Source: Desulfuribacillus stibiiarsenatis (lineage in GTDB: Bacteria > Bacillota > Bacilli > Desulfuribacillales > Desulfuribacillaceae). Taken from it: a stretch of 64,000 nucleotides of DNA. Of the stretch, positions 1-64,000 are shown piece after piece. The notes beneath the pieces were generated by a model. The model did no database searches. It saw only the letters and a list, made by a program, of their open reading frames with translations, and was not told the origin of the DNA. The DNA lies in NCBI RefSeq assembly GCF_001742305.1, contig NZ_MJAT01000022.1:248001-312000 (forward strand), given 5' to 3'. The translations under genes were made by a program, and so were the position numbers. How positions within the stretch are numbered: position 1 is the stretch's first letter; the number at the start of each line of letters is the position of its first letter.

Positions 1-2
1 CA

Positions 3-905
3 GTAGGTGAAGACGCACGTAGAATGCTTGGAAGAACCCCAGGCAATATTGTTGCCATTCGACCACTTAGAGATGGTGTAATTGCAGATTTTGAAGTAAC
101 AGAGACGATGCTGCGTTATTTTATAAAAAAGGTCATCGGGAAGAATTTCTTACTACGACCAAGGATAATGATTTGTACGCCGATTAACGTTACATCTGTA
201 GAACAAAAAGCAGTCAAAGAAGCAGCGGAGCGTTGTGGTGGCAAAGAGATCTATATGATGGAAGAACCTAAGGCCGCTGCGATTGGCGCAGGTTTAGATA
301 TATTCCAGCCAAGTGGAAACTTGGTGATTGATATTGGCGGAGGAACGACAGATGTAGCCGTTTTATCTATGGGAGACGTCGTTACCGCCACTTCTATTAA
401 AGTAGCTGGGGACAAGTTCGATGCTGCGATTACTCGCTATATTAAGAATAAATATAAATTGTTGATTGGTGAACGTACAGCAGAAAGCATTAAGATTACC
501 ATCGGTACTGTATATCCAGGACTGGAAGAGCAGAAGATGGAGATTCGAGGTCGTAACCTCGTGTCTGGATTACCGATTACCGTAACCATTAGCTCTGAAG
601 AGGTACGCGAAGCGTTAGAGGACCCAGTCGCGAGTATTGTAGTGGCTGCCAAAGGCGTTTTAGAAAAAACTCCACCAGAACTATCAGCAGATATTATCGA
701 TAAGGGAATCATGTTAACGGGTGGCGGAGCATTATTAAAGGGCTTGGACATGCTGTTAACAGACGAACTGAAAGTACCGGTATTAGTCGCTGAAGATCCG
801 ATGGGTTGTGTAGCGAGAGGTACAGGCATAGCGTTACAGCATATCGATACACTTTCGAAAACGCAAATACATAGCTTTAAAAATAGTTTTTTCAAACGCA
901 AATAG
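3..905 (+). CDS. mbl: MreB-family rod-shape protein Mbl, 5' end missing
   Basis: Bacterial actin homologue that assembles into membrane-associated filaments guiding cylindrical cell-wall synthesis. The reading frame is already open at base 3 (VGEDARRMLGRTPGNI), upstream of the first ATG at 24, so the gene starts outside the window; about 300 residues are visible of the roughly 333 usual for the family. The actin-fold phosphate motif IDIGGGTTDVAV lies near bases 323-358 and the adenosine motif GGGALLKGL near 719-745. The following flhO, flhP and fabZ genes are the neighbours of mbl in Bacillus subtilis, which favours Mbl over MreB proper. Paralogue assignment within MreB/Mbl/MreBH rests on this context. 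Confidence 0.93.
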   Translation, partial: VGEDARRMLGRTPGNIVAIRPLRDGVIADFEVTETMLRYFIKKVIGKNFLLRPRIMICTPINVTSVEQKAVKEAAERCGGKEIYMMEEPKAAAIGAGLDIFQPSGNLVIDIGGGTTDVAVLSMGDVVTATSIKVAGDKFDAAITRYIKNKYKLLIGERTAESIKITIGTVYPGLEEQKMEIRGRNLVSGLPITVTISSEEVREALEDPVASIVVAAKGVLEKTPPELSADIIDKGIMLTGGGALLKGLDMLLTDELKVPVLVAEDPMGCVARGTGIALQHIDTLSKTQIHSFKNSFFKRK

Positions 906-1080
906 GAAATATTGACCGATAGTAATGCGCCTAGTTTTTCTATACAATAGAAGAGTAAGTTATTAAACATTTTTATCGTTTGCCGATAATATATATAATG
1001 TTTTTCGAGGCTTGGCTACACCTGTCGACATTATGAAATGTGAGACTTGGTAAAAGCCCTTGAGATAAAGGAGCATGGAT

Positions 1081-1956
1081 ATGTTAAGAGGTATATACAC
1101 AGCTGCCCAAGGGATGAAAGTCCAACAACAGCGACATGATATAACAGTTAATAACATGGCGAATATCAATACCCCTGGATTTAAAGGCGACGAGGCAATC
1201 GTTCGTTCGTTTCCAGAGGAATTGTTGTATTTTATGGGTGGACAGGGAAACGCGGCTGCACCTAGCCATTCCCGCGCTGCTTCTATGTTACCTGGGCAAG
1301 CACCTAAAGTGGGATACCTTTCCCAAGGAGTGACAATTGAAGAAGTAGTGAAACGTTTTAGTCAGGGTGCGATTCGCGAGACGGGGAGTCCGATGGATGT
1401 GGCAATCGTCGATAATGACCCGCAGCAGACTAGTTTTTTTGCTGTCAAAAAAGATCTTAATAGCAATGAAGTATTCTATACAAGAGCAGGAAATTTTCGC
1501 TTACGTGAGGTGGAAGGTCAACAGTTCTTAGCCACTCAAGATGGCGAATTTGTCATGCAACGACAAGCTGGTGGAGAGTTAACACCAATTCAGGTGACCA
1601 GTGATAATGTCGTGATTCGTCCGAATGGTAGGTTCGAAATTGGGGATGAAGGCTTTGCTCCATTAGTAGGGAACCTCCACATTGTACAAATGGACAATCA
1701 ACAGCTACCAGGAATGCTAAAAGATGGTCACGGCCTCTATCGAATCAGTGAACAGTTTCTAGGAGCAGGTTTTCAGCCAGAAATAGCTGAGAATATGATG
1801 GTTCGTCAATATTATATTGAAGGCTCAAATGTCGATCCAATGCAAGCGATGGTTGATATGATGACAGCACAACGAGCGTATGAAGCGAATCAGCGCGTGA
1901 TTCAAGCCTATGATCGAAGCTTAGAGAAGGCAGTCAACGAAGTCGGTCGAGTATAG
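1081..1956 (+). CDS. flhO: Flagellar hook-basal body protein FlhO-like
   Basis: Rod/hook-family protein of the flagellar basal body (FlgF/FlgG superfamily), exported by the flagellar type III apparatus and built into the distal rod. The N-terminal rod signature NNMANINTPGFKGDEA is present, and the C-terminus (DPMQAMVDMMTAQRAYEANQ) is the coiled-coil that packs the rod. An ATG at 1075 is only 1 base from the AAAGGAG at 1067-1073, so the ATG at 1081 (7 bases away) is preferred; the start MLRGIYTAAQGM is typical. The product is 291 residues. It lies 175 bases after mbl and just before the paralogous flhP. Confidence 0.93.
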   Translation: MLRGIYTAAQGMKVQQQRHDITVNNMANINTPGFKGDEAIVRSFPEELLYFMGGQGNAAAPSHSRAASMLPGQAPKVGYLSQGVTIEEVVKRFSQGAIRETGSPMDVAIVDNDPQQTSFFAVKKDLNSNEVFYTRAGNFRLREVEGQQFLATQDGEFVMQRQAGGELTPIQVTSDNVVIRPNGRFEIGDEGFAPLVGNLHIVQMDNQQLPGMLKDGHGLYRISEQFLGAGFQPEIAENMMVRQYYIEGSNVDPMQAMVDMMTAQRAYEANQRVIQAYDRSLEKAVNEVGRV

Positions 1957-2028
1957 GTCTAATCGATAATTTGATGAAAGAAAGCATGTAAGTATAGCAT
2001 GTAAATCTAGAATTCAGGAGTGAGTATA

Positions 2029-2895
2029 TTGAATACATCTCTTCATATCGCAGCTTCCACTATGCGGAATGCCAACACAAAAGTAGATATGCTTGCCAAT
2101 AACCTTGCAAACGTGAACACCGTTGGATTTAAGGCCCAACGTGCATCGTTTCAGGATTTATTATATAATCAAATCAACCAGACGGAAAAAGTAAATCTTC
2201 CTGGTAGAATTACGCCCCTTGGTTTCCAAACGGGTCATGGAGTACGCATGAACGAAATTACCCGCGATATGCGTATGGGCAACCTTACAGAGACGAACCA
2301 GCAGCATGACATTGCACTTGCTGGGCCGGGTATGTTTCAGTTGTTAGTACCTCGTGCAGAAGCTGATCGTTTGGGCGTAAATCCACAAGCTATGGAAGCC
2401 TATGACAATGATTTATATGGTTATGTCTTTTCTCGTGACGGAAACTTCCGAGTCGATGCTAGAAATGGGTATAATACATTAGTAGATGCTCGTGGTTATC
2501 AGGTGTCGGATCGCAATGGAAATCCTATCGAGTTTACAAAAGATGTAAAAAACTTTACAATAGATAAAAAGGGTAATCTCTTCATCAATGATGAGAGACT
2601 TCCATATACACAATTGATGCTAGCGAATTTCAATAATCCACAAGCGTTAGAGCATGCTGGGAATAATATATTTGTTGAGCGTAAATTTGTCGCAGGCAAC
2701 TATCAGAATAGTGCGAATAACCCCGCCTTACTGAATAACACACAATTTCAACAAGGATACGTAGAAAGTTCGAATGTCGATATGATTCAAGAAATGACAG
2801 AACTAATTGCTACCCAGAGAATGCTGCAGTTTGGCGCTCGTGCCATCCAATCGACAGACACGATGATGGGGTTAGCGAACTCGATTAGAAGCTAA
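2029..2895 (+). CDS. flhP: Flagellar hook-basal body protein FlhP-like (FlgG family)
   Basis: Second rod-type flagellar protein, paralogous to the preceding gene. The N-terminal signature LANNLANVNTVGFKAQRASF and the C-terminal helix (VDMIQEMTELIATQRMLQFG) are the two halves of the coiled-coil that define FlgG-family rod proteins. A GTG at 2020 overlaps the ribosome binding site CAGGAG, so the TTG at 2029, 8 bases after GGAG, is the better start; it gives MNTSLHIAAS and 288 residues. The 72-base gap from flhO suggests co-transcription with it. Confidence 0.92.
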   Translation: MNTSLHIAASTMRNANTKVDMLANNLANVNTVGFKAQRASFQDLLYNQINQTEKVNLPGRITPLGFQTGHGVRMNEITRDMRMGNLTETNQQHDIALAGPGMFQLLVPRAEADRLGVNPQAMEAYDNDLYGYVFSRDGNFRVDARNGYNTLVDARGYQVSDRNGNPIEFTKDVKNFTIDKKGNLFINDERLPYTQLMLANFNNPQALEHAGNNIFVERKFVAGNYQNSANNPALLNNTQFQQGYVESSNVDMIQEMTELIATQRMLQFGARAIQSTDTMMGLANSIRS

Positions 2896-2944
2896 TTAAA
2901 ATATTGGCTTTTATTGAGAAAATAACTCAAAGGTAGGGAACTGG

Positions 2945-3196
2945 ATGACGGATCAAACCTATAGGAAAAGAGCTACCTCACCAACAGAAAGTGATGCGAA
3001 ACCAAAGAAGAAAAGTAATCTTTCGGCCCAGCAAAGAAAGGTCCTATTTTTTGCAAAAGCAATAGGTATTCCATTGGCGTTGTTAAGTCTTTTCTTTATC
3101 GGGATGGCAGCTGGATATAAGTATGGTGGCGGATCTGCAGGAGAAGTATTTGATGCGGAAACCTGGAGAAACATTATCCTCATCATATTTGGATAA
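2945..3196 (+). CDS. Small membrane protein, DNA-directed RNA polymerase subunit beta (EpuA/PF11772) type
   Basis: An 83-residue protein with a lysine-rich, charged N-terminal half (residues 1-33) and one transmembrane segment (about 34-56) containing GMAAGYKYG. This matches the small EpuA-like family that databases name 'DNA-directed RNA polymerase subunit beta' although it is a membrane protein; the name comes from occasional fusion or adjacency and its function is not established. In Bacillales it usually sits just behind flhO/flhP, as here (50 bases after flhP). The start ATG follows AAGGTAGGGAACTGG. The family call rests on length, topology and position. Confidence 0.75.
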   Translation: MTDQTYRKRATSPTESDAKPKKKSNLSAQQRKVLFFAKAIGIPLALLSLFFIGMAAGYKYGGGSAGEVFDAETWRNIILIIFG

Positions 3197-3215
3197 AACA
3201 ATAAGTAGTAGTATG

Positions 3216-3251
3216 TATATTTGCCCGAATAGTTATATTTGCCCAAATAAT
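3216..3251 (+). repeat. Tandem duplication of an 18-base unit
   Basis: Two adjacent 18-base copies (3216-3233 and 3234-3251) sharing TATATTTGCCC differ at 2 of 18 positions. They sit 20 bases after the stop of the small membrane protein gene. No known element was recognised. Confidence 0.75.
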
Positions 3252-3255
3252 TAAA

Positions 3256-3300
3256 GAGAGCTTTGCAACCCCAAGAAATCCGCTGAAAAGCTCCTTTATA
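3256..3300 (+). terminator. Possible weak terminator after the flagellar gene group
   Basis: GAGCTTT at 3258-3264 pairs with AAAGCTC at 3287-3293 across a 22-base loop and is followed by CTTTATA. The loop is long and the T-tract poor, so termination here is uncertain. The rest of 3197-3481 holds an 18-base tandem duplication and no recognisable gene. Confidence 0.25.
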
Positions 3301-3481
3301 TGAACTCCCCGGGGAGAGTTATTTGTAGTTTGTACTAATTCGCCGACATCATTCTCTAGAATGTTGGTAAATTCATGGCAACAAAAGCAGAAATAACCGC
3401 AAATACATATAGTTATTTTGTATAGAAGCTGAAGTTGTCAATCATTGTATTCAGGCGATTATAAATTTAAGGAGAGTAATT

Positions 3482-3910
3482 ATGTTAGATATACAACAAA
3501 TTAAGGAAATCATTCCGCATCGTTATCCTTTTTTATTAATTGACAAAATCCTTGAAGTCGAAGAAGGAAAGCGTGCCGTTGGAATTAAGAATGTCACAAT
3601 GAATGAACCGTTTTTCCAAGGCCATTTTCCAGAATACCCTGTAATGCCTGGAGTGCTAATTGTAGAAGCATTAGCTCAAGTTGGTGCTGTAGCAATCCTG
3701 AAAGATCCTCAGCATAAAGGGAAAATTGTACTGTTTGCTGGTATTGACAATTTGCGCATTCGTAAGCAAGTAGTACCTGGTGATACATTAGAATTAACTG
3801 TGGAAATTTCGCGTTTAAAGGGTCCTATTGGCAAAGGGAATGCAATAGCGAAGGTTGATGGGAAAGTCGCCGTAGAAGGTGAATTAATGTTTGCTATTCA
3901 AGCTACTTAA
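3482..3910 (+). CDS. fabZ: 3-hydroxyacyl-[acyl-carrier-protein] dehydratase FabZ
   Basis: Hot-dog-fold enzyme of type II fatty-acid synthesis that dehydrates 3-hydroxyacyl-ACP to trans-2-enoyl-ACP in the cytoplasm. The 142-residue length is normal. The catalytic histidine H48 (in [11 protein letters not shown]) and the glutamate E62 (in VEALAQ) are both present, as is the substrate-entrance motif [10 protein letters not shown]. The start ATG follows AAGGAG with 7-base spacing. It ends before a strong terminator shared with the opposing methyltransferase gene, so it is the last gene of this rightward group. Confidence 0.97.
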
Positions 3911-4012
3911 TACATTTATAATTTCATTAAACAGAATAACATTATAAATGAAAAGGCTTATTAAACTAAGAAGATTATTAAATTAAGCGGCAAATCAAAT
4001 ACATAAATCAAC

Positions 4013-4046
4013 AAAAAAATGTGGCAGAACTTCTGCCACATTTTTA
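4013..4046. terminator. Bidirectional intrinsic terminator between fabZ and the methyltransferase gene
   Basis: TGTGGCAGAA (4020-4029) is perfectly complementary to TTCTGCCACA (4031-4040). An A-run lies on the left and a T-run on the right, so the hairpin can end transcription from both converging genes. Confidence 0.9.
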
Positions 4047-4937
4047 TTATGCGTTTGTTTCGTCATAGATACTTGTATGTGTTTTCGTTGACGCCTTCTC
4101 TAAGACACATACTACCATTTTTACGAAATATTCTTGAAACACTGGCAATATAGATAACGTCTTAAAGTATGGACGTAAAGGTACATACTCGTGATACAAT
4201 ACTTGAAAAGGGACAATACCAAGGATTCGATCAAAACGCTCCAACGTCATCTTATTGATATAGGAGAAATATTCACTTCCGCCCTGTTTTTTACCAATAC
4301 GGAAGTTGATTCTTTCATTGGCATCAGGGTATTTCTGAACTAAGTCCTTGTATACTTGCACTAACGTAGGCTCGTCGAACAGCTTATGCACCCAAGGAAT
4401 GCCAATCACATCAGATAAATGCGCACCATATGGATGGTGGTATGGAGGGAAGTTAATATACAATTTCCCGCCTTTTCTTAGCACACGATAGCACTCGTTT
4501 AACACAGCAACTGGGTCATCTACGTGCTCCATCGCATCGTTCATTATGATTGTATCAATCACATTGGATTCAAACGGCATTTTTGCTGCATCGCCAGTGA
4601 TGAACGTAGTGATGTCTTGTAGGCCCTTTTTCGTTGCTAATTGAGTTGCTTCTTCTTTGTATTTTTCCACAGGATCAATACCGAAGACAACTTTTGCGCC
4701 TAAAGTAGCATAATATAGGGTTTTCCCTCCGGCGCCACATCCAATATCTAGTACTATTTTATCTTTGAACATTTCTTCCGTAGTGGTAAAATTTCGAAAG
4801 AAACGAATAGTTTCTTCTCCGCGTTCGAATTGCCACTCTGCATAGGATTGTTTGCCTTCGTTGGCTAGGTTAAACGGATGAACTGGAACAGGAAAAAATT
4901 TATTGATAACTTTACAAAAGCTTGCGTTTACGGTCAT
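4047..4937 (-). CDS. Class I SAM-dependent methyltransferase
   Basis: A 296-residue protein with a Methyltransf_11-type Rossmann core. Motif I is IVLDIGCGAGG (residues 61-71), the acidic ribose-binding residue follows in FGIDP, and the post-I region reads NDAMEHVDDPVAVLNECYRV, then LRKGGKLYINFPPYHHP. The substrate cannot be read from sequence. Such genes in cell-envelope regions often act on lipids, quinones or glycans. The ATG has GGGGGAG 6 bases upstream on the minus strand. It converges on fabZ and is divergent from the SLH gene. Confidence 0.8.
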   Translation of the reverse strand: MTVNASFCKVINKFFPVPVHPFNLANEGKQSYAEWQFERGEETIRFFRNFTTTEEMFKDKIVLDIGCGAGGKTLYYATLGAKVVFGIDPVEKYKEEATQLATKKGLQDITTFITGDAAKMPFESNVIDTIIMNDAMEHVDDPVAVLNECYRVLRKGGKLYINFPPYHHPYGAHLSDVIGIPWVHKLFDEPTLVQVYKDLVQKYPDANERINFRIGKKQGGSEYFSYINKMTLERFDRILGIVPFQVLYHEYVPLRPYFKTLSILPVFQEYFVKMVVCVLEKASTKTHTSIYDETNA

Positions 4938-5491
4938 TGATGCTCCCCCAGAGAACTGTTCTACAATAGAAAAGAATACCCAATGAATTATATATACACA
5001 TTATAACAAATTAAATAGTCCTTTACTACTAACTAATGATTCATATATGAAATAAATTTATTATTACATTATTACCATTTTTAATGTTTTACAATCTTTG
5101 CATAATTTTCAAATAAATTATATATTCGCTTTCGCAAAATTTTATATTACTATATAAGGATACATAAAGAAAACTTAGTTCAATGCAGTTTTTACTGCAC
5201 TTGAACTTTAGATGCACTTATTTCGCCTGTACCCCTTGTGAGTGAAGCTTGGCAGCATTTACCTTCCACGTATGGATGTGGGATTATTAGTTACGCCGCT
5301 AAGACAATGCAAAAAATGAATGGATTACTAATGTTAGGATTTTACTGGGAAAGTATAAACTGCTTGAATACAAGTGAAATCGCAAGGAAACCTGATAAAA
5401 GAATAGCTAATTTTTGCAAACGGCATTTTAACTTTCTGTTACGATGTCGATATAATACTTAATTTCTATACATAAGAATGGGAGGAAGTTC
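4938..5491. other. Long AT-rich intergenic region, probable upstream/leader region of the SLH gene
   Basis: 554 bases without a convincing gene. AGTTCAATGCAGT (5177-5189) pairs with ACTGCAcTTGAACT (5194-5207) around a TTTT loop with one bulged C, making a stable hairpin. A CCAC/GTGG hairpin lies near 5260-5280. A promoter is predicted at 5428-5456. An open frame at 5238-5462 (74 codons) has no ribosome binding site. No known riboswitch consensus was matched. If transcription also starts upstream of 5177, the SLH mRNA would carry a long structured leader. Confidence 0.5.
5428..5456 (+). promoter_or_regulatory. Predicted sigma-A promoter for the SLH protein gene
   Basis: The -35 TTAACT (5428-5433, 4 of 6 consensus) and the -10 TATAAT (5451-5456, 6 of 6) are separated by 17 bases. 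Transcription would start near 5463, about 29 bases before the ATG, leaving just room for the GGGAGG ribosome binding site. Confidence 0.55.
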
Positions 5492-8400
5492 ATGAACAGC
5501 GTTATTTATTACAACAAACGAGCGCGCACAATTTCAATGATTTTAGTTTTAGTTATGTTAGTAACAATTCTTCCGGTGTGGCCAAGCTTAGTAAATGCCA
5601 ATGGAAGCTTAACAATTGATTATCCGGGAACTCAGGGGAATGAGTTGGGGAAAGATCCTAGCACTCCAATCCAGGTATCCGATCGGAATTTTCGATTAAC
5701 TGGATCTTTTTCGGGTTTTAGCGTTGTAAGTATCAGCTACACGGTAAGAAATTTAGGGACTGGTCACTTAGCAACCGGAGGTACTCCGTACAACACGCCA
5801 GGCACTAGTAATTACATATACGAGAATATACAGCTAACGCCGGGGTTGAACGAAATTACCATTCAATCCACTACAGGTGTGAATAGAAAAGTGTTTGTGG
5901 AATATAACGATATGCCGGGTATCTTTAATTTGACTGTCAATGGCACTAATTTGGTAAGTGATGAAGTAGTTATTAATGCCACTCAAGTACAAGGGCAAGC
6001 AATAGCAGGGGCAATAACGGGACTTGCAACTAACTCTACCCAAGTAATTATTACGAATCAAACGTTAATCGCAACGAATTCTAATGCAAGTGTATCTGCT
6101 CAAGTTTTCGGAGCTACTGGATTCTTTTCATCTACTATCCCTTTAACAACTGGGGAGAATATCATAACTTTTACGGCTAGAAATGAGACGAAGTCAGTTA
6201 CAGAAACAAGAAGAATCATTGTAAACACTATAACAGCGGGTGCTGGGATGAATGTATATAACCTTCAATCTCATTACACCTTTGGATCTACCATCACAAA
6301 GAACGTACCGAAAAATGGTCAAGTAGATATCGTAAAAGGAACATCGAATTCAACTTTAAATAATAAGAATACGTATATGACTGTAAATGGTCAGCTTCAG
6401 TTCACAGGAAGATTAATTGTGAATCCTGGAGGAGCCGGTTATACAGAGCTGAATCAGTTTAGAACTGTAGGTACCAACCGAGTCTATAGTGATATTCTAT
6501 TTGAAGTTCAGGACAATACGGGTACTCCGTTAGTGGCGAAACAATCACTACTATCACCTTCGGCGATAACTACGGCAAGTTTGAACCCTCAGAATATTAT
6601 TGCTGCAGATCAGGCGCTATTTCAATTTCAGCGACAGGCAACTACAACGAAAACGCAATTGAATAATATTGCGAATATTAGCGTTGGTGCTCCAACTGAT
6701 CCGATAGGGGTAAATAACGCTAACTTAATCATTAACAATTTACCAGTATCCGCTACAGCAAACACATTACAAACACGATTTGCAGATGCGAATAATGCGT
6801 TAATAGGGGCTGACTTAGCTACGATTGGACTTCTTTTGGACGCTACTGCTCTTAATACTGCAGTTTCAGATCTAAATGCTGTCGTTAGTGGGATTACCGC
6901 AACTACCACTTGGGGAGCGATAATTGCACCAAGTGCTGTCTCTTTAGAAACTTTGGTGAACAATTTTAAAACGGAAGCTGCAACGTATCATGCGTCAATC
7001 ACAGCTATTGACACTACTGGGAGTCCATCAGTATTGGCTGGTAAGTTTACTGAAGTTTCAAATCTAGCAGCAAATAATGGAGCGATTACAAAAGATAACG
7101 CAGAATCAAATACGAACATTCATTTCTATGATTTTGTTTCTCCAGTTGTAAATGCAGCTGCACTGGGCTTACAACATAATAAGACGTACAGAATTATTAT
7201 AGAGCCTAGATTTTATAGAACGAATCCAACAACTGTTACTGATTACTTAAACACTTTTAACACAATCACTTATGAATTTACTTATATAGATAGTGATTAT
7301 CCAGTGATTAATAATTTGCAGAATAGGGATACAGGGGAAATTATTTACAACGTTACCCCTCCATCAACGAATTATTACCGTATAGGACAGAAACCATTTA
7401 ATTTAAGAATTAACTTTCAGAACTTCACAACAGGTGTAAATCGCGTTCAAGTGATGCATAAAGCAGCACCTTATCCAACAACACTTTCAGGTTCGGGAAT
7501 CACTTTAGATGGCGATATATCTGTTCCGATTGTAGCAGGAGATATTACGAACGGTTATGTAGATGTCGAATTGCCTAATTTACTAACGGGAAACAATTTA
7601 ATTGAAGTACATTATAGCGATGGCACGAACAGTATTGTAGAGAAACGAGTAGTATTGGTCGTAACAACACCTCTTGTAACCATACGCAATGCAACGAACC
7701 AAGAAGTTATCGCGAATAATAGGGTATATGAGTTCTTGTTTAATCCAGCCGTACCAAGTGAGAATGAAGCATGGTTCTTAGGGCAAAATTTCGGGAACAT
7801 TCAATTTAACTTTACAGGCTTATCTGATACGAATAGGCTAGGTTCCGCGACAAATCCATTACACATTTCATTAAACGATAAGCCAGTTATTGTCGGGGGC
7901 ATAATTACTAGTACTCCTGTAGGAGCGAACAATGTTGTTAGAGCACGTACTCCACAGCCAATAGGTACTGATGCTATAACCAGTGTGAACGTTAATTTTA
8001 CTCATAGTGACATTCATACTGCTTTAAACCCAATATTCCGACAAGGATTGAATAAGCTAACAGTGCAGTTTAACAATGGATTAAACCCTATGAGGGTAGA
8101 TTTAGAATTTTACCTATTTACAGAAAGTTCTCCATCTGTAAATGACATTCGTGTTACAGATAATAGAGTTACTGACAAAGCGATTGTAAACTTTGAACCA
8201 TATACTACAGATGGTGATCAAATCACAATTCGTGGAACTGTGAAGAATTCTGATAAATTAGTACTTCGCATTCAAGGTATGGATGTGGCTGAATATCAAT
8301 TGATTGGCGGTGTGTGGACACAAATTTCTACACAACTACCGACTGGTCGTTTTCAAATTGATTCACCGATTGGCACAGAGAATGAATCTGAATTTAGAAT

Positions 8401-10141
8401 CGTGAACTATCCATTGCAAAACCCAAGCGATAATGTATTGCAAGGAACATTCGTATTTGTTGTGGAAGCATCACAGGGTCATACCACAGTTAGTAGACCA
8501 ATCACGATTATGAAAAAGACAGACCCATACACGGTACTTGCGCCATACCGTAAAGTTACGAATAATAACTATGAGAAAATCATCATAAAAGCAGATGGAG
8601 CGAATGGTGTAAGCATTGGTAAAGACCAAGTGCAAAAAATCCGTCTAAGCGACTCTGATGTAATGAGTGAGTACGTTCGTGACTGGTTATCATCACATTT
8701 ATATGGCAGAAACCAGAGTTTGTTTGATAGTTTAGGTGCAGATGCTGAAGTATTTTTTGCAGAAGTTCCATTGAAAAAAGGTGCCAACAAAATAGCAATT
8801 ACCGTCGACTTCGGATCTCAGAAGGTTAACGGTACTATAGATATTTTCTATGCTGCGACAGCACAAGTTGGCGCGGTATATAAGACGGATTTAAACAAGA
8901 ACAATATTAAACCAGCAGAACTAGAAAACAAAATTCAACTTACATTCCCTAAAGGAACACTGTTACAAAGAAAGAATATGCAAATCCAAGGGGAATTCGA
9001 GAGATATGAGGATAGTTATGATGTTCCGAATTTCTGGGCGGATAAAAACATCCTAATTGGTATAGCCGATTACGAAACAGGAAAAGTTGACCGTGATATT
9101 GCGAAGTCCACTCGCGCTGATTTGCGTATGAGTCTTAACAATTCGTACTACAATAATTTCTTCCAGTATGCGAGCGATTTATACTTCATTGATGCCGGGG
9201 ACTTAACACACCCTGGGGGACGTCTACCGTATGAATCACCTGAGATTGTGACTCGTAGAATCGAAGACTCTTTAGAACCAACGAAACGTGGAACAATTAC
9301 CTTGACGTACAATAATAGTATTGTTCTAGATGCTGGTCCACACCTAGCGATTATGTATAACCCAGGGTATACATCTATTGGCTCACAAGCAGGTTGGAAG
9401 AACCTTGGTGGGGTAGTAAACACGAAATCTAAGACAATCTCAGTACCGTTTGAAGGCTTTGGATATTATACGGTAATGAAGTTGAACCGATCACTACCAG
9501 ATATGATTTTCCATCCTTGGGGTAGAAGAAACCTAGAGGCAATGTTCTCTAAGGGTATTATGATTAGTGAACCAGGAACGAACCGTTTTGGAACTGACTT
9601 AAACATTACACGTGGTGAGTTTGTTACTATGCTTGTAAAAGCTATTCAAATTCCAGTGAACGCGGGACCTTACGTAAGACAAGGAATTTCTACGCTACGT
9701 CCTGTGAATAATTCCTTTGATGATATTTTGCCAGGAATGGGTGATTTCTTCTGGGAGTATCCTTACCTTGAGACTGCAGCGAGAGCTGGTATTATCCAAG
9801 GAAAAGCACCTGGATTATTCATGCCGAATGAGCAGCTTACAAGGGAGCAAGCAGCTGTAATTATTGCTAGAGCGATCGAAGCTAAAGTAGTAAGAACACC
9901 AGAGCTGGCAATGAACCAATTAACGAAGGACTTTACCGATGCGTCACAGGTTGATACGTATGCTCGTCAAGCAGTAGCAGCGATTGCAAAGACTGGTATC
10001 GTTGTAGGTAAGCTGAATGATCCGAACGACCCTACAAGAGGTTCTAGTTTCTTACCGAAAAACAATCTGACTCGTGCAGAAGCATCAGTGATTGCAACGA
10101 GACTCATGCAACAACAAAAGCTATTACCAGACCCGCTTTAG
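5492..10141 (+). CDS. Large exported S-layer-homology (SLH) domain protein
   Basis: A 1549-residue cell-surface protein. A signal peptide covers about residues 1-37 (basic RARTI, hydrophobic MILVLVMLVTILPVW, then VNANG). The long middle is Asn/Thr/Val-rich and predicted to be beta-sandwich repeats of adhesin type. The C-terminus carries three SLH motifs at about residues 1343-1400, 1409-1470 and 1481-1545 (NITRGEFVTML, LTREQAAVIIARAI, LTRAEASVIATRLM). SLH motifs bind pyruvylated secondary cell-wall polysaccharide and would anchor the protein to the wall. The start follows GGGAGGAAGTTC. It is either an S-layer component or a large surface adhesin; the ligand is unknown. Confidence 0.9.
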   Translation: MNSVIYYNKRARTISMILVLVMLVTILPVWPSLVNANGSLTIDYPGTQGNELGKDPSTPIQVSDRNFRLTGSFSGFSVVSISYTVRNLGTGHLATGGTPYNTPGTSNYIYENIQLTPGLNEITIQSTTGVNRKVFVEYNDMPGIFNLTVNGTNLVSDEVVINATQVQGQAIAGAITGLATNSTQVIITNQTLIATNSNASVSAQVFGATGFFSSTIPLTTGENIITFTARNETKSVTETRRIIVNTITAGAGMNVYNLQSHYTFGSTITKNVPKNGQVDIVKGTSNSTLNNKNTYMTVNGQLQFTGRLIVNPGGAGYTELNQFRTVGTNRVYSDILFEVQDNTGTPLVAKQSLLSPSAITTASLNPQNIIAADQALFQFQRQATTTKTQLNNIANISVGAPTDPIGVNNANLIINNLPVSATANTLQTRFADANNALIGADLATIGLLLDATALNTAVSDLNAVVSGITATTTWGAIIAPSAVSLETLVNNFKTEAATYHASITAIDTTGSPSVLAGKFTEVSNLAANNGAITKDNAESNTNIHFYDFVSPVVNAAALGLQHNKTYRIIIEPRFYRTNPTTVTDYLNTFNTITYEFTYIDSDYPVINNLQNRDTGEIIYNVTPPSTNYYRIGQKPFNLRINFQNFTTGVNRVQVMHKAAPYPTTLSGSGITLDGDISVPIVAGDITNGYVDVELPNLLTGNNLIEVHYSDGTNSIVEKRVVLVVTTPLVTIRNATNQEVIANNRVYEFLFNPAVPSENEAWFLGQNFGNIQFNFTGLSDTNRLGSATNPLHISLNDKPVIVGGIITSTPVGANNVVRARTPQPIGTDAITSVNVNFTHSDIHTALNPIFRQGLNKLTVQFNNGLNPMRVDLEFYLFTESSPSVNDIRVTDNRVTDKAIVNFEPYTTDGDQITIRGTVKNSDKLVLRIQGMDVAEYQLIGGVWTQISTQLPTGRFQIDSPIGTENESEFRIVNYPLQNPSDNVLQGTFVFVVEASQGHTTVSRPITIMKKTDPYTVLAPYRKVTNNNYEKIIIKADGANGVSIGKDQVQKIRLSDSDVMSEYVRDWLSSHLYGRNQSLFDSLGADAEVFFAEVPLKKGANKIAITVDFGSQKVNGTIDIFYAATAQVGAVYKTDLNKNNIKPAELENKIQLTFPKGTLLQRKNMQIQGEFERYEDSYDVPNFWADKNILIGIADYETGKVDRDIAKSTRADLRMSLNNSYYNNFFQYASDLYFIDAGDLTHPGGRLPYESPEIVTRRIEDSLEPTKRGTITLTYNNSIVLDAGPHLAIMYNPGYTSIGSQAGWKNLGGVVNTKSKTISVPFEGFGYYTVMKLNRSLPDMIFHPWGRRNLEAMFSKGIMISEPGTNRFGTDLNITRGEFVTMLVKAIQIPVNAGPYVRQGISTLRPVNNSFDDILPGMGDFFWEYPYLETAARAGIIQGKAPGLFMPNEQLTREQAAVIIARAIEAKVVRTPELAMNQLTKDFTDASQVDTYARQAVAAIAKTGIVVGKLNDPNDPTRGSSFLPKNNLTRAEASVIATRLMQQQKLLPDPL

Positions 10142-10170
10142 GATCTAGTTGAAAATTAAATCAGATTTAA

Positions 10171-10223
10171 CTCACAAATGGGCAGGAGAAATTCTTGTCC
10201 ATTTGTCTTTGTGACTTTTTTTT
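10171..10223 (+). terminator. Intrinsic terminator after the SLH gene
   Basis: ACAAATGG (10174-10181) pairs with CCATTTGT (10199-10206), and the arms continue inward imperfectly. A T-run follows at 10215-10222. The rest of the gap to 10413 shows no gene. Confidence 0.8.
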
Positions 10224-10413
10224 ATAGAGTCTTCGTGGTAAGATATATAATGCGTTTCCAACTTTAGATTGAACCATAATTCATAACGTTTTAGAATAAC
10301 AACCTTCCATAAAAGCGTATCACGATAGTCCATGCAAGAAGACTAATCATCATTTTAAAGTATTTTAATAAATACAAATAAAACTTAGGATTTAATAAAG
10401 GAGTCACTCATAT

Positions 10414-11718
10414 ATGAAAGAGAATCAAACTCAAGTTACAAAAGGCATTGCCGTTATAGGGCTAGGATTCATTGGGCTACCGTTAGCACTAAGTTTTGCC
10501 ATGCGTGGTGCGCGTGTAAGGGGCATTGACGTTCTCCCTGAACTAATTGAAGAAATTAATCATGGCGTATCTCATCACTTGGAACAATATAACGGGATGA
10601 CAATTCGTGATATTTTGAAAGAACAACTACAAACAGGGCAATTCCGCGCCACTACAAGTTACCAGGAAGCGAGTCAAGAGGTTGATACATATATCGTTAC
10701 AGTTGGGATTCCAGTGGCCAATGGTGCTGGCAACTACTCGTATATCGATAGTGCGTGCTCTTCAATAGCAAAAGTGTTGAAGAAAGGTGATACAGTCATT
10801 ATTCGTAGTACAGTGATACCTGGAACAACGGAAGAGCGAATCGCTCCGCTGTTGCAGGAAGTTTCTGGGCTAGTGCCAGGGGAAGATTTTTACTTAGCGT
10901 ATGCATCTGAACGTATTGCCGAAGGTAAGGCATTCGAAGAATTTGAGAATATGCCTCTTGCCATGGGTGGTATAAATGAACAGAGCGCCCAACGGGTAAA
11001 AGAAATTCTTACAATTGTTACAAGAGCAGAAGTTACCATATCTAATATTAAGACTGTAGAGACTGCCAAGGTAATTGAGAACATCCAACGGGACGTCAAT
11101 ATAGCGATGGTTCAAGAATTTGCGAAGTTTGCACAGAGCTTTGGTATTGATACGGGAGAGCTAATAAAAGTGGCCAACACTCACAAGCGAGTAAATTTGC
11201 TAGTTCCTGGTCCAGGGGTTGGCGGATACTGCTTGCCCAACGCTTTCTACTACTTAGAGCCAAAAGCTACGGAATTGGGAGTGTCCTTAAATCTCTTAAA
11301 ACGTGCAAGAGACATTAACGACGGGGTGCCGAATCATATCGTGACACGTGTGGAGAAAGAGTTAGGAACATTAGTAGGAAAGAAAGTAGCTGTGCTAGGT
11401 CTAGCAATGAAGGATTATTCTAACGATGATCGCATTAGCCCGCCTATTGATATTGTGAAAGTATTACAAGAACGCGGTGCCCAAGTATTAGCATATGATC
11501 CTGCAGTTGTGACAGAGTACTCGTTTAAACATAGCAATCTTAAAGATTGCATAGAGCAAGCCGACGCTATGCTACTATTAGCAATGCAAGAAGAGTTTAG
11601 ACATCTGAACTGGGCGGAAGTGATTCAACAGATGAAACCGAATGCCGTTGTTTTCGATGCTAAGAATGTAATTGCGAAAGACCAAATATCAAATCATGTC
11701 ACACTACTGAAAATATAA
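10414..11718 (+). CDS. Nucleotide-sugar (UDP-ManNAc/UDP-Glc type) dehydrogenase
   Basis: NAD-dependent four-electron oxidation of a UDP-sugar C6 alcohol to the uronic acid, giving a precursor for wall or capsular polysaccharide. The 434 residues show an N-terminal Rossmann motif IGLGFIGLPLALSF (residues 15-28) and a central domain. The catalytic cysteine C273 lies in GPGVGGYCLP, and the C-terminal UDP-binding domain contains VAVLGLAMK. The sequence resembles the WecC/CapL (UDP-N-acetylmannosaminuronate) branch more than TuaD/Ugd, but substrate cannot be fixed by eye. The start ATG follows AAGGAGTCACTCATAT. It precedes a glycosyltransferase by 18 bases, so the two form an operon. Confidence 0.85.
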   Translation: MKENQTQVTKGIAVIGLGFIGLPLALSFAMRGARVRGIDVLPELIEEINHGVSHHLEQYNGMTIRDILKEQLQTGQFRATTSYQEASQEVDTYIVTVGIPVANGAGNYSYIDSACSSIAKVLKKGDTVIIRSTVIPGTTEERIAPLLQEVSGLVPGEDFYLAYASERIAEGKAFEEFENMPLAMGGINEQSAQRVKEILTIVTRAEVTISNIKTVETAKVIENIQRDVNIAMVQEFAKFAQSFGIDTGELIKVANTHKRVNLLVPGPGVGGYCLPNAFYYLEPKATELGVSLNLLKRARDINDGVPNHIVTRVEKELGTLVGKKVAVLGLAMKDYSNDDRISPPIDIVKVLQERGAQVLAYDPAVVTEYSFKHSNLKDCIEQADAMLLLAMQEEFRHLNWAEVIQQMKPNAVVFDAKNVIAKDQISNHVTLLKI

Positions 11719-11736
11719 ATTCTAGGAAGTGCAACC

Positions 11737-13218
11737 GTGCAACAAGGTTCAAAGAAGAAAGTTTTAATTATCTCCTATCTATTCCCGCCAATTGGTGGGG
11801 GAGGAGTCCAACGTGCGTTAAAGATGGCGAAGTATCTTCGCGATTATGGCTGGGAACCACACGTCCTCACGGTAACTGAGGATGTGTATTTTGCGTCCAA
11901 AGACTTTAGTCTGCTTGATGAATTACCCGAGGGAATCTATATCCATAGAGCGCAGCAGTGGGACCCACTAGGAAAAATGCAGCCGGTTCCGTCCACAAAG
12001 CCAGCAGGCACTTCAACGAAGCAAGCTGCCGTTGTTAGTGGAAATCAGAATCAGCGAAACAAGAATGAAGTCACACAGACCACTAGTTGGAAGCGACGAA
12101 TCATCAATACGATTAAGCCTATACTGAAAGGCATTAAGAACCGTGTTCTGATTCCTGATGACCAAATCTTATGGTACAAGCATGCAGTAGAAGTAGGCAC
12201 TAGTGTGGTGAAAGAACATAACATCCAAGCAATATTTTCAACATCCGGCCCGAATACCAATCATTTAGTTGCCTTGTCAATTAAAAATCAGACTAGCATT
12301 CCTTGGATTGCTGACTTCCGAGATCCATGGACTGATAACATGCACCGTTCGGGTATCTGGTGGCGTGAGAAACTTGAATCTATACTTGAGAGAAAAGTAG
12401 TTAAGAACGCAGATTGCATTATGACGGTGACGGAAAGCTTTTTAAGAGGATTTGAGAAGAAGTATCGAACCCTCATTCAAAGTGGTGCAGTAGTGCACAA
12501 TGGATATGATATCAGTGACTATAAGCAGCTACCATCAGACCACTTATCTTCTAGCGAGGTAACGAATCCGAAGAACTCAGTAAAAGACTATCCTACCAAA
12601 GAAATTGATAGGGTTGAATCCAAAAAAGAAAAGATGAAATTAGCTTACACAGGTATCTTCTATAACAAGAGAAATCCCCGTCTATTATTGCGCACTCTGC
12701 AAGAGTTAATTCACAAGGGCGATATAGATGCGAATCATATAGAACTTCATTTTGCTGGAATCTTTGACTATCCTGGGCAATCTGCTAACTGGGATGCGGT
12801 GGTTTCCGCAGGGTTACAGAATCAAGTGGTACTTCATGGTCAGCTACCTCACAAAAAAGCCTTATCTCTACTAGCGAATTCGGACCTGTTATTGCTAATT
12901 GCAGATACAGATGAAAACGCGGGGGCATACATTCCGGGGAAACTATTTGAATATATTGCAATTGGTAAGCCAATCTTTGCACTTAGTCATCAAGGGGAAT
13001 CAGCGGATATAATATCATCCCTTGGAAACGGAGTAGTCATCAATCCTACTGACTTAGCAGCAATGAAGCTCTCCTTGGTACAAATGTATCAACATTGGCT
13101 TAAAACGGGACAAGCTCTAACAATGCCGACAGATATATTCAATAGAACGAAGAAATACCAACGCCATGAACAAGCCAGAATGTTAGCGGAAAAGCTAGAT
13201 ATATTAGTTGAGAAATAG
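11737..13218 (+). CDS. GT-B glycosyltransferase (family 4-like)
   Basis: A 493-residue glycosyltransferase. The N-terminal acceptor domain begins YLFPPIGGGGVQRALKMAKY, a classic glycine-rich GT4 start. The donor domain contains LAYTGIFYNKRNPRLLL, then ENAGAYIPGKLFEYIAIGKP, which supplies the acidic/phosphate-binding loop. A low-complexity linker of about 30 residues (near 90-120, STKPAGTSTKQ) separates parts of the N-terminal domain. The start is GTG with TAGGAAG about 8 bases upstream. It probably adds a sugar to the same polysaccharide as the uronate made by the preceding dehydrogenase; donor and acceptor are unknown. Confidence 0.8.
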   Translation: MQQGSKKKVLIISYLFPPIGGGGVQRALKMAKYLRDYGWEPHVLTVTEDVYFASKDFSLLDELPEGIYIHRAQQWDPLGKMQPVPSTKPAGTSTKQAAVVSGNQNQRNKNEVTQTTSWKRRIINTIKPILKGIKNRVLIPDDQILWYKHAVEVGTSVVKEHNIQAIFSTSGPNTNHLVALSIKNQTSIPWIADFRDPWTDNMHRSGIWWREKLESILERKVVKNADCIMTVTESFLRGFEKKYRTLIQSGAVVHNGYDISDYKQLPSDHLSSSEVTNPKNSVKDYPTKEIDRVESKKEKMKLAYTGIFYNKRNPRLLLRTLQELIHKGDIDANHIELHFAGIFDYPGQSANWDAVVSAGLQNQVVLHGQLPHKKALSLLANSDLLLLIADTDENAGAYIPGKLFEYIAIGKPIFALSHQGESADIISSLGNGVVINPTDLAAMKLSLVQMYQHWLKTGQALTMPTDIFNRTKKYQRHEQARMLAEKLDILVEK

Positions 13219-13238
13219 TAATTAAGATTTGAATATTG

Positions 13239-13285
13239 AACAAGGCTTTCGGAATGCTCATTAATCCGTAAGCCTTGTTTCTTTA
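13239..13285 (+). terminator. Intrinsic terminator after the dehydrogenase/glycosyltransferase operon
   Basis: AACAAGGCTT (13239-13248) pairs with AAGCCTTGTT (13270-13279) and TTTCTTTA follows. Some reverse activity for the converging yigZ-like gene is possible. Confidence 0.8.
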
Positions 13286-13293
13286 TTGGACTA

Positions 13294-13941
13294 TTATATA
13301 AGCAATTTATCCACATAGAGAGTTGCCCCTCTATTGATTACTGCCTGCCCATTAGTTACATCGACTAGGAACTTTTCTAATTGCTGCTCAAACATATACT
13401 TTGCGAGAATAGTAAACCTTACGGTTTCCGCATACTCTACATTCTTTACAGGATAGCCTTTGTTATAAAGTTCATTCTCAAGCTTTCCTATCCAGGTATA
13501 ATCCACATCTAATAGAATCTCTGTGTGTAGCTCGCGTTCGACAATACCTGCCTTTTGCAAACCTTCAGTAGTAGCTTGGCTATATGCCCTTATTAAGCCT
13601 CCAGCCCCCAGTAATATCCCACCGAAATACCGAGTCACGACAACGACAGTATTTAACACGCCTTCTTTTTTTAACACCTCTAGCATAGGCTTTCCGGCAG
13701 TACCACTAGGCTCTCCGTCATCACTAGCCTTTTGAATATGACTGTTCTCACCAATCACATACGCATAGCAATTGTGGGTCGCGTCCCAATGCTTTTTTCG
13801 AATCATTTCTATAAAATGATTCGCTTCTACTTCGTTTTTCACGGGTGAAACATAACTTATGAATTTCGATTTTTTTATAATGAGAGTTTCCTCATCCGAC
13901 TTCTTTACTGTTTTATATAAGGGGATTGTAAAACCATCCAC
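13294..13941 (-). CDS. yigZ: YigZ/YvyE (IMPACT, UPF0029) family protein
   Basis: A 215-residue member of the IMPACT family, widespread and linked to translation stress responses in eukaryotes; the bacterial role is unresolved. The family hallmark DDGEPSGTAGKPML occupies residues 74-87, followed by VVVTRYFGGILLGAGGLIRAY, and a C-terminal ferredoxin-like DUF1949 domain is present. The start is GTG at 13941, with AGGAG 9 bases upstream on the minus strand. It stands alone: a terminator faces it on one side and an intergenic region of about 410 bases lies behind it. Confidence 0.93.
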   Translation of the reverse strand: MDGFTIPLYKTVKKSDEETLIIKKSKFISYVSPVKNEVEANHFIEMIRKKHWDATHNCYAYVIGENSHIQKASDDGEPSGTAGKPMLEVLKKEGVLNTVVVVTRYFGGILLGAGGLIRAYSQATTEGLQKAGIVERELHTEILLDVDYTWIGKLENELYNKGYPVKNVEYAETVRFTILAKYMFEQQLEKFLVDVTNGQAVINRGATLYVDKLLI

Positions 13942-14172
13942 GGTAATTCACTCCTAACAAATGTTAATATCAATTTTAATAATCAATAATTTAATAATCA
14001 ATAATTTAATAGTACCCTCTATTTCTGAAGGAAGCAATGTGTCAGTATTTTCAGAAGGAATCAATGTGTAGGAATTCAATAAAGGAATCTTAAAGAATAC
14101 ATACTTTGAAAACGATAATACTAAAAGCAACAGTTATCGACAAATATTTCCTGGGAAATACAAATATCCACT
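13942..14172. other. Intergenic region with two short tandem repeats
   Basis: The stretch between the divergent yigZ-like gene and the PurR-like operator has no gene. It contains a 15-base unit TTAATAATCAATAAT repeated at 13976-13990 and 13991-14005. A diverged copy pair of about 25 bases (14024-14048 and 14051-14075) shares GAAGGAA and CAATGTGT. No function is recognised. Confidence 0.6.
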
Positions 14173-14218
14173 ATGTTCGACACGAACATTTTTGCAAAAC
14201 AACACTTGAAAGTTCGTG
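14173..14218 (+). promoter_or_regulatory. Candidate PurR operator (two inverted PurBox-like sites)
   Basis: CACGAACAT (14181-14189) and the inverted copy AGTTCGTG (14211-14218) resemble the two inverted PurBoxes (core CGAAC) that PurR of Bacillus binds. The 24 bases between the CGAAC and GTTCG cores fit the published 16-17 base spacing once the flanking consensus bases are counted. The left box is itself half of a perfect palindrome ATGTTCG-ACA-CGAACAT (14173-14189). The right box overlaps the promoter spacer, as expected for repression. Purine control of the following gene is an inference. Confidence 0.45.
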
Positions 14219-14234
14219 AACAAACCCTTATAAT
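14206..14234 (+). promoter_or_regulatory. Strong sigma-A promoter for the FAD-dependent oxidoreductase
   Basis: The -35 TTGAAA (14206-14211, 5 of 6) and the -10 TATAAT (14229-14234, 6 of 6) have an exact 17-base spacer. Transcription would begin near 14241, giving a leader of about 110 bases. Confidence 0.8.
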
Positions 14235-14284
14235 GCATAAGGGACTTAAAAAACGACCTCGAAAACTAGAAAAACACAAACTAA

Positions 14285-14331
14285 GCGCTAGTGAATGTTA
14301 CTCTCGATAGGTGAGTCAAATTCGGTTGCGC
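14285..14331 (+). other. Imperfect hairpin in the leader of the FAD-dependent oxidoreductase gene
   Basis: Nested pairs GCGC (14285-14288/14328-14331), GAAT/ATTC (14293-14296/14320-14323) and ACTC/GAGT (14300-14303/14313-14316) form one extended stem with symmetric internal loops. It ends 7 bases before the GGAGGG ribosome binding site. It does not fit a riboswitch consensus known to me and lacks a terminator T-run, so any control would be translational. Confidence 0.35.
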
Positions 14332-14350
14332 AGGTATGGAGGGTTTTAAC

Positions 14351-15766
14351 ATGTCACAGAACAATAAACAAAATAACGTAAATCGATACGATGTAATTAT
14401 CGTCGGTGCAGGACCTGCGGGAATATTTTCTGCCTATGAAATTGTAAAAGAAAAACCAAATACTAAGGTTTTACTAATAGAGAAAGGAAAAGACATTCGC
14501 AAACGACATTGCCCGATGCTTGATAAAGACATCTCTTGTATCAATTGTAAGCCACACTGCTCGATAATGACTGGATGGGGTGGAGCAGGGGCGTACAGTG
14601 ATGGAAAGCTAACCCTAACAGCAGACTACGGTGGCTGGCTTGATGAATATTTAGATGGCAAAGCAGAAGTAATGAAATATATTCAGTACGTAGACGGAAT
14701 CTACATGCAGTTCGGTGCGCCTAATAAGACCTATGGATCTTATGACGACAAGGTCGCCGAAATTGAACGTATGGCAGCAACTGCAGACCTGAAGTTAATT
14801 CCGGCTGAGATCCGCCATTTAGGGACAGAGAATAATCTTGAGCTTTTATCGAAAATCCGCGACTTCTTAGATGATAAAATAACATTCCATAGCGGCACTA
14901 CAGTAAAGGAACTCATTATTGAAGAAAATCGCGCTACTGGAGTAGAGCTAGATTCCGGAGAAATATATCACGCACCATATGTAATAGTCGCGCCAGGGCG
15001 TGTTGGCTCTGACTGGTTCCGAAGTGAATGTACAAGACTAGGACTATCGCTTAAGAATAATCAAGTGGATATTGGAGTACGTGTAGAAGTCCCTGCAAGC
15101 AGCATGGAGCATATCACGAAGCACATTTATGAGAGTAAGCTTGTGTACTACGGGAAGAAGTTTGATGACCCAATCCGCACATTCTGTATGAACCCTTATG
15201 GTGAGGTTGTTGTTGAGAATACTGGCGGTATCATGACTGTTAACGGACATAGCTACGCAACAAAGAGAACGAAGAATACGAATTTCGCCCTTCTCGTCAG
15301 CAATAAATTCACAGAACCTTTTAAAGAGCCAATCGCGTATGGTAAGTATATTGCAACGTTAGCGAACATGTTGGGTGGCACTGTAATAGTCCAACGCTTT
15401 GGCGATTTGAAGAGAGGCAGAAGATCGACACGTGAGCGCATTGATCGTGGTTTGGTAACACCAACATTGACATCGGCAACACCAGGAGATTTATCCCTAG
15501 TATTCCCATATCGTCAATTAACGAACATCATTGAGATGTTAGAAGCGTTAGATAAAGTGGCCCCTGGTGTTGGTTCAGAGCACACACTACTATATGGTGT
15601 GGAAGTGAAATTCTACTCATCACGTCCAGAGCTATCTAAGAAATTAGAGACTAACATCGAGAACCTTTTTGCTATCGGTGACGGTGCAGGAGTCACAAGA
15701 GGACTTGCTCAAGCGGGAGCTAGTGGAGTAGTAGTAGCAAGAGAAGTCGTCAAACGTATGGGATAG
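14351..15766 (+). CDS. NAD(P)/FAD-dependent oxidoreductase, COG2509 type
   Basis: A 471-residue flavoprotein of the uncharacterised 'FAD-dependent dehydrogenase' family. The dinucleotide-binding motif GAGPAG is at residues 19-24, followed by EKG at the end of the second strand. A family-typical cysteine-rich stretch (CPMLDKDISCINCKPHCS) lies near 49-66, then GWGGAGAYSDGKL. The C-terminal FAD motif is FAIGDGAGVTRGLAQAGASG. An ATG at 14336 overlaps the ribosome binding site GGAGGG, so the ATG at 14351 (7-base spacing) is used. The substrate is unknown; the PurR-like operator suggests a link to purine or nucleotide metabolism. Confidence 0.85.
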   Translation: MSQNNKQNNVNRYDVIIVGAGPAGIFSAYEIVKEKPNTKVLLIEKGKDIRKRHCPMLDKDISCINCKPHCSIMTGWGGAGAYSDGKLTLTADYGGWLDEYLDGKAEVMKYIQYVDGIYMQFGAPNKTYGSYDDKVAEIERMAATADLKLIPAEIRHLGTENNLELLSKIRDFLDDKITFHSGTTVKELIIEENRATGVELDSGEIYHAPYVIVAPGRVGSDWFRSECTRLGLSLKNNQVDIGVRVEVPASSMEHITKHIYESKLVYYGKKFDDPIRTFCMNPYGEVVVENTGGIMTVNGHSYATKRTKNTNFALLVSNKFTEPFKEPIAYGKYIATLANMLGGTVIVQRFGDLKRGRRSTRERIDRGLVTPTLTSATPGDLSLVFPYRQLTNIIEMLEALDKVAPGVGSEHTLLYGVEVKFYSSRPELSKKLETNIENLFAIGDGAGVTRGLAQAGASGVVVAREVVKRMG

Positions 15767-15864
15767 AAAAGCTAATGTATAGAAGATTATTAATATCCAT
15801 TTTCCTCCAAGACGTGATATAATTTTTATACTATTTGATTGAGAGTCGAGTCGGAGGGATTTAT

Positions 15865-16284
15865 ATGGACCAAGAAACTAGGGATATGTTTCATCTAATA
15901 TTGAATAAACTAGATTCTTTTGAAAAAGAAATGAAGTCTGAAATGGCCGAAATGAAGACAGACATTGCAGAAGTAAAAACAGATGTAGCGGAACTTAAAA
16001 CAGATGTGGCAGCGCTTAAAACAGACGTGGCAGAGCTTAAAACAGATATGGCTGAAGTGAAGTCACAACTTTCAGATGTGCAAACACGTCTCGTTGAAGT
16101 AGAATCCCTAACTCGCATGCAAATACAAGCCACTACGGAACTAAGTGACAAATCAGACGAGCAGTATATAGAACTTAAGAGCGAAATGAAATATATTTCG
16201 GGAAAGTACGATCAGCAGGAGCGTGTAATTAAGCTGTTAAATAAGAATCGAGTACAAGAAGATCCATCAGATTACGAGAGTTAA
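15865..16284 (+). CDS. Heptad-repeat coiled-coil protein
   Basis: A 139-residue hydrophilic protein that is nearly all coiled coil. Residues about 26-67 are six consecutive heptads of the pattern (D/E)xAExKT, encoded by a 21-base DNA tandem repeat. No signal peptide or enzyme motif is present. The N-terminus is MDQETRDMFHLILNKLDSFE, as in many short phage- or host-encoded coiled-coil proteins of Bacillales. The ATG at 15865 follows GGAGGG by 6 bases; an earlier TTG at 15835 in frame has no ribosome binding site. A -10-like TATAAT lies at 15818-15823. Function unknown; probably an oligomerising scaffold. Confidence 0.8.
   Translation: MDQETRDMFHLILNKLDSFEKEMKSEMAEMKTDIAEVKTDVAELKTDVAALKTDVAELKTDMAEVKSQLSDVQTRLVEVESLTRMQIQATTELSDKSDEQYIELKSEMKYISGKYDQQERVIKLLNKNRVQEDPSDYES
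15940..16065 (+). repeat. Six tandem 21-base units encoding heptads
   Basis: Six in-frame copies of a 21-base unit of the form GAN-GTG-GCA-GAN-CTT-AAA-ACA. The middle copies are nearly identical and the edge copies diverged. Copy number is a likely site of slippage variation, changing coiled-coil length by whole heptads. Confidence 0.9.
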
Positions 16285-16316
16285 AAATAACACGATATAC
16301 CCTGTTGAATAACTAG

Positions 16317-16357
16317 ACAGAAAGGAGAGGCCTATATAGACCTCTCCTTTCTGTTTC
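16317..16357. terminator. Strong bidirectional terminator
   Basis: ACAGAAAGGAGAGG (16317-16330) is perfectly complementary to CCTCTCCTTTCTGT (16341-16354) across a 10-base loop and TTT follows. It lies between converging genes. Confidence 0.88.
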
Positions 16358-16454
16358 TAGGATTACATTGATGTTTTTCTAGGAAATTAAGGTGTTATTC
16401 AATTCGCATGTTAAAATTTCCTATATAAAATCCTGTATCATTTCACTGTTTTCA

Positions 16455-17522
16455 TTACTTCTGAATTATATAATCTGCTACCTGGCTTCTTACGTCCTGT
16501 AAATGCTTGTCAATGTTTTCATTCGTTACAATAACGCCGAAGTCCCCTGGGAGTGGTGCGGAAGGCCTTCCAATTAACCGATCCACCATCAGTTTCCCGA
16601 TGCTAGGGTAGAAATGATAAGGGTCGAAGAAATTATCATAATTGAATGTAACTGTATTCAAATCCATGAAATTTATCACTTCTCCGAACACGCTGACAGT
16701 CTCCCGCAGCCATCGCTCATACGCCTCCCAGAATACCCGCTGCTCGAGCATTAACTTAATTCTTGGTGCGATAACAGGCTCAGTAAACACAACGAATCTT
16801 GTATTAGGATTATTCTCCTTAATCTCCCGCAGGAAGTCAATATATCGGTCATCATATGGATAACTAGGGGCAGTAGCTTTCTTATGATTCTTCACAAAAT
16901 CACTAACAATCGCTTGAATATCGACATCCTGAAGGTGCGTACTCGTCTGATTGTATCGATTATAGCTCCGCGCCCCCTCGTACCCACCATTAGCGGAGTA
17001 ATAGTAATTCGTCAGTGCGCGTTCGTACGTATCCTCAGAAAACAAGCTCTTCCAGCGATAAAATGGTTCATTAGTCAATGATATATAATGTTCAGGTGGT
17101 TGATGATCATAGCGCCGCAAAGAGTAAAAGATATCGAAAAACGTCTCCAAGAAAATCACGTCAAAATCTTTGCCATTCTGAAGCTTCGCATACTCAATAT
17201 AATCGTTATACTCATCAATCAATAGAGAGCTAAGACCATAATTAAATGCCTTATATCCAATAAAATCGTCTTGGTTGAGATACGTTGTACGACTCGTCCC
17301 GATAATCAGCGCATTGTAGCGAAATGGTTGATGGGTCACCATATTCGTCTTAAGCAAACGTTCATCAAAACCAATCTGAACCTGATTATACCGATGAGCG
17401 TGGCTAAAGTTCCATAACGGATCAACGAAAAAGTTAAACCCAATCAACGCAAGATAAGGCGACAGCACAATCAGTATTAATAGTATAGACGTAGTAATTA
17501 ACCATTTCTTATACGCTTTCAT
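16455..17522 (-). CDS. Membrane-anchored SGNH/DltD-like protein partnered with an MBOAT acyltransferase
   Basis: A 355-residue protein with an N-terminal membrane anchor (residues about 6-28) and an extracytoplasmic domain. The block ALIIGTSRTTYL resembles the catalytic-serine GxS block of SGNH hydrolases, and FDPYHFYPSIGKLMV near the end matches the DxxH block. Such proteins are the usual partner of AlgI/DltB-type MBOAT proteins and complete acyl transfer to extracellular polysaccharide or teichoic acid. The gene starts 18 bases after the MBOAT stop. A GTG at 17531 is possible, but the ATG at 17522 sits 5 bases behind AAGGTGG and is preferred. The acyl acceptor is unknown. Confidence 0.7.
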   Translation of the reverse strand: MKAYKKWLITTSILLILIVLSPYLALIGFNFFVDPLWNFSHAHRYNQVQIGFDERLLKTNMVTHQPFRYNALIIGTSRTTYLNQDDFIGYKAFNYGLSSLLIDEYNDYIEYAKLQNGKDFDVIFLETFFDIFYSLRRYDHQPPEHYISLTNEPFYRWKSLFSEDTYERALTNYYYSANGGYEGARSYNRYNQTSTHLQDVDIQAIVSDFVKNHKKATAPSYPYDDRYIDFLREIKENNPNTRFVVFTEPVIAPRIKLMLEQRVFWEAYERWLRETVSVFGEVINFMDLNTVTFNYDNFFDPYHFYPSIGKLMVDRLIGRPSAPLPGDFGVIVTNENIDKHLQDVRSQVADYIIQK

Positions 17523-17540
17523 ACCAACCACCTTAATAGG

Positions 17541-18980
17541 CTAAAAGTTAAAATACAAAAACTCACTATTCGTATTCACGAGAAAGCTCACAAGTAACAC
17601 ACCAGCAACGAAAACCATCAGAACTGACGATGCAGTAAAATTCGGACGGAAATTCATCATAGCATCCATGGAATTCTGCGCACATATCACAATCACAAGG
17701 AAAGCAGCAATACACAGAGTTGCAAACTCTCCATACTCAACCATAGGGAACACCTGTAACGACGCCACTATCGCCTCTGCGCTAGTCGGCAAAGCAAGCG
17801 CCTCTGGGAAAACAAACATCGCCTTCAGAACCTTCATCGCGTCTGCCCATTCCTGTGCTCGGAAGAATACCCATGAAATATTGACGAACTGAAACGTCAA
17901 AAACCAAGCAATATAACGATTCAGCGTATATCCATTAGCTTTCCACAAACGGTGAATTACAATCGCCATTCCATGCAAAAATCCCCAGAAAACAAAAGTC
18001 CACCCGGCACCATGCCAAAGTCCGCTAATTAGAAACACAAAGAACAAATTCAAATACGTACGGAACTTGCCTAGACGGTTCCCGCCCAATGGAATATACA
18101 CATATTGCGTCAAAAACCGTCCAAGGGTCATATGCCAGCGACGCCAAAAGTCTTGAATGCTTGTCGCTTTATATGGAGAATGAAAGTTTATCGGCAGTCG
18201 AATATTAAATAGCAGCGCAATCCCAATCGCCATATCGGCATACCCGCTAAAGTCAAAGTACAGCTGAAACGTATAGGAAAGAGATACAATCCATCCTTCG
18301 AGCATTGTCAAAGAAACAGCCTCATCAAAGCCGTAAGTTGCCCAAATGGCAAATGTATCTGCAATCACAACTTTTTTGAACAACCCGATGCAGAATACGA
18401 ATAGCCCCGTCGCAATATTTCTATAATTCACAAGCTTATTCCTAAGCTGTTCAAACTGAGGCATCATTTCTTTGTGATGCACAATCGGGCCGGCAATCAG
18501 TTGCGGGAAAAACGTTACGAACAACGCATAGCTTAAGAAATCATACTGCTTTGTCTCCTGGCGATACGCATCTACTAAATATGCAATCTGCTGAAACGTA
18601 AAGAAACTTATCGCGAGCGGCAACGCCAACTTTAATAGAGGAACATTAGTAGTAAATACGGCATTCATGTTCGTTAGGAAGAAATTGGAATACTTATAGT
18701 ATCCTAGTAAGCCTACATTGAATGCAATCCCCAAGGCTAAAATTCCCTTACGCAAGCCGAATTGCCACTTTGTCAAAATTTTTCCTATTATATAATTGAA
18801 CACCATCGAGCCTATAATCAGTGGAAGATAACTCACATTCCACCAAGAATAAAAAAACAAAGAACTGATGACTAACCAACCCTTTGCTACTGTAATCCAA
18901 CGTATTTTATTGAGTAGAAAGTACACCGCAAACGCCACAGGCAAAAAGATAAAAATAAACTCGAAAGAATGAAATAGCAC
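17541..18980 (-). CDS. MBOAT-family membrane-bound O-acyltransferase (AlgI/DltB/PatA-like)
   Basis: A 479-residue polytopic membrane protein with about ten hydrophobic segments. Family landmarks are FPQLIAGPIVHHKEMMPQF, then SIQDFWRRWHMTLGRFL with its conserved WRRWH, and the invariant active-site histidine H323 in GLWHGAGWTFVFWG. These proteins carry acyl groups (often acetyl) across the membrane for O-acylation of cell-surface glycans. The start is GTG at 18980 with AGGTGAT upstream. It forms a two-gene unit with the SGNH-like gene downstream. The substrate glycan is not identifiable. Confidence 0.92.
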   Translation of the reverse strand: MLFHSFEFIFIFLPVAFAVYFLLNKIRWITVAKGWLVISSLFFYSWWNVSYLPLIIGSMVFNYIIGKILTKWQFGLRKGILALGIAFNVGLLGYYKYSNFFLTNMNAVFTTNVPLLKLALPLAISFFTFQQIAYLVDAYRQETKQYDFLSYALFVTFFPQLIAGPIVHHKEMMPQFEQLRNKLVNYRNIATGLFVFCIGLFKKVVIADTFAIWATYGFDEAVSLTMLEGWIVSLSYTFQLYFDFSGYADMAIGIALLFNIRLPINFHSPYKATSIQDFWRRWHMTLGRFLTQYVYIPLGGNRLGKFRTYLNLFFVFLISGLWHGAGWTFVFWGFLHGMAIVIHRLWKANGYTLNRYIAWFLTFQFVNISWVFFRAQEWADAMKVLKAMFVFPEALALPTSAEAIVASLQVFPMVEYGEFATLCIAAFLVIVICAQNSMDAMMNFRPNFTASSVLMVFVAGVLLVSFLVNTNSEFLYFNF

Positions 18981-19202
18981 CGAACATCACCTCAATTCTA
19001 GTTGCAAAAGGTGCAATACTTTAATGATATAATGATTGATATATATGAATCAATAGGGGATACTTTCCTGTTATTCCATAGAAATGTATCATTTCAGAAA
19101 ATCTTGTCAAAGCTAGTCATACAGCTATGTGGAGTATTGTTAACTACGTCAAGATAAAGTTAGTAATATACAATATTAGCACTATATAAGGAGGATGAAA
19201 TC

Positions 19203-19709
19203 ATGGTAAGAAAAAAGAATCAATACACAACGGTATTACTTTTAATGATTGGAATGATAATGTTTGGCTTTATGCTCGTTGGATGCAACGGAAATGTAGA
19301 TGAAGAGGAAAAGAAAGCGAAGGAAGATGGGGAATTTGGGCAGCCGAATAGCACCCATGCCCTTGTAATGCTTGAATCACGAGCAAGTGGATTAGGTGTA
19401 GAGAAAATCAGTGATTTGTCACCGAATAACCTTGCAGGCACAATGGTAATATCTGCGGAGGAAGAGCTTTATAGTGGCGAGATGCTTTTAGAGGCAATGC
19501 AGCAAGTTTATGGAATTTATTTTAAAAACCATGCCGTTCATATGCCAGGAGAAGGGTATTCGACTTTAGTAGAGGGTAGCGGCGATGCCAACGTTGAGGC
19601 TATTTTAGTAAAGACTGATGACGAGGTTTTGAAACGTGACGATATTCGAATCTTACAGGATGACAAGAATTTCTTTATTACTGACAAAGAGCCGCAAAAA
19701 TCAAATTAG
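19203..19709 (+). CDS. Predicted lipoprotein of unknown function
   Basis: A 168-residue protein with a type II signal peptide: basic MVRKKNQ, a hydrophobic core, and the lipobox LVGC with the lipidated cysteine at C28. An acidic linker (VDEEEKKAKEDGE) follows. The mature domain has alternating hydrophobic strands but no motif I can name. The start ATG follows AAGGAGGATGAAATC, a near-perfect ribosome binding site. It is followed after 70 bases by a small nucleotidyltransferase-fold gene. It would sit on the outer face of the cytoplasmic membrane. Confidence 0.75.
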   Translation: MVRKKNQYTTVLLLMIGMIMFGFMLVGCNGNVDEEEKKAKEDGEFGQPNSTHALVMLESRASGLGVEKISDLSPNNLAGTMVISAEEELYSGEMLLEAMQQVYGIYFKNHAVHMPGEGYSTLVEGSGDANVEAILVKTDDEVLKRDDIRILQDDKNFFITDKEPQKSN

Positions 19710-19719
19710 TGTAGCCATC

Positions 19720-19749
19720 TTGTATTCACTACCCTCCTTTCGCTATAAT
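19720..19749 (+). promoter_or_regulatory. Possible promoter for the 99-residue protein gene
   Basis: The -35-like TTGTAT (19720-19725) and the perfect -10 TATAAT (19744-19749) are separated by 18 bases. The -35 matches only 3 of 6 positions. Confidence 0.4.
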
Positions 19750-19779
19750 ACATGAGAGAATAGTTTTAGGGGGATAACG

Positions 19780-20079
19780 ATGGTACCAGATCGCATACGT
19801 GAAATGATTATAGATATTACGAGTCAATACGGGGAAATCTTAAAGATAACTCTATTTAAAAAAGATGTAAAAGGCGTCTACAATCGCAGGGCTGACATCA
19901 ATCTTGCCATAGAAACGAATGGGATTTCAGAAGAGCGTTGGAAAGAACTGTACCAAAGCCTAGAGAACGAGCTTGGGACACTACTCTTCTTCGCCATCTT
20001 TCGTTGGGAGGAATTCCCGCAAGAGAGCCAAGCAACGATTGCTGAATCTGGGCTTTTGATTTATGAGAAGCAGGCATAA
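19780..20079 (+). CDS. Small protein resembling a degenerate minimal nucleotidyltransferase domain
   Basis: A 99-residue cytoplasmic protein. The layout ITLFKKDVKGVYNRRADINLAIE copies the MNT/Pol-beta-type pattern hhhFGSxxRG...SDIDLhI: LF, then a glycine, then the acidic ADIN strand. The Gly-Ser of the nucleotide-binding turn is replaced by Lys-Lys and the second acid by Asn, so catalysis is unlikely. The end (IAESGLLIYEKQA) matches the usual MNT ending. The start ATG follows AGGGGGATAACG. In families of this kind the partner is often a HEPN protein, but none is adjacent. Family assignment is by pattern only. Confidence 0.5.
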   Translation: MVPDRIREMIIDITSQYGEILKITLFKKDVKGVYNRRADINLAIETNGISEERWKELYQSLENELGTLLFFAIFRWEEFPQESQATIAESGLLIYEKQA

Positions 20080-20133
20080 ATAGAAATTAATGCAGCAACA
20101 CAATAGCATGCGAAGTGACTGAATGAATGTGAA

Positions 20134-20176
20134 AAATCCCGCCTAGAAGGGTTAGAACCCAATAGGCGGGATTTGC
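20134..20176. terminator. Bidirectional terminator between converging genes
   Basis: AAATCCCGCCTA (20134-20145) pairs perfectly with TAGGCGGGATTT (20163-20174). The loop holds a second stem GGGTT/AACCC, so the whole element is one long hairpin with A and T flanks. Confidence 0.9.
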
Positions 20177-20180
20177 TTTA

Positions 20181-23100
20181 CTAATCAGCACTCACAGGAG
20201 ACTTCGCAACATTCTCTAGCAGGATAGCTAATCGCAATTCTAACAGTCGAATTTCTTGGCCAGTCAACTCAGCTAACATATTCTCATCTGCGAGTACCTT
20301 TTCTATGTCCTCTATCTGCAATAACTCGCGATTGACAATCTGCTTTTCAATCAATAACGGATCAGACATGACAATTGACGTATCATTGTAGTTCCAGAAA
20401 CGGAAATACACCGTTTGCTGCATCATGCCCGCCCCAGGAACTGGCATTAGGGTCTTTGTCTCATACTGATAGATATAAGGATCATCTTCTCCGACCCAGA
20501 TCGTCCAATCCATTTGTGCGTTGTTAGGACCTACTACTGTTAGTATAACTTTGTCACACCAGTTTCCGAGAATTCGTTCACGTCCGATAATTTGCGGCGC
20601 TTTTATAAGTTGCTCGGTGTTCGTTAATTGTAGTAGCTCGATAAATGGTTCATCAATCGATAATCGTTGCCCGTCATATCTCGCTAGCCAATCAACAGGA
20701 AACCCTGATTCGTTCTGCATACGCTGCCAATTGCCTTCTTCATGAAGGTAAATATGTTCACCAGCCTCATAATAGCGGAACGGTCGACCAAGGAGCCGCG
20801 CATTGACGAGAATCCCGGTACGACTATTCTCTAGAGTCGTATCTTTTTCAGTGCTTTGCTGTGCTACCTCTCTTACAACAATTCCATCATACATGCTAGT
20901 CGTTCGACGCTTTTGTACTTTCGTTACAACCCACCCACTATACCAGAAGCGTTTACCGTTAACTTCAGTGAACTGAACGGCTTCGTTCCAGAAATCTTCC
21001 CATTCCGAATTCGTAAAAGTACGGTTAGTTACTTTGTTATCCGCATCTAATAACTGACCATTTAGTTGTCCACTATCAATATCGTAGGTAATTGTCTTAG
21101 GCAGCCCTTCAGCACTCGGGTGACTGCATCCAGCAGCAGTCAGTAAGGTAATAGATACCATAATAAGAATCAACATAATACGTGTATTAGCAATTCCCTT
21201 TTCATCACTTATTTGATTCGTTTGCGTACTACCTTTCTGATTCCATGGAGTAGTACTCAAGTCATCAAGTGTTTCTTTTCTATTCGGATGCCTTAGCGGA
21301 CTCAGTTTTCTATGTCCTCTTAAACGATACCACGCAATCCCCATGATAGATAATAACGTCAATCCCCATGCTCCTTCTTGGACCGGCATGCCATGTTCCT
21401 TTAACACCACGAAACGGTGCTGCTGATAATAACTTGCCACAATCTCATCCGTACCGTCTCCCGTAACATCGCCTACATTTACGTTAATCACAGTATTATT
21501 CGTCCGCCAGATTGGCTTCATTTCATAAGAATACGTTTGCGATGACTTAGACGCACCCGGAATATTCTCCATCGTCTCTTCCACCCGATAACCTGTTAAA
21601 TATCTCCGTGGTTCATTGCGCATATAGCTTTGACTAAGAGCAATAATTTCGCCGTCTGCTTTTACATGCTCGAACCGGAATACATCATCTTGAGCGACCC
21701 ATAACTGCTCCCACTGATACGGATAGGGACCTCCATTCGAATCATTCATGGGATACGATGGATTTTCTGTTAGTCGCAATACCTGAGACGGAGTGCCAGA
21801 TAATAGGATTTCATCGCGCGCGTCCCCCGTTACATTAGCGAACAAGAACTCTCCATCTGCTACCTCACGTAACATATCTGGGGATAACATAGCAACGAGC
21901 TGCCATTCTGCACCACCCCATTGGTAAATCTCTAACCCGTCACGGTAAAAAATAAACTCGGGCTCTCCACTAGCTACATCATCTTGCGTCAACTTAGCAG
22001 TGCCAAGAAACCTAGCACCTTCCCTTTGCATTTCTTCCACAAAAGTTTGCTGCTGCTCGCTAAGTCCATTAAGGTTGTCCACAGCTGCGAGTTTTTCCAC
22101 TGTTTGTTGCCAGCTCAATTGTTGTTTTTCCACAGTATCTGTACTTAATGCTAAAGCAGCAAATGGCGTCTGCCCAAACGGAAGTAACTGATTAATCACA
22201 TGCAAGCGATCTACCTGCGGGATAAGTAACTCATAAACTCCGCTGTTTTCCACAGACTTACCCACAGAGTTATCCACACTATCCACAGAGCCGTCTGTCA
22301 TCAGGACATTTTTTTCTGAATCCCGTTCTAATAGGGGGAATAATGAAGAAGTTATCCTCAGGTTATCCCCAATTTCCACAGTTAAATCATCTTCTAACTG
22401 GTAAAAGAAGTCCATTTGCAGCATTCCACGGTCCAGTAAGGATTTTCGAATCTCGCTAAATCTGTGGATAAAGTTCTTATCAGACGCCCATTCCGATGTA
22501 TAATATGGGAACCCAATATAATCCCTTTGCACTTCATTCCAAATCGATTGCTGGTAGCGCTGGTCTTTTCCTATTTCGATAAAGCCCTCCTTAGCATCTG
22601 AGAATCCACCATCATCAATGCGATGTTGAAAGACAAGGTAACGGCTTGGCTCTAGCTGCATAGGAGCTCGACCAGGGCTTGTATATTGCTTCGCTAACTC
22701 ACTTTCAGAAATTTCTTGAGGCAGTAGTCCTTGGGTAACAATCTCTAGCTGCCCATCGCCGGTAATATCCACTAGCTTTAATGGGAAGTAGTCTACATTC
22801 GTATCGTTGAAAAGGGTCGGACTTTCATAAATCACACGGAACTTCTTCGCGAAAAACAGCTCTTCCTGCGTCCAGCCTTGAAACAAAAGTCCACCGACAA
22901 CGCATAAAACAAGTACAAATCGAAGCTTGATTTGCTTTGCAAGGATTTTGGTTGTGATTAAGAATACTGTTGTTAACACAACAAACGCCAAGAGCTGCTC
23001 AAGTGTCGGCTTGTATGCGACTCGGTATAATCCTCGAACCAATAAGAGGTATCCTATCATTAGGAAGCAAAAAGCTAGCCGTTTCTCTTTTGGTAGGATA

Positions 23101-23249
23101 GCGATAATCACAGCAATTAAGAATACAGTGCCAAGCACTCCGTAAATTCCGTAGTCAAGGAATAGAGGGAATACGACAAAATGATAAAAGATAAATGCAA
23201 CAATCCCGAACAGAATCGCTAGGCTATAGGATGTGATGTTTTTATTCAT
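20181..23249 (-). CDS. Large membrane protein with FG-GAP-like repeats and an internal lipobox-like segment
   Basis: A 1022-residue protein with four to five N-terminal transmembrane segments (about residues 5-120). An extracellular region contains DxTGDGxxEI calcium-binding, FG-GAP/VCBS-like motifs near 158-170, 469-480 and 588-606. Another hydrophobic segment lies at about 620-640. Residues 692-708 read like a complete lipoprotein signal (MLILIMVSITLLTAAGC), followed by a separate domain of about 310 residues. The protein could be a fusion of an integrin-like sensor and a lipoprotein. The ATG has AGGAGGG 10 bases upstream and overlaps the 3' end of the upstream O-antigen-ligase-like gene by 8 bases, implying translational coupling. 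Function unknown. Confidence 0.7.
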   Translation of the reverse strand: MNKNITSYSLAILFGIVAFIFYHFVVFPLFLDYGIYGVLGTVFLIAVIIAILPKEKRLAFCFLMIGYLLLVRGLYRVAYKPTLEQLLAFVVLTTVFLITTKILAKQIKLRFVLVLCVVGGLLFQGWTQEELFFAKKFRVIYESPTLFNDTNVDYFPLKLVDITGDGQLEIVTQGLLPQEISESELAKQYTSPGRAPMQLEPSRYLVFQHRIDDGGFSDAKEGFIEIGKDQRYQQSIWNEVQRDYIGFPYYTSEWASDKNFIHRFSEIRKSLLDRGMLQMDFFYQLEDDLTVEIGDNLRITSSLFPLLERDSEKNVLMTDGSVDSVDNSVGKSVENSGVYELLIPQVDRLHVINQLLPFGQTPFAALALSTDTVEKQQLSWQQTVEKLAAVDNLNGLSEQQQTFVEEMQREGARFLGTAKLTQDDVASGEPEFIFYRDGLEIYQWGGAEWQLVAMLSPDMLREVADGEFLFANVTGDARDEILLSGTPSQVLRLTENPSYPMNDSNGGPYPYQWEQLWVAQDDVFRFEHVKADGEIIALSQSYMRNEPRRYLTGYRVEETMENIPGASKSSQTYSYEMKPIWRTNNTVINVNVGDVTGDGTDEIVASYYQQHRFVVLKEHGMPVQEGAWGLTLLSIMGIAWYRLRGHRKLSPLRHPNRKETLDDLSTTPWNQKGSTQTNQISDEKGIANTRIMLILIMVSITLLTAAGCSHPSAEGLPKTITYDIDSGQLNGQLLDADNKVTNRTFTNSEWEDFWNEAVQFTEVNGKRFWYSGWVVTKVQKRRTTSMYDGIVVREVAQQSTEKDTTLENSRTGILVNARLLGRPFRYYEAGEHIYLHEEGNWQRMQNESGFPVDWLARYDGQRLSIDEPFIELLQLTNTEQLIKAPQIIGRERILGNWCDKVILTVVGPNNAQMDWTIWVGEDDPYIYQYETKTLMPVPGAGMMQQTVYFRFWNYNDTSIVMSDPLLIEKQIVNRELLQIEDIEKVLADENMLAELTGQEIRLLELRLAILLENVAKSPVSAD

Positions 23250-24642
23250 GTTGTGCGTTCCCTCCTAACTCTTGCTTCGCTAATTCGTTCGCTAGTTCGT
23301 TCTGATCTTCTTGTAAAAATGGCAACGCAAGCAGTATTCCAGCTGTCAGCCAGAACAACACATTCATAAAAGGTACTTCAAAAATGTTCTCTACACCATT
23401 GTGCAGAATCACAGCGAATAGACCGCTAAACAAACCTGCAGCAAGAAAACGATAGGATGAATCCCATACACTACGCCATGCCTGATAGCCGTTTTTGACA
23501 AGGGAAGACATTAGCCATAGGAAAAGGCTAATTCCCACTAGACCCATCTCTGCTAAAGTCTTCGCATAATAGTTATCCACATAAATCGTACCGAAATGTC
23601 TCGCGCCTACGGCACCGCCGTATTGTCCAAGGCCCGCACCGAAAAACGGCTCATGTCGCATTCGGTCAAATGCATTCAACCAACGAGTAATACGACCACC
23701 TTGGGCGCTTTTTGTTAGGTATTCTGGGGAGAAGACATACAGAAGACGCTCTACAACTGTTGGGGCTAATACATATACAAGCCCAATCGCAACAACTCCA
23801 GCACCTAGTACTCCAATAATCGTTCGTTTATCGTAGATCGTCGCAATGATAATTGCTACAACGACTAGAGATACAGCTAACGCAAGCAATGCCCCACGGG
23901 AGAAGGTTACGAGTAAGCACAAGCCCATGACGCCAGCGATACTTAGGAATAGCATCGATAGGCCAAGATCTTTTTTTCCAGAAGTGATGTATTCCTTATG
24001 ACTGTCCCCATGATTCTTCGTATGCTGCTCCCTATGTTTCTGTAATTTGCGGTTATGGAAGAAGCTTTGTATATGGGATAACGCTAACCCAATGGCAATC
24101 GGTACACAGAAGGCCATGTAACTTCCTAAGACATTCGGACTTCCGACGAAGGAGAAGGCACGTGTCCGCACATTCTCGCCGGCATCCACCCAGTGACCGG
24201 GCATTGGAACACCAGCAATGTATTGATAGACTCCGTGCAGACCCATAATTAGACCGATTCCTACTATAATATAGATCATCGTGACAATCGTTTGTTTTTC
24301 ACGTAATAAGTAAAAGGCAGCGAAGAAAGCGAATATGTACTGAAAGGATGCGCGAAAGCCTTCGAGACCTACACTGAAGTAAGGAAGATTAAAGAAGATT
24401 AAAGCAATCCCGTACAATACAATCAGAAGGAGCGGCTTCGAGACATTCGTGCGATGGAAATCTCGGCTTTCCAGTTCGCCGATGAACCAACGCCAGCCTA
24501 AAATCGTCAAAAGCCCGAATAACACTAGCTCGTCCCACAACGAACTTACAACGGGAATTCGTAAAATTGTTCGCAACACATAATCGACTATCGGGAAGGA
24601 AAAGAATAATAAGAATAAGAACGTCTGTAAGCGGTATTTCAT
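23242..24642 (-). CDS. O-antigen ligase / polymerase-like membrane protein (Wzy/WaaL family)
   Basis: A 466-residue polytopic membrane protein with 10-12 hydrophobic segments. A large extracytoplasmic loop contains RITRWLNAFDRMRHEPFFGA, then GLGQYGG, the Wzy_C pattern in which arginine and histidine residues bind lipid-linked glycan. Enzymes of this class polymerise or ligate polysaccharide repeat units on the outer membrane face. A longer frame opens at 24705, but the ATG at 24642 (MKYRLQTFL) has GGAGG 6 bases upstream and is the likely start. It is translationally coupled to the FG-GAP-like gene. The glycan is unknown. Confidence 0.82.
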   Translation of the reverse strand: MKYRLQTFLFLLFFSFPIVDYVLRTILRIPVVSSLWDELVLFGLLTILGWRWFIGELESRDFHRTNVSKPLLLIVLYGIALIFFNLPYFSVGLEGFRASFQYIFAFFAAFYLLREKQTIVTMIYIIVGIGLIMGLHGVYQYIAGVPMPGHWVDAGENVRTRAFSFVGSPNVLGSYMAFCVPIAIGLALSHIQSFFHNRKLQKHREQHTKNHGDSHKEYITSGKKDLGLSMLFLSIAGVMGLCLLVTFSRGALLALAVSLVVVAIIIATIYDKRTIIGVLGAGVVAIGLVYVLAPTVVERLLYVFSPEYLTKSAQGGRITRWLNAFDRMRHEPFFGAGLGQYGGAVGARHFGTIYVDNYYAKTLAEMGLVGISLFLWLMSSLVKNGYQAWRSVWDSSYRFLAAGLFSGLFAVILHNGVENIFEVPFMNVLFWLTAGILLALPFLQEDQNELANELAKQELGGNAQHE

Positions 24643-24672
24643 GAAGAACCTCCATATTTCTAGATTGAGACT

Positions 24673-24699
24673 AGTATAGCACAAATCCCTTGCTTTCAA
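24673..24699 (-). promoter_or_regulatory. Possible promoter of the minus-strand ligase operon
   Basis: On the minus strand, TTGAAA (24694-24699) and TATACT (24673-24678) match 5 of 6 positions each, but their 15-base spacer is short. The position about 30 bases before the start codon fits. Confidence 0.3.
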
Positions 24700-24790
24700 A
24701 AACACAGACTGATAAGATAAATAAGGAATCTTAGTAAGCCAAACGGCTGAAATTAGCGGCTAAAGGACGGATACAATAGGTGGTGATTCT

Positions 24791-25990
24791 ATGACAGAGA
24801 AGAAGCGATGCAAGGTATTACATGTAATCGGCGGCGGAGAGTTCGGTGGTGCTGAACAGTACCTAATTAATGTAGCGAAACAGATGAAAGACACTGACTA
24901 TGAAATTCATTTGGCGTGCTTTTACGACCGAGAATTTGCTCGGAAGCTTCGTTCAGCGGACATCCCTGTCCATGTCATATTACCGTCAAATCGTATCGAC
25001 TTTTCCCTTGCTCATAAAATCGCAGATCTCATCCGTCATTACCAATTTGATATATTGCATACCCATGGAGTTCGGGCGAATTTATTCGGCCGTCTAGCAG
25101 GGAAGCATATTAATAAGGAAAGACGTAGAGATGGGCAGAAAAAATTGCCTGTCCTTACGACGATTCATAGTGAACTACGTCAGGATTATTCGCACCCAAT
25201 TGCCTACAGCATTGCCTATAGCCTGGAACGAATGAGTCAGAATATGACAGACACCTTCATTGCCATTTCTAATAGTATTCGCGATGACATCCTTAAGCGT
25301 AACATTCCATCGTCGAAAATAGAAGTAATTTATAACGGGATTGATTTTGTAGAGTTATATGAGAAAGCGAAGGAAGAATCTCCTGAGCTGGATGCAGTGA
25401 TGCAGGGTATTGTAGGACGGAAAACAGGTGATTCTTTAGAAGAGCACCATGGTTCGACCCCGCCTATATTGATGGGAATCGTAGGTCGTCTTCAGCCGGT
25501 GAAGGGACATCGATATGCAATCCTTGCCATGCCAGAGATTCTGCGACTGTATCCCAATGCACGATTATTGATTGTAGGCGAAGGACCGTTACAGCCAGAG
25601 CTTCAGCAGTTAGCGAGACAACTGCAAGTAGACCATGCTGTTCACTTGATTGGTTATCAGGCGAATGTAGCACCGTTTTTATCAAAGCTCGATGTATTCC
25701 TCATGCCATCCTTGGCGGAAGGGTTAGGGTTATCTTTAATAGAAGCAATGGCATTCGAACTACCAGTCATTGCTAGTGGTGTAGGTGGTATTTTAGATGT
25801 AGTGCAAGAAGACACGGGAATTCTTGTTCCTGCGGAAGATGCTTACGCACTCGCGAAGGCAACCTGTCAGCTACTAGCAAACCTTGAATCTGCGAAGTTA
25901 ATGGCAGTGCGGGGAAAAGAGGATGTTCAGAAGCGTTTCCACACAGACCGTATGATTTCTCAAATGGTGAAAGTGTACAATGAACAGTAA
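24791..25990 (+). CDS. GT4-family glycosyltransferase
   Basis: A 399-residue GT-B enzyme. The N-terminal domain starts VLHVIGGGEFGGAEQYLINV, the family's glycine-rich acceptor-side loop. The donor domain has VGRLQPVKGHRYAI, then LIVGEGPLQPEL, and PSLAEGLGLSLIEAMAFELP with the EX7E motif that binds the nucleotide-sugar. It transfers a sugar from an activated donor to a membrane-linked acceptor on the cytoplasmic face. The start ATG follows AGGTGGTGATTCT. It is followed at 74 bases by the MurJ-like flippase, so both may serve the same polysaccharide. Confidence 0.88.
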   Translation: MTEKKRCKVLHVIGGGEFGGAEQYLINVAKQMKDTDYEIHLACFYDREFARKLRSADIPVHVILPSNRIDFSLAHKIADLIRHYQFDILHTHGVRANLFGRLAGKHINKERRRDGQKKLPVLTTIHSELRQDYSHPIAYSIAYSLERMSQNMTDTFIAISNSIRDDILKRNIPSSKIEVIYNGIDFVELYEKAKEESPELDAVMQGIVGRKTGDSLEEHHGSTPPILMGIVGRLQPVKGHRYAILAMPEILRLYPNARLLIVGEGPLQPELQQLARQLQVDHAVHLIGYQANVAPFLSKLDVFLMPSLAEGLGLSLIEAMAFELPVIASGVGGILDVVQEDTGILVPAEDAYALAKATCQLLANLESAKLMAVRGKEDVQKRFHTDRMISQMVKVYNEQ

Positions 25991-26063
25991 AAAATAAAAT
26001 TTTCGTGTATATCAATGGAGTATATTACTACCGTATATATGCATACTTAATAGAGGGAAAAAT

Positions 26064-27620
26064 ATGGTGGAAGACCACAAACGCACACTTATAAAGTCTG
26101 GAATGATTATTGTAGTCGCCACATTTATCGGGCGACTTTTCGGTTTTGTCAGAGAGATTTTCATTTCCGCGCAGTACGGGACATCTGCCCAAGCCGAAGC
26201 ATATTTTATTGCCATTACCATTCCTACTATATTGATAGCTGTTTTACCTGGGGCATTGAATTCTGTTTGCACTCCACTTTTTGCAGAATATAAAGCGAAA
26301 GGGGATATTAAGGGATTACAAGGATTATTTAATACTGTAACATCACTTGTTTTATTAGGATCGTTAGTGCTTTCTATTCTAGGAGGATTTTTCTCAGCGG
26401 AAATTGTGTCAGTCCTCGCGCCAGGCTTTACAGGAGAAGTGCGAGAACTTACAATTGAACTAGTAACATTGATGGTTCCAGCGATTACACTCATCGGACT
26501 AATCAGTATCTTCTGGAGCTATCTGAATGCACAACAACATTTTTTAATGCCAAGTTTAGGGCCACTAGTAGCAAGCGTTATTGTCATTGTATCGATTTTC
26601 ACTTTAGTGCCAGTGTATGGGATTCATGGATTGACGGTAGGGACTGTCATTAGTTTCTTATTTCAAGGGCTAGTCATGTACCCAACGCTAAGAAAGAGTG
26701 GCATTAAATTTGGACTCGCGTTGCAATTTAAGAACCCAGCAGTGAAACGTTTCTTCATCCTAATGATTCCGATTGTGTTAGGCATGTCAATCAACCAGTT
26801 AAACGTCATCGTTGACAGAATGCTTGGTTCTGGACTAGAAGAAGGGAAATTCGCAGCATACATCTATGCGACAAGGATATACCAGCTACCAATCGGGATA
26901 TTCGTCGGTGCGATTACATTACCGTTGTTCCCTGTGTTATCGAAATACGCATCAGAGCAGAACATAGACCAGCTGATTGCTACGATGTGGAACGGATTGA
27001 AGATGCTGGCCTTTATCATGTTGCCAGTAACCGCAATCTTAATGATCTTAGGAGAACCCATCGTCAGACTACTATTCGAACGTGAAGAATTTACACGGGA
27101 AAGCACAATAGAGACGAACTGGGCACTGATGTTCCTTGCACTTGGATTCTTTCCGTATGCTGCGAGGGATTTACTCGCACGAGTATTCTACTCCCTGCAA
27201 GATACAAGAACTCCAGTAATTATCAATACCATAACGATTACTTTAAATGTTATATTTAGTATAATCCTTGTCCGCTATCTCGATCAAGGTGGACTAGGGC
27301 TAGGTATGGCATTGGGGGGATTTGCGAATTTTATGATTATGTTGTGGGCGATTCGTAGGAAGCTTGGGTTGGTGGTGGATAGGCAGTCATTGGTGGAAAT
27401 TGGGAAGATAATGGTAGCTACTATTAGTATTTTAATTTTACTGATAGGTTTTAAAGCAAATGTATCTTATAATGAAACTTTTATAATTGAATTAATATAC
27501 ATGGTAACGATGATGATGATTATTGGAGTTATATATATATTTATGCTGCATCTTTTAAAAGTGGAGACTGCCAAAGCATTATTAAATTTGCTTTTTTTAA
27601 AAAAATCAACTAAATCATAG
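26064..27620 (+). CDS. murJ: MurJ/MviN-family lipid-linked oligosaccharide flippase
   Basis: A 518-residue polytopic protein of the MOP exporter superfamily with 13-14 hydrophobic helices. The N-terminus reads FIGRLFGFVREIFISAQYGTSAQAEAYFIA, which contains the family motif (GRLFGFVRE, then SAEAYFIA-type). It flips lipid II or another lipid-linked repeat unit. In a polysaccharide locus beside a glycosyltransferase and a Wzy-like gene, a role in exopolysaccharide export is as likely as peptidoglycan. Composition drops abruptly near 27380-27420, so the last 70 or so codons look foreign to the rest of the gene. The ATG follows AGAGGGAAAAAT. Confidence 0.88.
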   Translation: MVEDHKRTLIKSGMIIVVATFIGRLFGFVREIFISAQYGTSAQAEAYFIAITIPTILIAVLPGALNSVCTPLFAEYKAKGDIKGLQGLFNTVTSLVLLGSLVLSILGGFFSAEIVSVLAPGFTGEVRELTIELVTLMVPAITLIGLISIFWSYLNAQQHFLMPSLGPLVASVIVIVSIFTLVPVYGIHGLTVGTVISFLFQGLVMYPTLRKSGIKFGLALQFKNPAVKRFFILMIPIVLGMSINQLNVIVDRMLGSGLEEGKFAAYIYATRIYQLPIGIFVGAITLPLFPVLSKYASEQNIDQLIATMWNGLKMLAFIMLPVTAILMILGEPIVRLLFEREEFTRESTIETNWALMFLALGFFPYAARDLLARVFYSLQDTRTPVIINTITITLNVIFSIILVRYLDQGGLGLGMALGGFANFMIMLWAIRRKLGLVVDRQSLVEIGKIMVATISILILLIGFKANVSYNETFIIELIYMVTMMMIIGVIYIFMLHLLKVETAKALLNLLFLKKSTKS

Positions 27621-27672
27621 TCTGTGAAGCTATATAGGTATGCTTAAATTATGGAAAGAAGGGTTGAGTTAA

Positions 27673-29556
27673 ATGAATTTTAATAATGGTAAAAAACAGA
27701 AAAAACGAGAGTTGCATAACGGACTAAATGTTTTAGATTGGTATTACTTAATACCATTAGCCCTCATTGGAGCTTTTGTACCGACTATTGTTTACTTGAA
27801 AATAACAGAATTACCACCTCATATTGCAGCTCATTGGGTTAGTTCAGAAAATCTCGATTTCTTTTCATACTATAAGTCCCTATGGATACAAATAATATCT
27901 GGGCTATCTATTATTATCCTAGTATTAGCTAGGATACAGAATACCTTCAGATTCAGAAATGAAATCATCTATTACCCTTTATTTCTGTACGCTGGAATGA
28001 TTATTTTATCAACCATATTTACTGATCCAATTTATATGGATGTTGCACTTAAAGGATTTCCAGATCGATTTGAGGGAATGTGGGTGCTTCTTTCATACAT
28101 TGTAATTACTATTGTTACTATGAATATAGTGAATCAATCATCGCATTTCAAAATATTATTAGGAAGCCTTTTAGTTTCTGCTTCAATTCTCAGCATATTA
28201 GGAATATTTCAGTTTTTCGGCACTGACTTCTTTCAAACAGATATAGGAAAAGCTTTGATATTACCGAATCAATACAAATATATGTCTGACACACTATCTT
28301 TCACATTTGGGCCACATACGATATATAGCACATTCTATAATACAAACTACGTCGGAAGCTATATGTCTATGGTTTTTATTTTGTCCATTGTTTTATACCT
28401 TTTCGCAAAAGAAAGAAACTACCAAATTGTTTTAGGAATAGTTATTTGTCTTACATTTAGTAATTTAATTGGATCAAATTCAAGAGCCGGGTTAATGGGC
28501 GGAGTTATTGCGTTTTTAGTATTATTCATTGTTATGTATAGAGTCATAATTGAAAAATGGAAACAATCTATTATTCTGGCTTTTTCATTATGTTTAATAT
28601 TTTTTGGATTAAACACAATATCTGATGGAGGTTTGACTAGTAATATAGAAAGACTCACCTCTGAACAAAATAATTTAATTACGGATAATATAAAAGATGA
28701 ATCAAATGAAGGTAAAATTTCGTTGGATTTTAAAGATCTTTCTTTAGATAAAAATCGAGCAATTTTAGATATGGGCCAACAAATATTAACTGTTGAAGCA
28801 TTAAGAGTTGATAATTCTATGGAATATAATCATGAAGATTATAAATTTTATGACACGGAGGGAAAGACTCTTCCATACACATTTAATAAAGAACTATATG
28901 AATTGTCATTCGATGATGCAAATTATTCAAAGTATACACTGATAATTGCTGGGAATCTTGTTCAAATAAATTATAATACATCATTATCGATAAGCTTAGG
29001 GACTGGCCCTGATGGTAAAATTTATTTTGTGAATAACAAGAATCAATTAGTGCAATTAAATACAGCACCTAGTTGGGGTTTTGAAGGTCGTGAAACTATG
29101 GGATCATCTAGAGGATATCTTTGGTCAAGAAGTATTCCAATGTTAAAAGAAACTGTATTATTAGGAAAGGGTCCTGATACGTATGCGATTTATTTTCCTC
29201 AAGATGACTATATTGCTAAACGGAAATATCTATCTGAGTTTTATAGGTTAGTAGATAAGCCGCATAATATATATTTACAACAAGGAATCAATACAGGCGT
29301 AATATCACTAATAGCTTTTTTATCAATATTCTTTATATATTTTTACTCGTGTTTCCGTCTGTATTTTAAAAAGAATATAAATGGTGAAAATATTTTCAAT
29401 GTAGTTGGAATAGCTTCGTTTTTGGCTGTTATATCTTACGCTGTAACGGGAATATTTAACGACAGTGTGGTCTCAGTAGCCCCAGTATTTTGGTTGATCT
29501 TAGGAATAGGATTAGCTAGTAACCGTATTAACAAAGAGAACATAATCCAAACATAA
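27673..29556 (+). CDS. O-antigen ligase family (Wzy_C) protein with a large extracytoplasmic loop
   Basis: A 627-residue polytopic membrane protein and the second Wzy/WaaL-like protein in the window. The family loop is represented by NSRAGLMGG (near 274) and the segment SSRGYLWSRSIPMLKETVLLGKGPDTYAIYFP (near 476-508). A soluble region of roughly 180 residues (about 320-500) sits between two membrane bundles and is longer than in the minus-strand paralogue. It should polymerise or transfer glycan outside the membrane. It is markedly AT-richer than its upstream neighbours. The ATG follows GAAGGGTTGAGTTAA. Polymerase versus ligase (including protein O-glycosylation) cannot be decided by eye. Confidence 0.8.
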   Translation: MNFNNGKKQKKRELHNGLNVLDWYYLIPLALIGAFVPTIVYLKITELPPHIAAHWVSSENLDFFSYYKSLWIQIISGLSIIILVLARIQNTFRFRNEIIYYPLFLYAGMIILSTIFTDPIYMDVALKGFPDRFEGMWVLLSYIVITIVTMNIVNQSSHFKILLGSLLVSASILSILGIFQFFGTDFFQTDIGKALILPNQYKYMSDTLSFTFGPHTIYSTFYNTNYVGSYMSMVFILSIVLYLFAKERNYQIVLGIVICLTFSNLIGSNSRAGLMGGVIAFLVLFIVMYRVIIEKWKQSIILAFSLCLIFFGLNTISDGGLTSNIERLTSEQNNLITDNIKDESNEGKISLDFKDLSLDKNRAILDMGQQILTVEALRVDNSMEYNHEDYKFYDTEGKTLPYTFNKELYELSFDDANYSKYTLIIAGNLVQINYNTSLSISLGTGPDGKIYFVNNKNQLVQLNTAPSWGFEGRETMGSSRGYLWSRSIPMLKETVLLGKGPDTYAIYFPQDDYIAKRKYLSEFYRLVDKPHNIYLQQGINTGVISLIAFLSIFFIYFYSCFRLYFKKNINGENIFNVVGIASFLAVISYAVTGIFNDSVVSVAPVFWLILGIGLASNRINKENIIQT

Positions 29557-29710
29557 TCTACTAATGATTATTACAAATATATTACTATAAAAACATTGAA
29601 AATGTACCGAAACTTATTTAGATAATCTGCGTCTAATATGGTGTAGTAAAGACAAACGCGCTTTTAAGCCGTAGTTAAATGCACCGTATATATGGACTAT
29701 TTAGTTTAAG

Positions 29711-29736
29711 TAATAAAAAGTCATTTACTTTTATTA
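29711..29736 (+). promoter_or_regulatory. Inverted repeat overlapping the surface-protein promoter
   Basis: TAATAAAAG (29711-29719) is perfectly complementary to CTTTTATTA (29728-29736) with an 8-base centre. It covers the predicted -35 element, so it could be an operator. A weak terminator for the upstream gene is the alternative, though no T-run follows. Confidence 0.35.
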
Positions 29737-29753
29737 GATGTCTATTATATAAT
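29724..29753 (+). promoter_or_regulatory. Predicted promoter of the stalk-domain surface protein
   Basis: The -35 TTTACT (29724-29729, 4 of 6) and the -10 TATAAT (29748-29753, 6 of 6) have an 18-base spacer. Transcription would start near 29760, giving a leader of about 60 bases to the first start and 150 to the second. Confidence 0.45.
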
Positions 29754-29820
29754 AGTGTGTGCATGCAAAATGCTAGATTTGTCAATTTATAGCCTTATCT
29801 CGTAGAAAGGGGGTGGAATA

Positions 29821-32061
29821 ATGAGAGATCAACAAAACCAAGGCAAAGTATTATCAACACCCTTAAAAAACCAAAAAAGAAGATTTTCCCAAGGAGGAGA
29901 AACAAAATTTATGAAAAAGAATAAATTAATAGCTAGTTTTCTAGTGTTCGCTTTATTAGTGACTCTAGTAGCTCCAATCGGAGTAGCAAGCGCTGCAACT
30001 ACTTATAGTGCAGTAAGCGTTGCGAAATTTACAAAAAGCACTAGTTCAGCACTAGGTGTTATCCAGGTAACTGCTGACCCAATGTTAGCTTCATCTTCTG
30101 CTTTAATCAAACTTCCAAGCGACGTTAAAAACATAACTGTTTCAGCGGTTACAGGCGCTAACACAAGTACTAATGCAATTACTATCAGTGGTATCAATGG
30201 AATTACTGACGCTACTAATTACACTTACAGCCAACCTGTTAATGAGTTCAGAGTAACAGTTGCACCTTCAATAACAGGTCAAAAAACTGAGTTTTTCATC
30301 TATATTACAGCTGATACTTCAGACTTAGCAGCTGGCGATGTAGTTGCTACTATTACTGGTTTAAGTGGACAGCTTCCTAGTGGATCTGTTACAGTAGCAA
30401 ACATTTTAGGAAGTGGAACTACTGATATTACAGTAAGCACTCCTAAGTTCATTTCTGGAAACAACAATGAAGTTATCTTTACATTAACTGAAAGCATTGC
30501 TGGCGCATTAGATACTAAAGCGTCTTCTTTAAAACTTACTTTACCAAATGGATACACATGGTCAAATACGTCTGCTTCAGCAGTTATCGTAGGTAACCAA
30601 GTTGTTAATGCTTTAACTTCATCTTCAGATGGAAGAGTATTGACTGTTGATACACAAAAAGCTGGTTCGCCTTCTAAATCAATCATTCGTTTAACTGCTA
30701 ATGTTAACGTTAATGACAACGTAGCTAAGCATGGCGATGTTATTGCTACAGTTTCTGGTGATAACAAGTTTAATGCTGCTGAATTAACTGTAGCTAAATA
30801 TGCTGACTTCGGAGTTAAAACAAGCGTTAAAGACAAGAAATCAATCGTTGCTGGTCAAGCAAACAAGAAAATTGGAACAGTAGTGGTTGAAGAGACTGCT
30901 CCTGCATCATTAGTAAACGGAAGAACAATCTACTTAACTCTTCCTGAGGGTGCAAAGTGGAACAACGCATTCTCTGCTGCTATGTACAGTGGATCTAATA
31001 CCTTAGCAGTAACTACACCAACTTCTCCTGATGCAATTTCTAATGAAGGAAGAACATTAAAGGTAGTATTAAGCGCTGCAAGTACTGGTAACGCTGGTAA
31101 GTTAGAAATTCAAGACTTAACTGTTGACACTGCTGTAGACTTTAAAGGCGAAATCGCTGTAGAACTTTCAGGTAATTCTGGATTGACTGGTAAGTTAGTG
31201 GTTGCTGATGTAACTGCTCCTATTACTGCTACTGCGACTAAAGCTGATGTAAAGATTGGTCTTCAAAATCAAAAGGCAGGAAATATCGTAATTAAAGAAA
31301 CTGCTAAAGAAAGATTAATTAAAGATGGAAAATTAGAAATTACGTTTGCTAACACTGCAGCTACATTCCAAAACACTCCTACAGTTAAAGTTACTGAAGG
31401 CGATATTGATGTAGAAATCTCAAAATCTTCAACTATGTTAACTATCACAGTGAAGAGAGATAGTTCAGTTGCAAGTACTATCGAAATTAGCAATATCTTA
31501 ATGACAGTTGACCGTTCAGTTGCTGAAGGTGACTTAACATTAAATATCAGAGGTAACGCTACAAACAACGCAATCAGTGCTGTTGATGCTAGATTCCCTG
31601 ATAACAAAACAGTTGCTAAAGTTGTTAATGCATCTGTAACAACTCCTGCTCCTGATAGCACGCCTGTAACTCCTGTACCTGTAACTCCTGTATCTGCGTT
31701 CGTAGTAGATTCAAAGAATTACACTGTTAACGGTGTTACCAAGACTATGGATGTAGCTCCATTCATCCAAAATGGTCGTACTATGTTACCAGTTCGTTTC
31801 GTTGCTGAAGCTCTTGGCGTAAGCGAAGATAACATCATCTGGAATGCTTCAACTAAGCAAGTAACTATCATGAAGGGTGACCGCATTGCTCAATTAACAA
31901 TCGGTAGCGATACTCTTCTTGTAAATGGTGTAACTGTTAAGATGGATACAGTTGCTTCAACTAAAGACGGCAGAACAGTTCTTCCAGTTCGATTTGTTGC
32001 TCAAGCACTTGGCGCTAACATCGATTGGGATGCTGCTACACGTACAGTATCAGTAAAGTAA
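29821..32061 (+). CDS. Exported stalk-domain (copper amine oxidase N-like) surface protein, likely major S-layer-type protein
   Basis: Two in-frame starts have good ribosome binding sites: ATG 29821 behind AAAGGGGGTGG, and ATG 29911 behind AAGGAGGAG. The second gives a classic signal peptide (MKKNKLIASFLVFALLVTLV, cleaved near VASAAT) and 716 residues; the first adds 30 hydrophilic residues. The mature protein is Ala/Thr/Val-rich with repeated beta-sandwich stretches. About the last 120 residues are two stalk-domain units (GRTMLPVRFVAEALGV and GRTVLPVRFVAQALGA), PF07833-type, thought to mediate surface attachment or assembly. The favourable GCT/GTT/AAC codon choice and very strong terminator suggest high expression. 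It has no SLH motif. Confidence 0.85.
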   Translation: MRDQQNQGKVLSTPLKNQKRRFSQGGETKFMKKNKLIASFLVFALLVTLVAPIGVASAATTYSAVSVAKFTKSTSSALGVIQVTADPMLASSSALIKLPSDVKNITVSAVTGANTSTNAITISGINGITDATNYTYSQPVNEFRVTVAPSITGQKTEFFIYITADTSDLAAGDVVATITGLSGQLPSGSVTVANILGSGTTDITVSTPKFISGNNNEVIFTLTESIAGALDTKASSLKLTLPNGYTWSNTSASAVIVGNQVVNALTSSSDGRVLTVDTQKAGSPSKSIIRLTANVNVNDNVAKHGDVIATVSGDNKFNAAELTVAKYADFGVKTSVKDKKSIVAGQANKKIGTVVVEETAPASLVNGRTIYLTLPEGAKWNNAFSAAMYSGSNTLAVTTPTSPDAISNEGRTLKVVLSAASTGNAGKLEIQDLTVDTAVDFKGEIAVELSGNSGLTGKLVVADVTAPITATATKADVKIGLQNQKAGNIVIKETAKERLIKDGKLEITFANTAATFQNTPTVKVTEGDIDVEISKSSTMLTITVKRDSSVASTIEISNILMTVDRSVAEGDLTLNIRGNATNNAISAVDARFPDNKTVAKVVNASVTTPAPDSTPVTPVPVTPVSAFVVDSKNYTVNGVTKTMDVAPFIQNGRTMLPVRFVAEALGVSEDNIIWNASTKQVTIMKGDRIAQLTIGSDTLLVNGVTVKMDTVASTKDGRTVLPVRFVAQALGANIDWDAATRTVSVK

Positions 32062-32072
32062 TTAGAATTATC

Positions 32073-32108
32073 AAATAAAAAGAGCTCCTTTAGGAGCTCT
32101 TTTTATTT
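32073..32108 (+). terminator. Very strong terminator after the surface-protein gene
   Basis: A perfect 16-base stem (32073-32088 with 32093-32108) with a TTTA tetraloop and a T-rich 3' arm. It has the form expected behind a highly transcribed gene. Confidence 0.95.
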
Positions 32109-32232
32109 GGATTGATTAATTCTATTAGTTAAATATATGTATTGAACAAATAGAAACGTACATTTAAGGATTTTTTAATAATCATAAGCAAAAATTATGA
32201 TATAATTTAATAAATAGGAAAGGGGAGAAAAG

Positions 32233-33363
32233 ATGAAAAAGTATATATTGATGTTAATAATTCTGTTTATAATCCCATCAATCTCTTTTGTTAATGCAGA
32301 AGCCTTAGAAAAAGGAAAACAAGAAACGGCATATTTAACAATAGAAGATGCAGTTAATCTAGGGATAAAAAATAGTATTACTCTAAAAAACATGGAAGTT
32401 GAAGTTGCAAAATTGTATGAACAACGGAAAAGGGCAGATGAGATAATTCAATTTTTTACTATAGATGCAGAAAATAGCGCTGGCTATTTTAGTACTGGTG
32501 GTGATGCTGGGCATGCAGTTATTACAGGTTCTATTCAATCTTTGGTTGCTATTGACCGTCAATGGAAGATTGCAGTAAAGCGTTATGATATGGAGAAAGA
32601 AACTATTGAATATAAAGTATTACAAGCATACCAAGATGTATTACGAGCGATGAAAGATATTGACTATATAAATAAAAATATAGAACGTGTACAGTACGAT
32701 TTACGTTTAGTAGATATTAAGAATCAATATGGTATGGCTAGCAATTTTGAATATGAAAAAGCAAAATATGCAGTTTCAGCTGCAAAAGATAGTTTACAAA
32801 CAAAAAAAGCCTTACTAAATTCAAAGGTTATCGAATTAGCAAAATTAATTGGTACTATAGATGTTGAATCTATAGAACTGACAGATCTACCGCAAAAGGA
32901 AATAGTAAATTTAGATTTGGATTTACATATTAGTAGGTTGCGAAGTGATAGTCCATTAGTTTGGATAGGAGAGCAGCAAGCATATTTGGCTCAACTTGCA
33001 GTTGACAATTATACATTCAATCAGAATACATTTGATACGTATCAAGTGAAAAAGTTAGAAGTTGAAATTGCCCAAAATAGAGTGAATATTACTAAGGATC
33101 AGATGGAAAGCACAGCTAAAAACTTATTTGCTAAGCTAAAAGAGATTGAGTTTTCATATCAAGAACTTATTACTTCTGAAAAATCTTTAAATAATATGTA
33201 CAAAAATGCAGAGGTTAGAATGAATATTGGAATGTCAACAAAACTAGAATTGTTACAATTGCAAGAACAAATACTATCAATTCAAGTACAAAAATACAAC
33301 CTGATAGCTCAACAAAACATCTTAAATTATGCACTAAAAAAGCCATGGGTTATGGGCGGATAA
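32233..33363 (+). CDS. TolC-family (outer-membrane-efflux-like) exported coiled-coil protein
   Basis: A 376-residue protein with a cleavable signal peptide (MKKYILMLIILFIIPSISF, then VNAEA). The pattern LTIEDAVNLGIKNSITLKNMEVEVAKL is the start of a TolC/OEP repeat, followed by long alpha-helices with heptad character. A second repeat begins around residues 215-235, with YFNQ/TFDTY and KKLEVEIAQNRVNITKDQM in the last third. TolC proteins form outer-membrane channels in diderms; in Gram-positives the homologues lack a known pore role. The start follows AAAGGGGAGAAAAG. It is an isolated transcription unit between two terminators. Confidence 0.75.
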   Translation: MKKYILMLIILFIIPSISFVNAEALEKGKQETAYLTIEDAVNLGIKNSITLKNMEVEVAKLYEQRKRADEIIQFFTIDAENSAGYFSTGGDAGHAVITGSIQSLVAIDRQWKIAVKRYDMEKETIEYKVLQAYQDVLRAMKDIDYINKNIERVQYDLRLVDIKNQYGMASNFEYEKAKYAVSAAKDSLQTKKALLNSKVIELAKLIGTIDVESIELTDLPQKEIVNLDLDLHISRLRSDSPLVWIGEQQAYLAQLAVDNYTFNQNTFDTYQVKKLEVEIAQNRVNITKDQMESTAKNLFAKLKEIEFSYQELITSEKSLNNMYKNAEVRMNIGMSTKLELLQLQEQILSIQVQKYNLIAQQNILNYALKKPWVMGG

Positions 33364-33452
33364 TGTAAAAATAAAACACCTTAATATAGCGCCTAAATTG
33401 TTATGTGATTTAATTAATATAGATATAAAGCGTGATGAATAAAGTATTGACA

Positions 33453-33498
33453 AAAAGCCTGTTATGAGTAAAAATATTACTCATAACAGGCTTTTATT
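33453..33498 (+). terminator. Long perfect intrinsic terminator
   Basis: A 19-base perfect stem (33453-33471 with 33477-33495) with an AAATA loop and TTTT/TATTTA at the 3' side. It separates the TolC-like gene from the regulator/ABC group. The remaining gap to 33596 shows no gene. Confidence 0.93.
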
Positions 33499-33596
33499 TA
33501 TACGTATTTTCAGTGTGAGGAGAAATAATAATAGAAAACAAAATCTTTAATATTACTTGTTGGCAAATTATTATATGAAAATGGAGAAATGTGGAA

Positions 33597-34148
33597 ATGT
33601 TAGATTCGCTTATTACATCGAAGACAAGAATTAAATTATTACTTAAGTTTTTTTTAAACGTTGAGACTAAAGCATATCTAAGAGGACTTGCGGAAGAGTT
33701 TGGAGAATCAACAAATGCTGTACGTGTAGAGTTGAATAGACTTACTGATGCAGGAATACTTGAGACAATTACTGATGGGAGAACAAAACTTTATCAGGCA
33801 AATATAAGACACAGTTTATTTTTGGACTTGCAAAATATTGTAAAAAAATTTGTTGGTATTGATAAAATAGTAGAACATATAGTTGCGAAATTAGGGGATG
33901 TAAAGTTAGCTATTATTACAGGTGACTATGCAGAGGGTCGAGATTCAGGATTAATAGACTTGGTGATGGTAGGTGAAATTGATAAAAATTACTTTATAAA
34001 ATTAGTAGATGCAGTTGAAATGCTTATTCATAGGAAGATAAGGGCTTTAGTGTTAACGGAAGAGGAGTATGTAACGTATACTGATGTTTTAAACAAAAAT
34101 AAAGCTATAATTGTCTGGAGTGCTCTAGGTGATAAACGTAATAATTAA
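33597..34148 (+). CDS. Winged-helix regulator fused to a degenerate nucleotidyltransferase-like domain
   Basis: A 183-residue protein. Residues about 1-75 form an ArsR/MarR-like winged helix (SKTRIKLLLKFFLNVETKAYLRGLAEEFG, with NAVRVELNRLTDAGI as recognition helix). Residues about 100-165 follow an MNT-type nucleotidyltransferase layout (LAIITGDYAEGRDSGLIDLVMVG). The canonical Gly-Ser is Gly-Asp and the acidic SDxD is LIDL, so activity is doubtful. Proteins of this build occur at the head of surface-polysaccharide operons and may regulate them. The start is ATG 33597 (GGAG 10 bases upstream) or GTG 33591. It overlaps the ABC transporter gene by 20 bases. Confidence 0.7.
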   Translation: MLDSLITSKTRIKLLLKFFLNVETKAYLRGLAEEFGESTNAVRVELNRLTDAGILETITDGRTKLYQANIRHSLFLDLQNIVKKFVGIDKIVEHIVAKLGDVKLAIITGDYAEGRDSGLIDLVMVGEIDKNYFIKLVDAVEMLIHRKIRALVLTEEEYVTYTDVLNKNKAIIVWSALGDKRNN

Positions 34149-35865
34149 ACTTAAGGAATTATTTAATAAGAGACAAAAGACAAAATATATTACATTACTT
34201 TTTATGATGCTACTTGCAGCATTATTAGAGACAGTGGGCATTGGATTAATTGTTCCATTTATTAGCTTGTTAACAAATCAAGAGATAATATATGATAATA
34301 CTATTATATATAAGTTATATTCCACTTTTAATTTTCATTCAAAGTCTGATTTTTTAACAGTTGTCACTATTATCTTTTTCGGAGTGTTTTTAATAAAAAA
34401 CCTATATCTATTACTATTTATATATATTCAAAATCGAATTATATATAATGAACAGATAGCGCTATCTATAAGGTTATTCGAATCATATCTAAAGAAGCCA
34501 TATGAATTTCACGTACAAAGAAATACTGCTGATTTACAACGGAATATAAATATAGAAGTTGGTAAGTTTTTTTCATATTTTATAATCCCCTTATCAATGG
34601 TAGCAATAGAAATCTTAACTGCAACTTTCATTTTTATACTACTATTATATATTTCACCTATACCAACATTAGTTACAATTATCATACTAGGAACAAGTGC
34701 AGGAGTATTTTTAAAGTTAGTAAAGAAGAAGATTTATCAAAGTGGAATTGATCAACAGATTTCAAATGGTGACATGATTAAGTGGGTTAATCAAGGGTTG
34801 GGAGCGGGTAAAGAAGTCAAAGTAAAAGGTATAGAAGATTTTTTTGTTAAGAAGTTTTCTAAGGAAAGTGTTGTTTATGCCAAGGCTGCCCGCTATCATT
34901 CCTTGTTATATCAAAGTCCAAGATTATTTATAGAGACTGTACTAATAGCAACTGTGTTAATAATTTGTCTAATGATAGTAGTAACAGAAGATAATATCTC
35001 ATCACTTGTAGCAACTTTAGCATTATTTGCTATGGCTGCTGTAAGGTTGGTTCCCTCTATTAATAGAATAGTAAGTAGTTTAAACTCTATGCGATATAGT
35101 ATACCTGCTTTTGATGTAATATATAATGATTTGATTGATAGCAATATAAATCATGAACAACCTATATATAATGCAAATAATAATAGAAGATTAGAATTTG
35201 AGAGGTGTATACGAGTAGAAAATGTAACTTATAGGTACCCTAATAGCAATGAAGACGCAATAATTAATGTTTCATTTCAGATTCCAAAAGGTAAAGCAAT
35301 AGGTGTAGTAGGTGCTTCTGGGTCTGGAAAGACGACTATTATTGATATACTACTAGGGATTTACAACCCAACGAAAGGGAAAATCTTTATTGATAATAGA
35401 AACATATACGATAACATAGCAAATTGGCAAAAAAACATTGGATATATTCCGCAGACAATATATTTATCTGATGATACAATTAGAAACAACATAGCATTTG
35501 GGAAAGATGAGAAAGAGATAGACGATAGTAGAATTTGGCGAGCATTAGAACAAGCGCAATTAAAAGGTTTTGTTGAAGGGTTGCAGGATAACTTAGATAC
35601 TTTTGTAGGTGAAAATGGGGTGCGGTTGTCTGGAGGGCAGAGGCAACGGATTGGTATTGCTAGAGCATTATATGATGACCCTGAAATATTATTTTTAGAT
35701 GAAGCAACATCGGCACTAGATACAGAGACGGAGTATGAAATAATGAGAGCGATAAATGAACTTAAAGGATTTAAAACTCTAATTATAATTGCTCATAGAC
35801 TTAGTACGATTGAACAATGTGATTATATTGTTAAAATGAATAAAGGAAAAGTTGAAAAAGTATAG
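34129..35865 (+). CDS. ABC exporter, fused permease and ATPase (PglK/MsbA-like)
   Basis: A 578-residue half-transporter: six transmembrane helices in residues about 15-320, then the nucleotide-binding domain with Walker A GASGSGKTT (about 394), signature LSGGQRQRIGIA (about 500), Walker B ILFLDEATSALD and H-loop IIAHRLST. It works as a homodimer. In this setting it is likely to flip a lipid-linked oligosaccharide, as PglK does in protein glycosylation, though MurJ-like and Wzy-like genes are also nearby. The start is GTG at 34129, inside the end of the regulator gene, with GGAG 8 bases upstream, so translation is coupled. Confidence 0.88.
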   Translation: MINVIIKLKELFNKRQKTKYITLLFMMLLAALLETVGIGLIVPFISLLTNQEIIYDNTIIYKLYSTFNFHSKSDFLTVVTIIFFGVFLIKNLYLLLFIYIQNRIIYNEQIALSIRLFESYLKKPYEFHVQRNTADLQRNINIEVGKFFSYFIIPLSMVAIEILTATFIFILLLYISPIPTLVTIIILGTSAGVFLKLVKKKIYQSGIDQQISNGDMIKWVNQGLGAGKEVKVKGIEDFFVKKFSKESVVYAKAARYHSLLYQSPRLFIETVLIATVLIICLMIVVTEDNISSLVATLALFAMAAVRLVPSINRIVSSLNSMRYSIPAFDVIYNDLIDSNINHEQPIYNANNNRRLEFERCIRVENVTYRYPNSNEDAIINVSFQIPKGKAIGVVGASGSGKTTIIDILLGIYNPTKGKIFIDNRNIYDNIANWQKNIGYIPQTIYLSDDTIRNNIAFGKDEKEIDDSRIWRALEQAQLKGFVEGLQDNLDTFVGENGVRLSGGQRQRIGIARALYDDPEILFLDEATSALDTETEYEIMRAINELKGFKTLIIIAHRLSTIEQCDYIVKMNKGKVEKV

Positions 35866-36014
35866 ACTTACTAACGCTAGGTGAATATAAAAGTGAATTT
35901 AGCAAGCCAAATTGAGATAAGGAAAGAATATGGTGTAATTACTCTCGAATTTATATAGAGATGTAAAAATGTTATTAAAAACTAGCGTAATTATATAGAC
36001 TATAATTATGTTAA

Positions 36015-37022
<1,008 letters not shown>

Positions 37023-37042
37023 CGTGTCTATAGGGTGAGATT

Positions 37043-37813
37043 ATGAATTTATGTATTGTACAAGCACGGATGGGCTCAACAAGGTTATCTGGAAAAATTA
37101 TGATGAAGCTAGGTGACCGACCATCTATATATCATACCTACAATAGGATTAGTAAGAGTAAATTGATTGATAATATTGTTATTGCTACTACTACAAATTC
37201 CTCGGATGATATTTTATATGAGTATTGTAAAGAACAATCTATACCTTGCTTTCGAGGTAGTGAAAATGACGTACTAGATAGGTATTATTCTTGTGCTAAG
37301 GAAAATAATGCGCAGAACTCTGACGCAATCATTAGAATCACAGGAGATTGTCCACTCATAGATCCAATTGTAGTTGATGAAATAATTGGTTTTCACGAAG
37401 AATCTAAAGTAGATTATATTAGTAATACGATTGTTCCAACTTTTCCAGATGGTTTGGATGTGGAAGTGCTTTCTTTTGAATCATTAGAATATGCCTGGTT
37501 TCATTCGAAACTAGCCTCTGAACGAGAGCATGTTACCCCTTTTATAAAAAAAAATACGAGTCTTTTTAAGGTGAACAACTATCTTAACAAATGCGACTGG
37601 TCGCATTATCGTTGGACACTAGATGAAATAGAAGATTATAGAATGTTGTCTTGCATTTTCGAACATCTATATAAAGAAAATGAAATATTGAAGACGGAGA
37701 AAATAATTGAATTTTTGGAACATAATCCTCAAATAGCACGTATTAACTCATCAATTGGTAGAGACGAAGGTTATCAAAAGTCTCTAAAAAAAGATTTGTT
37801 ATATTTAGAATAA
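37043..37813 (+). CDS. SpsF-family cytidylyltransferase-like protein
   Basis: A 256-residue GT-A-fold nucleotidyltransferase. IVQARMGSTRLSGKIMMKL is the nucleotide-binding loop of the SpsF/NeuA superfamily, followed by VIATTTNSSDD and CFRGSENDVLDRYY. RITGDCPLIDP contains the metal-binding aspartate. SpsF-type proteins act in spore-coat or surface polysaccharide synthesis; most are assumed to activate a sugar with CTP. A paralogue with the same CP/YRGSENDV pattern lies at 42659. It is 20 bases after pseB. Confidence 0.82.
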   Translation: MNLCIVQARMGSTRLSGKIMMKLGDRPSIYHTYNRISKSKLIDNIVIATTTNSSDDILYEYCKEQSIPCFRGSENDVLDRYYSCAKENNAQNSDAIIRITGDCPLIDPIVVDEIIGFHEESKVDYISNTIVPTFPDGLDVEVLSFESLEYAWFHSKLASEREHVTPFIKKNTSLFKVNNYLNKCDWSHYRWTLDEIEDYRMLSCIFEHLYKENEILKTEKIIEFLEHNPQIARINSSIGRDEGYQKSLKKDLLYLE

Positions 37814-37828
37814 GTTAGGAGATAGATA

Positions 37829-39127
37829 ATGACATACAATAACCTACAAAAGAGCAAAGAATTATTGGAGCGAGCAAGAAAAATCACTCCACTGGGTTCC
37901 CAGACTTATAGCAAAAGTTACAGGTACTTTTGTGAAGGAATAGCTCCTGCTTATATTGAAAAAGGAAAGGGTTGTTATGTATGGGATATAGATGGGAATC
38001 AATATATTGATTTTATAGCGGCGTTAGGCCCAATCATAATTGGCTACTCTGACGAAAGAGTAAACGAAGCCATTATAAAACAATTGGAAAAAGGTATTAT
38101 CTTTTCACAACCGTCATCCATATGTATAGAATTGGCTGAAAAAATTACGCAGATAATCCCGGGCGCTGAGATGGTGCGTTTTCTGAAAAATGGGTCAGAT
38201 GCTACTTTTGCAGCAGTAAAATTGGCTAGGGCCTATACGGGTAAGGAAATGGTCGCGATTTCAGGTTATCATGGCATGCAAGACTGGTATATTGGATCAA
38301 CTATTAATAATAGAGGTGTACCTAAAGCAGTAAGTGAAATATCAAAAACATTTACTTACAATAACATCGAATCATTGGAGCTTTTATTTGAGCAATATCC
38401 TGACAAAATTTCCGCAGTTATATTAGAGCCAGTTCAAGGAGATGGCCCGGAAAATCAGTTTCTAGAAAAGGTAAAAGAAGTTACTCAAAAAAATAATGCT
38501 ATTCTGATTTTTGATGAAGTGAAGAGTGGCTTTTATTATGCGTTAGGTGGGGCATCTGAGTATTTTAATGTAACCCCTGATCTTACAACTCTTGGTAAAG
38601 CGATTGCAAATGGGATGCCTTTATCAGTCGTAGCAGGGAGACGAGAATTATTAGAGCTAATTGAAACAGAGGGTGTCTTCATATCAACTACTTTTGGGGA
38701 TGAGACTCTATCAGTGGCAGCTGCACTAGCTACCATTAGTATATTAGAACAAAAAGAAACTTATGAAAAAATATGGGGATTAGGTGAAAGCTTAAAAACT
38801 GGGTTGCTTAATATTATAAAAGATAAAGGATTAGAAGAAATCGTTACTGTTAAAGGGTTAGCGCCATATTGTGGTGTGGACTTTAATGGATATGATAATC
38901 TTTCATATTTAGATATTGCTTCAGTTTTTCAACAGAGAATGATTAAGTCCAGTATTCTCACTTTAGGGTTGAATCATATTTGTTTAGCACAAACTGAAGA
39001 AAATATATGTAAATATTTAAATGCAACAGAAGATGCCTTGGATGACATTATACAAGTGTTAAATAAAAAAAGTACTGAGGGGATTTTACTCGGGGGTAAA
39101 ATAAATCCTATATTTAAGAGGAACTAA
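37829..39127 (+). CDS. Class III aminotransferase (glutamate-1-semialdehyde aminomutase-like)
   Basis: A 432-residue fold-type I PLP enzyme. It begins with the GSA-aminomutase pattern KITPLGSQTYSKSYRY and GCYVWDIDGNQYIDF. PLP-binding residues are seen in FLKNGSDATFAAVKLARA, IFDEVKSGF and TLGKAIANGMPL, with the Schiff-base lysine K257. In sugar loci such enzymes aminate a keto-sugar or keto-acid precursor rather than making 5-aminolevulinate; the true hemL usually lies in a haem operon. The start ATG follows AGGAGATAGATA. It is 15 bases after the SpsF-like gene. Confidence 0.82.
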   Translation: MTYNNLQKSKELLERARKITPLGSQTYSKSYRYFCEGIAPAYIEKGKGCYVWDIDGNQYIDFIAALGPIIIGYSDERVNEAIIKQLEKGIIFSQPSSICIELAEKITQIIPGAEMVRFLKNGSDATFAAVKLARAYTGKEMVAISGYHGMQDWYIGSTINNRGVPKAVSEISKTFTYNNIESLELLFEQYPDKISAVILEPVQGDGPENQFLEKVKEVTQKNNAILIFDEVKSGFYYALGGASEYFNVTPDLTTLGKAIANGMPLSVVAGRRELLELIETEGVFISTTFGDETLSVAAALATISILEQKETYEKIWGLGESLKTGLLNIIKDKGLEEIVTVKGLAPYCGVDFNGYDNLSYLDIASVFQQRMIKSSILTLGLNHICLAQTEENICKYLNATEDALDDIIQVLNKKSTEGILLGGKINPIFKRN

Positions 39128-39171
39128 CATCTAAATTACAATTATAACGTTATATATTAGGGTGGCATTGT

Positions 39172-40101
39172 ATGAAGATATTAATTACTGGAGTAGCGGG
39201 GCTTCTTGGTGGGAATTTAGCATACTTATTATCAAAAAAATTTAATATTGTTGGAGTCGATCGTAATATAATAAAGATACCTGGTACAACAATCCACTCT
39301 TTAGATTTAAGAGATCGTACCTTAATATATAATTTTATAAAAAAAAACCAACCTTCTGTGGTAGTTCATTGTGCGGCTGCAACAAATGTTGATTGGTGTG
39401 AAGTAAATGAAGAATTAGCTTATATTTTTAACACTGATGTGACAAAACAATTGGTAGATATATGTAATGAACTAAGGATTAAATTTATATTTATATCTAC
39501 TGATGCAGTATTTGACGGGGTTAAAGAAGGACTTTATCGGGAATCTGATGAAGTTACACCTGTAAATGTTTATGGGAAAACAAAAGCACTAGCAGAACAT
39601 GCAGTTATGGAGAATCCCAACAACCTAGTTTTGCGTACTAATATATATGGCTATAATATTAGAGAAAAAAATAGTTTCGGAGAATGGATTCTGTATTCTC
39701 TTATCAATGATATGACTTTGAAAATGTTTGATGATGTATTGTTTTCTCCTATTATAGTAAATGATGTAGCAACCATTATTGAACAAGTTATACTATCCAA
39801 TGGAAAGGGATTGTACCATCTTTGTGGAACGGGAGCTATTTCAAAATATGACTTTGGAGTTCAACTTAAAGAGGTTTTTTCTATAAATACAGGTTCTATT
39901 GAAAAGATTTCGGTTGATCAATTTACCTTTAAAGCAAATCGAACAAAAAACATGGCCTTGAGTAATGAAAAAATTAGTCAACTTTTAAATGTTGAAATTG
40001 CATCACCTATGGAGAGTATCATTAAGTTTAAAGAATTATATGACCAGCATTATCATGAGATACTAAGGGAGTTTATAGGAGGGTCTAGAAATGCTAAATA
40101 A
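39172..40101 (+). CDS. SDR-family sugar reductase, RmlD (dTDP-4-dehydrorhamnose reductase)-like
   Basis: A 309-residue extended SDR with an N-terminal NAD(P) motif ITGVAGLLGGNLA. RmlD-like features are VVHCAAATNVDWCE, FISTDAVFDGV, and the catalytic Tyr-x3-Lys in YGKTKALAEH. The last third (FKANRTKNMALSNEKISQL) also follows RmlD. It probably reduces a keto group on a nucleotide-sugar made by its neighbours; without rmlABC alongside, rhamnose is not the obvious product. It overlaps the following synthase gene by 11 bases. Confidence 0.8.
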   Translation: MKILITGVAGLLGGNLAYLLSKKFNIVGVDRNIIKIPGTTIHSLDLRDRTLIYNFIKKNQPSVVVHCAAATNVDWCEVNEELAYIFNTDVTKQLVDICNELRIKFIFISTDAVFDGVKEGLYRESDEVTPVNVYGKTKALAEHAVMENPNNLVLRTNIYGYNIREKNSFGEWILYSLINDMTLKMFDDVLFSPIIVNDVATIIEQVILSNGKGLYHLCGTGAISKYDFGVQLKEVFSINTGSIEKISVDQFTFKANRTKNMALSNEKISQLLNVEIASPMESIIKFKELYDQHYHEILREFIGGSRNAK

Positions 40102-41167
40102 TGCTATTGCAGTTGGAAATACAATAATATCTGAATACAATCGCCCATACTTTATAGCTGACATAGCAGCTAATCATGACGGTTGTTTAGATCGTGCGTA
40201 TAGACTAATTGAGTTAGCAAAGGAAGCAGGGGCAGACTGCGCTAAATTTCAAAATTTTCAAGCAGCAAAGATTGTTAGTCGCAATGGGTTCGATACACTA
40301 GGGAGTCAGTTATCGCATCAAGCATCTTGGAAAAAATCGGTTTTCGAAGTTTATGAAGATGCCAGTATTCCAGAAGATTGGTCTGCGCTCTTAAAGGCAA
40401 AATGTGACGAAGTTGGCATAGAGTATATGACAAGTCCTTATGACTATCAATCAATTGATGCAACAGATCAATATTTGAATGCTTATAAAATTGGGTCTGG
40501 TGATATTACTTGGGTAAAAATTTTAGAATATATAGCGAAAAAGGACAAGCCAGTATTTCTTGCTACTGGTGCATCTTCCCTTGAAGATGTGCAAAGAGCA
40601 GTAGATGCAATACTAGCACTTAACACTAAATTAGTTATAATGCAATGCAATACGAATTATACAGCAAGCTGTAAAAACTATAATCATATAAACCTTAACG
40701 TATTAACAAAATATCGACAGTTATTCCCAAACTGCTTGTTAGGTTTATCGGACCATACATTAGGGCATGCCACTGTTTTAGGGGCTATAGCGCTAGGTGC
40801 GAGAGTTATTGAAAAACACTTTACTGATGACAACAATAGAATGGGTCCAGACCATAAATTTTCAATGAATTCAAATACATGGAGAGATATGGTAGATCGT
40901 GCAAGCGAATTGTATGTTTCTTTAGGAGACGGGATTAAACGAATTGAAGATAACGAAAAGGAAACTGCTATTGTACAAAGAAGATGTTTATATTATCAAA
41001 AAGATTTAACAAAAGGTCAAATTATCACAGAGGATGATGTTTTCCCTTTGCGCCCCTTTAAACAAAATGGCATTCAACCTTATGAGCAAGACGAAATTTT
41101 AGGTAGGGTATTACAAGTTGATGTTAAGAAAGACGAGCATGTTAAGTGGAGTGATATTAATGCTTAA
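40091..41167 (+). CDS. N-acetylneuraminate/nonulosonate synthase (NeuB/PseI/LegI family)
   Basis: Condenses phosphoenolpyruvate with a six-carbon amino sugar to a nine-carbon nonulosonic acid. A TIM barrel covers residues about 15-280 (YFIADIAANHDGCLDRAYRL, then GADCAKFQNF, GSGDITW and LGLSDHT). The manganese/PEP-binding block VIEKHFTDDNNRMGPDHKFS is clear. A C-terminal SAF (antifreeze-like) domain follows at about 290-355. The ATG follows GGAGGG with 7-base spacing. Which nonulosonate (sialic, legionaminic, pseudaminic or another) cannot be told by eye; a PseB upstream favours the pseudaminic side, but no PseC or PseG is recognisable. Confidence 0.9.
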   Translation: MLNNAIAVGNTIISEYNRPYFIADIAANHDGCLDRAYRLIELAKEAGADCAKFQNFQAAKIVSRNGFDTLGSQLSHQASWKKSVFEVYEDASIPEDWSALLKAKCDEVGIEYMTSPYDYQSIDATDQYLNAYKIGSGDITWVKILEYIAKKDKPVFLATGASSLEDVQRAVDAILALNTKLVIMQCNTNYTASCKNYNHINLNVLTKYRQLFPNCLLGLSDHTLGHATVLGAIALGARVIEKHFTDDNNRMGPDHKFSMNSNTWRDMVDRASELYVSLGDGIKRIEDNEKETAIVQRRCLYYQKDLTKGQIITEDDVFPLRPFKQNGIQPYEQDEILGRVLQVDVKKDEHVKWSDINA

Positions 41168-41699
41168 AGGTGAATCTATTAATCTCCAAGCGATAGAAAG
41201 AGAAGATTTGAAACTACTTATGTTATGGCGTAATTTGCCGAATTTCAGAAAGCATTTTAGAGAATATCGCGAGATTAATATGGCAATGCAGGAAAATTGG
41301 TTTACTACAAAAGTATTAAATGATCCGAATACACTCATGTTTTCTATCCGAAGAAATTCTGATAGTGAACTTTTGGGTTGTTGTGGATTGTGCTATATTA
41401 ACTGGATTAATCGACATGCCGACTTATCTTTATATATTGGTTGGGAAGAAACATATATTGATGAGGTCGGATATGCAGAGGAATCCTGTAATCTTCTTTT
41501 TAATTATGCTTTTAATGAATTAAACTTAAACAAGATTTGGACAGAAATCTATGAGTTTGATACTAAGAAAATTGATTTATATCAAAAGCTTGGTTTTCAA
41601 TTAGATGGGAAGTTACGACAAAATTATTATTATAATGGACAGTGGTGGGACTCACTATTGTTTTCTGTTTTAAAAAAGGATTGGGCTTCGGAAAAATAG
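41160..41699 (+). CDS. GNAT-family N-acetyltransferase (RimJ/RimL-like)
   Basis: A 179-residue acyltransferase. The N-terminal INLQAIEREDLKLLMLWRN is the RimJ/L-type opening; GCCGLCYINWINRHADLSLYIG is the substrate strand pair. The acetyl-CoA region with LNKIWTEIYEFDTKKIDLYQ leads into KLGFQLDGKLRQNYYYNGQWWD. In nonulosonate loci such enzymes (PseH-like) acylate an amino group on the precursor. A longer frame opens at 41118 inside the synthase gene, but the ATG at 41160 has GGAG 8 bases upstream. It overlaps the preceding stop by 8 bases. Confidence 0.8.
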   Translation: MLKGESINLQAIEREDLKLLMLWRNLPNFRKHFREYREINMAMQENWFTTKVLNDPNTLMFSIRRNSDSELLGCCGLCYINWINRHADLSLYIGWEETYIDEVGYAEESCNLLFNYAFNELNLNKIWTEIYEFDTKKIDLYQKLGFQLDGKLRQNYYYNGQWWDSLLFSVLKKDWASEK

Positions 41700-41721
41700 C
41701 AGACTATTAGGATGTGATTGC

Positions 41722-42627
41722 TTGGAAGCTTTATTAGATAAAATATGTTTAGGAACAGCACAGTTTGGAATGAGATATGGCGTTGCTAACAAAAGTGGGC
41801 AGCCAAATCAGAAAGATATAGATAGTATTTTAGATTTTTCATATAATTCTGGTATTCGTTATTTAGATACAGCTGAAGCGTATGGTCAATCAGAAAAGTG
41901 TATAGGGAATTTTTTGCGTAACAATCCAAGTAAGAATTTTAGCTTGGTAAGCAAGTATTCATTCGAATCCTCAATAAATTCTTGCGATACGAAACAAATA
42001 CCTAGTATGTTAGAGGCTAAGATACAAAAATCTTTAGATAAGTTGAACATAGCAACAATTGATGGAATTATGCTTCATAATCCTAGCGATATGTATATCG
42101 ATAATGTTATAGAGGCATTGATAACAATGAAGACAAAAGGATACGTAAGTAATATTGGTGTATCCGTATATACGACTACGGATGCATTATATGCTGTGAA
42201 TCATCCATCGATTGACTGTATTCAAATACCATATAATGTGCTAGATCGAAGCTTGAATTCTACCCACTTTTTTTCAATAGCAGCACAAAAAAAGGTTACC
42301 GTTTTTGCAAGAAGTATATTTTTACAAGGATTATTACTTATGAATTCTGAGGAAGTACCTGATGCTTTATTAGGTGTAAATCCATACATTCAAAAGTTAG
42401 ATGAATTATCGAATAAACTAGGGATAAAACGTTATGAATTAGTATTAAACTATGCGTTGGCGAATCCAGGAATTGATTACATTGTCATTGGCATTGAACA
42501 TATTGATCAGTTAAAAAAATTATATAGCACTATAAGAAAAATAGAAAATTGTGACTTCACAGGACAAGTAAATCAAATGGAAATAACTAATATAGATCCT
42601 AGAATAGTCAGGCCTTATATGTGGTAG
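41722..42627 (+). CDS. Aldo/keto reductase
   Basis: A 301-residue (alpha/beta)8 NAD(P)H-dependent oxidoreductase. KICLGTAQFGMRYGVAN starts the barrel. The catalytic Asp and Tyr lie in YLDTAEAYGQSEKCIG, the lysine in LVSKYSF, and the histidine in GIMLHNPSD. The C-terminal cofactor region reads IDYIVIGIEHIDQLKK. In sugar islands, members of this subgroup (COG0667) reduce keto-sugars. The start is TTG at 41722 with AGGATGTG upstream. The 3' gap of 31 bases leads to a second SpsF-like gene. Confidence 0.85.
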   Translation: MEALLDKICLGTAQFGMRYGVANKSGQPNQKDIDSILDFSYNSGIRYLDTAEAYGQSEKCIGNFLRNNPSKNFSLVSKYSFESSINSCDTKQIPSMLEAKIQKSLDKLNIATIDGIMLHNPSDMYIDNVIEALITMKTKGYVSNIGVSVYTTTDALYAVNHPSIDCIQIPYNVLDRSLNSTHFFSIAAQKKVTVFARSIFLQGLLLMNSEEVPDALLGVNPYIQKLDELSNKLGIKRYELVLNYALANPGIDYIVIGIEHIDQLKKLYSTIRKIENCDFTGQVNQMEITNIDPRIVRPYMW

Positions 42628-42658
42628 AACTGTATTAACATAGTCAAGGAGGGATAGG

Positions 42659-43447
42659 ATGTTTGGGAACTCTGAGAAAAAGATATGCGCTACTATTGAA
42701 GCGAGAATGACTTCTACAAGATTGCCAGGAAAAGTAATGTTAGATATTGCTGGGAAACCAGTTATTCAACATATCATAGAGCGATTAAGGAGAAGTAAAT
42801 ATTTGGACGAAATTGTAGTAGCGACTACTACGAACTATGAGGACGATGTTCTTGTTAAACTATGTGAAGAAATTGGATGTAAATATTATCGAGGCAGTGA
42901 AAATGATGTATTACTACGAGTATTACAAGCAGCACAATCAGTCAGTGGGGACATAATTGTAGAGATAACTGGAGATTGTCCATTTGCTGACTGGAGACAT
43001 GTAGACACTTTAATAGCTAAATTTTTCTCTGGTGATTACGATTATGTTTCAAACACAATTGAGCGAACCTTTCCAGATGGATTTGATGTTCAGGTATTTC
43101 CAACATCAGTGCTTAATGAAGTCAATACTCTGACGAGTTGTCCAGTAGACCATGAACATGTCTCTTTATTCATTTATTCCAATGCTGATCGTTACAAATT
43201 ACTTAATTGGTATGCACCATCCAATCTTAATTATCCCGATATAGAAGTTACTTTAGATACTAAGGAAGACTATAAGTTAATTTCAACAATCTATGAGGCG
43301 CTTTATTATAAAGATCAAGATTTTTCGGCTGATGAAGTTGTTGAGTATCTTTTACAAAACCCGCAACTATTAAAGATAACTGAAACGATAACTAGAAAAA
43401 ATCCTTATCAAGAAAAAGCAATGAGAGGGACTGAATATGATAGATGA
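42659..43447 (+). CDS. Second SpsF-family cytidylyltransferase-like protein
   Basis: A 262-residue paralogue of the gene at 37043. IEARMTSTRLPGKVMLDIAGKP is the nucleotide-binding loop, CKYYRGSENDVLLRV the signature and EITGDCPFADW the metal site. The start follows AAGGAGGGATAGG. Two SpsF-like genes 5 kb apart suggest either two sugars to be activated or a duplication followed by specialisation. It overlaps the following oxidoreductase by 11 bases. Confidence 0.82.
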   Translation: MFGNSEKKICATIEARMTSTRLPGKVMLDIAGKPVIQHIIERLRRSKYLDEIVVATTTNYEDDVLVKLCEEIGCKYYRGSENDVLLRVLQAAQSVSGDIIVEITGDCPFADWRHVDTLIAKFFSGDYDYVSNTIERTFPDGFDVQVFPTSVLNEVNTLTSCPVDHEHVSLFIYSNADRYKLLNWYAPSNLNYPDIEVTLDTKEDYKLISTIYEALYYKDQDFSADEVVEYLLQNPQLLKITETITRKNPYQEKAMRGTEYDR

Positions 43448-44438
43448 TCTACCAAGGTATAATACGCTCATAGTAGGTGCTGGAAACATTGGAGCTTTTT
43501 ATCATACTCCGTCTTCTACGGATGTCGTTACTCATGCCCAAGCCTATTGTAAACACCCAGATAAATTTCAATTGGTTGGCTTTGTTGACACAGATGTAAT
43601 GAAAGCTAAAAAGGCAGCTGCTAAATGGGACACAAATGCGTTTGATTCCCTTCAAAATGCATTTGATAAGTACCCTATAGATATCGTTTCCGTTGCGGTT
43701 CCAGATGAGTATCATCATATCGTAATGAGCGAACTATTAAAATACGATGTGAAGCTTATTTTCTTAGAGAAACCAATTGCAGATTCGAAGCAAAATGCCC
43801 GTATGATTATGCACCAATATCTACCTGTTGAAACACCCGTTCTAGTCAATTACAGTCGAAGGTTTACTAAAGAGTTTCAAGTTCTGAAAAATAGGATTCA
43901 GTCAGGTGAGTTTGGGGATTTTTTAAATGGAACCGGGTACTATGGGAAGGGGTTGATCCATAACGGATCACACCTGATAGACCTATTATTTTATTTATTC
44001 AACAATGTTACGGTTGACAATCAATACATCGGTTCAATTTATGACTATTATGAAAACGATCCCAGTATCAGCGCTACACTAAAGATTAACAACAAACCAT
44101 TTCTATTACAAGCTATTAACTGTCAGTTGTATGAAATTTTTGAAATAGATTTGTTTTATGAAAAAAAGCGTATAACCATTACTGATTTAGGTTTTGTTTT
44201 AAAGGAGTACGATGTGTTACCTTCACCGTATTTCAAAGGATATGTGAATTTAGTAGAAAGCATTACAAGGAAAACAACGCTTGGACAAGCTTTAGATAAT
44301 GCAGTTATTAACATATATGAGCATTTAACTATGCACAAAGGTATTATCTGCTCTCTAGAAGATGCCTACAGGTCTTTTGAACTGTGCCATAAAATTATGG
44401 AAGGATATAAGGATGAAAAAAATACTGCTATATTCTAG
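43437..44438 (+). CDS. Gfo/Idh/MocA-family oxidoreductase
   Basis: A 333-residue NAD(P)-dependent dehydrogenase. The N-terminal Rossmann motif is IVGAGNIGAFYHTPSS, with the substrate-side motif LIFLEKPIADSKQNA (the EKP lysine) at the domain junction. The C-terminal beta-sheet domain opens NYSRRFTKEFQVLKN. Members oxidise or reduce sugars and inositols, including UDP-sugars in surface-glycan loci (WlbA-like). It overlaps the SpsF-like gene by 11 bases and the following gene's ATG by 26. Confidence 0.85.
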   Translation: MIDDLPRYNTLIVGAGNIGAFYHTPSSTDVVTHAQAYCKHPDKFQLVGFVDTDVMKAKKAAAKWDTNAFDSLQNAFDKYPIDIVSVAVPDEYHHIVMSELLKYDVKLIFLEKPIADSKQNARMIMHQYLPVETPVLVNYSRRFTKEFQVLKNRIQSGEFGDFLNGTGYYGKGLIHNGSHLIDLLFYLFNNVTVDNQYIGSIYDYYENDPSISATLKINNKPFLLQAINCQLYEIFEIDLFYEKKRITITDLGFVLKEYDVLPSPYFKGYVNLVESITRKTTLGQALDNAVINIYEHLTMHKGIICSLEDAYRSFELCHKIMEGYKDEKNTAIF

Positions 44439-45546
44439 AGATCCTGGTGCTGCTAACGTTATTATTCCAATATATTCAGAATTACTAAAGAGCTCGTATG
44501 TTGTTAAGCTTTTGGGGAAGGATGCAGCAATCTCTAAATACAAGCTATTTAATATATATAACTATACGAATGTTAGTAACAGTACAGAGGACACTAGTGT
44601 TGATTATTGGATTAATTATTTGAAAGATCACAAATTTGATTTTGTGATTACTGGAACTGGTTCTGAAGAGTATTCAGATAAATATTTGTGGAAAGCATGT
44701 GAGCATGTAGGAATACCTAGTCTTGCCATATTGGATCAATGGATGAATTATGGAGTAAGGTTTTCAAAATATCATGCTACTCAACTGCACTTGTATGAAA
44801 ATGATAACGAACACATATTTCAACCCTCATATATTTTTGTTATGGATAGTGAAACAAAAGAAGAAATGGTGAGGATAGGTTTTGATGAAAAAAAGATAAT
44901 AGTAACGGGGCAGCCTTATCTTGATTTTCTTAATCGCTTTAAAAGTACTATTGATTATAACAATATATTACATTATAAAGAAAAGATAAATTGTCTCAAT
45001 GAAGATTTAGTAATTGTATTCGCATCCGAGAATATTACAAAAACTGAAGTTGACTTCAATAATGGTTATATAGGTTATACAGACAAATCAATTATTGAAG
45101 AATTAATACTGGCAATACAAAAAAATAATCGTAAATACAACAAAAAAATAAAAATCATTATAAGACGTCATCCTAACGAACACATAGATGTGTACTCAGA
45201 TATAATATCTAACTTTGGGGACGAGCATGTTAATATTGAAATTGACAATGAATCAAATTTGTTTGAACTTATACTCGCAGGGGACTGTATTGTTGGCATG
45301 TCTTCCATGTTATTAATTGAAGCATCTTTATTAGGAAAGTATATAATGAGCATTCAAATTGGTATATCTAAAGAAAACCCATTTGTACTACATCAAAAAG
45401 GCTTATTACAATCAATTACAAGCCGTAAAGAACTTGAAGAACAAATTGATCTGGTTCTAAATAATCAATATTTTAAAGGGGCAAACGTAACTGGTCATAT
45501 TGATGCGATTGAACGAGTAATTAATAAATTGGAGGAATTGCTATGA
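44413..45546 (+). CDS. Uncharacterised GT-B-like protein
   Basis: A 377-residue protein with no confident family. The N-terminus KKILLYSRDPGAANVIIPIY looks like an acceptor-binding loop. The C-terminal half carries KIIIRRHPNEH, then DCIVGMSSMLLIEASLLGK, a pattern shared with CDP-glycerol transferases and capsular GT-B enzymes (His-Pro followed by Ser-Ser/Glu). A longer frame begins at 44362, but AAGGA ends 7 bases before the ATG at 44413. It overlaps the preceding gene by 26 bases and the following DegT gene by 4. A role as a transferase for the island's sugar is an inference. Confidence 0.6.
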   Translation: MKKILLYSRDPGAANVIIPIYSELLKSSYVVKLLGKDAAISKYKLFNIYNYTNVSNSTEDTSVDYWINYLKDHKFDFVITGTGSEEYSDKYLWKACEHVGIPSLAILDQWMNYGVRFSKYHATQLHLYENDNEHIFQPSYIFVMDSETKEEMVRIGFDEKKIIVTGQPYLDFLNRFKSTIDYNNILHYKEKINCLNEDLVIVFASENITKTEVDFNNGYIGYTDKSIIEELILAIQKNNRKYNKKIKIIIRRHPNEHIDVYSDIISNFGDEHVNIEIDNESNLFELILAGDCIVGMSSMLLIEASLLGKYIMSIQIGISKENPFVLHQKGLLQSITSRKELEEQIDLVLNNQYFKGANVTGHIDAIERVINKLEELL

Positions 45547-46850
45547 GTATATTGGCAATCAATGGTGGAAAGAAAGTCAGAACAACATTATTCCCAGCTT
45601 ATAAAATCATTGATAAAGAGGAAAAGGAGATAGTGTCCGAAGTTTTGGAATCAGGGATATTATCTAAATTTCTCGGTTGTTGGGATGAGGATTTTTATGG
45701 TGGTCCACAAATAAGGGCGTTAGAAGAAGAGTGGGCGTCCTATTTTGATGTTAAACATGCGATTGCAGTTAATTCCGCTACATCTGCATTGTATTGTGCC
45801 ATGGGGGCAGCCGGTGTTGGTCCTGGTGATGAGGTGATTGTTTCCCCTTATACTATGTCTGCATCGGCAACTGCTCCACTTGTATATAATGCGATTCCGA
45901 TTTTTGCTGATATTGAAGAGGATTATTATTGTATTTCAGCAGAATCAATTAAAAATAGAATTACAGATAGAACAAAAGCAATTATTGTTGTTGATATATT
46001 TGGGTTACCATATGATGCAGAACGAATTAACGCTATTGCAAAGGAACACAACCTCATTGTTATAGAAGATACAGCGCAGGCTCCGTTTGCTAAATACCAA
46101 GGTAAGTTTGCTGGTACACTCGGCGACATTGGAATCTATTCATTAAATTATCATAAACATATTCACTGTGGCGAAGGGGGCATTATAGTAACTGATAATG
46201 ATGATCTTGCAGAACGGATGAGATTGATACGAAATCATGCAGAAGCTGTAGTTGAAGGTATGGGATTTCATACGTTAGTGAATATGGTAGGCTTTAATTA
46301 CCGAATGACAGAAATAGAGGCTGCTATTACAAGGATGCAATTGAAGAAGTTAGCACCGTTAGTTGAAGAGAGACAACGTCTAGTTAAATATCTAAATAGT
46401 AAATTACAAGGGATTCCTTGTTTAGAATTGCCAAACGAGAGAATAGAAAGTGAACATGTGTATTATGTTCACCCGATTAAATATAAACAGGAAGTTGCTG
46501 GTATTTCGAGAAGTACGTTTATTAATGCGGTTAAAGCTGAACTAATGCCAACAGAATTAAGAGAAAGCGAAGGGGTTCTTATTTCTGAAGGATACGTTAA
46601 ACCGCTATATCTCCAACCCCTGTATCAAAAATTAACAGCTTACGGTGACAAAGGCTGTCCATTTAACTGTAATTATTATAATAAGCCAATCGTATATAAA
46701 GAGGGTTTGTGTCCTGTAGCTGAAAAAATGCATTATCATGAGCTGTTTACCCATGAATTAATTCGTCCACCAATGACTTATAAAGACTTGGATGATGTCG
46801 CCAATGCATTCATAAAAGTGTGGGAGAACAGGCGGGAATTACATGAATAG
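45543..46850 (+). CDS. DegT/DnrJ/EryC1/StrS-family sugar aminotransferase
   Basis: A 435-residue PLP enzyme that aminates a keto nucleotide-sugar. INGGKKVRTTLFPAY opens the protein, AVNSATSALYCAMGAAG binds PLP phosphate, VIEDTAQAPFAKY supplies the stacking Asp/Gln region, and the Schiff-base lysine is K205 in NYHKHIHCGEGG. A cysteine-containing insertion (KGCPFNCNYYNKP, then GLCPVAEKM) near the C-terminus is longer than in ordinary family members. With PseB in the island it could take the PseC role, though its sequence is not typical PseC. It overlaps the next gene by 8 bases. Confidence 0.85.
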   Translation: MSILAINGGKKVRTTLFPAYKIIDKEEKEIVSEVLESGILSKFLGCWDEDFYGGPQIRALEEEWASYFDVKHAIAVNSATSALYCAMGAAGVGPGDEVIVSPYTMSASATAPLVYNAIPIFADIEEDYYCISAESIKNRITDRTKAIIVVDIFGLPYDAERINAIAKEHNLIVIEDTAQAPFAKYQGKFAGTLGDIGIYSLNYHKHIHCGEGGIIVTDNDDLAERMRLIRNHAEAVVEGMGFHTLVNMVGFNYRMTEIEAAITRMQLKKLAPLVEERQRLVKYLNSKLQGIPCLELPNERIESEHVYYVHPIKYKQEVAGISRSTFINAVKAELMPTELRESEGVLISEGYVKPLYLQPLYQKLTAYGDKGCPFNCNYYNKPIVYKEGLCPVAEKMHYHELFTHELIRPPMTYKDLDDVANAFIKVWENRRELHE

Positions 46851-47391
46851 TAGAATTTTTATTAAAGGACAAGACGTATATTTAAGGCACTTGCAACTCA
46901 CAGATATCGAAGGAAACTATTTGCATTGGTTTGATAATGAAATTGTTTGTAAATATAATGAACATCATAGATATCCATATTATAGTGAACAGCTTGAATC
47001 TTATATCAAAAATTTAGCAGGAAATCACAATAATCTTGTGTTTGCAATTATTACTAATGAAGAAAATGAGCATGTAGGAAATATTTCTATTCAAAACATT
47101 TGCTATATTAACAGAAGTGCTGAAATCGCAATTATAGTTGGTGAACGAAAATATTGGGGGAAAGGCCATTCTAGCGAAGCCATGCAGTTAATAATAAGCC
47201 ATGCATTTTACACGTTAAATTTACATCGCTTATATTGTGGCACGCATTCCCAAAATGTTGGAATGATTAAGTTAGCACATAAGCTAGGTTTTCAACAGGA
47301 AGGGATACGAAGAAAAGCTATTTATAAAAATGGGGATTATTCTGATATAATAGAATTTGGATTATTAAAGGACGAATATAATGGACTATAA
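46843..47391 (+). CDS. Second GNAT-family N-acetyltransferase
   Basis: A 182-residue RimJ/RimL-like acetyltransferase. VYLRHLQLTDIEGNYLHWF is the start. The acyl-CoA pyrophosphate loop GERKYWGKGHSSEAMQL is well formed, and the family ending LNLHRLYCGTHSQNVGMIKL leads to KLGFQQEGIRRKA. Relative to the GNAT at 41160 it is closer to typical PseH-like enzymes. It is coupled by an 8-base overlap to the DegT gene, so the two may aminate and then acylate the same sugar carbon. Confidence 0.85.
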   Translation: MNSRIFIKGQDVYLRHLQLTDIEGNYLHWFDNEIVCKYNEHHRYPYYSEQLESYIKNLAGNHNNLVFAIITNEENEHVGNISIQNICYINRSAEIAIIVGERKYWGKGHSSEAMQLIISHAFYTLNLHRLYCGTHSQNVGMIKLAHKLGFQQEGIRRKAIYKNGDYSDIIEFGLLKDEYNGL

Positions 47392-47414
47392 CTAAGATGA
47401 TTGGAGAGATAAAC

Positions 47415-48599
47415 GTGGTTCAAAAAAGAAAACCACTATTTTCAAACATAAAGTATTGCACTCGTTGCTGTATGCCAGAAACAGAAGAAGATATCGTATA
47501 TGATGAAGTAGGAATCTGTCAAAGTTGTCAGTCTTCCGAACAAAAAATGCATATTAATTGGGTAGAACGGGAAAGAAAGTTACAAAAAATCCTTAATGAA
47601 GCAAAGGAAAAAGCGGGTAATAATTACGACTGCATCATACCGATTAGTGGTGGGAAAGATAGTACGTTTCAACTACATGTATTAACTAAAATATACGGTA
47701 TGAAACCATTAGCCGTAACATTTAATCATAATTGGTATAGCGAAACTGGTTGGTACAATTTACAAAATTCTTTAGAGAAATTCAATTTGGATCATATAAT
47801 GTATACACCTAACAGGTCTTTGGTAAACAAATTAGCAAAGCAATCACTTGAAAAGATTGGTGATACATGTTGGCACTGCCATGCGGGAGTAGGTTCATTT
47901 CCTTTGCATATAGCAGCTAAGTTTAACATCCCACTATTGATATGGGGAGAATCCATAGCAGAAGCAAGTGGACGTGCTTCATATTATAATCCTGTTCATA
48001 AATTCGACAGGGAGTATTTCACTAAGGTGTCAGCCAAAATAAAACCAGATAAAATGGAATCTGAAGAATTATCTGCTAAAGATCTACATCTTTTTGAAGT
48101 TCCCACAGAAGAAGAATGCGAAAAGGCAGGAGTATTTGGCATTCATTTAGGTGATTTTATTTTCTGGGATGATGAAAGGCAAACGGAATTCGTTAAGGAA
48201 CATTACGGCTGGCGTGAAACGCAGATGGAAGGGACATACAAGCGATACAAAAGTGCGGAATGTATTATGGCAGGAATGCACGATTTTACCTGCTATCTGA
48301 AGCGTGGGTTTGGCCGAGCAACATTTCAAGCTTGTGTTGACGTTCGGAATGGCTTGCTAACTAGGGAAGAAGGGTTCGAACTTATTGAGAAACATGACCC
48401 GGAAAGACCGGAAGCGCTAGACTATTTTCTTAAGATTACAGGCATGTCAGAAGATGACTTTCATGAAATAATGAGCATCCATCGTTTGCAAAAACTGCGA
48501 GATATAGATATGCCAATTAAAGAGAAACTCCATAAAAACCAAGAGAAAATTATGCCTTATCCAGAACAAATTATTGAGAAACTAAACCCTACTAAATAA
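47415..48599 (+). CDS. N-acetyl sugar amidotransferase (PseA/WbpG/LegB-like)
   Basis: A 394-residue PP-loop ATPase that adenylates an acetamido sugar and replaces oxygen with ammonia to give an acetamidino group. An N-terminal zinc-ribbon-like pair (YCTRCCMPET, then GICQSCQ) comes first. The PP-loop SGGKDS is at residues 78-83, and cysteine-rich CWHCHAG follows. A start at ATG 47397 is possible, but GTG 47415 has GGAGAG 6 bases upstream. The family often relies on HisH/HisF-like subunits for ammonia; none lies in this window, but an amidase gene follows directly. Confidence 0.88.
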   Translation: MVQKRKPLFSNIKYCTRCCMPETEEDIVYDEVGICQSCQSSEQKMHINWVERERKLQKILNEAKEKAGNNYDCIIPISGGKDSTFQLHVLTKIYGMKPLAVTFNHNWYSETGWYNLQNSLEKFNLDHIMYTPNRSLVNKLAKQSLEKIGDTCWHCHAGVGSFPLHIAAKFNIPLLIWGESIAEASGRASYYNPVHKFDREYFTKVSAKIKPDKMESEELSAKDLHLFEVPTEEECEKAGVFGIHLGDFIFWDDERQTEFVKEHYGWRETQMEGTYKRYKSAECIMAGMHDFTCYLKRGFGRATFQACVDVRNGLLTREEGFELIEKHDPERPEALDYFLKITGMSEDDFHEIMSIHRLQKLRDIDMPIKEKLHKNQEKIMPYPEQIIEKLNPTK

Positions 48600-48633
48600 T
48601 TACCGATATAGTATTAAATTTGGGGGAAACGAA

Positions 48634-49989
48634 ATGAAGAGTTTTGCTGACCATAGTATATTAGAGTTACTTGCCTTATTAAAGAATAAAGAACTTACGG
48701 TTCTAGACATAGTAGATATATGTATAAACAGAAATAATGTGTCGAATTACGCTAACAAAGCGTGGGCCTATTATGACCAAGACATAATAATGAAACAAGC
48801 ATATTATGTGCAGGACAAATATAACTTAATAGAAAAAAAACACAGTTTGTTTGGCATTCCAATTGGAGTAAAAGATATATTCAATACTATAGATTATCCA
48901 ACGCAAATGGGAAGTCCTTTATGGAAAGGATTTACTCCTGGTAATGATGCGCGTATAGTATATAATATCAAAAATGCTGGTGGAATTATAGCTGGAAAAA
49001 CTGATACTGCGGAGTTTGCAGTACATGCACTTAATAGCACGGTGAATCCTCATAATGAAGATAAAACTCCAGGAACTTCATCAAGTGGTTCGGCTGCACT
49101 TGTTGCATTAGGAGTTGTTCCTGTTGCTCTGGGTTCGCAAACAGCTGCATCCATTGTTCGGCCCGCCAGTTTTTGTGGTGTTTATGGATGTAAACCTTCT
49201 TTTGGTACCATACCAAGAACAGGTGTATTAAAGACCGCAGATACACTAGATAGTATAGGGTACTTTACAATTCATTTACAAGATATTCGACATATTTTTG
49301 ACGTATTAAGAGTGCGTGGTGAGAACTATCCGATTTGTCAGGAAGCTTTCACAGATGAAAATAGACAACTGCCTCCTATAAAAAGACCTTGGAAAATAGG
49401 TTTTGTTAAAGGTTATGTATGGGATTACGCGGAGGAGTATGCTAAGAATTCTATAAATGAGTGGGTGCAAAAACTTGAAGCCAGTGCTTCTGAGTTCTAT
49501 GTTGAAGAAGTGGAATTGCCTAAAAGCACTTTTATAGCTCATCAAACTCATTCTGACATTTATCATAGAAGCTTATCTTACTATTTCAAAGAAGAATATA
49601 AAGAAAGCCAAATTTCTGATATTATGAGAAACATCATGGGCGAAGGAACTAAAATTACAACTGAGAAATATTTGGCTGCACTAGAACAACAAGTTTTAAT
49701 ACAAAATGACATGGATGAATTACTGTGTGAATATGACGTTATTATCTCATTAAGTACTGCTGGGTCTGCTCCTGCGAGAGAAGAAGTAGAAAAACCAGAC
49801 AATGGGTTGATTTGGACATTGGCGCATCTACCAGTCATTAGTGCCCCGGTATTCTTATCTCCGAACAAGATGCCATTTGGTGTACAATTAGCATCAAGGA
49901 AATATAGTGATTATAAACTTATGGAATTTTTAAAACGGTTAAACGAATTAGATTTAGTCCCAGACAAATCAAATCCAGTACTAGAATAG
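48634..49989 (+). CDS. Amidase-signature hydrolase (GatA/AtzF-like)
   Basis: A 451-residue Ser-cisSer-Lys amidase. The lysine is K80 (GVKDIF). The glycine/serine loop GTSSSGSAALVA is at residues 147-158 with S149/S150, and the nucleophile is S173 in SQTAASIVRP; spacing matches the family. Two family-conserved sites are changed: the loop GGSSGGS is GTSSSGS, and GGSIR is AASIV. It hydrolyses amides to acid and ammonia. Placed directly after the sugar amidotransferase, it could supply ammonia or trim an amide on the sugar. The start follows GGGGGAAACGA. Confidence 0.85.
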   Translation: MKSFADHSILELLALLKNKELTVLDIVDICINRNNVSNYANKAWAYYDQDIIMKQAYYVQDKYNLIEKKHSLFGIPIGVKDIFNTIDYPTQMGSPLWKGFTPGNDARIVYNIKNAGGIIAGKTDTAEFAVHALNSTVNPHNEDKTPGTSSSGSAALVALGVVPVALGSQTAASIVRPASFCGVYGCKPSFGTIPRTGVLKTADTLDSIGYFTIHLQDIRHIFDVLRVRGENYPICQEAFTDENRQLPPIKRPWKIGFVKGYVWDYAEEYAKNSINEWVQKLEASASEFYVEEVELPKSTFIAHQTHSDIYHRSLSYYFKEEYKESQISDIMRNIMGEGTKITTEKYLAALEQQVLIQNDMDELLCEYDVIISLSTAGSAPAREEVEKPDNGLIWTLAHLPVISAPVFLSPNKMPFGVQLASRKYSDYKLMEFLKRLNELDLVPDKSNPVLE

Positions 49990-50021
49990 TAATCCGTCAA
50001 AATAACGCATGAGGTAGAGTA

Positions 50022-51866
50022 ATGAATCTATTTTTAATTGAAAATGATACTACTATATCAGTCATATCAAAATCTGACAATTTTAATTCTAATGAGGATA
50101 TAATTGTCTGTTTTAATTATTTAGTATATTTAAGATGCCAACAAGATCCTTTAATAATAAATTATCATTTTATAGAAGACTTATTTACTAACGATGATTA
50201 TGAAGCGCTTCATTCTATAACAGATACATTTGCTATGAATTGGTATAAGGAGAATGGTATCGATTTTACTGAATATGATGGAATTTCCTATGGGGAGATT
50301 GTAGAAATTACTTTTTCAAGATCATATTTAGCTAGCATATTGGTGAAATATGGGGAAGCAATACGCAAAGCTATGGAATGGTACCCAACTATAAGTGTAA
50401 TAAATTCCGATTTTTCTAAGCAGGCGAATTATTTTTACTTTGTTAATGGGAATGAAAGATTTTTCGATAAAAATAGTCTAGTTGAGAAAATGGCATTACA
50501 TTTTAACAAGAAATTTAATTTTATTAATCCTATATCTATGATTCCATCAGCCAATATTGCTGATCTTCATGTGGATACATCAAAAAAAACTCTGTCAAAG
50601 ATATATGCTGTGATTTGCATGTTTTTAAATATTTTAGCTAATATAATAAATGGTTTTAATAAATCGAAGAAGAGGATTTATCTTACAGCATACTTTAATT
50701 CCAACAATCTTTTGAATTATAAGACAAGCAATTTAGTAATTCCAAGGATACCGAAAAGCGTTTTGAAAGATTATAAGAAGTTTTTTACAGGAATAAAATA
50801 TGTAGATATTAACCATGTAAATCAGAAAATTACTACGAGTGATATGGATTTTATTAATGGTCTTATTCAAAAGGTTGATGGAATAGATTCTAACTTTTCG
50901 TACAATGGTATAGATTACAATTTCATATATAATCCAATTATAAAAAACCTTATAAGAGAAAGGATACCAGGTTTTATACTATTTAAGAAACAACTAAAAG
51001 AAGTTATTATGGCTAATAACATAGCGAAATTTATGGTCATAGATACATTCGATGAAAAAAATCACATTACAATCCAAGTATGTAAAAATCTAAACGTATC
51101 TACAATATTTGTTGAGCATGGAATAGCAAATTATCGAAATGCGCAAAAGATTGGTGATAAGAGAACGCCAAATTATTATATTTTACCGGGTTCGTTTAAT
51201 CCGTATCCATATTTGGGGACTGAAACTAGAATATTAGGCACCCCAATTATGGACTTTTATCACCAAGTTGGCAGAAGAAAAATTAATAAAATTAGTAAAG
51301 TTATGTTCTTAACATTTCAAGATAATTTTTATACGAGATTAGATAGATTTGCTTATCAAGAAAAATACTATAAAGAAATTTTTTCTACTTTTGACACTCT
51401 TTTAGATAATGGAATAGACGTCTATTATAAACCTCATTTTGAGAACAAAGAGTACCATAAGTATTTATTTAATTTTTTTGATGTAGATATAGAAAAAATT
51501 AATTATGTAGATAAAGGGATATTTAGTGGTTATATATCTGAGATTGACCTTTTAATTACTAATGTATCTACATGCTATTATGAGTCACTAGCTGCTGGAG
51601 TGCCAGTAATTTTTATGGAACCTGAAGGTTCACCTTGCGACGCACTACTTCCACCGTTAAATGGTGTGAATGGTATTGATGTGTTGCGAGTAAGTACAGG
51701 AGAAGAATTGATTAAAGTAATTAATGAAAATATGAACAATCCAGAAGCTTTAAATCGTTTTGTTGATAAGTTTTTGGCTGAACAGGCACCTAAATATATG
51801 GGTGCTATGGACGGCCAAGCAAGTAATAGGATTATAGATTTTCTAAATGAGAATCTAGATAATTAA
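50022..51866 (+). CDS. Uncharacterised large GT-B-like protein
   Basis: A 614-residue AT-rich gene product with no recognised N-terminal half (about 1-300), including a hydrophobic stretch near 192-212. The C-terminal half has TIFVEHGIANYRNAQKIG, VYYKPHFENKEY and LLITNVSTCYYESLAAGVP, followed by VIFMEPEG. It is the same logic as CDP-glycerol and surface-glycan GT-B enzymes: a His in the first loop, K-P-H, then Ser/Thr...Glu binding the phosphate. It is the longest unknown gene in the island. Start: ATG after GAGGTAGAGTA. Confidence 0.55.
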   Translation: MNLFLIENDTTISVISKSDNFNSNEDIIVCFNYLVYLRCQQDPLIINYHFIEDLFTNDDYEALHSITDTFAMNWYKENGIDFTEYDGISYGEIVEITFSRSYLASILVKYGEAIRKAMEWYPTISVINSDFSKQANYFYFVNGNERFFDKNSLVEKMALHFNKKFNFINPISMIPSANIADLHVDTSKKTLSKIYAVICMFLNILANIINGFNKSKKRIYLTAYFNSNNLLNYKTSNLVIPRIPKSVLKDYKKFFTGIKYVDINHVNQKITTSDMDFINGLIQKVDGIDSNFSYNGIDYNFIYNPIIKNLIRERIPGFILFKKQLKEVIMANNIAKFMVIDTFDEKNHITIQVCKNLNVSTIFVEHGIANYRNAQKIGDKRTPNYYILPGSFNPYPYLGTETRILGTPIMDFYHQVGRRKINKISKVMFLTFQDNFYTRLDRFAYQEKYYKEIFSTFDTLLDNGIDVYYKPHFENKEYHKYLFNFFDVDIEKINYVDKGIFSGYISEIDLLITNVSTCYYESLAAGVPVIFMEPEGSPCDALLPPLNGVNGIDVLRVSTGEELIKVINENMNNPEALNRFVDKFLAEQAPKYMGAMDGQASNRIIDFLNENLDN

Positions 51867-51881
51867 TAAAGGTGGGATACT

Positions 51882-52631
51882 ATGATAGTTGCAATCATGA
51901 TGGGGAGAGAGGGAAGTAGTGGTTTTCCCGGGAAGAATCTGTATACAATTTTAAATCGTTCATTACTCGAATACCCTTTACTAGCTGCAAAACATTCTAA
52001 GCATATTGACGAAATCGTGATAACTACCGACTCTCTAAAGATTAAAGAAATAGGACAAGCTTATGGAGCTTCTATCATAGACCGTCCTGATTACCTATGT
52101 ACGAATTCAGCACTAGGTGAAGATGTATTCGTTCATGCATATGAGGAAATTAAGAATAAGGGCGAAAATATTGAATTTATAGTTTTACTTTTATGCAATG
52201 CAGCAACAATTACAGCTGATTTAATAGATGAAGGAATTGAGATTCTTAAAAAACGTCCTGAAGTCGATTCTGCTGTCAGTGTATCAAGATATAATATGTG
52301 GAGTCCGCTTCGTGCCCGTAAAGAAAACGAAGAGGGGTTACTTCAACCTTTTGTTCCATTTGAAACTTTCGGTGATCCTAGAACGTTAAATTGTGATCGG
52401 GATTCTCAAGGTGATGTCTGGTTTGCAGACATGGGCGTATCAATTATCCGTCCACATTGTTTAGTGAATATAGAAGATGGGTTATTACCTCAAAAATGGA
52501 TGGGGCATAAAATATACCCATTAAAGCAATGGGGTGGTTGTGATGTGGATTACGAATGGCAAATTCCTGGCGTTGAGTTTTGGTTAAAAAAACATGGATT
52601 TACAGAAACAAAAACACCGTATGACAAGTAA
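51882..52631 (+). CDS. CMP-nonulosonate cytidylyltransferase-like protein (NeuA/PseF family)
   Basis: A 249-residue GT-A nucleotidyltransferase. MIVAIMMGREGSSGFPGKNL corresponds to the PARGGSKGIPGKN loop of NeuA/PseF, with the arginine kept and the Ala replaced. VITTDSLKIKEIG and ASIIDRPDYL follow, and the C-terminal half has DVWFADMGVSIIRP. It should transfer CMP to the nonulosonic acid made by the NeuB-family synthase. The start ATG has AGGTGGGATACT upstream. It is followed at 14 bases by a radical SAM gene. Confidence 0.82.
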   Translation: MIVAIMMGREGSSGFPGKNLYTILNRSLLEYPLLAAKHSKHIDEIVITTDSLKIKEIGQAYGASIIDRPDYLCTNSALGEDVFVHAYEEIKNKGENIEFIVLLLCNAATITADLIDEGIEILKKRPEVDSAVSVSRYNMWSPLRARKENEEGLLQPFVPFETFGDPRTLNCDRDSQGDVWFADMGVSIIRPHCLVNIEDGLLPQKWMGHKIYPLKQWGGCDVDYEWQIPGVEFWLKKHGFTETKTPYDK

Positions 52632-52645
52632 GGAGTAGTTAAATC

Positions 52646-53626
52646 ATGTCTACTAATATTAAACCCAATGCTAATTTTCATTCATTATCGAATACATCAG
52701 TCCATGATAATATGTCTCCCAAATACCTTGAATACAGAAGAAAATGGATTGATAATCCAAAACAAATGATTCTAGAAAAATTTCCGTTGCACCTAGATAT
52801 AGAATCCACCAATTTGTGTAACTTGCGGTGTACTTTTTGTGACAAGCAGTCTAATATTGAAAAGGACGGCTTTGGACGAATGGACTTTGGGCTTTATAAG
52901 AACATTATTGACGAAGCAAAACAGTTTGGCTTATATAGTATCAAGTTAAGCTATCGGGGAGAGCCATTATTACATCCTAAGATATTTGATATGATTACCT
53001 ATGCCAAAGAAAGTGGTGTTATAGATATTTATTTCAACACAAACGGTATGCCTTTATCCGATTATACGATAGATAGGCTCATTGACTCTGGGATTAATCG
53101 AATTTCTGTATCGGTTGAAGGAACAGATCCTATCGCATTTGAAGAAGCGAGAGTAGGGGCTAGTTTTGACAAGATTAAAGAAAACTTAGTAAAATTACTA
53201 GCAAAAAGAAAAGAAAGAAACTCAGAATACCCCAAAATACGCATTCAGACTGTGCTACTTCCTGGAATTGATATGGAAGAATATAAAACGTACTGGGAAT
53301 CATTTGGTGATGAAGTAGCTGCCATTGACTATAAAGATGAGAATCAAGTTAAGCCAGGTAAAGTGGCTAAGGACTGGGCTTGTCCTCAATTATGGCAACG
53401 AATGACAATCGGTTGGGATGGGACTATCTTCATGTGTAACAATGATGACCATAATCGGATTAAATTAGGTAATGTTGCGAATCAAACAATTTATGGTAAT
53501 TGGAACGGAACAACTATGAATGAAATTAGGGATAAGCACAAGAACGGACTATCGCATTGTGTTCACGCATGTAATGAATGCCCATGGAGAACGGCACAAT
53601 TAACTAAGTTAGGTGGTACTATATGA
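52646..53626 (+). CDS. Radical SAM protein with SPASM domain
   Basis: A 326-residue iron-sulphur enzyme. The [4Fe-4S] cluster cysteines C58-C62-C65 are in LCNLRCTFC. SAM-binding elements are RGEPLLHPKIFDMI and VSVEGTDP. The C-terminal SPASM cysteines appear as CPQLW, MCNNDD and CVHACNECPWR. Enzymes with this layout modify peptides, heptose-like sugars or dehydrogenate C-H bonds. In a sugar island it could epimerise or deoxygenate a nucleotide-sugar or act on an acyl substituent; the substrate is unknown. The start follows AAGGAGTAGTTAAATC and the stop overlaps the next ATG by 4 bases. Confidence 0.85.
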   Translation: MSTNIKPNANFHSLSNTSVHDNMSPKYLEYRRKWIDNPKQMILEKFPLHLDIESTNLCNLRCTFCDKQSNIEKDGFGRMDFGLYKNIIDEAKQFGLYSIKLSYRGEPLLHPKIFDMITYAKESGVIDIYFNTNGMPLSDYTIDRLIDSGINRISVSVEGTDPIAFEEARVGASFDKIKENLVKLLAKRKERNSEYPKIRIQTVLLPGIDMEEYKTYWESFGDEVAAIDYKDENQVKPGKVAKDWACPQLWQRMTIGWDGTIFMCNNDDHNRIKLGNVANQTIYGNWNGTTMNEIRDKHKNGLSHCVHACNECPWRTAQLTKLGGTI

Positions 53627-54540
53627 AGAATAAAATAGTAATTACTACCTCCAGCTTTGCAGAATACGATAAACAGCCGTTAAACATCTTAAAAGAGACT
53701 TATGATCAAGTTGAACTAAATCCTTATGGAAGAAAACTTACAAAGGATGAACTAATAGATTTTGCGCAAGATGCAACAGGTATTATAGCGGGAACTGAAA
53801 ATTACTCTGGCGATGTTTTAGAAAAACTTCCAAAACTGAAAGTCCTATCACGTTGTGGAACGGGAATGGATAATGTTGATATTAGTGCAGCTAATGAAAA
53901 AGGCATTATTGTATGTAATACACCTGATGCACCAACTCTACCAGTGGCAGAATTAACTATTGGACTAATGTTGGATTTATTAAGAAATATTTCAATATCA
54001 AATTCTAATGTTAAAAATAGTAATTGGCTGAAACACATGGGTCGGCTACTACAAGGTAAACGTGTAGGTATCATCGGATATGGACGTATAGGGAAAAAAG
54101 TCGCTGAACTATTATTGGCTTTTGAAGCGGAAGTTGCTTATTATGATTTATTTACTCATAATAAGGCCCCAATTAGTTATATGTCGTTAGATGAATTATT
54201 AGAGTGGGCAGATATTATTACTCTTCATTGCAATGCATCTAAAACGGGTGAATATTTATTAGGCGAAAAAGAGTTAAAAAAAATGAAAAGGGATGCCATG
54301 ATTATTAACACAGCACGTGGGGAATTAATTGATGAGGAAGCCTTGTATGCTACTCTTATAAATAATCAATACTTTAGTGCTGCTTTAGATGTTTTTGCGG
54401 AGGAACCCTATAATGGAAAACTAATAGAATTACCTAATATTATTGTCACCCCGCATATTGGTTCCTACGCTAGAGAGAGCAGAGTAGCAATGGAAATAGA
54501 AGCTGTGCATAATTTATGTAAAGGTTTAATAAATCTATGA
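53623..54540 (+). CDS. D-isomer-specific 2-hydroxyacid dehydrogenase
   Basis: A 305-residue NAD-dependent enzyme of the phosphoglycerate dehydrogenase type. LSRCGTGMDNVDI and PVAELTIGLMLDL belong to the catalytic domain; RVGIIGYGRIGKKVAELLL binds NAD. The catalytic Arg lies in NTARGELIDEEAL, the Glu in FAEEP and the His in TPHIGSY. No ACT domain is present, so it is not a regulated serine-pathway PGDH. In the island it may produce a hydroxy acid (for example glycerate-like) used as an N-acyl group, which is an inference. It overlaps both neighbours by 4 bases. Confidence 0.88.
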   Translation: MKNKIVITTSSFAEYDKQPLNILKETYDQVELNPYGRKLTKDELIDFAQDATGIIAGTENYSGDVLEKLPKLKVLSRCGTGMDNVDISAANEKGIIVCNTPDAPTLPVAELTIGLMLDLLRNISISNSNVKNSNWLKHMGRLLQGKRVGIIGYGRIGKKVAELLLAFEAEVAYYDLFTHNKAPISYMSLDELLEWADIITLHCNASKTGEYLLGEKELKKMKRDAMIINTARGELIDEEALYATLINNQYFSAALDVFAEEPYNGKLIELPNIIVTPHIGSYARESRVAMEIEAVHNLCKGLINL

Positions 54541-55229
54541 TTATCTTATTATCACATCCTATATCAATGGTTAATCCGGCATATGGCAATCCAACAAAAA
54601 CTTTGGATTGGAAACAAACGAAAAGCATTCCAAAAGGCGATAGTTGTAACTCATACTCGATTGTTATCGAGAACCATATAGGAACCCATGTTGATGCCCC
54701 TGCACATTTTTTTGAAGGCGGTAGAAAAATTGCTGAGTATGAACCGGCTTATTGGCATTTTAAAAACGTGCAAATTATAGATGTGGCATTAGAAGAAGGA
54801 CAATTGTTGTCAAAAATTGAAATAGAACATGAAGTTAAAGCTGACATAGAGATATTATTATTAAGATCAGGTTGGTCGAAAAAAAGAGGAGAACTATCAT
54901 ATAGCAACTGTAATCCAGGCATATTGCCAGAGGTTGCAACATGGCTTAGAACGGATTATCCGAATGTTCGATGCTTAGGAATGGACTGGATCTCAGTATC
55001 TTCTTACATGCACCGTGACATTGGAAGACAAGCTCACTGCGCTTTCCTCAATCCTGATGAACATGGAGAACCAATATTATTACTTGAGGATATGTTCATT
55101 CCTTTAGATAATTACAAGCTAGTAGAAGTTTTGGTTGCACCATTTATGATAGACTGTATCGACAGTGCCCCTGTTACAGTCTATGGAATAAGGAGAGACT
55201 CCGATGACGATAAAAAAGAAGATAGCTAA
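54537..55229 (+). CDS. Cyclase-family (kynurenine-formamidase-fold) hydrolase
   Basis: A 230-residue metal-dependent hydrolase of the PF04199 cyclase family. The signature HIGTHVDAPAHFF spans residues 47-59 with H47, H51, D53 and H57 as metal ligands, followed by ILLLRSGWSKKRG. GMDWISVS and the C-terminal VEVLVAPF block fit the family. Members hydrolyse formyl-amides, isatin or cyclic imides. A role in removing a formyl or lactam group from a sugar intermediate is possible but unproven. It is coupled to its neighbours by 4- and 26-base overlaps. Confidence 0.82.
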   Translation: MIILLSHPISMVNPAYGNPTKTLDWKQTKSIPKGDSCNSYSIVIENHIGTHVDAPAHFFEGGRKIAEYEPAYWHFKNVQIIDVALEEGQLLSKIEIEHEVKADIEILLLRSGWSKKRGELSYSNCNPGILPEVATWLRTDYPNVRCLGMDWISVSSYMHRDIGRQAHCAFLNPDEHGEPILLLEDMFIPLDNYKLVEVLVAPFMIDCIDSAPVTVYGIRRDSDDDKKEDS

Positions 55230-56043
55230 ATGGTCAATACAAACGGCTATAAAAGAACAAAACTTACAAGGGTATTATGATAAAATTAAAGAGATAGTAC
55301 CTGATTTATCAAATCAATACACGAGAGAAAATGTAGATTACGACTCCTTTATAGAATTAAAAATAAGGGCTCAACATTCGTTTCAATGCAAAATGATGTT
55401 TGATGCTATTAAGCTCATTACGCGTACCACTAAACAAAATTCAGGAACTGTAGTAGATATAGGTGATTCTTCAGGAAACCACATGATTTACTTAAGAAAC
55501 TTATTAAAAGATGAATATAAAATTCAAACATTAAGTGTAAACTTAGATCCTATTGCTGTTGAAAAAATAAAAAATAAAGGACTTCCAGCATTACTAGTAA
55601 GGGCTGAAGAACTTACTTTAGATAATACAGATATCATAATGTACACATCATTTGAAATGTTAGAGCATCTTCATAATCCTGCGCTATTTCTAAGAAGATT
55701 AGCAGTAAAAGGTGAAGGAGAATATATTTTAATAACTGTTCCGTATGTAAAACATAGTAGAATAGGGCTCCATTCATTAAGAAACAAAAATCGAGATAAC
55801 AGTACATATGCTGAAACAGAGCATATATTCGAACTTAGTCCAAATGATTGGAACTTATTGTTCTTGCACTCAGGATGGGAAGTTGTTTTTAAAGAAATAT
55901 ATTTGCAGTATCCCAAAAAGCTTTTAATTAAAAATATAATGTCGAACATCTGGAAACAGAAGGATTTTGAAGGTTTTTATGGGGTACTATTAAAGAAAAA
56001 TCTCAGTGAATCAAATAAATACATGGATTGGGAAGAATTGTAA
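55204..56043 (+). CDS. Class I SAM-dependent methyltransferase
   Basis: A 279-residue protein with a Methyltransf_11/23-like core. Motif I is VVDIGDSSGNHMIYL (with Ser-Ser in place of the usual Gly-Ala), then LSVNLDP and the post-motif IMYTSFEMLEHLHNP. The N-terminal 80 residues are helical and lysine-rich. It probably O- or N-methylates a glycan substituent. The start ATG follows AAGGAGAGACTCCG and lies 26 bases inside the preceding gene. Confidence 0.75.
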   Translation: MTIKKKIAKWSIQTAIKEQNLQGYYDKIKEIVPDLSNQYTRENVDYDSFIELKIRAQHSFQCKMMFDAIKLITRTTKQNSGTVVDIGDSSGNHMIYLRNLLKDEYKIQTLSVNLDPIAVEKIKNKGLPALLVRAEELTLDNTDIIMYTSFEMLEHLHNPALFLRRLAVKGEGEYILITVPYVKHSRIGLHSLRNKNRDNSTYAETEHIFELSPNDWNLLFLHSGWEVVFKEIYLQYPKKLLIKNIMSNIWKQKDFEGFYGVLLKKNLSESNKYMDWEEL

Positions 56044-56061
56044 GAGGTTGGGGATGTATAA

Positions 56062-56796
56062 ATGAGGAATAAAATACTTATCGTTGGAGCAAGTAGCGAT
56101 ATTGCAAAGCCATTGATTGAGCACCTGTTAAATTATGACGATATGCACATAGGGCTTCATTATAGTTCCAATTATAATAGTATTGCTAACTATGAAGAGA
56201 ATGATAAGTGTTCTATTTTTCAGAAGACTTTAAACACTGAAAAATCGTGCCAACAATTAGTCGATGAGTTTGTCAATGCTGCAGGTGGAATTGACTGCAT
56301 GATACAATTGTGTGGCAATGTAACGAATCCGGTTCATTGGGAGTCACTTACGGAAGAAGATGTATTTCAGGATTTGCAAATAAACTTAGTTGTTCCTTTT
56401 TTTCTAGCTAAGAGATCAATTCAATATATGAAACTTAATGGTGGTAGTATAGTACTAATGAGTAATGCAGGTGCGAAATTTGGTGGTGGAAGTAATTCGT
56501 TGTTTTATGGCATTTCAAAGGCTGGTATTGACCGATTGACTAAAGGACTTGCCAAAGACTGTGCAAAATATAACATTTTAGTTAATGCTGTAGCACCAGG
56601 TTTTATTGATACAAAGTTTCATAGGGATGTATTGAATCGCAACGATGAAGAACTAAAGAAAAGAATTGATATGATACCTCTTAAAAGAGCAGGAAAGAGT
56701 TCGGAGGTTGCTAGTACTATTATATTTCTTTTATCAGACGGTGCAAGATTTATCACTGGTGAAGTAATTACTATTAGTGGTGGCGATTGGTTATAA
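56062..56796 (+). CDS. Classical short-chain dehydrogenase/reductase
   Basis: A 244-residue SDR. The cofactor motif is VGASSDIAKPL, a TGxxxGIG variant, and IQLCGNVT stands in place of NNAG. The catalytic set is SNAG in the serine strand and Tyr-x3-Lys in YGISKAGIDRL, and VAPGFIDTKF and FITGEVITISGG complete the fold. Its shape is FabG/PtmA-like, and PtmA-type SDRs occur in legionaminic-acid loci. Substrate is presumably a keto-sugar. The start follows AGGTTGGGGATGTATAA. Confidence 0.85.
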   Translation: MRNKILIVGASSDIAKPLIEHLLNYDDMHIGLHYSSNYNSIANYEENDKCSIFQKTLNTEKSCQQLVDEFVNAAGGIDCMIQLCGNVTNPVHWESLTEEDVFQDLQINLVVPFFLAKRSIQYMKLNGGSIVLMSNAGAKFGGGSNSLFYGISKAGIDRLTKGLAKDCAKYNILVNAVAPGFIDTKFHRDVLNRNDEELKKRIDMIPLKRAGKSSEVASTIIFLLSDGARFITGEVITISGGDWL

Positions 56797-56818
56797 TATC
56801 ATTTTTGGAGATGATAGA

Positions 56819-58312
56819 ATGAAAGTATTATTTGTATATCCTAACGCAACACTACAAAATCCCCCACCTGTTTCTCTAGCTATCTTTTATGCATTATTGA
56901 AAGATATAAATAATGTTGAAATAAAGATTTTTGACACAACATTATATAGCCAAGATGAGAATAACTCAGACAAGATAAAGGAAAAAAATTTACAAGTAAG
57001 GCCTTTTGATTTCTCTGATAGGGGTATAAGATTAATCAATAATAATGTATTCGATGATTTCAAAAAGATGGTAGATGATTATCAGCCTGATTTAATCGCT
57101 TTATCAGCGAATGAGGTAACCATATCACTAGGTATAGATCTATTAAAAGTAGTTAATAAAAATAACACATTTATTCTAGTTGGTGGGGTATTTGCAACGT
57201 TTGCCCCTAAGGTGTTATTAGCGTATGACTTTATAGATGCTGTTTGTGTAGGTGAAGGCGAGAAAGTATTATTGGAACTCGTAGAAAGAATAGCACAGCA
57301 AAAAGATTTAACGAATATTGAGAATTTATGGATAAAAAAAGATGGGACAATTGTGAAAAACAAGTTAAGACCATTGGTTGATTTAAACAAACTGCCTTTA
57401 CCGAATTATGATATTTTTGATGAGGCAAGGTTTTACAGGCCGATGGCGGGAAAAGTCTGGAGGCTATTTCCCATAGAAACAAGTCGTGGGTGTCCATATG
57501 GTTGCACATATTGTAATTCTCCTTCACAAAAACAGCAATATATAAAGTCTGGGCACACTAATTTTTTTAGAAAGAAAAGTATAGATACTATAAATAGAGA
57601 GATTAAATACCTAATAGAAAAATACAATGCTGAATACATCTATTTTTTAAGTGATACTTTATTGTGTTTAAATGACCGAGAGTTTAATGAGTTTTGTGAA
57701 ATGTACAGTCAATATAAGCTTCCTTTTTGGTGTCAAAACAGGCCGGAAATGGTTACCTTAGAAAGAATGACAAGATTGAAAGATATAGGTTGCTATAGAA
57801 TGTCTATAGGATTGGAACATGGGAATGAAGAGTTTAGAAGGAAGATATTAAATAAAAAAGTAAGCAATGAAGTTATTGTAAAAGCATTTGATATATTAGA
57901 TCAAGTTGGCATTCCAGTTTCAGTAAATAATATTATTGGTTTTCCAGGTGAGAATAGGGATTTAGCATTTGACACAATTCGTTTAAATAGACAAATTAAG
58001 TTCGACACATCTAATGCGTATGCCTTTACTCCTTTCCGTGGAACGCCTTTGTATGAAGAATGTGTCGAAAAAGGGTATATCGCACCTGATAAATCGTTGC
58101 ATATTATTACCAAAGGTTCGTCGCTGGACATGCCTGGTTTTACAAAGAGTGAAATAGACGGACTAATTAAAACATTTGCATTATATGCACGAATGCCTGA
58201 AGAATACTTTCCGTTAATTAAATTAGCTGAGGATGATTCACCAGTAGGTGAGCAAATGTTTAAAGAGTTAAGTGATATATATTCTAAATTGTATTTTAGT
58301 GAGAGTGATTAA
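56819..58312 (+). CDS. B12-binding-domain radical SAM protein
   Basis: A 497-residue enzyme. Residues about 1-180 resemble a cobalamin-binding Rossmann domain (VLFVYPNATLQNPPP, then LVGGVFATFAP), without the DxHxxG motif. A radical SAM core follows: CPYGCTYC (C225, C229, C232), MSIGLEHGNEEFRRKIL and NNIIGFPGEN. The C-terminal tail is about 90 residues. The class performs methyl transfers to unactivated carbon, ring contractions or thiolations. Whether cobalamin is bound cannot be seen. A longer frame opens at 56777, but the ATG at 56819 has GGAGATGATAGA upstream. Confidence 0.85.
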   Translation: MKVLFVYPNATLQNPPPVSLAIFYALLKDINNVEIKIFDTTLYSQDENNSDKIKEKNLQVRPFDFSDRGIRLINNNVFDDFKKMVDDYQPDLIALSANEVTISLGIDLLKVVNKNNTFILVGGVFATFAPKVLLAYDFIDAVCVGEGEKVLLELVERIAQQKDLTNIENLWIKKDGTIVKNKLRPLVDLNKLPLPNYDIFDEARFYRPMAGKVWRLFPIETSRGCPYGCTYCNSPSQKQQYIKSGHTNFFRKKSIDTINREIKYLIEKYNAEYIYFLSDTLLCLNDREFNEFCEMYSQYKLPFWCQNRPEMVTLERMTRLKDIGCYRMSIGLEHGNEEFRRKILNKKVSNEVIVKAFDILDQVGIPVSVNNIIGFPGENRDLAFDTIRLNRQIKFDTSNAYAFTPFRGTPLYEECVEKGYIAPDKSLHIITKGSSLDMPGFTKSEIDGLIKTFALYARMPEEYFPLIKLAEDDSPVGEQMFKELSDIYSKLYFSESD

Positions 58313-58957
58313 GTGATAAAAGCTATTATTTTCGATTTTGATGGCGTTATACTTGAGACGTCAGATATTAAAACAGAAGCTTTTCGAGAATTATTTAAAG
58401 AACATTCACAGGAACTAGTAGAGTCGGTAATCGACTATCACAAGACAAATATGGGGATTTCTAGGTTTGTAAAGTTTCAATATTTTTATGATAATATATT
58501 GCATCAAGAATTAACAAAGGAAAAGAAAGATGAGCTAAGTGAAAAGTTTTCAAAAATCGCTTTAGATAAAATATTAATGGCACCATTTGTAAAGGGTGTT
58601 AAAGAATTTTTGCAAAGCAAGAAATATAAATATTATATAGCATCTGGTACTCCTGAGGAAGAACTTCGTTTTATTGTAAAGGAAAGAGAAGTTGATTGCT
58701 ATTTTCATGGAGTATATGGCTCGCCTAGAGTCAAAGAAGATATAGTTAGAGATATAATGTTAAATAATAACTACTCTAATCATGAAGTTGTTTTTATTGG
58801 AGATGCTATCAGTGATAAACTAGCTGCTGATAAGACTGGTATTCGATTCATTGCCAGATTAGATGGTAACAATCATGAACTGTTTCATGATATAGATTAT
58901 AAAGTTAAAGATTTCGAAAGCTTTTCAGAGGGTTTAAAAGTCTTAGACAGTAGGTGA
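58313..58957 (+). CDS. HAD-superfamily phosphatase
   Basis: A 214-residue haloacid dehalogenase-like hydrolase. The nucleophile motif FDFDGVILETS has D8 and D10; the cap domain is helical (residues 15-90). Motif II is IASGTPEEEL; the lysine is in SPRVKEDIV; the metal-binding motif IV is FIGDAISDKLAAD. It dephosphorylates a small phosphorylated metabolite. In nonulosonate loci such enzymes remove the phosphate from the synthase product or from sugar intermediates. It starts with GTG directly after the radical SAM stop and ends with a 4-base overlap on the next gene. Confidence 0.85.
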   Translation: MIKAIIFDFDGVILETSDIKTEAFRELFKEHSQELVESVIDYHKTNMGISRFVKFQYFYDNILHQELTKEKKDELSEKFSKIALDKILMAPFVKGVKEFLQSKKYKYYIASGTPEEELRFIVKEREVDCYFHGVYGSPRVKEDIVRDIMLNNNYSNHEVVFIGDAISDKLAADKTGIRFIARLDGNNHELFHDIDYKVKDFESFSEGLKVLDSR

Positions 58958-59841
58958 ATGAGTTGAATGTTATTGTTTTCGGAGGATCAGGTTTTTTAGG
59001 AAGCCATGTGGCCGATGCTTTAAGTGACCGAGGTTATCAAGTTGCAATTTTTGATTTGCAAGCATCTCCTTTTTTGCGAGCAGATCAAACAATGATAATT
59101 GGGAATATCCTCGACCGAGCTCAAGTAATCGAGGCTATAAAGGGTTTTGATTATGTATATAATTTTGCTGGGCTAGCCAGTCTTGATGATGCAACGACAG
59201 AACCGATTAAAACCGTTGAACTAAATATAATGGGGAATGTTCACATTATGGAAGCTAGTGTATTCCATCAAGTGAAACGATTTGTCTATGCTAGCTCCAT
59301 TTACGTATATAGCCAAAAGGGAGGGTTCTATCGATGCAGTAAACAGGCATCTGAACTATATATAGAGGAATTTAATAGAAAATATAATTTGAATTATACT
59401 GTACTTAGATATGGAACGTTGTACGGCACGCGTGCTGATGAACGTAACTCCATATATAAGTATTTGCAACAAGCACTATTAGAGAAAAAACTTGTATGTA
59501 ATAATCCAGAAGAAATGCGAGAATATATTCATGTGAAAGATGCAGCTAACCTTAGCGTCGACATCTTAGACGACCAATTCAATAACCGTCATATTATCTT
59601 AACAGGGCATAATCACATGAAAGTTAAAGAAATGATGATGATTATAAAAGAGATATTAAATGATGACGTTGAACTTAATTTCTCAAATACAGACAACCTT
59701 GGTGGTGATCATTACAGTTATACTCCTTATTCTTATTCGCCAAAGATTGGGCAAAAATTGTTAGGAAATTGTTATACAGATATAGGACAAGGCCTATTAG
59801 AATGTTTAGAAGATATTGATATCAATTTGAAGAGAAGATGA
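58954..59841 (+). CDS. NAD-dependent epimerase/dehydratase (extended SDR)
   Basis: A 295-residue extended SDR. VFGGSGFLGSHVADAL binds NAD and YNFAGLASLDDA follows. The catalytic Tyr-x3-Lys is YRCSKQASELY, with Ser in YASSIYVYS. It acts on a nucleotide-sugar as an epimerase, dehydratase or reductase. The start is GTG at 58954 (or TTG 58963), overlapping the HAD stop by 4 bases. It closes a run of ten tightly packed genes that began with the NeuA/PseF-like gene. Confidence 0.85.
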   Translation: MNELNVIVFGGSGFLGSHVADALSDRGYQVAIFDLQASPFLRADQTMIIGNILDRAQVIEAIKGFDYVYNFAGLASLDDATTEPIKTVELNIMGNVHIMEASVFHQVKRFVYASSIYVYSQKGGFYRCSKQASELYIEEFNRKYNLNYTVLRYGTLYGTRADERNSIYKYLQQALLEKKLVCNNPEEMREYIHVKDAANLSVDILDDQFNNRHIILTGHNHMKVKEMMMIIKEILNDDVELNFSNTDNLGGDHYSYTPYSYSPKIGQKLLGNCYTDIGQGLLECLEDIDINLKRR

Positions 59842-59846
59842 TATAG

Positions 59847-61592
59847 TTGACGACAATCATAAGTGAAAATAAAACCTTAAATCTTGTAACGATGAATCCA
59901 AACGTTAGTAAGGATATCGATGATATAGCTTGTCAAATTAGGGCAGAGTATGTACTCCTAATAGAGTCGCTCGGTATGGGAAAGGAAAACGACTTAGATT
60001 GGTGGGGACTAGAATTTGTAAGTCGAAACACCCAAGTTAGCCAACTATTTAAAAACTGTTGCATTTTAATTTATATAAGAGGTCTTGATAAAGATTTTCC
60101 TTATAGTAGTGTGTTGGTGGATAATCAAGCTTTGTCCATTGTATTGGGGAAATATTTTAAAGATCTTAATGTACAAATAGTAGTAGTTTCAAAAAAGATT
60201 GGCCTAATCGATTCCACAAAACGAGCATTGTCATGTACCTTTCATCTAACTGCAAGATACTTATTTTCTAAATTATGCAATAAAAAGGTAAAAAGAAAAC
60301 TTATCAATACAGAAATGATTACAATAGTAGATACGTTTTTAATGGAAGGCAGTTTTCAAAAAGAAGATATTTTTAATAGGTACTATGGTGATCTTAAAAA
60401 TTACTTTACTGATGAAAAATTGAAATCTATATACTACCTACCTAACTATTTTGGTATTAGGAACTATTGGAGTTTATTTCGCTCTTTGGAAACAACAGAT
60501 AACATAATCATTAAAGAACATTACTTAAAGATAACGGATTATATCAAAGCATTCCGTTTCTATAAAAGAGTTATGAAGTATCGCTATGATAAACCTGTGT
60601 TCTTCCATGGTTATGATATCCGCCCTCTGTTAAACGATGAAATTAATGTTAATAGATTCTCTTATTCTGCCATGATATCAATATTGGACTACTTATTCGT
60701 GAAACGAATAAAAGAGAATGGCATAAAAGTAAAAAAAGTTATCGATTGGTTTGAGAACCAGGTAATAGATCATGGTTTTAATAAAGGTTTTCGAGAATTT
60801 TACCCAAATGTAGAAGTCTCAGGGTTACAACTATTTCCGCATCCGGACAATTATTTGTGTTGCTATCTGACGGAGCAAGAACATAAAACTAAGGTGATAC
60901 CTACTACTATATATGTTATGGGTGAAGGATTTGTAAAAGGAGCAAAACAATTCTGCAATTCAATTGAAGTAAAAACAATATCTTCCATTAGACATTTGGG
61001 TGTATTTAATCAATATAAATATCAAAGAAAAAAAATTTTTACTATAGTAATGGCACTTCCTATATTATACCAAGAAGCTGCAGAAATAATAGACCTACTA
61101 ACAAGTGCTCTGGATAATCTAAATGGGCCGATGAAAGTTATGGTTAAACCACACCCCACACACAATACCTCAAGACTAATCAATGTATATCAGCAACAAT
61201 TTCGTAAAGGGTTCCCAGTTGGGTTTGAGTTTGTCGATGGGGCTTTTAATACAGTTGTAGAACAGGCTAGTGTATTAATATCGAGTAGTTCCAGTACTTG
61301 CCTTGAATCGATTGCAAAGGGAATTCCGACAATAGTGGTTGGGAATAATAGAGGCCTTACATTTTTATTTATCCCGGAAGATATCCCGCAAACCATATGG
61401 AGATTATGTTATTCTGTAGAGGAGTTACGAACAGCTCTCTTACATTTTTACAATATGGATGAAGAGCAGATAAATGAATATATTTCCACTGCTGAACAGA
61501 TTCGCAAGAATTATTTTGAAGAGTATTGCCAAACAAAAGTAAGAAATGCCTTTGGTTTTACGGATTCTGATGGTAAAAATGGAGAAAAGTGA
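59847..61592 (+). CDS. Uncharacterised GT-B-like protein
   Basis: A 581-residue protein, unknown in its first 350 residues. Its C-terminal third has PMKVMVKPHPTHNTSRL, a V-E-Q-A-S segment and LISSSSSTCLESIAKGIPTIVVG, the K-P-H-P and S-S-T...E phosphate-binding pattern of surface-glycan GT-B enzymes. It resembles the 44413 and 50022 proteins in layout, not in sequence. The start is TTG at 59847, 5 bases after the previous stop. It likely transfers a nucleotide-linked sugar. Confidence 0.6.
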   Translation: MTTIISENKTLNLVTMNPNVSKDIDDIACQIRAEYVLLIESLGMGKENDLDWWGLEFVSRNTQVSQLFKNCCILIYIRGLDKDFPYSSVLVDNQALSIVLGKYFKDLNVQIVVVSKKIGLIDSTKRALSCTFHLTARYLFSKLCNKKVKRKLINTEMITIVDTFLMEGSFQKEDIFNRYYGDLKNYFTDEKLKSIYYLPNYFGIRNYWSLFRSLETTDNIIIKEHYLKITDYIKAFRFYKRVMKYRYDKPVFFHGYDIRPLLNDEINVNRFSYSAMISILDYLFVKRIKENGIKVKKVIDWFENQVIDHGFNKGFREFYPNVEVSGLQLFPHPDNYLCCYLTEQEHKTKVIPTTIYVMGEGFVKGAKQFCNSIEVKTISSIRHLGVFNQYKYQRKKIFTIVMALPILYQEAAEIIDLLTSALDNLNGPMKVMVKPHPTHNTSRLINVYQQQFRKGFPVGFEFVDGAFNTVVEQASVLISSSSSTCLESIAKGIPTIVVGNNRGLTFLFIPEDIPQTIWRLCYSVEELRTALLHFYNMDEEQINEYISTAEQIRKNYFEEYCQTKVRNAFGFTDSDGKNGEK

Positions 61593-61602
61593 GGCTATTA
61601 CT

Positions 61603-62388
61603 ATGAGTATACCAGTAGTTATTTTATGTGGTGGTAAAGGGTCCAGATTAAGCGAGGAAACAGTTGAGCGACCTAAGCCCATGGTTGAAATTGGTGGCAA
61701 GCCAATTCTATGGCATATCATGAAAATCTACTCTTCCTATGGATACAATGACTTTATACTAGCTCTTGGATATAAATCTGATTATATTAAAAACTATTTC
61801 TTCAATTATCGTGTAAGTTCTTGTGATTTCACTTTATCAATGAAGCCCGATGGTGATATATGCTTTCATAATGATGGTGAACATGCAGAATGGAATATAA
61901 CCTGTATTGACACAGGTCTAGAGACTTTAAAAGGTGGGCGTATTAAGCGTCTAGAGAAATATATTAATAGTGATACCTTCTTCCTAACTTATGGTGATGG
62001 AGTATCTAATGTCAATATTTCAGAACTACTAGAATTTCACAAGAATCATGGCAAGCTAGCGACATTGACAGCGGTTAGGCCACCTTCGCGTTTTGGGATG
62101 ATTGATTTGCATGGGGATGTTGTCAAATCCTTTGAAGAAAAGCCTCAGCTTTCAGAGGGGTATATTAATGGTGGTTTTTTTGTATTTGACAAGAAAATCA
62201 TGGATTATGTAATAGAACATGAGGACTGCGACTTCGAATTTGGACCTTTACAGGCCGTAGCTGAAGAGGATCAGTTGCGAGCATATAAGCATGATGGTTT
62301 TTGGCAATGTATGGATACTGTTAGGGATCGAGGTTATTTAGAGAAATTATGGCAATCTAACAACGCAAAATGGAAGTTATGGGATTAA
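61603..62388 (+). CDS. rfbF: Glucose-1-phosphate cytidylyltransferase (RfbF)
   Basis: A 261-residue enzyme making CDP-glucose from CTP and glucose-1-phosphate. The nucleotide loop LCGGKGSRLSEETVERPKPM and VEIGGKPILWHIMKIYSSYG are diagnostic, with the metal-binding TYGDGVSNV and GGFFVFDKKIMDYV. A longer frame opens at 61546, but the ATG at 61603 (MSIPVVILCGG) has GAGG 8 bases upstream. The CDP-glucose 4,6-dehydratase (rfbG) follows two genes later, so the pair makes CDP-4-keto-6-deoxyglucose. Confidence 0.95.
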   Translation: MSIPVVILCGGKGSRLSEETVERPKPMVEIGGKPILWHIMKIYSSYGYNDFILALGYKSDYIKNYFFNYRVSSCDFTLSMKPDGDICFHNDGEHAEWNITCIDTGLETLKGGRIKRLEKYINSDTFFLTYGDGVSNVNISELLEFHKNHGKLATLTAVRPPSRFGMIDLHGDVVKSFEEKPQLSEGYINGGFFVFDKKIMDYVIEHEDCDFEFGPLQAVAEEDQLRAYKHDGFWQCMDTVRDRGYLEKLWQSNNAKWKLWD

Positions 62389-62393
62389 AACCA

Positions 62394-63338
62394 ATGAAGA
62401 AAATACTGGTTACTGGTGGAACGGGATATATCGGAAGTGAACTTGCGAAGCACCTTGATTCTCAAGGTTATTCTGTTGCAATAACAAGTAGGAATAAGGA
62501 ATTTTATCGAGATCCTCAGTATGAAATTCGTGAAATGGATCTATTAGTTGATAATAGTATCTATCATTTATGTGAAGATATTGACTGTGTTGTGCATACT
62601 GCAACATTTGACGAGCGAAAAATCCATAGTTATCCAAAGGAAACGTTGTTAGCTAATGGTTATGGAACGAAATTGCTATTAGAAAGTGCAAAGAGATTTG
62701 GGGTTAAACGGTTTATATATTTATCTACTTTTCATGTATATGGTCAGCAAGAAGGGTATATTACTGAGGATACCAAGGCTAATCCAATCTCCGACTATGC
62801 GCTAACACATTTTGTGGGTGAAATGTATGTGAACCAATATTCGATTGGAACATCACTAGACGCTATTTCTTTGCGATTGACTAATGGCATAGGGGCACCG
62901 AATAACGTTGACCGGTGGTACTTAGTAGTCAACGATTTTTGTAGAAGCGCCTATAAAAGCGGAGAGATTAAATTGAAATCCACAGGAATACAGCAAAGAG
63001 ATTTTATTTCAATCATTGACGTGGTGAAAGCTATAGAACATTGTATACGAACTAACAAAAGACTAGCCTCTCTTACACAGGTATTTAACGTAAGTTCACA
63101 GGAGTCATTACAAATTAGGGAATTAGCTTCAATTGTAAAAAATATCTATGAGAAACGATATCAAAAAAAATTTTCATTAGATATGCCCGAAGTATACATT
63201 ACAGAAGAACAACAAAAAAAATTATATGTTGATTCTAATAAACTACGTAGGCTCGGTTGGGAAACAACCCGTACGATTCAGGATGAAATACATGCTATAT
63301 TTGATTTGTTGGAAAGGAGTCAAGATAACAAATGTTAA
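62394..63338 (+). CDS. NAD-dependent epimerase/dehydratase between rfbF and rfbG
   Basis: A 314-residue extended SDR. ILVTGGTGYIGSELAKHLDS binds NAD and VVHTATFDERKI follows. The Ser/Tyr/Lys positions are less canonical: STFHVYGQ is followed by a YALTHFVGEMY segment, where the Tyr-x3-Lys lysine is replaced. It probably epimerises or reduces the CDP-linked sugar. Upstream ATGs lie at 62370 and 62379. The ATG at 62394 (MKKILVTGG) matches the family start but has only a weak GGGA site. It overlaps rfbG by 7 bases. Confidence 0.78.
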   Translation: MKKILVTGGTGYIGSELAKHLDSQGYSVAITSRNKEFYRDPQYEIREMDLLVDNSIYHLCEDIDCVVHTATFDERKIHSYPKETLLANGYGTKLLLESAKRFGVKRFIYLSTFHVYGQQEGYITEDTKANPISDYALTHFVGEMYVNQYSIGTSLDAISLRLTNGIGAPNNVDRWYLVVNDFCRSAYKSGEIKLKSTGIQQRDFISIIDVVKAIEHCIRTNKRLASLTQVFNVSSQESLQIRELASIVKNIYEKRYQKKFSLDMPEVYITEEQQKKLYVDSNKLRRLGWETTRTIQDEIHAIFDLLERSQDNKC

Positions 63339-64000
63339 CTGATATCTCTGGTTTTTACAAGAATAAAAAAGTCCTAGTTACTGGGCATACAGGTTTCAAA
63401 GGATCATGGTTAGCATTGTGGCTTCATACTATGGGTGCAGAGGTATTGGGGTATGCATTGCCACCAGAACGGAATAATGACCATTTCTGTTTATTAAACC
63501 TAGGTAAAAATATCCGACATGTAGAAGGTGACATCAGAGACGTCGATCAGCTAGAATCCGTCTTTAATGGGTTTTTACCAGAAATTGTGTTTCATCTTGC
63601 TGCACAGCCTATTGTAAAGCGTTCTTATCAAGAACCACGATTGACGTTTGAAACGAATGTTATGGGTTCGATATCAGTGTTAGAAGCTGTGAAGAACTGC
63701 CAAAGTGTAAGGTCTTTGGTCTATATCACTTCTGATAAGTGTTACAAAAATAAAGAATGGGTATGGGGTTACAGAGAGAACGACGAGTTAGGGGGCAGTG
63801 ATCCATATAGCGCATCAAAGGCAGCAGCAGAGCTGGTTTTTGCCTCATATAAGGATTCGTTTCTATCGAAGCGAGATACATTAGGGCTTGCTAGTACAAG
63901 GGCAGGAAATGTGATTGGTGGGGGAGACTGGTCACAGGATCGTATTGTGCCAGATACTATTCGTGCGATTACAGAGAATATCCCGGTAACGCTCCGTAGC
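63332..64000 (+). CDS. rfbG: CDP-glucose 4,6-dehydratase (RfbG), 3' end beyond the window
   Basis: Only the first 223 codons are visible; the frame is open to the last base. The N-terminus VLVTGHTGFKGSWLALWLH is diagnostic of RfbG. The catalytic residues are in YITSDKCYKNKEW (Thr/Ser-Asp-Lys) and YSASKAAAELVF (Tyr-x3-Lys), followed by STRAGNVIGGGDW. It forms CDP-4-keto-6-deoxyglucose, the branch point to 3,6-dideoxyhexoses (paratose, abequose and tyvelose). The start ATG follows GGAAAGGAGTCAAGATAACAA and overlaps the preceding stop. Confidence 0.95.
   Translation, partial: MLTDISGFYKNKKVLVTGHTGFKGSWLALWLHTMGAEVLGYALPPERNNDHFCLLNLGKNIRHVEGDIRDVDQLESVFNGFLPEIVFHLAAQPIVKRSYQEPRLTFETNVMGSISVLEAVKNCQSVRSLVYITSDKCYKNKEWVWGYRENDELGGSDPYSASKAAAELVFASYKDSFLSKRDTLGLASTRAGNVIGGGDWSQDRIVPDTIRAITENIPVTLRS

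Follow-up and report, generated by a model that had tools for sequence, protein, structure and literature searches.

Acetamidino sugars are found on flagella and O-antigens, and the ammonia source of the amidotransferases that form them is poorly understood. The accessible part of PMC10607449 names no donor for the enzyme of structure 8WEX. The stretch of 64,000 nucleotides of Desulfuribacillus stibiiarsenatis analysed here (the window) contains such an amidotransferase gene followed by a gene for an amidase, and raises the question of whether the second enzyme feeds the first. The first-pass annotation had offered this as a hypothesis, namely that the pair is a unit for ammonia transfer. The two genes and the cassette upstream of them are the following:

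42659..43447, + strand: SpsF/KdsB-like cytidylyltransferase at the cassette head (sub-cut-off KdsB matches; 62% identical to the L035 gene in the same place)
43437..44438, + strand: Gfo/Idh-type oxidoreductase (sub-cut-off NCBIfam match to UDP-GlcNAc 3-dehydrogenase; place conserved)
44362..45546, + strand: weak UDP-GlcNAc 2-epimerase/surface-carbohydrate family protein (TIGR04396, PF02350 below cut-off; place conserved)
45543..46850, + strand: DegT-family sugar aminotransferase (PF01041, 287 bits; orthologues 59-65% identical in the same slot)
46843..47391, + strand: GNAT acetyltransferase, with a proposed role in N-acetylating the amino sugar ahead of amidination (immediately 5' of WbuX in the nine loci with upstream DNA)
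47397..48599, + strand: N-acetyl sugar amidotransferase of the WbuX/NASAT family (TIGR03573, 8WEX match, motifs)
48634..49989, + strand: amidase-signature enzyme with a Lys80-Ser149-Ser173 triad, the proposed ammonia source (PF01425, triad, WbuX adjacency)

The amidotransferase has 400 aa and an ATG start. The pair had earlier been placed from 47415; an amidotransferase is indeed encoded there, but its true start lies 18 bases earlier, at 47397. The protein matches TIGR03573 with 359 bits against a cut-off of 203.2, over model positions 2-343 of 344. It carries the PP-loop SGGKDS (residues 84-89) and a tetracysteine motif (C21/C24/C41/C44, pattern CxxC...GxCxxC), both of which are kept in the WbuX relatives that cover these positions. 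The nearest solved structure is that of Legionella LpNASAT (8WEX, E 6e-43), which has the amidotransferase family, the PP-loop and the tetracysteine motif in common with the window enzyme, and whose four cysteines bind zinc according to the accessible part of PMC10607449. Unlike the window pair, LpNASAT is described there with neither an ammonia partner nor an amidase. Judged by score and motifs, the window amidotransferase is a member of the WbuX family, and an acetamidino sugar is its predicted product.

The amidase (451 aa; PF01425 match of 237 bits) begins 34 bases past the amidotransferase (48599 to 48634), as previously noted. The catalytic residues that the first-pass annotation had picked out, K80, S149/S150 and S173, are all present and invariant across ten relatives, and the flanking motifs are altered as it had said (GTSSSG vs GGSSGG; QTAAS-IVRP vs the usual [DE]xGGS-IRxP). 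By comparison of motifs, these alterations are of the malonamidase E2 type and no peculiarity of the window amidase; Ala172 in place of Gly beside the nucleophile occurs in the window copy alone among the ten relatives, which show 41-50% identity to it. The boundary of the family is clear, since its members score at least 363 bits against the window amidase, and the nearest PDB relative 176. An AlphaFold monomer made with the alignment of ten sequences was of low quality (pLDDT 63, core below 50). It may be added that one locus (L055, genome G788) has a WbuX almost the same as in L050-L053 but a far more divergent amidase in the trees, as if a homologue had replaced the amidase alone.

The amidase was searched for at E <= 1e-55 in 795 genomes, 398 from the window's phylum and 397 from that of Sulfurospirillum, and was found in 9 of them. 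A scan of the collection added one Oligoflexia MAG and also returned Sulfurospirillum arcachonense; the ten amidase genomes span the window's phylum, Campylobacterota and Bdellovibrionota. Each of the ten distinct genomes has the amidase gene directly 3' of WbuX on the same strand. The first-pass annotation had suggested counting how often the two genes are adjacent or fused: adjacency held at 10/10 loci, but no natural fusion was present at any of them. It had also set against its own proposal the case of an amidase occurring mostly outside amidotransferase loci, and the opposite was found, every copy adjoining a WbuX gene. Chance adjacency is ruled out by the same conservation. WbuX itself exceeded its cut-off in 109 of the 795 sampled genomes, and co-occurrence of the two genes among these 795 gave p about 1e-8, uncorrected for kinship.

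Of the seven Campylobacterota loci, six have the WbuX stop and the amidase start overlapping by four bases (ATGA) and one has them overlapping by 8 bases, which suggests translational coupling, an arrangement common among subunits of one complex. In the WbuX tree the ten amidase-linked proteins form a single clade with a support of 100, every member of which has the amidase. As the ten cases are one clade, the pair may have originated a single time and been retained for long since. No description of an amidase partner of PseA, WbpG or WbuX was found in the open-licence literature.

The upstream cassette (Gfo/Idh, epimerase-like, DegT and GNAT genes) is kept in the nine loci with upstream DNA, the fast-evolving epimerase-like gene being undetected in two of them. 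The series of oxidoreductase, aminotransferase, acetyltransferase and WbuX parallels known acetamidino-sugar pathways. Genes of the Pse type are also present in the window (PseB, NeuB-like, cytidylyltransferases), and in Sulfurospirillum a set of Pse genes shares the amidase locus with flagellin and a probable Maf gene. On the basis of gene neighbourhood, the sugar is probably of the nonulosonic-acid type and placed on a surface glycan. As regards the surrounding island, positions 36036-42627 hold genes for PseB, a cytidylyltransferase, a glutamate-semialdehyde-aminomutase-like protein, an RmlD-like protein, NeuB, a PseH-like protein and an aldo/keto reductase. This set resembles the O-antigen island of Legionella serogroup 6, which includes HisF4 and HisH2 (PMC3694923). 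At 52646-58312 follow, in succession, a SPASM radical SAM protein, a phosphoglycerate-dehydrogenase-like protein, a cyclase-family protein, a methyltransferase-like protein, an SDR and a B12-binding radical SAM protein, likely a further unusual sugar pathway.

To place the amidase among the possible partners of WbuX, we examined 116 WbuX neighbourhoods, thirty of which had only 1.5 kb of flank. HisH together with HisF adjoined WbuX in 60 cases, the amidase in 10, HisH only in 1 and none of these in 45; there was no locus with both HisH/HisF and the amidase. Close DegT relatives were then sought in Campylobacterota and yielded eleven further cassettes. The order Epi2-Oxr-DegT was followed by GNAT-WbuX-amidase at 9 loci and by GNAT-(methyltransferase)-WbuX-HisH-HisF at 4 Campylobacterota loci, and at 7 other Campylobacterota loci it stood without WbuX and without any partner. 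From this comparison of cassettes, the amidase tracks WbuX rather than the core sugar genes, and stands where HisH/HisF would otherwise be. Such an exclusive alternation beside WbuX is what replacement of the ammonia supply predicts. Among the HisH/HisF-type cassettes, L158, L159 and L161 have, between GNAT and WbuX, a methyltransferase-like gene whose N-terminal part is rich in cysteine. In a Campylobacterota genome (G608), a 794-residue open frame with a WbuX domain (L135:2744-5125) adjoins HisH/HisF, and is possibly a fusion protein.

Among the nearest known systems are those with HisH/HisF, namely WbpG/HisH2/HisF2 of the Pseudomonas aeruginosa O-antigen, the Campylobacter PseA locus and a Sphingomonas cluster (PMC11340318). 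In the Sphingomonas cluster, which has the same enzyme types, transposon hits fell in WbuX, HisF2 and HisH alike (PMC11340318). As in the window, the PP-loop enzyme of these systems is encoded amid oxidoreductase, aminotransferase and acetyltransferase genes, and a gene dedicated to ammonia supply (proposed in the window) adjoins WbuX. The window locus differs in having an amidase-signature gene where HisH/HisF stand, and a WbuX of a separate clade.

The absence of HisH/HisF from the window, as reported at first pass, was confirmed and extends over the remaining 9.7 kb to the contig end. The whole genome (99.9% complete) contains one HisH and one HisF, on another contig beside HisA; since HisA adjoins them, this lone pair is the his operon. 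The possibility that such genes might turn up elsewhere in the island, also raised in the first-pass annotation as a counter-argument, was not realised, the genome being without an extra copy; a HisH/HisF partner elsewhere in the island is ruled out by these whole-genome searches. Adjacent HisH/HisF paralogues of the WbpG type were found at none of the ten amidase loci. The other amidase genomes had a single HisH beside HisA or no HisH that could be found, with the exception of G707, where a second HisH adjoins a second, different WbuX.

That some enzymes of this kind work without partners, as had been remarked, is borne out by the 45 of 116 WbuX genes with neither amidase, HisH nor HisF nearby. 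Three genomes (G228, G135 and G149) have WbuX and no HisH at all. Because of these partnerless and HisH-free cases, WbuX apparently copes without a linked glutaminase, and a linked ammonia supplier is apparently not always required, as far as gene content tells. About 30 WbuX genes form a well-supported clade, nearly all without adjacent HisH/HisF or amidase (L036, L038, L087-L088, L093, L095-L109, L111, L113-L118, L121 and L125); the window's own phylum contributes two of them, and the WbuX of G228, one of the genomes without any HisH, also belongs to the clade.

By profile score, malonamidase E2 is the closest solved relative of the window amidase (264 bits), ahead of the best GatA (218), and GatA is among the nearest amidase families. 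The window amidase has the SSSGSA and QTxxSxxRPA motifs in common with malonamidase E2, including the Arg three residues past the nucleophile. This R176 aligns without gaps with Arg158 of malonamidase E2, which we take to be its carboxylate-binding residue, and is K in 1/10 relatives. Malonamidase E2 is known as a free-standing hydrolase and, unlike the window amidase, is not known to have a sugar amidotransferase partner. Against the GatA equivalog model TIGR00132, the window protein scored 203 bits, below the cut-off of 481, and a separate, ordinary GatA is encoded elsewhere in the window genome. In a weak alignment, no invariant Arg stood opposite R358 of S. aureus GatA, the residue that binds the glutamine carboxylate; an invariant Asp389 came near GatA D425, where the alignment is gapped. 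Since malonamidase E2 is closer and no invariant Arg faces R358 in that alignment, glutamine is a candidate substrate at most.

GatA exemplifies the release of ammonia by an amidase fold and its passage through a tunnel to a partner (PMC4027206). In GatCAB, as proposed for the window pair, an amidase-signature enzyme with a Ser-cisSer-Lys triad provides ammonia to a separate ATP-using enzyme. GatCAB differs in its partner, GatB, and in having GatC; in the window the partner would be a PP-loop sugar enzyme, and GatC is lacking.

Taken together, alternation with HisH/HisF, adjacency in 10/10 genomes and the lack of extra HisH/HisF copies support, on comparative-genomic grounds, the ammonia-transfer unit as predicted from sequence. 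We consider it likely that the amidase has replaced HisH/HisF and provides WbuX with ammonia freed from a small amide, in the manner of GatA with GatB. WbuX and amidase would then constitute a two-part sugar amidine synthase, in which the Ser-cisSer-Lys site of the amidase would hydrolyse a small carboxamide, be it glutamine, asparagine or an acid amide resembling malonamate, and the ammonia would pass to the WbuX partner, transfer and complex formation both being putative. With ATP (yielding AMP and PPi), WbuX would activate a nucleotide-linked amino sugar at its N-acetyl group, and would swap the oxygen of that group for NH to give the acetamidino sugar. The amidase would thus stand in for HisH, the glutaminase, as well as for HisF, the channel.

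Other readings of the pair were weighed against this one. The amidase might act on the sugar or the WbuX product as a clade-specific tailoring enzyme, by N-acyl removal or exchange or by trimming of the amidine. Its constant association with a single WbuX clade, possibly one with a distinct product, would agree with such a role, as would the varied amides taken by amidase-signature enzymes and the nature of malonamidase E2, a small-acid amidase and not a glutaminase. Yet, for a given set of core sugar genes, the loci with HisH/HisF and the loci without WbuX are precisely those that lack the amidase, and tailoring, which predicts no exclusion with HisH/HisF, is disfavoured for that reason; we regard it as rather unlikely.

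Still less probable is that this WbuX clade uses free cellular ammonia, with the amidase loosely connected (for instance by freeing ammonia locally from scavenged amides, with no complex) or serving another role in the island. The many WbuX genes without a linked partner, some in genomes lacking HisH, speak for this, but the strict order on the same strand, the start/stop overlaps and the retention of the pair despite 41-50% identity suggest a tighter functional link. A catalytically idle amidase, kept as a structural partner of WbuX, would fit Ala172, but this change is confined to the window copy, and the triad and its surrounding motif are invariant in the ten proteins, so that we find this reading very improbable. 

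A bolder form of the main reading, which we hold to be slightly less likely than the ammonia release itself but still more likely than not, is a second, independently evolved ammonia module, in which a channelling complex of amidase and WbuX displaces HisH/HisF and parallels GatA with GatB.

Loci in which HisH/HisF have naturally given way to an amidase, downstream of shared sugar genes, offer a simple system for studying the origin of ammonia and whether it is channelled. If the proposal is true, the amidase fold would be seen to donate ammonia in a new setting besides GatA. The comparison of loci suggests that the WbuX-amidase pair is a second, independent ammonia feed for sugar amidine chemistry.
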